A stretch of DNA of 26,370 nt from a virus: IMG/VR virus record IMGVR_UViG_3300017782_004119, positions 1 through 26,370 of that record. One strand, 5' to 3'. Numbering within the stretch: the stretch's first letter is position 1; each line of letters begins with the position of its first letter. The notes below the pieces were generated by a model, which saw nothing but the letters and a program-made list of their open reading frames with translations, did not search any database and was not told the origin of the DNA. The position numbers were made by a program, and so were the translations under genes. Shown here piece after piece: positions 1-26,370 of this stretch.

Positions 1-58
1 ACAGGTAGAGCTAAAATTACCTTCACTTAAACTTCCTAAATTAGTTAAAAATGGATAA
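1..58 (+). CDS. C-terminal end of an unknown protein (partial)
   Basis: The reading frame that begins at base 2 is open from the window edge and ends at TAA 56-58, giving QVELKLPSLKLPKLVKNG. The alternating hydrophobic, Lys and Pro pattern looks like a genuine protein tail. The 8-base overlap with the next start codon matches the overlap style of this region. Frame 1 is also open but ends at base 30 and reads less like protein. Function cannot be told from 18 residues. Confidence 0.45.
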   Translation, partial: QVELKLPSLKLPKLVKNG

Positions 59-521
59 CTTAATACAAAGCCCAGTAAGCGATAGTAACGCATGCTATGT
101 TACTAAAATAGATGATAAAGTAAGTTCTTATCTAGACTTTGGTAGCGGATTTACTACTACCACATTAATGAAAGAAGACTCAGAGTTAGTTACTAATGCT
201 ATAGAAACATCTCCAGAGCTTTTTAAAGACATTAGAAAAAAAGATTCTGAAGGTAGAGTTTGGTTTCCTGCTACTATCACAGTTCCTAATTCCGGAATGG
301 TATTTGCTGACGGTACTTCAAAAGAAGATTGGGGATGGTCAGCAGTTAAGTCAATTGATCTTTCTGAAGAAGAAATTAATTCAGGTAGATTCCCAGCTGG
401 TCAAACTACTAAGATGGATATAAATAATGCTAAAAAGTTTCCTAAAGACAAAGGATTTATAGATGCATTAGAAGAAATAGGATTTTTCGGAATAGACTTT
501 GATAAACCAGTCACTAAATGA
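51..521 (+). CDS. Unknown phage protein, 156 aa
   Basis: Not assigned to a named family. The protein is soluble and acidic, with no signal peptide or membrane segment. The middle (about residues 70-100) carries a dense aromatic stretch, WFPATITVPNSG followed by DWGWSAVKSIDL, suggesting a folded beta-rich domain. The C-terminus ends with an IGFFGIDFDKP segment. Its stop overlaps the start of the next gene as ATGA (518-521), so it is probably translated with the glycosyltransferase operon. That position does not prove a role in glycan synthesis: it could equally be the last gene of a structural block to the left. Confidence 0.75.
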   Translation: MDNLIQSPVSDSNACYVTKIDDKVSSYLDFGSGFTTTTLMKEDSELVTNAIETSPELFKDIRKKDSEGRVWFPATITVPNSGMVFADGTSKEDWGWSAVKSIDLSEEEINSGRFPAGQTTKMDINNAKKFPKDKGFIDALEEIGFFGIDFDKPVTK

Positions 522-1150
522 AAATAACTTATGCCATTACCGTCTGCAATGAGCAGTTCGAGATAATTAGATTAGTCGAAATGATTTTAGAAAATAAAAG
601 ACCACAAGATGATGTAGTTGTCTTATATGACCAGACTAATGGAAATTCTGAAATACCAGATTGGCTAACTAAAAAATCTAAATACCCTGGCTTTCAATTT
701 TGGAGAGGCTTTTTTGATGGACATTTTGCTAACTGGAAAAACCAACTAACTGAGTATTGCTCTGGTGATTATATCTTTCAGATAGATGCTGATGAGTTAC
801 CTCATAAAGCTCTTATAGATAATCTACCAGCAATCTTAGAATCTAATCCTGATAACGAAGTTTACTTAGTTCCTAGAGTCAATACAGTAGAAGGTTTAAC
901 TCAAGAGCATATAACTAAATGGGGTTGGAAAGTAAATAACGAAGGATGGGTCAATTGGCCGGACTATCAATGGCGTATATGGAAGAATAGACCTGAGATT
1001 AAATGGAAGAACAAAGTACATGAAGTACTGGAGGGATTTAAAGCTTACGCTCCTCTACCAGCAGAAGAAAAATTAGCATTATACCATCCTAAGACTATAG
1101 ATCGTCAAGAAATACAGAATAAATATTATGAATCTCTCATTAGTAAATAA
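518..1150 (+). CDS. Glycosyltransferase family 2-like protein
   Basis: A 210-residue GT-A-fold glycosyltransferase, expected to move a sugar from a nucleotide-sugar donor to an acceptor in the cytoplasm. The N-terminus is a typical beta strand and turn (ITYAITVCNEQ, residues 3-13). The metal-binding DxD motif is D90-A91-D92 within FQIDADELP. The C-terminal half is rich in Trp and contains KNKVHEVLEG, like the His-Glu region of the Waa/lipopolysaccharide-type GT2 enzymes. It is short, lacks membrane anchors, and starts at an ATGA overlap with the gene before. The 3' end overlaps the methyltransferase gene by 23 bases. Donor and acceptor are unknown; the neighbouring genes suggest an unusual surface or virion glycan. 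Confidence 0.88.
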   Translation: MKITYAITVCNEQFEIIRLVEMILENKRPQDDVVVLYDQTNGNSEIPDWLTKKSKYPGFQFWRGFFDGHFANWKNQLTEYCSGDYIFQIDADELPHKALIDNLPAILESNPDNEVYLVPRVNTVEGLTQEHITKWGWKVNNEGWVNWPDYQWRIWKNRPEIKWKNKVHEVLEGFKAYAPLPAEEKLALYHPKTIDRQEIQNKYYESLISK

Positions 1151-1748
1151 TTATTTTCAACCTCATAGAGTGTTGGATATAGGAGCAAATGTAGGACAAT
1201 TTAGAACAAACGCTCAACAGTATTGGCCTCAAAGTTATATTTTTTCAATCGAAGCTTCTGAAGCTTGTGAAGAACATTTACAGAAGTTAACTGACGATTA
1301 TTTAATTTGCTTACTAGCTAAAGATGATTCTAGGTATGAATATTTTAGCAGGAAAAACGACCCTACTTGTACTGGTAATTCAATATATAAGGAACTGACT
1401 GAATTTTATTCTGATGATCAAGTAGAAATAATTAAAAAAGACGGAATAATGTTGGATGATTTATTTACTTCAGAATCTATATTTGATTTAATTAAAATAG
1501 ATACTCAAGGTTCGGAATTAGATGTAGTTGAAGGAGGTAAAAAAATATGTAGTAGAGCTAAAGGTTTACTTTTAGAAGTTTCATTTAATGAGTATAATGA
1601 AAAAGCTCCTCTTTATGAAGAAGTACTAAACTATATGGAAGGATTTAATTTTACTCCTACTATTGTTTTAGACATTCAAAAAAATCATGGAGCACATCAA
1701 CAGGATATATTATTTTTGAACAATGAATATAATCAATTAGATCAATAA
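1128..1748 (+). CDS. FkbM-family SAM-dependent methyltransferase
   Basis: A 206-residue class I methyltransferase. Motif I is VLDIGANVGQF (residues 15-25), the SAM-binding glycine loop. The acidic strand-2 residue follows in SIEASE (40-45). The FkbM hallmark IDTQGSELDVVEGG is at 124-137. FkbM proteins usually O-methylate hydroxyls of sugars or polyketides, and phage copies normally sit among glycosyltransferases, as here. The ATG at 1128 lies inside the end of the upstream gene (23-base overlap); it is the only ATG before motif I. The stop TAA overlaps the next ATG by one base. Probable role: capping or modifying a sugar made by this operon. The substrate is not deducible. Confidence 0.9.
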   Translation: MNLSLVNNYFQPHRVLDIGANVGQFRTNAQQYWPQSYIFSIEASEACEEHLQKLTDDYLICLLAKDDSRYEYFSRKNDPTCTGNSIYKELTEFYSDDQVEIIKKDGIMLDDLFTSESIFDLIKIDTQGSELDVVEGGKKICSRAKGLLLEVSFNEYNEKAPLYEEVLNYMEGFNFTPTIVLDIQKNHGAHQQDILFLNNEYNQLDQ

Positions 1749-2521
1749 TGAAAGAAAATTTACTTATAGGAGCTATTAGCGGAAACTACGGTGTAGAAGA
1801 TATAGAAACGTGGGTAAATACTTCTGAGTTTGGTTTTAGTAGAACCTTAATAGTCTTTAATGCTAAAGATAATAATAGTTTAATTCCTTATTTAGATTCT
1901 AAAAACATAAATTATATTCTTCCCAATCATGACTTTTGGGGTAACAGTAAAGACTTTTTTGAGCACCATACAGGTAAAATGAATTTAGAGAATAGCTTTG
2001 ATCTTATTCATAATATGAGATTTATGTATATTCATAGGTATTTAAAAGAATGCCCAGAGTATAAAAAAGTATTAGTTACAGATGTTAAAGATGTTAAGTT
2101 TAATTCAAATCCTTTCGATAAACTTCCTACTGATAAATTAGTAGCTACTGGGGAAGTAATAAAGTACAAAGAAGATGATTGGAATATGGAGCATTTAATT
2201 TATAATATAGGAATATTTGGATTTGATTTTAAGGAAGAAGAGGTACTTAATGTAGGAGTGTTTGGAGGATCGTCAGAACTAGTTAGAGATATAAGTAGAG
2301 ATATATTTTTACTTTCAGCTGGTAAACCTAAAGTAGCAGACCAAACCTCTTTTAATTATTTAGCTAGAACTTCTTATAAAGATAAATTTACATTTACATC
2401 AATAGAAGATAAATTAGCAGTTCATTTACAAGTTATAGTAAACGGTTCAGTAGAGTTTGATTATAATACTATACCGGATTACCCCATAGTACATCAATAT
2501 GATAGAATAAGAAATGTATAG
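1748..2521 (+). CDS. Divergent GT-A-like glycosyltransferase
   Basis: A 257-residue protein that I read as a GT-A-like transferase rather than a secure family member. The N-terminal strand GAISGNYG (8-15) and the central motif KVLVTDVKDVKFNSNPF (107-123) resemble the metal-binding site of nucleotide-diphospho-sugar transferases, where an aspartate pair in a V(T/L)DxxDV context is followed by a Pro-Phe. A later YPIVHQYDR at the C-terminus resembles the terminal His motif of such enzymes. Neighbours on both sides are glycosyltransferases or modifying enzymes. It overlaps the next gene by 8 bases. The alternative is a glycan-binding protein without activity; a structure prediction would separate these. 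Confidence 0.7.
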   Translation: MKENLLIGAISGNYGVEDIETWVNTSEFGFSRTLIVFNAKDNNSLIPYLDSKNINYILPNHDFWGNSKDFFEHHTGKMNLENSFDLIHNMRFMYIHRYLKECPEYKKVLVTDVKDVKFNSNPFDKLPTDKLVATGEVIKYKEDDWNMEHLIYNIGIFGFDFKEEEVLNVGVFGGSSELVRDISRDIFLLSAGKPKVADQTSFNYLARTSYKDKFTFTSIEDKLAVHLQVIVNGSVEFDYNTIPDYPIVHQYDRIRNV

Positions 2522-3224
2522 TATAATTATATCCTATAGAAACAGAGAGTCACATTTAGAGACACTTCTACCTAGGTTAGAAGAAGTATTTAAAGGCAAA
2601 GAATACGAAATTATTATAGCTGAACAAGATGATAATGATAAGTTTCAAAAAAATAGCTTATATAATTTAGCTGCTGCTAGAGCTAAAGGAGATATTTTTA
2701 TTTTCCATGACGTAGATTATTACCCAGCTGAAAATATTTCATACGATACAGATATCGATGTTCCATTTTATCCTGTTGGTAAGGTATTATTTTTAGATAA
2801 TAATAATCAACCTAGAAAAATAGAAGATATTCCTTCTGGTTACAGAAATTTCCATGTCACTGTAGGAGATCATTCAGGAGGAGTATTTGTTTTATCTAAA
2901 ACTTTATTTTTTAATACTAATGGTTTAAACCCATTTTTTAAAGGATGGGGTAAAGAAGATGATGCTACTAGAGATAGATTAAGATTTTTAGGATATAACT
3001 GGAGGCGTAATCATGATGCGTTATTTTATGCTCTATATCATGAGGATAGTAAACCTAATGATAATGACAGTGACTTTATCAACAATAGTAAGCTTTATAT
3101 GAATCTTACTTCAGATACAAAAGTAGGTTTGAATAACGTTAATGCTAAAGTAGAAGAGTTTGATCTACCTGATCATTCTAATGTAAGATGGTTAAAAATA
3201 AAAGATTTTGAATATAAAAATTAA
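2514..3224 (+). CDS. GT7-like (galactosyltransferase-type) glycosyltransferase
   Basis: A 236-residue protein with the clear layout of the beta-1,4-galactosyltransferase C-terminal domain. IISYRNRESHL (5-15) is the family's start, followed by FIFHDVDYYP with the D66-V-D68 metal motif. GGVFVLSKTLFFNTNGLNP (122-140) matches the GGVxxLxKxxFxxxNGFxN signature, and GWGKEDD (144-150) is the acceptor and catalytic loop. YHEDSK (175-180) supplies the third metal ligand. GT7 enzymes use UDP-Gal, UDP-GalNAc or UDP-GlcNAc; the donor here is not known. This version has no membrane anchor, so it works in the infected cell's cytoplasm. The start overlaps the previous gene by 8 bases. Confidence 0.88.
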   Translation: MYSIIISYRNRESHLETLLPRLEEVFKGKEYEIIIAEQDDNDKFQKNSLYNLAAARAKGDIFIFHDVDYYPAENISYDTDIDVPFYPVGKVLFLDNNNQPRKIEDIPSGYRNFHVTVGDHSGGVFVLSKTLFFNTNGLNPFFKGWGKEDDATRDRLRFLGYNWRRNHDALFYALYHEDSKPNDNDSDFINNSKLYMNLTSDTKVGLNNVNAKVEEFDLPDHSNVRWLKIKDFEYKN

Positions 3225-3597
3225 CATTTCTCCAGGAGAGTTATTAGATAAAATTTCTATTATAGAACTTAAACTCCTTAAAATAAAAGATAAAGCTAAA
3301 CTTAATAATATAATGATTGAGTTTGAAGCTTTAAATCCACAAGTAGTAGAGCTATTAGAAAAATTTAAAGAACCTCTTAAAAAAAAGTATTTACATCTAT
3401 CAGAGGTTAATGAAACGTTATGGGATATTGAAGATGCTATCAGAGTTAAAGAAAAGAATAAAGAGTTTGATAGTAAATTTATAGAGCTTGCAAGATCTGT
3501 TTATAGACAAAACGATAAGAGAAGTATCATCAAGAAGTTTATAAATGAAATGACTGACTCCAATTTAATAGAAGAAAAATCATATGAAGAATACTAA
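3208..3597 (+). CDS. DUF6165 family protein (TTG start)
   Basis: A 129-residue helical protein matching the DUF6165 pattern: an N-terminal INISPGELLDKISIIELKL (5-23), an internal LWDIEDAIR, an LARSVYRQNDKR helix and a final INEMT...IEEKSY. The family's function is not known; members sit in polysaccharide clusters of bacteria and phages. The frame has no ATG before residue 35, yet the SPGEL motif lies upstream of it. Translation therefore has to start at the TTG at 3208, inside the end of the glycosyltransferase gene (17-base overlap). The 3' end overlaps the next ATG by 14 bases. Its place between two transferases supports a supporting or scaffold role in glycan assembly (inference). Confidence 0.85.
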   Translation: MNIKINISPGELLDKISIIELKLLKIKDKAKLNNIMIEFEALNPQVVELLEKFKEPLKKKYLHLSEVNETLWDIEDAIRVKEKNKEFDSKFIELARSVYRQNDKRSIIKKFINEMTDSNLIEEKSYEEY

Positions 3598-4468
3598 AGT
3601 TTTAGTAATAACATATGGTTTCTTCGGAGATATAGCTTTCTCTTCTGCTTTAGCATCATTTTTAGCATCTGAGTATAGTCAAGTTGACTACTTGATAGGT
3701 TTTCCCCAAATGAGAAAACTTATAATGAACAATCCTTTCATTAAGAATGTATATGTTCCCAGGAGCCCTGGACCAGCTCCTACAACTAGTACTGAATTTC
3801 AACTAACTTATGATAAAGTAATACAATTAGGTCCTCTATCTTTTACTAAACCACCTGTAGTTCAATATAAACAACAAGCAGGTATAAAAGATACAAGTCC
3901 TGATTATAAATTATATACAGATAATAATTTAGATTCAGCAGTGCAGACTTTATTTACTGATTTACCAGAAGATAAAAAAGTTATTGCTGTAATGAATAAT
4001 TGGGAAGAAAAAACTTTTACTTTTACTGAAGAGCAATATAATTCCGGAATAGATGTTCCGAACTTAGGTTACGGAGGTGCTCATAGAGATACAGATAAAA
4101 TTATCTCGGTACTCTCAGATTATTTTACTATATTAACAGTAGGAGTAGAAGGAAGCAATCAGCAACAGACTGTTAATACTGATGATCACGATTCTAAATC
4201 TATTCTTTTTGAGACTTCAATTATGAAGTACTGTAATGCTTTCATAGGGGCTGAAGGAGGTTTATGTAATTTAGCTGCAGGTGTAGGAACTAAAACTATT
4301 ATAACTGGTGATTTTGTTCATCAGCTTTATGGATGGAATGGAGTCTTAAAAAAGATTGAAGAACCTAAATTAGGTCCTAAATATTATTTTAAGGATGAAG
4401 GTCACGTTACTCTTGATCCTTATTTAACAGATGATGAAGTAATAGAACAAATAAAGTTATTAGTATGA
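3584..4468 (+). CDS. GT9-like (heptosyltransferase-type, GT-B) glycosyltransferase
   Basis: A 294-residue protein resembling the ADP-heptose:LPS heptosyltransferase group. The N-terminal ITYGFFGDIAFSSALASFL (9-27) corresponds to the GxLGDxxxxxPxxxxL donor-domain start. The C-terminal FIGAEGGLCNLAAGVGTKTII (220-240) corresponds to the GT9 nucleotide-sugar motif, in which a Glu/Asp-Gly-Gly loop precedes an LAAxxGTxT helix. The protein is about 50 residues shorter than usual heptosyltransferases. It overlaps the previous gene by 14 bases and the next by 4 (ATGA at 4465). Likely role: transfer of a sugar to a growing glycan; acceptor unknown. Confidence 0.8.
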   Translation: MKNTKVLVITYGFFGDIAFSSALASFLASEYSQVDYLIGFPQMRKLIMNNPFIKNVYVPRSPGPAPTTSTEFQLTYDKVIQLGPLSFTKPPVVQYKQQAGIKDTSPDYKLYTDNNLDSAVQTLFTDLPEDKKVIAVMNNWEEKTFTFTEEQYNSGIDVPNLGYGGAHRDTDKIISVLSDYFTILTVGVEGSNQQQTVNTDDHDSKSILFETSIMKYCNAFIGAEGGLCNLAAGVGTKTIITGDFVHQLYGWNGVLKKIEEPKLGPKYYFKDEGHVTLDPYLTDDEVIEQIKLLV

Positions 4469-5157
4469 AAATAATTTATAGGATTTCTGACGCTGGTTAC
4501 AATAAAGTAAAGCCTGATTATATTACAAACGAAATTTGTCTAAAGAACTTTGTTGAGGTATTTGGTTGGGAAGATCTTCATATAATTGCTGATGGAATAT
4601 CAAAAGATACTGAAAAAATGATTTTAAAGTATGTTCCTCAAGCATGTATAGAGCATGTTAAGGTAGGACATGGAGCAGGTACATTTAATCTAGCGTTAGA
4701 TTTAGCTCTTATGTACGAAGATGAAGATATAATTTATTTTATTGAGAATGATTATCTTCATACCTCAGATGCTAAAAAAATATTAAAAGAAGGTTTCGAT
4801 ATCGGAGCCTCTTTCGTATCTTTATATGATCATCCTGATAAATACTTAGCTCCTGATAGAGGAGGTAATCCTTATTGTGATGGAGGAGCAGAAGATACTA
4901 GAGTTTATTTAACTGATAACTCTCATTGGAAAATAACTAACAGTACAACTATGACGTTTGCTGCTAAAGTAAAAACTTTAAAAGAGAATGAAAAGATATT
5001 AAGAGACTTTACTAATGAAACTCACCCTCATGATTTTCATATGTTTCTTAAATTAAGAGAAAATAATCAACTATTAATAACCCCAATACCGGGCAGGTCG
5101 ACTCATGGAGAAACCGCTTGGTTGTCACCTTTAATTAAATGGAAAAATTATGCATAA
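4465..5157 (+). CDS. Putative glycosyltransferase, GT-A-like, 230 aa
   Basis: Probably a sugar transferase, though without a secure family. The N-terminal IYRISDAGYNKVKPDYI (4-20) precedes a Rossmann-like half. A GHGAGTFNLALDLAL stretch (69-83) resembles the helix before the DxD site of GT-A enzymes. The metal site would be E94-N95-D96 in YFIENDYLH. The C-terminal half holds HPHD (187-190) and a late STHGETAW (212-219), both plausible ligand or acceptor sites. It is a stand-alone soluble domain. The ATGA overlap with the upstream gene and the 8-base overlap with the epimerase gene place it firmly in the glycan operon. Confidence 0.72.
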   Translation: MKIIYRISDAGYNKVKPDYITNEICLKNFVEVFGWEDLHIIADGISKDTEKMILKYVPQACIEHVKVGHGAGTFNLALDLALMYEDEDIIYFIENDYLHTSDAKKILKEGFDIGASFVSLYDHPDKYLAPDRGGNPYCDGGAEDTRVYLTDNSHWKITNSTTMTFAAKVKTLKENEKILRDFTNETHPHDFHMFLKLRENNQLLITPIPGRSTHGETAWLSPLIKWKNYA

Positions 5158-6229
5158 CAAGAAAATTTTAATAACCGGAGTAGCTGGTTTATTAGGAAGC
5201 CGATTAGCAGAATATATTATCGAGAAGAAACCCGGTAATACTATTATTGGAGTAGATGATCTTTCAGGAGGATACGAAAGTAATATACCCGAACAAGTAA
5301 AGTTTTATAAAGCTAATACGTTTGATGATAAGATAAAAGATATCTTTGAGTTAGAGCAGCCTGATATAGTCTATCACTTTGCAGCATATGCCGCCGAAGG
5401 TCTATCTCCTTTCGTTCGTACTTTTAACTATGATAATAATTTAAAAAGTACTGCTTCTATAGTAAATGAGTGTATCAAACATGATGTAGAGAGATTAGTA
5501 TTTACTTCCACTATGGCAGTTTACGGTCATGGGTGGGAAGGTAAGAGACCTTTTGAAGAGACTCACCCTCCTCAACCAATAGATCCATATGGGATTGCAA
5601 AGTATGCTTGTGAGATGGATATTCAATGTGCCGGAGTACAACACGGATTAGACTGGTGTATACTCAGACCTCATAATGTTTATGGTCGTAATCAAAATAT
5701 ATGGGATAAGTATAGAAACGTTCTAGGTATTTGGATGTATCAATATATGAATGATAAACCTTTGACTATCTTTGGTGATGGTTCTCAAAAAAGAGCTTGG
5801 AGTAGTGTAGACGATTGTTTAGAGCCTATATGGAAAGCAGCTTTTATTCCTAAAGCATCTAAAGAAATTATCAATCTTGGGGGTACAGAGTTTACTACCA
5901 TTAACGAAGCTTGTAGAATAGTAAGAGAAGTAATAGGAGGAGGAGATATAGAAAAAATGCCTGCTATAGCTTTCGAAGAAGCTAGACACGAAGTTAAAAA
6001 TGCTTATCCTACTTGGAGAAAGTCTGAGGTAATATTAGGATTTGAACATTTAACTAAACTTGAAGACGGACTTAAAGAGATGTGGGCATGGGCACAAACC
6101 CAACCTAACAGAGAAAGATTCGTTTGGAAAAATTATGAATTAGAAAAAGGAATATATAGCTATTGGAAAAATGATAAGTCTAATAATACCAACTTACCGA
6201 AATCCGAAGTATCTGGATATTTGTCTTAA
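5150..6229 (+). CDS. NAD-dependent epimerase/dehydratase (extended SDR)
   Basis: A 359-residue extended short-chain dehydrogenase of the UDP-glucose 4-epimerase/GDP-mannose dehydratase type. The NAD-binding GxxGxxG is GVAGLLG (10-16), followed by VDDLSGG. The catalytic set is S120/T121 in FTSTMAVYG and the YxxxK pair Y147/K151 in PYGIAKYAC. RPHNVYGRNQ (substrate binding) and the FGDGSQKRAWSSVDD strand complete the family layout. It interconverts or dehydrates a nucleotide sugar in the cytoplasm and likely supplies donor sugar to the flanking transferases. The product cannot be deduced. The C-terminus, roughly the last 40 residues, extends beyond the fold and hosts the overlap with the next gene (59 bases). 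Confidence 0.9.
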   Translation: MHNKKILITGVAGLLGSRLAEYIIEKKPGNTIIGVDDLSGGYESNIPEQVKFYKANTFDDKIKDIFELEQPDIVYHFAAYAAEGLSPFVRTFNYDNNLKSTASIVNECIKHDVERLVFTSTMAVYGHGWEGKRPFEETHPPQPIDPYGIAKYACEMDIQCAGVQHGLDWCILRPHNVYGRNQNIWDKYRNVLGIWMYQYMNDKPLTIFGDGSQKRAWSSVDDCLEPIWKAAFIPKASKEIINLGGTEFTTINEACRIVREVIGGGDIEKMPAIAFEEARHEVKNAYPTWRKSEVILGFEHLTKLEDGLKEMWAWAQTQPNRERFVWKNYELEKGIYSYWKNDKSNNTNLPKSEVSGYLS

Positions 6230-6962
6230 GTCTGCTGTAGAAGGTAGGGTTAACGAAGAGAGCGAAATTATAGTCGTTGTAGATGGCTTTGTTGATGAAA
6301 GCAAAGAAGTTCTAGAGGAGTATAAGAACAAAGTTCAAGTACTGCCTTTGGAAGAGAATCAAGGAATGCAAATGGCTCTTAATTTAGGAGTTATGAATGC
6401 TACTAATGAACGTATTATGATTATTAATGATGATAACGTTCTATGTTCCGGATGGGATTCAATATGGGCTGATATGTCTGAAGGAGAAGTTATTACTATA
6501 AATCAAATAGAACCTACAGGCCCAGGTATATTTAATTTTCCTGTTAAAGACTTTGGTAGAACTCCTGATGAGTTTGACTATAATAGTTTTATGGAATATG
6601 AAACTACAATAAGCTCTAATGAAGTATCAGAGGATGGAGGCATATTTCCTTTCGTCTTATTTAAAAAGAACTACATGATGGTAGGAGGTTTTGATACTTT
6701 ATATAAGTCTCCTTTTATATGCGATTGGGATTTCTTTTTAAAATTAGAACTAGCTGGGTGTAAGTTTACTAGAACTCATAGTCAACATTTTTATCATTTT
6801 GGTTCTACTGCAACTAAAAACGGTAAGGAAGGAGATGCATTTAAAGCTACAGAAGCCCCTGCTGCAGAAACTTATATTTATAAATGGGGAACACCCCCAG
6901 GTATATATGAAAATAATTCTCATATACCAAAAGGTAAATTAATTAAAGGAATACAATTTTAA
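6171..6962 (+). CDS. Glycosyltransferase family 2
   Basis: A 263-residue GT2 enzyme. The start MISLIIPTYRNPKYLDICL is the classical family N-terminus, so the ATG at 6171 is correct although it lies 59 bases inside the epimerase gene. VVVDGFVDESKEVL (35-48) is the uridine-binding aspartate region and ENQGMQMALNLGV (62-74) the next helix. The metal site is N86-D87-D88-N89 (a DxD variant). The WD motif of the acceptor site is seen as ICDWDFFLKLELAG. A terminal HFYHFGSTAT stretch may carry the last metal-binding His. It is soluble and acts with the sugar-nucleotide enzymes on both sides. Donor and acceptor are unknown. Confidence 0.9.
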   Translation: MISLIIPTYRNPKYLDICLKSAVEGRVNEESEIIVVVDGFVDESKEVLEEYKNKVQVLPLEENQGMQMALNLGVMNATNERIMIINDDNVLCSGWDSIWADMSEGEVITINQIEPTGPGIFNFPVKDFGRTPDEFDYNSFMEYETTISSNEVSEDGGIFPFVLFKKNYMMVGGFDTLYKSPFICDWDFFLKLELAGCKFTRTHSQHFYHFGSTATKNGKEGDAFKATEAPAAETYIYKWGTPPGIYENNSHIPKGKLIKGIQF

Positions 6963-6963
6963 T

Positions 6964-7140
6964 ATGGAAAAGAAATACCTAATTGAATTTACTCACGCTG
7001 ACGGAACTACAGAAGAAGTAGAATTAGTAACCGATAGATTAAAATGGTCCATTGATCAGTGGAGTAGAAATAGAGCTATAGTAAGTCATAAAGTAATAGA
7101 AGAAGGTAAGTCAAATGCTAAAAATATGTTGCTAGGATGA
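6964..7140 (+). CDS. Small unknown protein, 58 aa
   Basis: A short frame of 58 codons from ATG 6964 to TGA 7138-7140 fills the gap between two sugar genes. Its stop overlaps the next ATG as ATGA, the same coupling used elsewhere in the operon. The product reads as a compact alpha/beta mini-domain: a KKYLIEFTHADG strand, EEVELVTDRLKWSIDQWSRNR helix-like segment and SHKVIEEG strand. This resembles small proteins that I associate with T4-like marine phages, but no function is known to me. There is no membrane segment and no cysteine. Confidence 0.75.
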   Translation: MEKKYLIEFTHADGTTEEVELVTDRLKWSIDQWSRNRAIVSHKVIEEGKSNAKNMLLG

Positions 7141-7970
7141 TAGGAATTGTAGGACAAGGTTTTGTAGGTAATGCTGTTTATGAAAAATTTAAAAGCTTTT
7201 ATGAAGTATTAACTTATGACTTAGATAAAAACAAATGTAATTCTACTTTAGAAAATTTAGTATTTAAAAGCGAATTTATTTTTCTCTGCCTTCCTACTCC
7301 TATGAGTAAAAATGGTTCTTGTGATATAAGTATAATTAGTAAGTCATTAGATAGTATTGACTTAATAACAGATAATTTAGAAACTAAAAGAACTATAATA
7401 ATAAAATCTACTATTCCTCCTTCTACTACTGAAAACCTTAATAAGAAATATGGCAGTTTAAACATAATATTTAATCCAGAGTTTCTTACAGAAAGAAATG
7501 CTGTAAAAGATTTTGAAAATCAAACTAGAATTATTTTAGGAGGTCCAAGACCAGTTACAACAGAGGTTAAAACTATTTTTAGCAAAGTATTTCCAAAAGC
7601 TCATATTATTAAGACTGATTCTTCTTATGCTGAAATGATAAAATATGTGACTAATACTTTTTTAGCTACTAAGATATCATTTGCTAATGAAATATATGAG
7701 CTTTGTAATAAAATGAATATAGATTATGATAAGGTAGTAGAGTATGCAACTTTAGACCATAGATTAGGAAAATCACATTGGGGAGTCCCAGGTCATGATG
7801 GAGACTTGGGGTTTGGTGGCCATTGCTTTCCTAAGGATTTAGCAGCATTGCTCTACTTATCTTATCAATATAATACTGTCAATGGAGTACTAAAAGCTAC
7901 TCAAGAGACAAACAATAAAGTTAGAAGCGATAGAGATTGGGAAAGAATGAAAGGAAGAGCTGTCTCATAG
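7137..7970 (+). CDS. ugd: Nucleotide-sugar 6-dehydrogenase, short form (Ugd-like)
   Basis: A 277-residue member of the UDP-glucose/GDP-mannose dehydrogenase family, which oxidises a nucleotide sugar to its uronate with two NAD+. Seen: NAD site GQGFVG (6-11), FNPEFLTE with the catalytic Glu region (112-119), the EMIKYVTNTFLATKISFANE helix with K169 and N173, and the catalytic cysteine loop GFGGHCFPKD (225-234, C230). The family is usually near 400 residues or longer; the C-terminal UDP-binding domain is absent. The protein ends soon after the central dimerisation helix. Such short phage versions may be active with altered substrate binding or may need a partner. It is the last gene of the glycan operon, starting at an ATGA overlap. 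The symbol denotes family likeness only. Confidence 0.88.
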   Translation: MIGIVGQGFVGNAVYEKFKSFYEVLTYDLDKNKCNSTLENLVFKSEFIFLCLPTPMSKNGSCDISIISKSLDSIDLITDNLETKRTIIIKSTIPPSTTENLNKKYGSLNIIFNPEFLTERNAVKDFENQTRIILGGPRPVTTEVKTIFSKVFPKAHIIKTDSSYAEMIKYVTNTFLATKISFANEIYELCNKMNIDYDKVVEYATLDHRLGKSHWGVPGHDGDLGFGGHCFPKDLAALLYLSYQYNTVNGVLKATQETNNKVRSDRDWERMKGRAVS

Positions 7971-7971
7971 C

Positions 7972-7980
7972 TATTTATAA
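7972..7980 (+). promoter_or_regulatory. TATTTATA motif, possible promoter
   Basis: CTATTTATA lies in the 38-base gap after the dehydrogenase gene, with the motif TATTTATA starting 36 bases before ATG 8009. The same octamer precedes six other genes in this window. There is no TTG at the spacing used by the other promoter class. It could be a phage-specific promoter element; this is inference from recurrence. Confidence 0.4.
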
Positions 7981-8008
7981 TGTAGTACCTATATACTAAT
8001 ATACAATC

Positions 8009-8398
8009 ATGAGTAAAAAAATCGAACAATACGTAAAAAAATTATTAAGCGAATCTGCTAGAATTAAATTTGCAGGTCATTCTTTTGTATTAAAAGTAGA
8101 TACTAATGAAGACCCTCAAAAGAAAGGAGTAAAAGTTCAATTTCTTCCTACTCAATTCGGCAGTATAACTCCAACAGAGCAAAATGATATTGCTATTGAG
8201 CTAGAAAAAAGATTATCAAAAGGTTTAGAGCAATTCGATATGAAAGTTGAAAGAGATAGAAACCTAAAAGATAAGACTATTATCGGCTTCTTTATCTACA
8301 TTGAATACTTTGATAGAATTATAAGAAAAGCATTGTCTGGTACTAACCCCAACGCAGAATTTAAACCTAATGATGCTAATGATAACGATGATATTTAG
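8009..8398 (+). CDS. Unknown phage protein, 129 aa
   Basis: First gene after the glycan operon, with its own upstream TATTTATA element. The product is a soluble alpha/beta protein with a charged N-terminal helix (MSKKIEQYVKKLLSESARI). It continues with a strand pair (FAGHSFVLKVD, GVKVQFLPTQFG), a long helix (PTEQNDIAIELEKRLSKGLEQF) and an FFIYIEYFDRIIRKAL segment. The last 20 residues are Asn/Asp-rich and probably disordered. I do not recognise a named family. It sits 3 bases before the next gene, so the two are probably co-expressed; a virion or assembly role is possible but unproven. Confidence 0.75.
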   Translation: MSKKIEQYVKKLLSESARIKFAGHSFVLKVDTNEDPQKKGVKVQFLPTQFGSITPTEQNDIAIELEKRLSKGLEQFDMKVERDRNLKDKTIIGFFIYIEYFDRIIRKALSGTNPNAEFKPNDANDNDDI

Positions 8399-8401
8399 TA
8401 A

Positions 8402-9229
8402 ATGGCATTATATGGACTTTATAATAAAGAAGTAAGCAAGCGAGTATTTAAACGCTCTAACATAGTTCCCGATGATCCAATGGACAGAATTGAGGCCGGT
8501 AACCCTGTAGTAGCAAGAGTTAACTTCGTTCGTAAACTAAAACTTTCATTTAAGGAATTCCAGAAATTATACTCCGTTAGAAAAATAGCTTCACTAGATT
8601 CATTAGATATAAAACAAAAAGAAAATATTCTTTTAGCGGCAGCGGTAGAAGAAGCTTCAGTAGTAGCTACTTACGAAGATAGAAGTAAGATTAAAACTGA
8701 GGAAGCTACGAGACGTTCTGGCGGTTCAGCTTCGGTGTTAGTTAATAGAGACTTTAAAGCTCATTACATGTATGATCCTGAAACCGGCAATGGAGTAAAG
8801 GTTAATACTTTTGAAGATCATAATTACTATACTGAGTTAGGATATACTCATGATAAACCTGTTGTAAAACGTATACCAGAAGAATCTACAACGGTTACTT
8901 TAATTCCAAAATCAGAAGAAGATCTATCACTTAAAGCTGAATTAGAGCAAAAGAGATTAAATAGTAGAGATAGTAAGATAGATAAATTTAGAACTAAAGA
9001 GGAGCAAAGAAAAAGAGTTGATGAAAAGAAAAATCCTTTTTCCACAGGAACTAAATTTGGTCCTAAAAAAAGAATAAACACCCCAGTTTATGAAGTTAAA
9101 ACTAATGCTGAAGAAGTAGTTACTGCTAAAGATAATACGGAAATAGTTAATACTCAAGCTCCTATAGAGGATAGTAGTACTGTTTCATATACTTCTTCTG
9201 GGGGAGGTGGCAGTTCTAGCAGTTATTAG
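8402..9229 (+). CDS. Unknown protein with Gly/Ser-rich tail, 275 aa
   Basis: No family recognised. Residues 1-90 look folded (KVFxR and RVNFVRKLKLSFKEFQKLYSV stretches). Residues 175-230 are highly charged and likely helical or coiled (KAELEQKRLNSRDSKIDKF and onward). The tail is low complexity and ends TSSGGGGSSSSY (264-275). Gly/Ser-rich tails occur on phage structural and fibre-tip proteins as flexible linkers, so a virion role is one option. It follows the preceding gene by 3 bases and is probably in the same transcript. No membrane segment or cysteine cluster is present. Confidence 0.72.
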   Translation: MALYGLYNKEVSKRVFKRSNIVPDDPMDRIEAGNPVVARVNFVRKLKLSFKEFQKLYSVRKIASLDSLDIKQKENILLAAAVEEASVVATYEDRSKIKTEEATRRSGGSASVLVNRDFKAHYMYDPETGNGVKVNTFEDHNYYTELGYTHDKPVVKRIPEESTTVTLIPKSEEDLSLKAELEQKRLNSRDSKIDKFRTKEEQRKRVDEKKNPFSTGTKFGPKKRINTPVYEVKTNAEEVVTAKDNTEIVNTQAPIEDSSTVSYTSSGGGGSSSSY

Positions 9230-9252
9230 TTTCTTTTCTGAATCTTTTTTCA

Positions 9253-9262
9253 TATATTTATA
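9253..9262 (+). promoter_or_regulatory. TATATTTATA element upstream of the 135-aa gene
   Basis: TATATTTA matches the -7 box of this window's main promoter class, preceded by the shared TTCA, but the -33 position reads TTT (9230-9232) instead of TTG. The overlapping TATTTATA (9255-9262) begins 11 bases before ATG 9266. If transcription starts about 6 bases downstream, the message would be nearly leaderless. Confidence 0.45.
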
Positions 9263-9265
9263 TAC

Positions 9266-9673
9266 ATGACACATAAAAATACAGTCAGACGAGCATTTAA
9301 TAATTACTTTGATTTGAGAGTTAGAATCTCAACTAAGGAAGTAGATAAAAGAGTTATGAATAAAAGCTTATTTTTAAATATTATAAACAACCTTAAGTCA
9401 ATAGAAGAAAGAAGAGATTTCATGCAAGATGAAATTGGTATGGATATGACTACTTATGAGGATAAGTTTTTTCAAGTCATAGAAGACTTATTTAAACTTA
9501 ACTTTAATAAACCTCAAATAAGCCTCATACAAACATATATTTACGAAGCTACTAGACCAGAAGATTGGAACGGTACAGTAACTATAGAGGTTGAAAATAA
9601 AAGCGTCAAGACTTTTGATCTTAAAACTCCAGAACAACTCTGGTCAGTAGTAGAACTATTAGGTAAAAAATAG
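9266..9673 (+). CDS. Unknown phage protein, 135 aa
   Basis: Soluble, mostly helical protein with no recognised family. The N-terminus is basic (THKNTVRRAFNNYF); the centre is a run of helices (LFLNIINNLKSIEERRDFMQDEIG, KFFQVIEDLFKLNF). The C-terminus contains strands (GTVTIEVENKSV) and ends LWSVVELLGKK. It stands alone between two promoter-like regions: the TATATTTATA element in front and the TTG-N20-TATATTTA promoter directly after its stop. It may therefore be expressed as a single gene. The compact two-part fold suggests an assembly or accessory protein, but nothing in the sequence fixes a role. Confidence 0.75.
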   Translation: MTHKNTVRRAFNNYFDLRVRISTKEVDKRVMNKSLFLNIINNLKSIEERRDFMQDEIGMDMTTYEDKFFQVIEDLFKLNFNKPQISLIQTYIYEATRPEDWNGTVTIEVENKSVKTFDLKTPEQLWSVVELLGKK

Positions 9674-9704
9674 TTGCTTTTTCGAATATTTATTCTTATA
9701 TTTA
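9674..9704 (+). promoter_or_regulatory. Bacteroidota-type promoter
   Basis: TTG at 9674-9676, 20 bases, then TATATTTA at 9697-9704. This fits the Bacteroidota -33/-7 consensus (TTG, TAnnTTTG). The TTG directly follows the TAG stop of the gene before, as at 22170. The downstream gene starts at 9727, giving a leader of about 15-20 bases that ends in ACGGTTATATG. TATTTATA (9699-9706) overlaps the -7 box. Confidence 0.7.
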
Positions 9705-9726
9705 TATTTAATTTAAAAACGGTTAT

Positions 9727-10125
9727 ATGACTCAAACTATGCAAAGTATTCAAATGTTAAAATGTCCATCATGCGGTGAAATGACTCTACATCCTAAGAG
9801 AAAGGAAATGGGCTATCACGTATGTGTTCATTGTTCAACAGCTAAACCTGTAGTAGGTATAACTACTGTAGAAGGAACTGGTGATCATACTTTTAATGAT
9901 ATTATTATAATGGATCAAGATAGAGCAAGATCTATTGCATTAAAAGAAGCTGAATTAAAAGGTCAAAAAATTAATATAGAGTTACTAGATCTCGATACTG
10001 ATGAAACCGCAGTTTCTCAATCAGTTAAAGAGGCTGTTAGTAATGTATTAGAGGATGAAGAAACTCCTTTTAATACTTTTGACCCTAATGAAGAGAAACA
10101 AGGTATAGAAGGAATTGATTATTAA
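9727..10125 (+). CDS. Zinc-ribbon protein, 132 aa
   Basis: The N-terminus carries a four-cysteine zinc ribbon: C13-P-S-C16 and C33-V-H-C36, separated by 16 residues including a basic patch (HPKRKEMGYHV). Such ribbons bind nucleic acid or contact RNA polymerase or replication proteins. The rest is acidic, with a helix (DRARSIALKEAELKGQKINIELL), and ends DPNEEKQGIEGIDY. Acidic C-terminal tails are common in phage single-strand-binding and transcription-modulating proteins, so a nucleic-acid role is the best guess. It has its own Bacteroidota-type promoter, and its stop abuts the next ATG (one-base overlap at 10125). Confidence 0.78.
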   Translation: MTQTMQSIQMLKCPSCGEMTLHPKRKEMGYHVCVHCSTAKPVVGITTVEGTGDHTFNDIIIMDQDRARSIALKEAELKGQKINIELLDLDTDETAVSQSVKEAVSNVLEDEETPFNTFDPNEEKQGIEGIDY

Positions 10126-10754
10126 TGCCTCGTCCAAGTAAAATATTAACTAAGGAAGATATTATTAGAGCTCAAAAAGTTACGAGATCTAATATGGCTG
10201 CTGCTAGATATTTACATGTATCTTATAATCACTATAAGAAGTATGCTAAAATGTATAAGAACGATGAAGGTAAAACTTTATTAGAGTCTCATATGAATCA
10301 AGCAGGAGAAGGTATTCCTAAATTTACTATCGCAGGAGGTAAAGAAGTTCCTTTGTTAGATTTGCTTGAAGGTAGAGTTCCTATAGAACATTTCGACCCT
10401 AGAAAGATAAAAGCAAGACTTCTTAGTGAAGGAAAGTTAGTAGAAGTATGCAGTAAATGTGGATTTTCTGAACGTAGAATAGTAGATCAAAAAATACCTG
10501 TTATTTTAAATTTTAAAGATGGTAATAAAAAAAATTGGCATCTCGATAATTTAGAGTTTCTCTGCTATAATTGTTCGTTTTTGTATGCAGCATCACCTAT
10601 AGAAGAAAAACGTGCGGAGGCAATGGAAGATTACGTTAGAACTAAAGAAGACGAGCCTGACTGGGAACTAGATGAACATCATATAGAACATCTTAAAGAT
10701 TTAGGCTTGTATAAAGAAGAAAAACCCGGAGATGAATATATCTCAAGACTTTAA
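10125..10754 (+). CDS. HNH-fold protein with lost catalytic histidines
   Basis: A 209-residue protein. Residues 9-45 form a helix-turn-helix-like segment (TKEDIIRAQKVTRSNMAAARYLHVSYNHYKKY), a usual DNA-reading module next to HNH domains. Residues 109-151 carry the HNH zinc frame: C109-x2-C112 and C147-x2-C150, with KDGNKKNWHLDNLEFLCYNC matching the strand, loop and helix of HNH enzymes. The catalytic His that normally precedes the DGN loop is F130, and the His after the last cysteine is S151. The fold and zinc site look intact but nuclease activity is doubtful. It could be a DNA-binding regulator or packaging-related protein. It is cotranscribed with the zinc-ribbon gene. Confidence 0.82.
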   Translation: MPRPSKILTKEDIIRAQKVTRSNMAAARYLHVSYNHYKKYAKMYKNDEGKTLLESHMNQAGEGIPKFTIAGGKEVPLLDLLEGRVPIEHFDPRKIKARLLSEGKLVEVCSKCGFSERRIVDQKIPVILNFKDGNKKNWHLDNLEFLCYNCSFLYAASPIEEKRAEAMEDYVRTKEDEPDWELDEHHIEHLKDLGLYKEEKPGDEYISRL

Positions 10755-10756
10755 TA

Positions 10757-10765
10757 CTATTTATA
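10757..10765 (+). promoter_or_regulatory. TATTTATA motif, possible promoter
   Basis: CTATTTATA lies just after the stop of the HNH-like gene, with the octamer starting 11 bases before ATG 10769. The context TATTTATA-GTC-ATG matches 9255-9268 (TATTTATA-TAC-ATG) and 22738-22751 (TATTTATA-AGC-ATG) in spacing. Confidence 0.45.
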
Positions 10766-10768
10766 GTC

Positions 10769-10918
10769 ATGGCAGAAAAGAAAAACAATAAATTTTCCAC
10801 CTGGAAAAAAAGAAAGCCATTAGAAAGGAAAGTTGCTGACGATCTGGTCAAGCAGTCCGAACTCAATGATAAATTGAGAGAAAAAAACATAGGTAAAGGT
10901 TTCCTTGACTTATTTTAA
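10769..10918 (+). CDS. Small basic protein, 49 aa
   Basis: ATG 10769 to TAA 10916-10918 encodes 49 residues, starting MAEKKNNKFSTWKKRKPLER and ending IGKGFLDLF. It is strongly basic at the N-terminus and probably helical in the second half (KVADDLVKQSELNDKLRE). The frame fills the gap between two larger genes, follows a TATTTATA motif at the same 11-base spacing seen twice elsewhere, and leaves only 13 bases to the next ATG. This supports a real gene. No family recognised; a nucleic-acid-binding or scaffold-type peptide is possible. Confidence 0.65.
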   Translation: MAEKKNNKFSTWKKRKPLERKVADDLVKQSELNDKLREKNIGKGFLDLF

Positions 10919-10931
10919 CTAAAACTATTTT

Positions 10932-11525
10932 ATGAAAAACTTATTATTAACTGTTGCAGTGAGCTTGCTGTCCACTTTTGTGATGGCATTTACAATGTAT
11001 AGTCGAGAACAAGTAGAATCAATAGAAGAACCTCCTTCGAGGCCCTTGGCCTTAGAAAATTTAACCCCAGTAAAAATAGAAGTTCCAAGAGTGGAGCTCA
11101 TAATAAAAGATCATAATAGATTTCTAGAAGATTTAGGAATGAGAGAGTCTTCCGGTAATTATAAGGCAGTTAATCAATTCGGATACTTAGGTAAGTATCA
11201 GTTTGGTAGAAAGACTCTTGATGGTTTAGGTTACAAAGATGTAACTAATAGAGAGTTTTTAGCTAATGCTTCAATTCAAGAAGAAGCTATGTATGCTCTT
11301 TTAAGACATAATAAAAAAATACTAAGAAAGACTATTAACAAGTACTCCGGCAAAACTATTAACGGAATTTATATATCGGAATCAGGCATATTAGCAGCAG
11401 CTCATTTAGCAGGTCCTGGTAACGTAAAGAGATTCTTTAGAAAAGGATATGAGTTTAAAGACGGTAATGGAACTAAAATGACTTCTTATATGATAAAGTT
11501 CTCATTATATAAGTTGGAAATTTAA
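10932..11525 (+). CDS. Exported lysozyme/lytic transglycosylase-like protein
   Basis: A 197-residue cell-wall hydrolase candidate. Residues 1-22 (KNLLLTVAVSLLSTFVMAFTMY) form a signal peptide or signal-anchor. From residue 62 the sequence follows the lysozyme-like fold of soluble transglycosylases: the catalytic glutamate E72 in GMRESSGNY, then GYLGKYQFGRKTLDGLGY (84-101). A later GILAAAHLAGPGNVKRFF helix (152-169) matches the AAxxxGxGxV motif. It would cut peptidoglycan glycan strands in the periplasm, for host lysis or for local wall opening during entry. The C-terminus also contains the TTG of the next promoter. No SAR-type extra domain or LysM repeat is seen. Confidence 0.8.
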   Translation: MKNLLLTVAVSLLSTFVMAFTMYSREQVESIEEPPSRPLALENLTPVKIEVPRVELIIKDHNRFLEDLGMRESSGNYKAVNQFGYLGKYQFGRKTLDGLGYKDVTNREFLANASIQEEAMYALLRHNKKILRKTINKYSGKTINGIYISESGILAAAHLAGPGNVKRFFRKGYEFKDGNGTKMTSYMIKFSLYKLEI

Positions 11526-11544
11526 TAGTTTATTCATATATTTA
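11514..11544 (+). promoter_or_regulatory. Bacteroidota-type promoter
   Basis: TTG at 11514-11516, 20 bases, then TATATTTA at 11537-11544 preceded by the shared TTCA. The TTG lies inside the last codons of the lysozyme-like gene. The leader to ATG 11566 contains AAAGGTTAT (11554-11562). Confidence 0.72.
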
Positions 11545-11565
11545 GATAAATAAAAAGGTTATATT

Positions 11566-11883
11566 ATGGCAGAGAAAGGCGGATTAGAAACGCAAAACTT
11601 AATTAACGAGTATAATACTGCAGGTTGTTTAGAAATCTTTATGAATGATAAATGGTGCAGGGTTACTACTAAAGACTTTAGAGCATTTAATGGACCTCGT
11701 AGAATAACTCAACCTCAATATACTGAGTTAGGTAACGTAGATGTTCCTATGATGACATATGAATACTTTGGCCCAGTATATACTTGGGGTACTAATAACG
11801 TAGTTGATTATTCTGATACTGGCTCATTAGAAAAGAGTAAGGTATGGGATAAAGCTAGAAAAATATCAGAAAACCGTGGTTAA
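11566..11883 (+). CDS. Unknown phage protein, 105 aa
   Basis: First gene behind its own promoter, with an AAAGGTTAT leader. The product is a small soluble beta-rich protein: GCLEIFMNDKWCRVTTKDFRAF suggests a compact sheet with two cysteines, followed by GPRRITQP and an aromatic YEYFGPVYTWGTN loop. The C-terminus is charged and helical. No family recognised. It overlaps the next gene by 8 bases, so the two are likely cotranslated. The layout resembles small accessory genes of large marine phages, which gives no direct function. Confidence 0.75.
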   Translation: MAEKGGLETQNLINEYNTAGCLEIFMNDKWCRVTTKDFRAFNGPRRITQPQYTELGNVDVPMMTYEYFGPVYTWGTNNVVDYSDTGSLEKSKVWDKARKISENRG

Positions 11884-12172
11884 ATTACATTTTAAAAGTC
11901 CAGAAGAATTTGAAAAGCTCTTTAAATCAAGAGATATTAGAATAACTAATTCTATAGTTAAAGCTATAAAAAATGCAATGCAAAAAAATGCACGAACTGC
12001 TAAACTATTCGAATTAAGTTTTGAAGGAGCCGAAATGGCTTATGAGATAGCTCTTCCTCAAAAGGAATGGTTAGGAGCTTTAAAGACTAGTTTAGATCTT
12101 TATCATAAAGAAAATTTAGTTGATGAGCAGATTGATACCTGGGAACTTTTAGAGGTAGTTAAATCTTGGTAA
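11876..12172 (+). CDS. Unknown phage protein, 98 aa (GTG start)
   Basis: A helical soluble protein with segments RITNSIVKAIKNAMQKNARTAKLFELSFEG and LGALKTSLDLYHKENLVDEQIDTWELLEVVKSW. The first ATG of the frame lies only after about 30 residues, inside a continuous helix, so translation most likely starts at the GTG at 11876, 8 bases inside the gene before. The pattern of a short N-terminal strand, long helix, strand (MAYEIALP) and long amphipathic helix looks like a small interaction domain. Not assigned to a family. It is followed directly by a promoter. Confidence 0.72.
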   Translation: MVKLHFKSPEEFEKLFKSRDIRITNSIVKAIKNAMQKNARTAKLFELSFEGAEMAYEIALPQKEWLGALKTSLDLYHKENLVDEQIDTWELLEVVKSW

Positions 12173-12189
12173 AAATTTTAAGTATATAG

Positions 12190-12220
12190 TTGTAAGTTAC
12201 AATTATTATTCTTATATTGT
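12190..12220 (+). promoter_or_regulatory. Bacteroidota-type promoter
   Basis: TTG at 12190-12192, 20 bases, then TATATTGT at 12213-12220. The bases before the -7 box (TTATTC) match the other members. The leader to ATG 12248 carries AAAGGTTAT at 12235-12243. Confidence 0.72.
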
Positions 12221-12247
12221 ATAATATAAATTAAAAAGGTTATAAAT

Positions 12248-13075
12248 ATGAAAGATGTTATGTTAAGTTTCGGTAAAGGTTTAGACGGATACCTTACCAA
12301 AGATCAGATTAGAAACTCCTCTCCATTAGTATTTGCTGATGCTCCTACTAACCCTGATGTTAGTAATAAGTATCTTTTTGTTAATACTGAAACAATCATT
12401 GATGACTTAGAAAAGTTAGGATGGTTACCAGTTCAAGCTGCTCAAAGAAAGAGTAGAAAAGAAGGAGGTACTATATTTTCAAAGCATATGGTAGCTTTCC
12501 AGAACCCAAATATTAAAATTACTTCTGCTGATGGTGATGATGCTTATCCTAGAATACTTCTTACTAACTCTCATGATGGTATGCAATCGTTTAAATTCTC
12601 AGTAGGTATATTTAGACTAGTATGTAGTAATGGTTTGGTAGTTGCTGATGAGCAATTTAGTGACTTTAAGATTAAGCACAAAGGTTATACGTTTGGTGAG
12701 CTTAGAAATGTAGTTAAGCAAGCAGTAGAGGATCTGCCTAATAAAGTTCAGGTAATGAATGATATGAAGAATAGAATCTTAACTGAAGATGAAAAAAGAA
12801 AGATGGCTTTAGATGCTATGCTTATTAGAGCTGGAGTAAAAGAGCTTCAATATGATGAAGAGACTATTACAGATATATTAGACCCAAAAAGAGATGCGGA
12901 TAAAGGAGATGATTTATGGAGAGTGTTTAACGTTATTCAAGAGAAGATCACTCAAGGAGATTTTCACGCTGCTCTTACTGGAGCTAAAGTACGTAAGGTA
13001 CGTAAGATTAAATCCTTTGAAAAGGATATGAAAGTAAATAAAGAATTGTTTAAATTAGCTTCGGCATTAGTATAA
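12248..13075 (+). CDS. DUF932-type phage protein
   Basis: A 275-residue protein resembling the DUF932 group of phage and plasmid proteins. The recognisable core is LLTNSHDGMQSFKFSVGIFRLVCSNGLVV (104-132), with an N-terminal FVNTETIIDDLEKLGWLPVQAAQRKSR region and a helical C-terminal half. The biochemical role is not settled; members are associated with mobile elements. It lies behind a strong promoter and an AAAGGTTAT leader, which suggests early or abundant expression (inference). It is followed by two very short genes not separated by any recognisable terminator. Confidence 0.82.
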   Translation: MKDVMLSFGKGLDGYLTKDQIRNSSPLVFADAPTNPDVSNKYLFVNTETIIDDLEKLGWLPVQAAQRKSRKEGGTIFSKHMVAFQNPNIKITSADGDDAYPRILLTNSHDGMQSFKFSVGIFRLVCSNGLVVADEQFSDFKIKHKGYTFGELRNVVKQAVEDLPNKVQVMNDMKNRILTEDEKRKMALDAMLIRAGVKELQYDEETITDILDPKRDADKGDDLWRVFNVIQEKITQGDFHAALTGAKVRKVRKIKSFEKDMKVNKELFKLASALV

Positions 13076-13080
13076 AAATT

Positions 13081-13248
13081 ATGAAATTAAAAAATGTACG
13101 ACCAAATAGCAGAATATCAATAGGATTGATGAAAGAAGAACTTACTTTTAAGTATTTAAACGGTGAGGGTAGCTACTGTACTAAAGATAATGGGGACGTA
13201 GTAAACGTCCCTGCTAACGCTGAAGTAGAAGTTATACAAGTTTACTAA
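13081..13248 (+). CDS. Small unknown protein, 55 aa
   Basis: ATG 13081 to TAA 13246-13248, beginning 5 bases after the DUF932 gene and ending with a one-base overlap to the next ATG. The 55 residues start MKLKNVRPNSRISI, contain FKYLNGEGSYCTKDNG and end EVEVIQVY. This suggests a small beta barrel or sheet that could bind a partner or nucleic acid. The coding sequence contains a GC-rich inverted repeat (13193-13211). No family recognised. Confidence 0.62.
   Translation: MKLKNVRPNSRISIGLMKEELTFKYLNGEGSYCTKDNGDVVNVPANAEVEVIQVY
13193..13211 (+). repeat. GC-rich inverted repeat inside a small gene
   Basis: GGGACGT at 13193-13199 is exactly complementary to ACGTCCC at 13205-13211, with a five-base AGTAA loop and one possible further G-U pair outside. 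It is far richer in G and C than its surroundings. No T-run follows, so it is not a standard terminator. Confidence 0.5.
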
Positions 13249-13418
13249 TGTTTGAAGTTATAAGACATACTTTAGGATTTTGTGGAGAGCATTGGCATCC
13301 AAACATTTGGACTGTCGCTGCTGCTTCACCTATAATAGCAACTACTTCTTACTGGCTTAAATGTAAGTGTGGTGGATGGTTTAATCATAAAATAAATTGT
13401 AATGAAAGAAAAAGCTAA
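13248..13418 (+). CDS. Small membrane-associated protein with cysteines, 56 aa
   Basis: ATG 13248 to TAA 13416-13418. The product begins MFEVIRHTLGFCGEHWHPNIW, has a short hydrophobic stretch WTVAAASPIIATTSYWL (21-37) and ends with a C-x-C and a later Cys (LKCKCGG, INC). The GEHWHPNIW segment looks like a conserved motif of small phage proteins that I have seen before without a known role. The gene overlaps the previous by one base and the next by 17 bases, consistent with a coupled set of small proteins. Confidence 0.62.
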   Translation: MFEVIRHTLGFCGEHWHPNIWTVAAASPIIATTSYWLKCKCGGWFNHKINCNERKS

Positions 13419-13587
13419 AGATTTTTTATTGAAATGGAATGCTATTATTATAGCATTTATCTGTCTTCTTTATTCGGTAGGGTTAGGCCTTTCCGGAAAC
13501 ACAGAAGAAGCTCAATACTCGGCTCATTGGCCTGGAACTATTTTACTATTCAGTATAGCAATTAATCAGGTAATAGGACGAAGATGA
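13402..13587 (+). CDS. Small membrane protein, 61 aa
   Basis: Two predicted membrane spans: NAIIIAFICLLYSVGLGLS (about 13-31) and WPGTILLFSIAINQVI (about 43-58), with a positively charged N-terminus (MKEKAKDFLLKW) and a basic end (GRR). The size and topology fit an inner-membrane holin-like or accessory protein, but no holin family is recognised. It sits in a block of small genes downstream of the lysozyme-like gene, which makes a lysis role worth considering. It overlaps the next gene by 4 bases (ATGA). Confidence 0.7.
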   Translation: MKEKAKDFLLKWNAIIIAFICLLYSVGLGLSGNTEEAQYSAHWPGTILLFSIAINQVIGRR

Positions 13588-13850
13588 GTTTTACATTCTT
13601 TTTGATAGGTGCAGTTATTTTTAGTCTGTACATATGGTTTACTCTTTGGATGATATTTGATCAAAATAAGAAACAGAGGGAAGAAGGGAATGGTACGCAA
13701 GGTTATTATGAGCGTCATCAACCTGACTCGATTGATATGGACGGTATGGGTGATCAAGGAAGAGTTCCTTATCGTCCTCGGGTAAAGGCTGTAAAGAGAA
13801 AGAAAGGCAGCCAGAGTAGAATGAAGAATTATAATTGGAAAGATAAATAA
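13584..13850 (+). CDS. Single-span membrane protein with basic tail, 88 aa
   Basis: One strong N-terminal membrane helix (FTFFLIGAVIFSLYIWFTLWMIF, about 3-25) followed by a hydrophilic tail that becomes basic towards the end (RVKAVKRKKGSQSRMKNYNWK). The layout is that of an inner-membrane anchor with a cytoplasmic basic tail. Candidate roles include a holin-type or anti-holin protein or an anchor for nucleic acid; none can be chosen. Coupled to the previous gene by ATGA and one base before the next ATG. Confidence 0.72.
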   Translation: MSFTFFLIGAVIFSLYIWFTLWMIFDQNKKQREEGNGTQGYYERHQPDSIDMDGMGDQGRVPYRPRVKAVKRKKGSQSRMKNYNWKDK

Positions 13851-13851
13851 A

Positions 13852-14052
13852 ATGTGCTTAAGCGGAGCAATGTACGAAGAAGATATGAATGAAGAATTCA
13901 AAGAAGAAAAATATGATAGATGCGTAGTAACTGGTGAGTTAACTCCTTACCTTAAGACTGATCATATTGATACTAGGATGTTTTACGTAGAGGGAGTAGG
14001 TCAACTATCAGAGAAAGCATGGAGAGATATTTACGATAAAAAAGACATATGA
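13852..14052 (+). CDS. Unknown small protein, 66 aa
   Basis: A small soluble protein. The core DRCVVTGELTPYLKTDHIDTRMFYVEGVGQL (residues 22-52) looks like a folded mini-domain of the treble-clef or short beta type, but with too few cysteines for a metal site. The first 20 residues are acidic, and internal ATGs at codons 7 and 12 offer alternative starts. The stop overlaps the next ATG by four bases. No family recognised. Confidence 0.68.
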   Translation: MCLSGAMYEEDMNEEFKEEKYDRCVVTGELTPYLKTDHIDTRMFYVEGVGQLSEKAWRDIYDKKDI

Positions 14053-14321
14053 GTTTTTTAGCAGGAATTTCATTTTTAATACCTTTAGCGTTATTTACTG
14101 TTATACTTTTCTACCTAAGTAAATTTATTCCTAAAGAAGGAGTCCAACTACCAGTATTTCTAATGATTGCAGGGGATGGAATATTAGTAGCGTTATGGTA
14201 TTTTGGATTGAGAGAAATAGTAGAAACTTTAAAAGAATTCAGATTAGGTATAGGCCTGTCTTTTGTATCAGCGTCGTTTGGTAGATCGATTTACTTCATG
14301 CTTCAGAATAAGGAAGTATAG
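14049..14321 (+). CDS. Multi-span membrane protein, 90 aa
   Basis: Hydrophobic protein with an N-terminal span (FLAGISFLIPLALFTVILFYL, 3-23), a second (LPVFLMIAGDGILVALWYF, 34-52) and a likely third (LGIGLSFVSASFGRSIYFML, 66-85), so about three membrane helices. Three-span proteins near 90 residues are a usual class I holin size. That and the lysozyme-like gene 2.5 kb upstream make a holin role possible, but holins have few conserved residues, so this remains a guess. It ends 11 bases before the TATTTATA element of the fibre-like gene. Confidence 0.7.
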   Translation: MSFLAGISFLIPLALFTVILFYLSKFIPKEGVQLPVFLMIAGDGILVALWYFGLREIVETLKEFRLGIGLSFVSASFGRSIYFMLQNKEV

Positions 14322-14331
14322 TTATTCTGAG

Positions 14332-14340
14332 CTATTTATA
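14332..14340 (+). promoter_or_regulatory. TATTTATA motif, possible promoter of the fibre-like gene
   Basis: CTATTTATA in the 32-base gap before the 614-residue gene, with the octamer starting 21 bases before ATG 14354. The bases GCTATTTATAAT repeat the element at 7971. No TTG-N20 partner is present. Confidence 0.42.
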
Positions 14341-14353
14341 ATAAAATTATATA

Positions 14354-16198
14354 ATGAAAGGAACATTATTTTCAGCAGATTTCATATTTGATTCATCAGA
14401 TAATGCTAGGTTGTTAGAGATAAATACTGATACAGGATTAACTCGTTCTGGAGCAGAATTTTTAGATTTTACTGATTTTGGTACTCTTTTATCTGATAGT
14501 GCATTAGATACTTTACATTTAATTTATAAGCCATACCATCTTAACATGGTTGAAAAAATATTAGCATATGTTTCTGCTAACGTTTCTAATATAACTACTG
14601 TTACTCATCAGGAAGAAACTGATTGCTCAGTATATTTAGAAGCTGTTGAAGATGCATCTAATAAATTTATTTTAAGATTGGCATATGATGAAGGAGCAGT
14701 TTTAGATTCAACTTATGCTAAAAATGACTGTGAATTATATAACCTATTTAATGAATATGGTAGTATAGGAGATGTAGTTCCTTTTTACTTATCTAGTTCC
14801 GCTATTGGAATAAATGTTAATAATTTATCACAGTCTTTAAATAGCGAAGTATTTCCTGACTTTGTTAAAAAACATGTAAACAGTCAAAGCAGTACAAATA
14901 GTACTTTACAGTTTTTAAAATTAGGATTACCAGATACAGGTTCTGACTATAGATACAATCTTTTTCTTGAAGATTTAGCATCTGAAGATGAAGTTTTAAT
15001 TACTAATTATATTCCTCAAGTATCCGGTTCGTATAATACTTCAGTTAGGAGCATACAGATTACTTATGGCGATAATTTAGACTTATGTTTTTTAGGTGAA
15101 TTTGAATCTTCAGCTCTACTCGATGTTCCAACATCACTTGAGACTACAGCTATGACAGGTAGTAGTATTGCATTATCAGTAGACAATAAACATAAGTATG
15201 AATTTGCTACTAACTACCCAAGAGGAGTCGCTGGAATTCATATACTATCGAGTATAATTAGTTCATCAGGTGAGGTTGTAAAAGTTGACCTAGCTAATAC
15301 AGGTTCTGATTATACCTATAAATCTTATTTTATTTCAGGTTCTCCTGATTCAGATTATTTTAGAGACCTTAATGATTATTACCACTCAGGTTCAACCTTT
15401 CCAAGTGGTTCTCACATTACATCATCTCATATAGTAACTAAAACACTCGATGCAAATAAAGAAAGGTATGTTCATTCTTTTACTTTAGATTCAGGAGATC
15501 AATTTAGTGTCGGAGGAGGCCAAATTTTACCTGTACTTGATTCTACTGGTACCGTTATTACATACAGATATGCTAATAGTATACACGATGGTGATTATTT
15601 ATTTGATGAAAATAATACTTCCTCTATTATAGTCTCTTCTTCTCTTATTATTGGTGATACTGCTAATGAATATAATTTAATTGATCCTGACTTTGAAGAT
15701 AATGATACCTTTTTAATTTATGGTGTATCTAGAAATTTATTAGTTCACAACTACGGAAACTTTACAAGATTAGAATATTATTACTCTTGCTTTGTAGCAG
15801 GTACTGAAATTACTCTTCCAAATGGTGATAATGTACCTATTGAAGAAATAAATGAAGGTGATGAAATATTGACATATAACCATGATAACGATGGTGAAGA
15901 AACTGGTAAAGTAGGATTTATTGAAACAAGAGTAGTAGATAAAGTAGTAAAGATAACTACTGATGGTAAGTATGTTAAAGAAATTATATGTACTCCTGAA
16001 CATCCTTTTTATGCTAATGGTAAATATATCCAAGCACAATATTTAGAGGTTATGGATCTATTGCAGACAAATTACGGTGAGGAAGTATTTATAAGCAATA
16101 TAGAAATTGTAGATGAAACTCATAAAGTATATAATTTAAGAGACGTATCTGATAATCATAACTTTTATGCTAACAATATATTAGTTCATAATAAATAA
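14354..16198 (+). CDS. Fibre-like structural protein with C-terminal Hint domain
   Basis: A 614-residue protein. Residues 1-478 are Ser/Thr/Asn/Gly-rich and strand-rich, with repeated NTGSDYxY and SGSY-type segments, as in phage tail or neck fibres. Residues 479-614 form a complete Hint (hedgehog/intein) domain. It has C479 in CFVAGTEITL, block B TPEHPF (residues 547-552), and the terminal block NHNFYANNILVHN followed by a single Lys and the stop. This is the bacterial-intein-like layout found on cyanophage fibre-like proteins. With only one residue after the terminal Asn there is no C-extein, so the likely reaction is cleavage before C479, releasing the fibre part or passing it to a nucleophile. 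Residues 7-28 resemble an ATP-grasp metal motif. It lies behind a TATTTATA element. Confidence 0.88.
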   Translation: MKGTLFSADFIFDSSDNARLLEINTDTGLTRSGAEFLDFTDFGTLLSDSALDTLHLIYKPYHLNMVEKILAYVSANVSNITTVTHQEETDCSVYLEAVEDASNKFILRLAYDEGAVLDSTYAKNDCELYNLFNEYGSIGDVVPFYLSSSAIGINVNNLSQSLNSEVFPDFVKKHVNSQSSTNSTLQFLKLGLPDTGSDYRYNLFLEDLASEDEVLITNYIPQVSGSYNTSVRSIQITYGDNLDLCFLGEFESSALLDVPTSLETTAMTGSSIALSVDNKHKYEFATNYPRGVAGIHILSSIISSSGEVVKVDLANTGSDYTYKSYFISGSPDSDYFRDLNDYYHSGSTFPSGSHITSSHIVTKTLDANKERYVHSFTLDSGDQFSVGGGQILPVLDSTGTVITYRYANSIHDGDYLFDENNTSSIIVSSSLIIGDTANEYNLIDPDFEDNDTFLIYGVSRNLLVHNYGNFTRLEYYYSCFVAGTEITLPNGDNVPIEEINEGDEILTYNHDNDGEETGKVGFIETRVVDKVVKITTDGKYVKEIICTPEHPFYANGKYIQAQYLEVMDLLQTNYGEEVFISNIEIVDETHKVYNLRDVSDNHNFYANNILVHNK

Positions 16199-16201
16199 AC
16201 T

Positions 16202-16336
16202 ATGGGAATTTATAAACAAGTATCAACCAAACAACTAGATCAGAGATCAGTCAAGGCAATAAGTGAAACTAAAAAAACTAAAGTAAGAAATGTAGTTTCT
16301 AATTTTATTACTCATTTAAAATCTTCACTAGAATAG
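16202..16336 (+). CDS. Small basic protein, 44 aa
   Basis: ATG 16202, three bases after the fibre-like gene, to TAG 16334-16336. The 44 residues (MGIYKQVSTKQLDQRSVKAI at the start, ending FITHLKSSLE) are basic and helical, with no family match I recognise. It fills the gap before the oxygenase gene (4 bases further on) and is codon-biased like its neighbours. It might be a fibre chaperone or adaptor because of its position, but nothing in the sequence proves this. Confidence 0.5.
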   Translation: MGIYKQVSTKQLDQRSVKAISETKKTKVRNVVSNFITHLKSSLE

Positions 16337-16340
16337 TTTA

Positions 16341-16841
16341 ATGTTAAAGGTTATAGATAACTTCTTGAGTAAAGAAGAATGTAATGATATTATAGCTTCT
16401 AACAATTCTAATCTTAAAGAAGCATCTCATAATAATATCTATATTCGTAAATCTCTATCTAAGTTAATTGACCTTCCAGAAATTGAACCTAAACTTTTAG
16501 TTGAAGCAATTAAGTTAAACTCTAATATTATATTTGATAATAAGTTTGAATTCATAGAATACGGTATTAATGATCACTTTGCTTGGCATGATGATATAAT
16601 AAGGGGAAAAGAAACTAGAGAGGTACTAACAGGTGTAATTTTTTTAAATAAAGATTTTAAAGGAGGAGAACTTCTAATTAAGAAAAGAGGAAACACCACA
16701 GAAATAAAAAGTAAAACAGGCTCTTTATGTTTGTTTTCTTCTAAATTTTTGCATAAAGTTACAAAAGTTTCGGAAGGTAAAAGATATAGCCTTTGCTGTT
16801 GGTTTTACCATAAACAGTCATTATCGAAAAATTTGATATGA
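16341..16841 (+). CDS. 2-oxoglutarate/Fe(II) oxygenase, prolyl 4-hydroxylase-like
   Basis: A 166-residue double-stranded beta-helix oxygenase. The iron triad is H83-x-D85 (FAWHDDI) and H138 (KFLHKV), with R148 (EGKRYSL) ten residues later to hold 2-oxoglutarate. GVIFLNKDFKGGELLI (98-113) is the classical central strand pair of this family. The start MLKVIDNFLSKEECNDII is also typical. Such enzymes hydroxylate protein side chains (Pro, Lys, Asn) or small molecules in the cytoplasm. This is the first of three oxygenase-like genes placed around a sulfotransferase and directly after the fibre-like gene. It overlaps the next gene by 4 bases (ATGA). Confidence 0.9.
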   Translation: MLKVIDNFLSKEECNDIIASNNSNLKEASHNNIYIRKSLSKLIDLPEIEPKLLVEAIKLNSNIIFDNKFEFIEYGINDHFAWHDDIIRGKETREVLTGVIFLNKDFKGGELLIKKRGNTTEIKSKTGSLCLFSSKFLHKVTKVSEGKRYSLCCWFYHKQSLSKNLI

Positions 16842-17362
16842 AAAACGTTTTAATTATAGCTCATCCTAGATCAGGAAGTACTAATCTTATGAAAAGCATA
16901 GCCATAGCTAATAATTTTAGAGCATGTTTTGAACCTTTTGGTGGTAGAAAAAGACGAGTGTTTATATCTAATTCATGTACTAAAGTTATAATATCAAGAC
17001 AAGATATTAGTACCTATATAGATTTATCTAAAAAATTTGATAAAACTATTCTATTAGCTAGGAGAGATATATTAGCTGCTTCAGAGTCATTTGTAAAGTT
17101 AATGCTATCAAATGAAAAAAACCCTCACAATAAATGGAGTAGTTTAACTGAAGAAGAGAAACGATTTATTCCTAAAGGTATTAAACAAATTACCAATCAA
17201 CAATTAGAATTAAATAAATTATCCAGTATATTAAATATTGAGATAGATTATTACGAAGATATTTATTCTTCAAAGAGTGTAAACGATAAATCTATTAAAC
17301 TAGATTTAAAGTTCCTTGATCCAAGATTTAAATGTAAAGTAGAAAAACTTGAAATTATCTAA
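16838..17362 (+). CDS. Sulfotransferase-like protein
   Basis: A 174-residue protein with the two PAPS-binding signatures of sulfotransferases. HPRSGSTNLMKSI (9-21) is the 5'-phosphosulfate loop, with R11, S12, G13 and T15. ILLARRDILAASESFVKL (71-88) is the 3'-phosphate loop, with R75/R76 and a following Ser. Sulfotransferases move sulfate from PAPS to hydroxyl or amino groups of sugars, proteins or lipids. The protein is shorter than typical family members (about 250 residues), so part of the acceptor domain is missing or reduced. It lies between two hydroxylase-like genes, which suggests sulfation of a newly hydroxylated residue or sugar (inference). It is coupled to both neighbours by overlaps of 4 and 14 bases. 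Confidence 0.83.
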   Translation: MKNVLIIAHPRSGSTNLMKSIAIANNFRACFEPFGGRKRRVFISNSCTKVIISRQDISTYIDLSKKFDKTILLARRDILAASESFVKLMLSNEKNPHNKWSSLTEEEKRFIPKGIKQITNQQLELNKLSSILNIEIDYYEDIYSSKSVNDKSIKLDLKFLDPRFKCKVEKLEII

Positions 17363-17942
17363 AAATTATAGTATACAGTATTTAGGGGAATTAGATCATA
17401 CATATCTTCTAGAACAATATTCTAAACTAGAGGAAAATGATTGGAATTATGATATTACCAGGCAACATACTTTTAAAAGTGTTCATGGTTATACTAAATG
17501 GATTCCTATAATTTACGAAGATGTAAGCAGTCCTTTCAGAGCGATAGGAATAGACTCAGTTAAGTATGTTGAACAGTTTTTGACTAATGTATTAGGTAGT
17601 GTCAGTATCAGAAGAGCAATATATACGAAACTTGAGCCTTTTAAGGAAATACCTATTCACAAAGACTCAGGTGTTTTTTTAGAACAGCATACTAGAGTAC
17701 ATATTCCAATTATTTCTAATCCAAACACTATGTTTGGAGCTTTTCATCCTGATGAAGTTGATAATAATAATAATATATCGAAAGAAGAATGGATTAAATG
17801 GATTCATATGGAACCAGGAAAAGCTTATGCTTTAAATAATTGTGAAGCTCCTCATGCAGTCTCTAATAAATCTGATCAAGCTAGGGTACATCTTATATGC
17901 GATTTTACTTTTTTAAATAAAGGTAAACGTTCGGTAATCTGA
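17349..17942 (+). CDS. Aspartyl/asparaginyl beta-hydroxylase-like oxygenase (TTG start)
   Basis: A 197-residue oxygenase of the Asp/Asn beta-hydroxylase group. The metal site is H104-x-D106 in IPIHKDSG. The segment up to R116-V-H118 matches the family, and the distal His is H169 in EAPHAVSNKSD, followed by R179 in the ARVHLICDF strand. The frame has no ATG until well inside the domain, so the TTG at 17349 is the start, 14 bases inside the sulfotransferase gene. Family members hydroxylate Asp/Asn side chains or small molecules using 2-oxoglutarate and O2. Together with its neighbours it suggests a local protein or glycan modification set. Confidence 0.85.
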   Translation: MKLSKNYSIQYLGELDHTYLLEQYSKLEENDWNYDITRQHTFKSVHGYTKWIPIIYEDVSSPFRAIGIDSVKYVEQFLTNVLGSVSIRRAIYTKLEPFKEIPIHKDSGVFLEQHTRVHIPIISNPNTMFGAFHPDEVDNNNNISKEEWIKWIHMEPGKAYALNNCEAPHAVSNKSDQARVHLICDFTFLNKGKRSVI

Positions 17943-17953
17943 AATATTTTTCG

Positions 17954-17961
17954 TATATTAT
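17954..17961 (+). promoter_or_regulatory. Weak TATATTAT element
   Basis: TATATTAT at 17954-17961 lies 16 bases before ATG 17977 and resembles the -7 box of the TTG-N20 class. At the -33 position the bases read TCG (17931-17933), not TTG. It is a weak match kept for completeness. Confidence 0.3.
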
Positions 17962-17976
17962 AATAAACACAAAATT

Positions 17977-18165
17977 ATGAATGAGTTATATTATATTGCC
18001 GAATCAAAAATGAATTCAAGAATCTCTGCGACTATCATGGATGGTTACCCAATAAGAGTAGATGATATAGTTTACGAAAGACTATGGAAGCGACCTGCTT
18101 ATCGAGGTGAGAAACAACGATTAGTTAATACTGATCAAACAGAAAGAATTATCTTATTTAACTAA
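17977..18165 (+). CDS. Unknown small protein, 62 aa
   Basis: A small soluble protein with strand-rich N-terminus (ELYYIAESKMNSRISATIMDGYPIRVDD) and a basic middle (YERLWKRPAYRGEKQR). No recognised family. It ends with a one-base overlap to the next ATG, so it is probably read together with the downstream oxygenase-like gene. A weak promoter-like element precedes it. It may be a partner or regulator of the neighbouring enzyme, but no evidence exists beyond position. Confidence 0.65.
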   Translation: MNELYYIAESKMNSRISATIMDGYPIRVDDIVYERLWKRPAYRGEKQRLVNTDQTERIILFN

Positions 18166-18794
18166 TGTTTGTCCCTTTAAACCAGATTTTTTACTCTGAA
18201 CATCAGTTATCTTTAGACCACGATAAAATTTTATCTGAAGTAATGATGGCTAAAATAAAGGATGATGTTCCTGGTGACGAAATTAATTATTCTAGTTATC
18301 CTATCAGCCATACATTTTTTAAAGATAGCAATATCTATCCGGAAACTGCTGATAAAGTATTTAATGCTATTCTAGATCAGTTAAGTATTATATTTGATGC
18401 AGATGATTTATGGGTTATAGATGAAAATGAGATATGGGGACATATAGTTGAACCTGGTCAACAAACTATAGTTCATAACCATGTATGTGGAGCTGTAAAA
18501 GAAATAAGTCTATCTTTTGCTTACTACCCTAATCATCCATCTGATTCAGGAGAAATAGTATTTCAAACTCAGATTAATACTAACGTTTATGAAGCTTCAG
18601 TACAACCTAGAAAAGGATTAGCTATAATATTTGATGCTTCTATGTTTCATTACACTCCTATCAATAATAGCAAATACACTAGAGTATCTGTTTCAGGAAA
18701 CTTACTTGCAACTGAAAAGATGATAAAGTTATTAGATGAAGATGTAAATTGCAGTAGTCCTTATTGGAAATATTCGGGAAAAACTAACGTTTAA
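18165..18794 (+). CDS. Putative 2OG-Fe(II) oxygenase, TIGR02466-like
   Basis: A 209-residue cupin/beta-helix protein resembling the TIGR02466 group of putative oxygenases. The first metal pair is H104-x-H106 in TIVHNHVCG (His in place of the usual Asp). The central strands are EISLSFAYYP and GEIVFQTQ, the distal His is H162 in ASMFHYTPINN, and R173 follows in SKYTRVSVSGN. Most members are annotated only as putative hydroxylases. It is the last of the modification block that follows the fibre-like gene. The HxH in place of HxD could mean changed metal use or a non-oxygenase cupin. The promoter for the next gene starts three bases after its stop. Confidence 0.8.
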   Translation: MFVPLNQIFYSEHQLSLDHDKILSEVMMAKIKDDVPGDEINYSSYPISHTFFKDSNIYPETADKVFNAILDQLSIIFDADDLWVIDENEIWGHIVEPGQQTIVHNHVCGAVKEISLSFAYYPNHPSDSGEIVFQTQINTNVYEASVQPRKGLAIIFDASMFHYTPINNSKYTRVSVSGNLLATEKMIKLLDEDVNCSSPYWKYSGKTNV

Positions 18795-18796
18795 AG

Positions 18797-18827
18797 TTGG
18801 CTCCCCGAGATAATATTCATATATTAA
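18797..18827 (+). promoter_or_regulatory. Bacteroidota-type promoter
   Basis: TTG at 18797-18799, 20 bases, then TATATTAA at 18820-18827. The stretch ATATTCATATATTAAGGTAT is shared with the promoters at 19683 and 22170. The leader ends in AAAGGTTATG, in which the ATG start is part of the motif. Confidence 0.75.
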
Positions 18828-18850
18828 GGTATAATATTTAAATAAAGGTT

Positions 18851-19690
18851 ATGTCAAAACGAGTAGAAATTCTTAAAATTAGATTAGAGCAGCTTAAAAC
18901 AGAAGGTATTAAGCTAGATAACAGAACGCATAAATTAAGAATGCGTAAACAGAACGAGCAGAAACTTATGCTTAGTTCTTACTTCCATGTATCGAATGAT
19001 AAGTTTGTTTGTAATGCTAATAGTGATACTAGAGTAGGTCTTTACTATGACGGTGATAGCTATGGAACGATAGTTTCTTATGAACTTCAAGATAGATGGT
19101 CAAGAGATGAAATGAGTGATAGAGTTGAAACATCTAAGATTTATCATAATGGTTCTACTTACGAAAAGATGGATGAGTCTATGCTAGCTCAATCTCAAGC
19201 TAGATTTGAGTTTATGCAATGTGCTGTAGATCATAATGATGATATCATTGCTACTTGGAATACTATCGAGAAGAAATACGATAAACTTATTAGTACGTTT
19301 AGTGATGCTAGTTCTGATATTAGAAAATCTATTAATGATCAATCTAGAGATATTGATAAGTTAGAGAAAGAAACTCTCACTGAAAAGCTTACTTCTAAAG
19401 GAGTTAAGTTTGTAAAAGCTGAAGATGGTAAATGGTCTAGAGGTAGATTACCTGAACTAGAAGTTAAATATAATTGGACTATCGGTAGAATTAAAAGCTT
19501 AAAGGTACTAAGAATGACTGCATCAGGTAAGTCAGCTGATTTAGAGATTACTCAAAAGACTGATAAGTGGGATGAAGCTACTAATGCTTATATTGATTCT
19601 GAAGTTACTAACACTTACGAAAGAGTACGAATGGATAAAATTGAATTTCTTATTCGTAATGCTAAATTAAACAAGCAATTAGTTGGCTAA
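18851..19690 (+). CDS. Coiled-coil protein of unknown function, 279 aa
   Basis: Behind a strong promoter with AAAGGTTATG leader. The N-terminus (KRVEILKIRLEQLKTEGIKLDN) and the middle (SDIRKSINDQSRDIDKLEKETLTEKL) form amphipathic, coiled-coil-like helices. The region between them is strand-rich (TRVGLYYDGDSYGTIVSYEL). The C-terminal third (KYNWTIGRIKSLKVLRMTASG, YERVRMDKIEFLIRNAKL) looks like a second domain. No family recognised. Frequent charged residues and lack of signals place it in the cytoplasm. Its TTG-N20 promoter and stand-alone position suggest accessory, possibly early, expression. Confidence 0.72.
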   Translation: MSKRVEILKIRLEQLKTEGIKLDNRTHKLRMRKQNEQKLMLSSYFHVSNDKFVCNANSDTRVGLYYDGDSYGTIVSYELQDRWSRDEMSDRVETSKIYHNGSTYEKMDESMLAQSQARFEFMQCAVDHNDDIIATWNTIEKKYDKLISTFSDASSDIRKSINDQSRDIDKLEKETLTEKLTSKGVKFVKAEDGKWSRGRLPELEVKYNWTIGRIKSLKVLRMTASGKSADLEITQKTDKWDEATNAYIDSEVTNTYERVRMDKIEFLIRNAKLNKQLVG

Positions 19691-19713
19691 CTGAGATATT
19701 ATTCATATATTAA
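19683..19713 (+). promoter_or_regulatory. Bacteroidota-type promoter with duplicated leader
   Basis: TTG at 19683-19685 (within the last codons of the previous gene), 20 bases, then TATATTAA at 19706-19713. From about 19697 to the ATG at 19744 the sequence is nearly identical to 22184-22231, including the AAAGGTTATATG end; only two base differences were seen by eye. Confidence 0.78.
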
Positions 19714-19743
19714 GGTATATTAATATTTAAAAATAAAGGTTAT

Positions 19744-20037
19744 ATGAAAAGTTTTAAAAAGTTAGATAAATTATTTATTAAAGAATTAAACTTATTATTA
19801 GATTATTTTCAATCTGATAAAGTATTAGTTGAAGATATTAGAAGGAATTTTGATTTAAAAAGCGCTTTTAATGTTGAATATAAATTATATTCTCGATGGG
19901 ATGTAACTGATTTTGCAGATAGATTTGAAAATTGGTGTAGAAGAAGCGGTATGCTAGTTAAGGAAAAGATTGATGCTAAATCTTCAAGAAAGAGTCTGAC
20001 TAATGTATATAATAGAAGATATATTGTACGCAAGTAA
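19744..20037 (+). CDS. Unknown basic protein, 97 aa
   Basis: Small basic, helical protein with no recognised family: KSFKKLDKLFIKELNLLLDYF at the N-terminus, then VEDIRRNFDLKSAF, an aromatic RWDVTDFADRFENWCRRSG helix, and a basic end with KSSRKSLTNVYNRRYIVRK. The charge and the RRSG/RKS run suggest nucleic-acid contact, which is inference. It has its own promoter and an AAAGGTTAT leader, and 12 bases separate it from the next gene, which repeats the same AAAGGTTATG leader. Confidence 0.7.
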   Translation: MKSFKKLDKLFIKELNLLLDYFQSDKVLVEDIRRNFDLKSAFNVEYKLYSRWDVTDFADRFENWCRRSGMLVKEKIDAKSSRKSLTNVYNRRYIVRK

Positions 20038-20041
20038 ATAA

Positions 20042-20052
20042 TAAAGGTTATG
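20042..20052 (+). promoter_or_regulatory. AAAGGTTATG leader without a promoter
   Basis: TAAAGGTTATG sits in the 12-base gap between two genes and includes the start codon at 20050. No TTG-N20-TATATT lies nearby. This shows that the leader motif is used within an operon, arguing for a translation role such as ribosome binding. Confidence 0.55.
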
Positions 20053-20244
20053 TGGAATTTTAAAAGTTATATTAAGTCCGAGGTAGAGTCTGTAGCGAAA
20101 GCTAATAAGGTAACTCTCGCGGCAGATAGAATCGAAGCGATAGTAGATTCTATTTTATTTGATTGGAACGAGATTGGTGATCCTTATACTGATCTTGAAG
20201 GTATAATTACTTGGAACTTAGATCAAAACTTATCTCATGCGTAG
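20050..20244 (+). CDS. Unknown small protein, 64 aa
   Basis: Small acidic helical protein. The frame opens in the AAAGGTTATG leader. The sequence is a strong amphipathic helix (KSYIKSEVESVAKANKVTLAADRIEAIVDSILFDW) followed by an acidic loop and end. No family recognised. It overlaps the zinc-finger gene by 8 bases, so the two are probably translated together. Adaptor or inhibitor roles are possible for such a size, but nothing specific can be said. Confidence 0.68.
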   Translation: MWNFKSYIKSEVESVAKANKVTLAADRIEAIVDSILFDWNEIGDPYTDLEGIITWNLDQNLSHA

Positions 20245-20476
20245 TTGTATTAAATGTTGCGAAGAGATAAATCCTTTGAGGGTAAAAGCTTTACCCGATA
20301 CTAAGGTATGTGTAAAGTGCTCAGATACTTCTAAGTGGTATGTTAGGAATATTATATCCGGAAAGACTACTTATTGTGAAACTGAAGTAATAAAAGATCC
20401 TGAGTCTGCTAAAAATATAGCTGCTATGGATAGAAGAACCGGATGGGGTAGTAACCTTCATAAAGTAAGTCGATGA
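20237..20476 (+). CDS. C4 zinc-finger protein, DksA/TraR-like
   Basis: A 79-residue protein with the C4 zinc site of the DksA/TraR group: C4-x2-C7 and C25-x2-C28, with EEINPLRVKALPDTKVC between, matching the E-x-I/R-x-A-x-P pattern of these fingers. TraR-type phage proteins bind RNA polymerase to alter host transcription. Here only the finger part is present and the long coiled coil is absent, so the activity is uncertain. The finger is followed by a KWYVRNIISGKTTYCETEV stretch. It overlaps neighbours on both sides by 4-8 bases. Confidence 0.75.
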   Translation: MRSCIKCCEEINPLRVKALPDTKVCVKCSDTSKWYVRNIISGKTTYCETEVIKDPESAKNIAAMDRRTGWGSNLHKVSR

Positions 20477-20652
20477 AAAAACAAGATATGGGTTCTGCAT
20501 TTCCAGGACCTGATTATAATAATAAAGGGTATAAAGCCGCTAGCGAGCTTATTTACAATTTAAGAGCAACTACATTTAAAAAACTAAATGATGATGAATT
20601 GCTTGAATTCAGAAAAACTATAGCTAATGCTTTTGATTTGAAATTAAAATGA
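20473..20652 (+). CDS. Small unknown protein, 59 aa
   Basis: ATG 20473 (ATGA overlap with the previous stop) to TGA 20650-20652, which again overlaps the next ATG. It encodes MKKQDMGSAFPGPDYNNKGY, then a helix of the type AASELIYNLRATTFKKLNDD and an ELLEFRKTIANAFDLKLK end. The helical second half is amphipathic. It fits exactly between two genes with coupled stops and starts, so it is most likely real. No family recognised. Confidence 0.62.
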   Translation: MKKQDMGSAFPGPDYNNKGYKAASELIYNLRATTFKKLNDDELLEFRKTIANAFDLKLK

Positions 20653-20963
20653 AGTATATAATTCCTCGTACTAACGTTGGCCTTGGAGGCTTTGTTACTT
20701 TAAATGATGTAAGGTATCATACTCCTTCTTGGACTGTAGTAGAAGAAGATACTACATTTGATGATTTAGAGTTTGAAGCTAAACCTTTCGAAGAATTATT
20801 TAAAGAAAAGGAAGAAGAAAAGCAATGGAAATTTACTTCAGCCAGATCAGGAGAAGAATACGTAGTGCGGTATAACGTAAGAGAAGAATTAAGCTGTTCT
20901 TGTTGGGGTTATATTGCTCATAAAAAATGTAAGCATATTAAGGAGGTAGAGAGTAATTTTTAG
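20649..20963 (+). CDS. SWIM-type zinc-finger protein
   Basis: A 104-residue protein ending in a SWIM finger: C83-x-C85 in LSCSCWGY and C94-x-H96 in KCKHIKEV, with eight residues between, in the CxC-xn-CxH layout. The N-terminal half has strands (IIPRTNVGLGGFVTLNDVRYHTP) and an acidic helix. SWIM fingers bind DNA or protein and occur in helicases, transposases and ligases. Alone, it may be a DNA-binding regulator or an adaptor. It belongs to the small zinc-binding genes that are frequent here (9727, 20237, 20649). It ends just before the promoter of the Myb-like gene. Confidence 0.8.
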   Translation: MKYIIPRTNVGLGGFVTLNDVRYHTPSWTVVEEDTTFDDLEFEAKPFEELFKEKEEEKQWKFTSARSGEEYVVRYNVREELSCSCWGYIAHKKCKHIKEVESNF

Positions 20964-20973
20964 TATATAGTAG

Positions 20974-21004
20974 TTGGCTATTTAAATAATTATTCTTATA
21001 TTGT
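20974..21004 (+). promoter_or_regulatory. Bacteroidota-type promoter
   Basis: TTG at 20974-20976, 20 bases, then TATATTGT at 20997-21004. The -7 box and its TTATTC flank match the promoter at 12190. A perfect inverted repeat lies at the expected transcription start. The leader to ATG 21054 is the longest of the class and lacks AAAGGTTAT. Confidence 0.74.
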
Positions 21005-21009
21005 AGTAT

Positions 21010-21030
21010 ATAACAGGATAGACCTGTTAT
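21010..21030 (+). repeat. Inverted repeat at the predicted transcription start
   Basis: ATAACAGG (21010-21017) and CCTGTTAT (21023-21030) are perfect complements around a five-base ATAGA loop. The repeat begins 6 bases after the promoter -7 box, where the RNA should start. It could be an operator or a 5'-terminal RNA hairpin. Confidence 0.55.
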
Positions 21031-21053
21031 TGTTAATTTAAATTATTTTCACT

Positions 21054-21350
21054 ATGAACGCTAAAAGACATAATGAAGCGTGGAACAAACAAGAGAGTTT
21101 AACATTTTTAAACATGTACTTAGATTCTATTAAGTACAGAGACGAAAGAGTAGTATTAGATTCTATTGCTGCTAAATTAGAACGAACTTATGATGCTATC
21201 AAGCTAAGAGTTCAGGAGGTAAAATCTATCCTTACGAACGGAGTTGAGGGACTATCAGTTTCTAAGCACACTCCTCATATGATAGAAGCTATTGAACAAA
21301 TTAAAAAAGAGAAGAATTTCTCTAATGCTAAACTTAAATTATTATTCTAA
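21054..21350 (+). CDS. SANT/Myb-like DNA-binding protein, 98 aa
   Basis: A helical protein. AWNKQESLTFLNMYLDSIKYRDERVVLDSIAAKLERTYDAIKLRVQEV (9-56) resembles a SANT/Myb or helix-turn-helix domain: a W plus acidic first helix, a second helix, and a third basic recognition helix. Such domains occur in phage regulators and next to endonucleases. The C-terminus is basic (QIKKEKNFSNAKLKLL). The inverted repeat in its leader might be a binding site, a self-regulation idea that is inference only. The last base of its stop is the first of the ATG of the GIY-YIG-like gene, so they form one unit. Confidence 0.68.
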   Translation: MNAKRHNEAWNKQESLTFLNMYLDSIKYRDERVVLDSIAAKLERTYDAIKLRVQEVKSILTNGVEGLSVSKHTPHMIEAIEQIKKEKNFSNAKLKLLF

Positions 21351-21958
21351 TGATGTTGCAAGATAATGATGCTTTCACAATCAAGGATATTGCTGAAGTA
21401 GTTAGTAAAACTGAAGGATATATTTCTAAAAGACTTAATAGTTTAGGAATTCCTCCAGAAGGAAGAGTATTTAGAACTCACCGAGGACCTGCTAGTATGG
21501 TCTGGAAAGGGAGTACGGTAAACAAACTCCTAGATGAAAATCTTCTAGGTAATAGAAAACTTAACGAAGTGGAATGGTTCGAAATTAAAGAAACGAAAGT
21601 CTATATTATTAGATTTAATCTAAATATAGATGGTAAAGTAATTCCTTCTTACAAAATAGGTTATACTGAAACTAAAGATGTTCTTAAGAATAGGTTTAAA
21701 GAAGAAATAAAATCAGGACTCTTTACTGAAGTAGAATTGATGGCAGTTAAAACTTTTAGTAGTTTAGCTGAAGCTAAGAAAGTAGAGAAGACATTATTCG
21801 AAGAGATTCTAAATGAATTCGGAGGATATACTCTTAAAGATGGGTCAAGTAGATTTCATAACTTTTATACCAAACAACAACCTAAAGGTATAACTGAAAT
21901 GCGTAAACTAAATCTACAGGAAATAGCAAAAGCTAAAACCCTTTTAGAGAATGCCTAA
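21350..21958 (+). CDS. GIY-YIG-like (T5orf172-type) nuclease with HTH
   Basis: A 202-residue protein. The N-terminal part (TIKDIAEVVSKTEGYISKRLNSLG, 10-33) is a helix-turn-helix. Residues 80-175 match the T5orf172/MUG113 branch of the GIY-YIG fold: VYIIRF (84-89) for GIY, YKIGYT (101-106) for YIG, R115 after the loop, and E146 in EAKKVEKTLFEE as the metal-binding glutamate. The end is GSSRFHNFYT, where the family normally has an E-F-F type motif. It may cut DNA, for example as a homing or host-degrading nuclease, or act in repair. Translated with the Myb-like protein upstream and overlapping the next gene by 8 bases. Confidence 0.78.
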   Translation: MMLQDNDAFTIKDIAEVVSKTEGYISKRLNSLGIPPEGRVFRTHRGPASMVWKGSTVNKLLDENLLGNRKLNEVEWFEIKETKVYIIRFNLNIDGKVIPSYKIGYTETKDVLKNRFKEEIKSGLFTEVELMAVKTFSSLAEAKKVEKTLFEEILNEFGGYTLKDGSSRFHNFYTKQQPKGITEMRKLNLQEIAKAKTLLENA

Positions 21959-22169
21959 GTATATTCCTAAAAATGACTATACCCCTATAGCAGTGGTGTA
22001 CAAGAAGAAATCTGGCTCTAAGTATTGGCTGAAAGTTTTTACCGATCTTAGATGCCCAGATCCTCTTCTGGGTAATAGAACTTCTAAGCTTCCTTATGGT
22101 TGTGAAATTATAGAGATAGGTCATGGAAAGTCATTCGAAAAAAAATATAAAAAGAAATATAGTATTTAG
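21951..22169 (+). CDS. Unknown small basic protein, 72 aa
   Basis: A small basic protein with a strand-rich first half (YTPIAVVYKKKSGSKYWLKVFTDL) and a C-terminal Lys-rich tail (GKSFEKKYKKKYSI). Two cysteines (CPDP and YGCE) are too few for a zinc site. The basic surface suggests nucleic-acid or ribosome contact (inference). It starts 8 bases inside the nuclease-like gene and its TAG stop directly precedes the TTG of the next promoter. Confidence 0.65.
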   Translation: MPKYIPKNDYTPIAVVYKKKSGSKYWLKVFTDLRCPDPLLGNRTSKLPYGCEIIEIGHGKSFEKKYKKKYSI

Positions 22170-22200
22170 TTGCTTTTCCGGAATATTATTCATATATTAA
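22170..22200 (+). promoter_or_regulatory. Bacteroidota-type promoter with duplicated leader
   Basis: TTG at 22170-22172 right after the TAG stop, 20 bases, then TATATTAA at 22193-22200. The region from about 22184 to ATG 22231 is almost the same as 19697-19744, including TATTATTCATATATTAAGGT and the AAAGGTTATATG leader. Confidence 0.78.
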
Positions 22201-22230
22201 GGTATATTAATAATTAAAAATAAAGGTTAT

Positions 22231-22737
22231 ATGAGTTATTTAAAAGTAAACGAAAAGTATTCAAATTTTGACGATTCTTTAGCTAGAAGTGAAAAGAACG
22301 ATTGTATGGTAAGATCAGTAGCATCTGCTTGTAATGTATCCTATCGTACTGCTCACACTTTCTGTAAAGAGTATCTTAATAGAGAAGATAAGAGAGGTAC
22401 TAACGGAATGTATATTATCGCTCAGATGATTAAATGGGAAACTACTGGTATAGATATCGGTGGTAAGAAATTAGCAATCAGAATACTTCCTAAAAAAGAA
22501 ACTAAGAATTTATATAAGATTAAAGGAGAAGAGATCTGGAGACAGAAGACCCTTAAGAGTTTTATTGAGTCTCATAAAGTAGGAACTTATCTTGTAATGG
22601 TAGCTAATCATGCTTTGACTGTAAAGGATGGAGAGGTTTTAGATTGGAATAATAATGCTTTCAAACCTACTAGAAAAGTTCAATCAGTTTATGAAGTAAT
22701 CGATAATAGAGTTGGTAGTCAATTGGAATTATTCTAA
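22231..22737 (+). CDS. C39-like cysteine peptidase
   Basis: A 168-residue papain-fold protein. The likely catalytic set is C25 in KNDCMVRSVASA (the NDC start of the first helix), H127 in MVANHALTV and D138 in GEVLDWN, with the GxxLVMVANHALTVKDG strand typical of the C39 and related phage peptidases. The remaining helices (SYRTAHTFCKEYLNRED, GMYIIAQMIKW) fit the fold. It may cleave a phage or host protein; the target is unknown. It has its own TTG-N20 promoter and AAAGGTTATATG leader, suggesting strong and perhaps early expression. Acyl- or amidotransferase activity of the same fold is an alternative. Confidence 0.8.
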   Translation: MSYLKVNEKYSNFDDSLARSEKNDCMVRSVASACNVSYRTAHTFCKEYLNREDKRGTNGMYIIAQMIKWETTGIDIGGKKLAIRILPKKETKNLYKIKGEEIWRQKTLKSFIESHKVGTYLVMVANHALTVKDGEVLDWNNNAFKPTRKVQSVYEVIDNRVGSQLELF

Positions 22738-22745
22738 TATTTATA
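22738..22745 (+). promoter_or_regulatory. TATTTATA motif, possible promoter of the gcvP unit
   Basis: TATTTATA overlaps the end of the peptidase gene's stop codon and starts 11 bases before ATG 22749, the spacing also seen at 9255 and 10758. It precedes a three-gene overlapping unit that ends with gcvP. Confidence 0.42.
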
Positions 22746-22748
22746 AGC

Positions 22749-23060
22749 ATGACAGAAAACGATTTAATCAATTTAGGTTTTACTAAAATAGAGTATACGA
22801 AAGAGGATTTAGAGGAGTTGGGAGACTTCTCTGATCCTTATCGTTATTATAGTTACGAAATCTTTAGAGAAGAAGATGATTTAGATGATGAATCTCCTTT
22901 TGTATTAGAATCTCAAGCTACATTTGATATGACGGATGAACAAATAAACGGTGACGGATGGTCAATAGAATTATTTGATACTGGTTTATTTAGATGGGAT
23001 AAAAAAGAAGATGTTTTTAATTTAATTAAGTTATTAGAAGATGGATTACTTATCAATTAA
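22749..23060 (+). CDS. Unknown acidic protein, 103 aa
   Basis: A soluble, strongly acidic protein with no recognised family. The sequence starts TENDLINLGFTKIEYTKEDLEELG and continues with aromatic strands (YRYYSYEIFREEDDLDDE). A second half, DMTDEQINGDGWSIELFDTGLFRW, ends in a helix (KKEDVFNLIKLLEDGLLIN). The LGFxKxEY start and GWSIELFDTG strand look like a small alpha/beta phage fold. It is the first gene of the gcvP unit, overlapping the next by 20 bases. Any link to glycine metabolism is positional only. Confidence 0.68.
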   Translation: MTENDLINLGFTKIEYTKEDLEELGDFSDPYRYYSYEIFREEDDLDDESPFVLESQATFDMTDEQINGDGWSIELFDTGLFRWDKKEDVFNLIKLLEDGLLIN

Positions 23061-23289
23061 AAGTCACCCTAAAGCAGCTTTTAAAAAAGCTAATCTAGTT
23101 ATAAGTTCTTGCACTGAACAATCTCATTTAAAAGCGGCAAGGAGATATATTAATTTATTTTTTAAGATGTACTGTACTAATTATAGTATTAAGTCGAGAT
23201 TTAGAGTATATAAACCCTCTACTATGATATCAGAATTTTACGATACTCTTCTCCATAATTTAAGTTTAAAAGAAAGACAATTTGACTAA
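23041..23289 (+). CDS. Unknown basic helical protein, 82 aa
   Basis: Small basic and helical protein (SHPKAAFKKANLVISSCTEQ, HLKAARRYINLFFKMYCTNY, LHNLSLKERQFD) without a recognised family. The start lies inside the acidic gene before it (20-base overlap) and its end overlaps the gcvP start by 8 bases, so gcvP is probably translated by coupling to this gene. A role in recruiting or regulating GcvP is possible but unsupported by any motif. Confidence 0.65.
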   Translation: MDYLSIKSHPKAAFKKANLVISSCTEQSHLKAARRYINLFFKMYCTNYSIKSRFRVYKPSTMISEFYDTLLHNLSLKERQFD

Positions 23290-26071
23290 CAATTTTTTAA
23301 GTCGCCATTTAGGACCTAGACAAAAAGAAATACATAAAATGTTAAGCTTCATCGGTATAGAATCGATAGAAGAATTACTTACTGAAACTATCCCAGAAGA
23401 AATAAGATTAAAAGATAAGTTAGAATCTAACACTCCTTTATCTGAATATCAATTTCTTAAGCACATTCAAACATTATCAAATAAAAATAAACTGTACGAT
23501 ACTTATATAGGTTTAGGTTATCACCCTACTATTACTCCTCCAGTCATACAGAGAAATATATTAGAGAACCCTGGATGGTATACTGCTTATACTCCCTACC
23601 AAGCTGAGATAGCACAAGGAAGATTAGAAGCTTTATTTAATTTTCAGACTATGGTATCGGATTTAACTGGTATGGAACTTGCTAATGCTTCTTTGTTAGA
23701 TGAAAGTACTGCAGCAGCAGAAGCCATGTCAATGATATTTTCTTTAAGGACCAGAGAACAAAAGAAAGCAAATGCTAATAAGTTGTTTGTATCTAATCGT
23801 ATACTTCCTCAAACATTAGAGGTATTAAATACAAGAGCTACTCCTCTAGGTATTGAGTTAGTAGTAGGAAGTGAATCTAATATAGTTTATAATAGTAGTT
23901 ACTTTGGAGCTATATTTCAATACCCTGGCAAGAATGGTAAGATAATAAACCTTTCATCTGCAGTAAGAAGAGCTAAATCGTTTAATATTAAGACTGTAGT
24001 ATCAGCAGATCTTCTTTCTCTCACCTTACTTGAAGCTCCTGGTACTTATGGAGTAGATGCAGTAGTAGGAACTACTCAGAGATTTGGAATACCATTAGGT
24101 TACGGTGGTCCTCATGCAGCTTTCTTTGCTACTAAAGTAGAGTATAAGAGAAGTATACCTGGCAGAATAATAGGACAAACAATAGACTTAGATGGTAACC
24201 CAGCTTTAAGAATGGCACTCCAAACAAGAGAACAGCATATAAAAAGAGATAGAGCTACTTCTAATATATGTACTGCTCAAGTCTTGTTAGCTGTTATGGC
24301 GGGTATGTATGGAGCATATCATGGTCCTGATGGTTTGAAAAGTATAGCCGAAAAAATACATAACGATACTAAAGAATTAGAAAGTAGGCTCTTTGAGTTA
24401 GGCTTTATAAATAAAAACGAATATTACTTTGATACTCTTAAGATTCAATGCAACTCTAAAAATATTGAGATAGCATCTGAAAGTTTAAATATTAACTTAC
24501 TTCACATAGATAATAAACATGTCGGAATATCTCTTAATGAAACTTCAGATAGAGATTCAATAGATAGATTAGTAAAGCTATTTGAAATAGAAACTATTAA
24601 TAATAATGTTTCGTTAAAAAGAACATTACCAGATAGAATACCTTTTAATTCTAAAAGAGAAACTCCTTTTATGACTCATAAAGTATTCAACTCTTATCAT
24701 TCAGAGACATCATTGATGAGATATATTAAAAGTCTAGAAAGAAAAGATTTAGCTCTTAATCATTCTATGATAAGTTTAGGTTCATGTACAATGAAGTTAA
24801 ACGCTGCCGCAGAGATGTTACCTTTAAGCTGGCCTCAATGGAATAGTATTCATCCATTTGCTCCAGATGGTCAAGTAGAAGGTTATAGAGAAATGCTTAA
24901 TGAGTTAGAAATAGAATTAAATAAAGTTACTGGCTTTCATTCTACTTCGTTACAACCTAACTCAGGAGCTCAAGGAGAGTATTCCGGACTAATGGTTATA
25001 AGAGCTTATCATAAAGACAATAAAGATAGTCATCGCAACATATGCTTAATACCCTCCTCTGCACATGGAACCAATCCAGCATCAGCAGTTATGGCTGGTA
25101 TGAAAGTAGTAGTAGTAAAAACAGATGAGTTAGGTAACATAGATATTAAAGATTTATCGGATAAAGCTGATAAGCATAAAGATAATTTAGCTGCTCTAAT
25201 GATTACTTATCCTTCTACTCATGGAGTATTTGAATCTAATATTAAAACTATAACTGATAAGATACATCAATGCGGAGGTCAAGTTTATATGGATGGAGCC
25301 AATATGAATGCTCAAGTAGGTTTAACTAGTCCTGCTTTAATAGGAGCAGATGTATGTCACTTGAACCTTCATAAGACTTTCGCTATACCTCATGGAGGAG
25401 GAGGACCTGGAGTAGGACCTATATGCGTAGCAGAGCATTTATCAAAGTATCTACCAGACTTAAAAGTATCAGCAGCTCCTTATGGTTCAGCTCTAGCTTG
25501 TTTAATATCATATGGTTATATTAAGATGCTAGGAGGAGATGGATTAACTAAAGCTACAGAGATAGCAATATTAAATGCTAACTATATTAAAAAGAGATTA
25601 GAAGGAAGTTATGATATTTTATATACAGGAGTTAAAGGAAGATCAGCTCACGAGTTAATTATAGACTGTAGACCTTTTAGAGAAAGTAAAATAGAAGTAG
25701 TTGATATAGCAAAGCGATTGATGGATTATGGCTTTCATGCTCCAACAGTATCATTTCCGGTAGCAGGTACTATGATGATAGAACCAACAGAGAGTGAGAA
25801 CCTAGAAGAGATAGATAGATTCTGCGATGCTATGATTAGTATAAGAGGAGAGATAAATAAAGGTAATATAGAACTTCTTAAGAATGCTCCTCATACTCAA
25901 GCAATGGTTACTTCAGATGAATGGACTCACCCTTATACAAGACAACAAGCAGCCTTTCCTTTAGACTTTGTAAGCAGTAATAAACTATGGCCTTCGGTAA
26001 GAAGAGTAGATGAAGCTTACGGAGATAGAAACCTTATTTGTAGCTGCACCCCTATAGAAGCTTATAAATAG
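23282..26071 (+). CDS. gcvP: Glycine decarboxylase (glycine cleavage P-protein), TTG start
   Basis: Full-length glycine dehydrogenase (decarboxylating), 929 residues against about 950 in bacteria. It decarboxylates glycine with PLP and passes the aminomethyl group to lipoylated H protein. The N-terminus holds SRHLGPRQKEIHKML, so the TTG at 23282 is preferred over the ATG at codon 19. Seen in order: GLGYHP (about 78), TPYQAEIAQGRLEALFNFQT (about 105-125), RFGIPLGYGGPHAAFF in the first half, SLGSCTMKLNAA (about 500), SAHGTNPASAVMAG (about 592-605), and the PLP lysine K698 in HLNLHKTFAIPHGGGGPG. The glycine-rich loop and APYGSA are intact, so activity is expected. Neither H, T nor L protein is encoded here, so the host must supply them. 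Base use is as AT-rich as neighbours. Confidence 0.96.
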   Translation: MTNNFLSRHLGPRQKEIHKMLSFIGIESIEELLTETIPEEIRLKDKLESNTPLSEYQFLKHIQTLSNKNKLYDTYIGLGYHPTITPPVIQRNILENPGWYTAYTPYQAEIAQGRLEALFNFQTMVSDLTGMELANASLLDESTAAAEAMSMIFSLRTREQKKANANKLFVSNRILPQTLEVLNTRATPLGIELVVGSESNIVYNSSYFGAIFQYPGKNGKIINLSSAVRRAKSFNIKTVVSADLLSLTLLEAPGTYGVDAVVGTTQRFGIPLGYGGPHAAFFATKVEYKRSIPGRIIGQTIDLDGNPALRMALQTREQHIKRDRATSNICTAQVLLAVMAGMYGAYHGPDGLKSIAEKIHNDTKELESRLFELGFINKNEYYFDTLKIQCNSKNIEIASESLNINLLHIDNKHVGISLNETSDRDSIDRLVKLFEIETINNNVSLKRTLPDRIPFNSKRETPFMTHKVFNSYHSETSLMRYIKSLERKDLALNHSMISLGSCTMKLNAAAEMLPLSWPQWNSIHPFAPDGQVEGYREMLNELEIELNKVTGFHSTSLQPNSGAQGEYSGLMVIRAYHKDNKDSHRNICLIPSSAHGTNPASAVMAGMKVVVVKTDELGNIDIKDLSDKADKHKDNLAALMITYPSTHGVFESNIKTITDKIHQCGGQVYMDGANMNAQVGLTSPALIGADVCHLNLHKTFAIPHGGGGPGVGPICVAEHLSKYLPDLKVSAAPYGSALACLISYGYIKMLGGDGLTKATEIAILNANYIKKRLEGSYDILYTGVKGRSAHELIIDCRPFRESKIEVVDIAKRLMDYGFHAPTVSFPVAGTMMIEPTESENLEEIDRFCDAMISIRGEINKGNIELLKNAPHTQAMVTSDEWTHPYTRQQAAFPLDFVSSNKLWPSVRRVDEAYGDRNLICSCTPIEAYK

Positions 26072-26081
26072 TTTTATTATA

Positions 26082-26089
26082 TATTTATA
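26082..26089 (+). promoter_or_regulatory. TATTTATA motif, possible promoter
   Basis: TATTTATA within an AT-only stretch after gcvP, starting 22 bases before ATG 26104. Spacing matches the 21 bases at the fibre-like gene. No clear TTG-N20 partner is seen. Confidence 0.35.
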
Positions 26090-26103
26090 TATAAACTAAT
26101 CGT

Positions 26104-26358
26104 ATGAACTTTGTTATAGAAATACTCGCATTTATTGTAATCATCTTATTACTGAAACGAATTTGGAACCATAGAGTCAAAGAGATAATGGGCCAAGTAG
26201 TAGTAGGTATAAATGTATTTGCATGCTTTCTATATATGTACGGTATAGTAAACCAGTCTATAGAATATTCATTAGCACTACCTAAGATCTTCTTACATAG
26301 TATAGTAGCTATTATAATACATACTTTATTTACTTTAAATAAAAAGACCGATGAATGA
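26104..26358 (+). CDS. Small membrane protein, 84 aa
   Basis: A hydrophobic protein with an N-terminal span (FVIEILAFIVIILLLKRIW, 3-21), a second (GQVVVGINVFACFLYMYGIV, about 30-49) and a third (KIFLHSIVAIIIHTLFTL, about 61-78), with a basic loop between the first two (NHRVKE). It is probably an inner-membrane protein of unknown function. It stands behind gcvP with a TATTTATA element. The topology fits a small accessory or holin-like protein, without any family match. Confidence 0.7.
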   Translation: MNFVIEILAFIVIILLLKRIWNHRVKEIMGQVVVGINVFACFLYMYGIVNQSIEYSLALPKIFLHSIVAIIIHTLFTLNKKTDE

Positions 26359-26370
26359 GCATATCATAAT
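26351..26370 (+). CDS. Possible start of the next gene (partial)
   Basis: ATG at 26351 opens a frame reading MNEHII to the window end, overlapping the stop of the membrane protein by 8 bases, as many junctions here do. The alternative ATG at 26355 meets a stop within four codons. Only six codons are visible, so this rests on the overlap style alone. Confidence 0.3.

Follow-up and report, generated by a model that had tools for sequence, protein, structure and literature searches.

In this study, a stretch of viral DNA of 26,370 nucleotides (the window) was investigated, and we observed that its Hint gene encodes a carrier made up of an ATP-grasp-like domain, a first Hint domain (Hint1), a short peptide and a second Hint domain (Hint2). 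A swappable cassette of modification-type enzymes, drawn from many unrelated families, adjoins this carrier, and the enzymes share a short C-terminal tail, a protein-level signature that was found in carrier-encoding phages and was no more frequent than background in those carrier-less phages that were examined. The best reading of these data, with a probability of about 45%, is a phage-encoded RiPP-like peptide-modification system, in which the tagged enzymes would dock on the carrier and modify a peptide that is then released. In these aquatic phages, a putatively self-cleaving carrier together with swappable enzymes bearing the same short tail points to a virus-encoded production line for modified peptides, and we know of none described. 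Our search of the literature on Hint domains, oxygenases, sulfotransferases, C-terminal tags and phage RiPPs found no described system of this kind, and the RiPP and phage papers searched do not describe the carrier and its cassette.

The carrier gene and its domains

The features of the locus, all on the + strand, are as follows.
14354-16198, +, carrier gene, open reading frame of 614 aa, with a C-terminal Hint by PT-HINT
14354..15214, +, carrier residues 1-287, ATP-grasp-like domain (GspS/YgiC fold), D9, E22 and N24 at metal-ligand positions
15221..15751, +, Hint1, carrier residues about 290-466, N-terminal Cys lost, ends LLVHN
15752..15787, +, 12-residue spacer YGNFTRLEYYYS between Hint1 (HN) and Hint2 (Cys479), candidate modified peptide
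15788..16198, +, Hint2, carrier residues 479-614, C479, T547/H550, H612-N613, ends VHNK
16202..16336, +, small protein of 44 aa, carrier partner, directly downstream of the carrier
16341..16841, +, 2OG-Fe(II) oxygenase 1 (prolyl-hydroxylase/PKHD type)
16824..16838, +, C-terminal tail SKNLI of oxygenase 1
16838..17362, +, sulfotransferase-fold protein, 174 aa, P-loop PRSGST
17345..17359, +, C-terminal tail KLEII of the sulfotransferase-fold protein; homologues without the tail terminate with the domain
17349..17942, +, 2OG-Fe(II) oxygenase 2 (Asp/Asn beta-hydroxylase type)
17925..17939, +, C-terminal tail KRSVI of oxygenase 2
17977..18165, +, conserved core gene, 62 aa, untagged, closes the cassette
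18165..18794, +, 2OG oxygenase 3 (PF13759/TIGR02466-like), untagged, outside the cassette

A sequence-only reading of this DNA had described a fibre with a C-terminal Hint. The Hint was confirmed in the open reading frame (PT-HINT 3.1e-14; intein_Nterm 3.7e-8), and the fibre was ruled out because no tail, fibre, adhesin or other structural-protein family matched the carrier, because its N-terminal domain has an ATP-grasp fold, and because the neighbours kept in relatives are metabolic-type genes, as judged by inspecting their sequence starts, and not tail genes. In Foldseek this domain matched YjfC (1.1e-5) and YgiC (6.4e-5), and hhalign against the GSP-synthase family gave E 4.8e-5 at a probability of 68, the best of 20 shuffles reaching E 0.0037. 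Diverse phage GSP synthases were used for the comparison, since a YgiC genome scan yielded only close enterobacterial copies. Residues D9/E22/N24/R108/K173/R232 are invariant in an alignment of 49 sequences, and the D/E/N positions are those that we take to be the metal ligands in GspS. The carrier thus resembles glutathionylspermidine synthetase and the YgiC-YjfC ligases in fold and in these positions, but differs from them by very low sequence similarity, by its fusion to Hint domains and by having no amidase; a search of 19 records with PF03738 (GSP_synth) matched none of them at E<=10, and direct membership of that Pfam family was rejected.

The likeness raises the alternative that the carrier works as a functional ATP-grasp ligase. 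The C-terminal carboxylate of each tagged enzyme would then be activated and coupled to an amine (a polyamine, the 44-aa small protein or a virion lysine) with Hint thioester chemistry involved, so that the tail is a substrate and not an address. The metal-ligand residues are invariant, and RefSeq names YgiC and YjfC, the nearest relatives in fold, as peptide-spermidine ligases (Pederick 2023, as cited in PMC12568646). Nevertheless, conjugation of this kind is improbable, as the tails vary at each position, the ligation substrates would span very many families, and PF03738 does not match the carrier.

Hint1 aligned with Hint2 over 132 columns (hhalign, probability 92.7, E 4.3e-7), and on this profile evidence it is a degenerate Hint domain, having lost its Cys. 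Hint2 retains Cys1, the TxxH motif and the terminal His-Asn of bacterial intein-like (BIL) and other Hint domains; it matches solved relatives by profile at 3e-21, with invariant key residues, and its best structural match is a BIL2 domain. Unlike those domains, the two of the carrier stand in tandem, the first without Cys1, and in most carriers one or a few residues at most follow the last HN. The 44-aa gene lies directly 3' of the carrier in every locus of the initial set and for nearly all of the 56 distinct carriers, and is absent from a distant carrier clade. This open reading frame had been overlooked in the sequence-only reading, as had the degenerate Hint1 and the common tail of the cassette enzymes.

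The cassette and its shared C-terminal tail

Oxygenase 1, the sulfotransferase and oxygenase 2 form an exchangeable cassette, which has been exchanged between near-identical genomes; in relatives L003-L006 the 62-aa core gene is 91.9% identical, against 57% for the carrier and 43% for oxygenase 1. The complete HxD...H metal triads of 2OG-Fe(II) oxygenases that had been read in both oxygenases were upheld, with H83/D85/H138 of oxygenase 1 invariant in ten aligned sequences (PF13640 1.7e-15; a PKHD-type hydroxylase in the PDB, 6.5e-12) and H104/D106/H169 of oxygenase 2 invariant in three (PF05118 3.5e-7; relative L007 2.5e-9), and the overlaps of 4 and 14 bases proved exact (16838-16841 and 17349-17362). 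The protein between them, previously taken as a PAPS-site protein, has a PAPS-site-like P-loop (PRSGST) and a model whose best fold match is the Stf0 sulfotransferase (Foldseek 3.5e-4), followed by tyrosylprotein sulfotransferase; no convincing Pfam or NCBIfam match supports the assignment, the profile match to NodH being only 0.016. The TIGR02466-like identity of oxygenase 3 held as well (PF13759 9.7e-8; TIGR02466 1e-5, under that model's cut-off), yet its membership of the system was rejected because it lies beyond the core gene and carries no tail; it was found in just a few relatives.

The sequence-only reading had named conserved co-occurrence as the test of its modification system, and the carrier, small gene and modification enzymes were found together in about 100 IMG/VR loci, comprising 56 distinct carriers. 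The enzymes in relatives include methyltransferases, radical-SAM enzymes and sugar transferases; the SET, radical SAM, GT-like and GDSL/GSCFA families are all compatible with protein or peptide modification. That earlier idea is partly supported, by the co-occurrence and the enzyme families, while its fibre and its third oxygenase are not supported. 2OG-Fe(II) oxygenases are also present in T4-like cyanophages (PMC3037559), which are likewise large aquatic phages with the same enzyme superfamily; in contrast, the S-SSM5 oxygenases checked have no tail, and searches of cultured phages and of GTDB genomes for the N-terminal domain of the carrier found none.

Across relatives, cassette enzymes of at least 17 unrelated families end in a common tail of roughly K-[S/T/N]-[L/I]-I-COOH, with residues varying at every position. 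Ends of the form [ILV]I occur in 104/409 genes of carrier-encoding loci, whereas the rate at interior positions is 1.7% and Hint-only loci have 8/332; other carrier-less controls, few in number, gave 0/59, 0/35, 1/28, 0/20, 0/17 and 0/23. Altogether 17 families have two or more tagged members and 7 are singletons, compared with about 20 core families that lack the tail. In one relative of 245 kb, genes with the canonical tail cluster immediately 3' of the carrier. One radical-SAM family displays a strict or near form of the tail in 79/79 loci, the carrier being encoded in 27/30 of the records tested. Sulfotransferase homologues bear the tail if the carrier is present, and those of the longest carrier-less records do not.

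Could the common ends arise at the DNA level, from low GC content, promoters or the overlap of a stop with the next start (ATATGA)? The last Ile is encoded by ATA in 68/104 cases, more often than the share of ATA among Ile codons, about 41%, would predict. However, synonymous codons and all three stops occur, 47/126 genes without an overlap carry the tail, the interior rate is 1.7% and core genes of the same genomes are untagged; an origin in overlaps or promoters was rejected on these grounds, and the artefact, already contradicted by the counts, is hardly credible. It is also very unlikely that the tail is a degron for timed enzyme turnover by a host or phage protease. It does resemble the ClpX C-motif of MuA, RRKKAI (PMC8138137), in having basic residues before a hydrophobic end, but its occurrence goes with the carrier and not with the type of host: in a Flavobacterium phage that lacks the carrier, 0/59 genes are tagged, and carrier-less phages have untagged homologues of the same enzyme.

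The preferred RiPP-like reading takes the tail as an address that would recruit each cassette enzyme to the carrier. Its likeliest reader would be the ATP-grasp-like domain, since the fold relatives act on peptide carboxylates and bind the peptide's C-terminal one, and since this domain, with Hint1, is common to every tagged system. The 44-aa protein is disfavoured as reader because the tail is kept in the distant clade, which has neither that protein nor Hint2.

The variable peptide and the proposed mechanism

Distant carriers end in a hypervariable Cys-rich peptide directly after the HN of Hint1. Among 26 distinct carriers of this kind, HN immediately precedes the variable tail in 26/26, and identity is 58% in the leader and 24% in the tail (13% without the shared Cys). 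Judged by sequence, this anatomy appears to follow the leader/core pattern of a RiPP precursor, for which the window offers only its 12-aa spacer. A conserved leader with a variable tip equally fits a receptor-binding protein.

The spacer of the window type varies among seven lineages, and the predicted model has low confidence at carrier residues 469-476. In the window's clade, Tyr occurs in the spacer of the six sulfotransferase-bearing lineages and not in the lineage without the sulfotransferase (PFGAGRGG), a correlation over seven lineages expected in about 1 in 7 cases by chance. In many multi-Hint carriers the spacer comprises just 0-2 residues (AP, RA) and could not hold a core peptide, which counts against the RiPP-like reading.

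Under the RiPP-like reading, the Hint-flanked peptide would be the substrate of the recruited enzymes, and YGNFTRLEYYYS, its form in the window, may be hydroxylated at Asn or other residues and sulfated at Tyr. Hint autoprocessing would then free or transfer the modified peptide by Asn cyclisation at HN, possibly with additional thioester chemistry at Cys479 in the window carrier, and the product may act on the host or be displayed on the virion. The proposal resembles RiPP biosynthesis (graspetides, sactipeptides, proteusins and others) in its conserved leader with a hypervariable C-terminal peptide, here Cys-rich, and in its adjoining tailoring enzymes (radical SAM, oxygenases, methyltransferases). 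It differs in that the leader is a large ATP-grasp-like and Hint protein with putative release by the built-in Hint, the recognition tail is on the enzymes and not the leader, and the system is phage-encoded, with a product that is hypothetical.

An unlikely alternative, which generalises the view of the sequence-only reading, is virion decoration: the Hint protein would remain part of the particle, and hydroxylation, sulfation or glycosylation of its variable tip would change adsorption or avoid host recognition. A conserved leader with a hypervariable tip and a cassette swapped between near-identical genomes would suit it, but the absence of any structural-protein family match, the ATP-grasp-like domain and the metabolic-looking conserved neighbours argue otherwise, and decoration alone leaves the common tail unexplained.

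That a widespread class of aquatic phages possesses a combinatorial RiPP-like line, with interchangeable tail-addressed enzymes and an ATP-grasp/Hint carrier that excises its own modified hypervariable peptide, is put forward tentatively, as somewhat less than an even chance. If true, phages make modified peptides by a plug-in logic of any enzyme plus a five-residue address, a principle that would be without precedent among RiPPs and open to direct testing. Hundreds of phage hydroxylases, sulfotransferases, radical-SAM and SET proteins that now lack an explanation would gain a function, and peptide engineers would obtain a recruitment tag that can be moved between proteins. Mechanism aside, a C-terminal signature in at least 17 unrelated enzyme families, tied to one carrier, needs explaining.

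Tagged genes are not confined to the vicinity of the carrier. In relative G010 a tagged sulfotransferase homologue lies about 56 kb from it, a co-occurrence that favours the RiPP-like reading. In the carrier genomes G004 and G029 some tagged genes are far from it, which counts against that reading, as glycans may be further substrates of the enzymes.

The carrier and its peptide

With reference to the window sequence, a viral record 26,370 bases long, the coordinates, overlaps and metal triads of the five genes in the sequence-only reading were all confirmed, and two features absent from it were added, namely a 44-aa gene and a first, degenerate Hint domain within the Hint gene, hereafter the carrier.

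518-7970: series of genes that look like those of glycosyltransferases, methyltransferases and nucleotide-sugar enzymes
12248-13075: DUF932 protein
14354-16198: carrier (ATP-grasp-like domain, Hint1, spacer, Hint2)
16202-16336: 44-aa gene, followed by the cassette (oxygenase 1, sulfotransferase-fold protein, oxygenase 2)
17977-18165: conserved 62-aa gene
18165-18794: third oxygenase, past the 62-aa gene
23282-26071: 929-aa protein, listed start TTG

The carrier had been read as a fibre, which it is not. In its model, built from a 22-sequence alignment (mean pLDDT 82.8), the N-terminal part corresponds to the ATP-grasp-type E. coli proteins YjfC (1.1e-5) and YgiC (6.4e-5), as well as to glutathione synthetases, and the C-terminal part to intein-like BIL domains (6.3e-9). 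The GSP-synthase family aligned with the N-terminal-domain profile (49 sequences) at E 4.8e-5, prob 68, against a best E of 0.0037 from 20 column-shuffled profiles. In the profile alignment, the invariant carrier residues D9, E22 and N24 pair with YgiC D102, E115 and N117, positions that serve as magnesium ligands in GspS. The similarity is remote, and the Pfam model PF03738 gave no match to the carrier N-terminal domain. Residues 288-466 form the additional Hint (hhalign against Hint2 92.7%, E 4.3e-7), with the N-terminal Cys lost and the final HN kept, and the spacer that separates this HN from Cys479, in the intact Hint, is YGNFTRLEYYYS. Carriers L106, L110, L117, L134, L142, L154 and L133 (IMG/VR loci) lack the final VHNK and have other ends, such as FKRQAIFELL or LKRQAVFQ; the C-terminal Hint has therefore been replaced in part of the family.

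Distant carriers, found beside radical-SAM genes, harbor one Hint ending in HN and then a peptide of 25-55 residues with about 20% Cys. Among 26 distinct ones, mean identity was 58% in the leader and 24% in the tail peptide (13% without the shared Cys), and pairs with leaders 84-88% identical had tail peptides only 24-62% identical. Carrier L029 bears a Cys-rich insert between two Hints, thereby linking this distant form to that of the window. The conserved leader and variable Cys-rich end of the distant carriers follow the pattern of RiPP precursors, but also that of variable adhesin tips. In the clade of the window, Tyr is present in the spacer of the six sulfotransferase-bearing lineages and absent from that of the one lineage without a sulfotransferase, an association that is only suggestive with seven data points.

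The cassette and its shared C-terminal tail

About 100 carrier loci with 56 distinct carriers were found in IMG/VR, nearly every one with the 44-aa gene directly downstream of the carrier. Loci L003-L006 share their flanking genes with the window at 89-98% identity, whereas the carrier (57%) and oxygenase 1 (43%) diverge and another gene replaces the sulfotransferase and oxygenase 2; the cassette between the 44-aa and 62-aa genes is thus an exchange hot spot. Carriers L011, L122 and L148 lack any cassette, and a second contig (L002, IMGVR_UViG_3300017783_001037) is near-identical to the window across it.

Aligning every cassette family on its own disclosed a shared ending, or tail, and the unrelated cassette proteins of the window end in SKNLI, KLEII and KRSVI. 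Ends of the form [ILV]I were recorded in 104 of 409 genes in 23 non-redundant carrier loci, compared with a rate of 1.7% inside those proteins and 8 of 332 genes across 26 Hint-only loci. Of 154 tagged genes near a carrier, 51% have Lys at position -4; Ser, Asn, Thr or Lys predominate at -3, and Leu or Ile occupies -2. The tail is a protein-level signal, since its codons differ at every position, all stops are used, and non-overlapping genes are also tagged (47/126).

Single-linkage BLAST gave 17 families with at least two tagged members and about 20 core families with none or one. Among the families with the tail are SET domain, radical SAM, 2OG oxygenase, GDSL/GSCFA and, by inspection, GT-like proteins. 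By majority rule over all families, 15 of 81 near the carrier and 9 of 113 far from it were tagged (p 0.045), an excess kept modest in part by tagged genes located elsewhere in carrier genomes. A 245-kb relative has its canonical tails clustered immediately 3' of the carrier. Of the records in the L058-L083 set, G013 shows the canonical tail concentrated within the cassette, and in G004 and G029 some GT-like, sulfotransferase-like and GDSL-like genes with the tail also lie at distances of tens of kb from the carrier.

Association of the tail with the carrier

Tail and carrier occur together. Where a record encodes the carrier, its sulfotransferase homologues are tagged or nearly so; those in carrier-less records of 166, 52, 18.6 and 15.4 kb are untagged and stop at the domain end, and those in the short carrier-less records L168 and L170 have an unrelated ending. 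Six short records (L169, L175, L178, L183, L184 and L189) are tagged without a visible carrier and may be fragments. Carrier-less whole-locus controls, which are few, gave 1/28, 0/20, 0/17, 0/23, 0/59 (immuto) and 0/35 (cyanophage S-SSM5). Most of the records are fragments. One radical-SAM family has more than 500 relatives in IMG/VR; all of the best 79 loci checked carry the tail (74 in strict and 5 in near form), and a carrier is encoded in 27 of the 30 records tested. These genes (L285-L363) mostly adjoin a distant carrier. As the 79 loci are related sequences, the independent evidence is the spread of the tail over families.

We suggest that the cassette enzymes dock on the carrier through their tails and would modify the Hint-flanked peptide, which the Hint would then release. 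The tail is retained in a clade without the small 44-aa protein and Hint2, leaving the ATP-grasp-like domain and Hint1 as the common element, and the ATP-grasp-like domain would most likely be the docking site. One of the two strongest rivals assigns this same domain another role, that of an active enzyme ligating the tails; the other is decoration of the virion. No description of such a system was found in the open-access library searched.

Host and remaining genes

Judged by DUF932, the nearest cultured relative found was Flavobacterium phage vB_FspM_immuto, at 68% identity, and a Bacteroidota host is therefore likely. Near relatives encode the DUF932 protein at 93-96% identity, and it is a useful marker for this phage group. 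The sugar-type block at 518-7970 is placed relative to DUF932 like that of immuto, and none of its genes carries the canonical tail. The 929-aa protein resembles glycine dehydrogenase (glycine-cleavage P-protein) by sequence, an enzyme reported in two cyanophages (PMC3037559).
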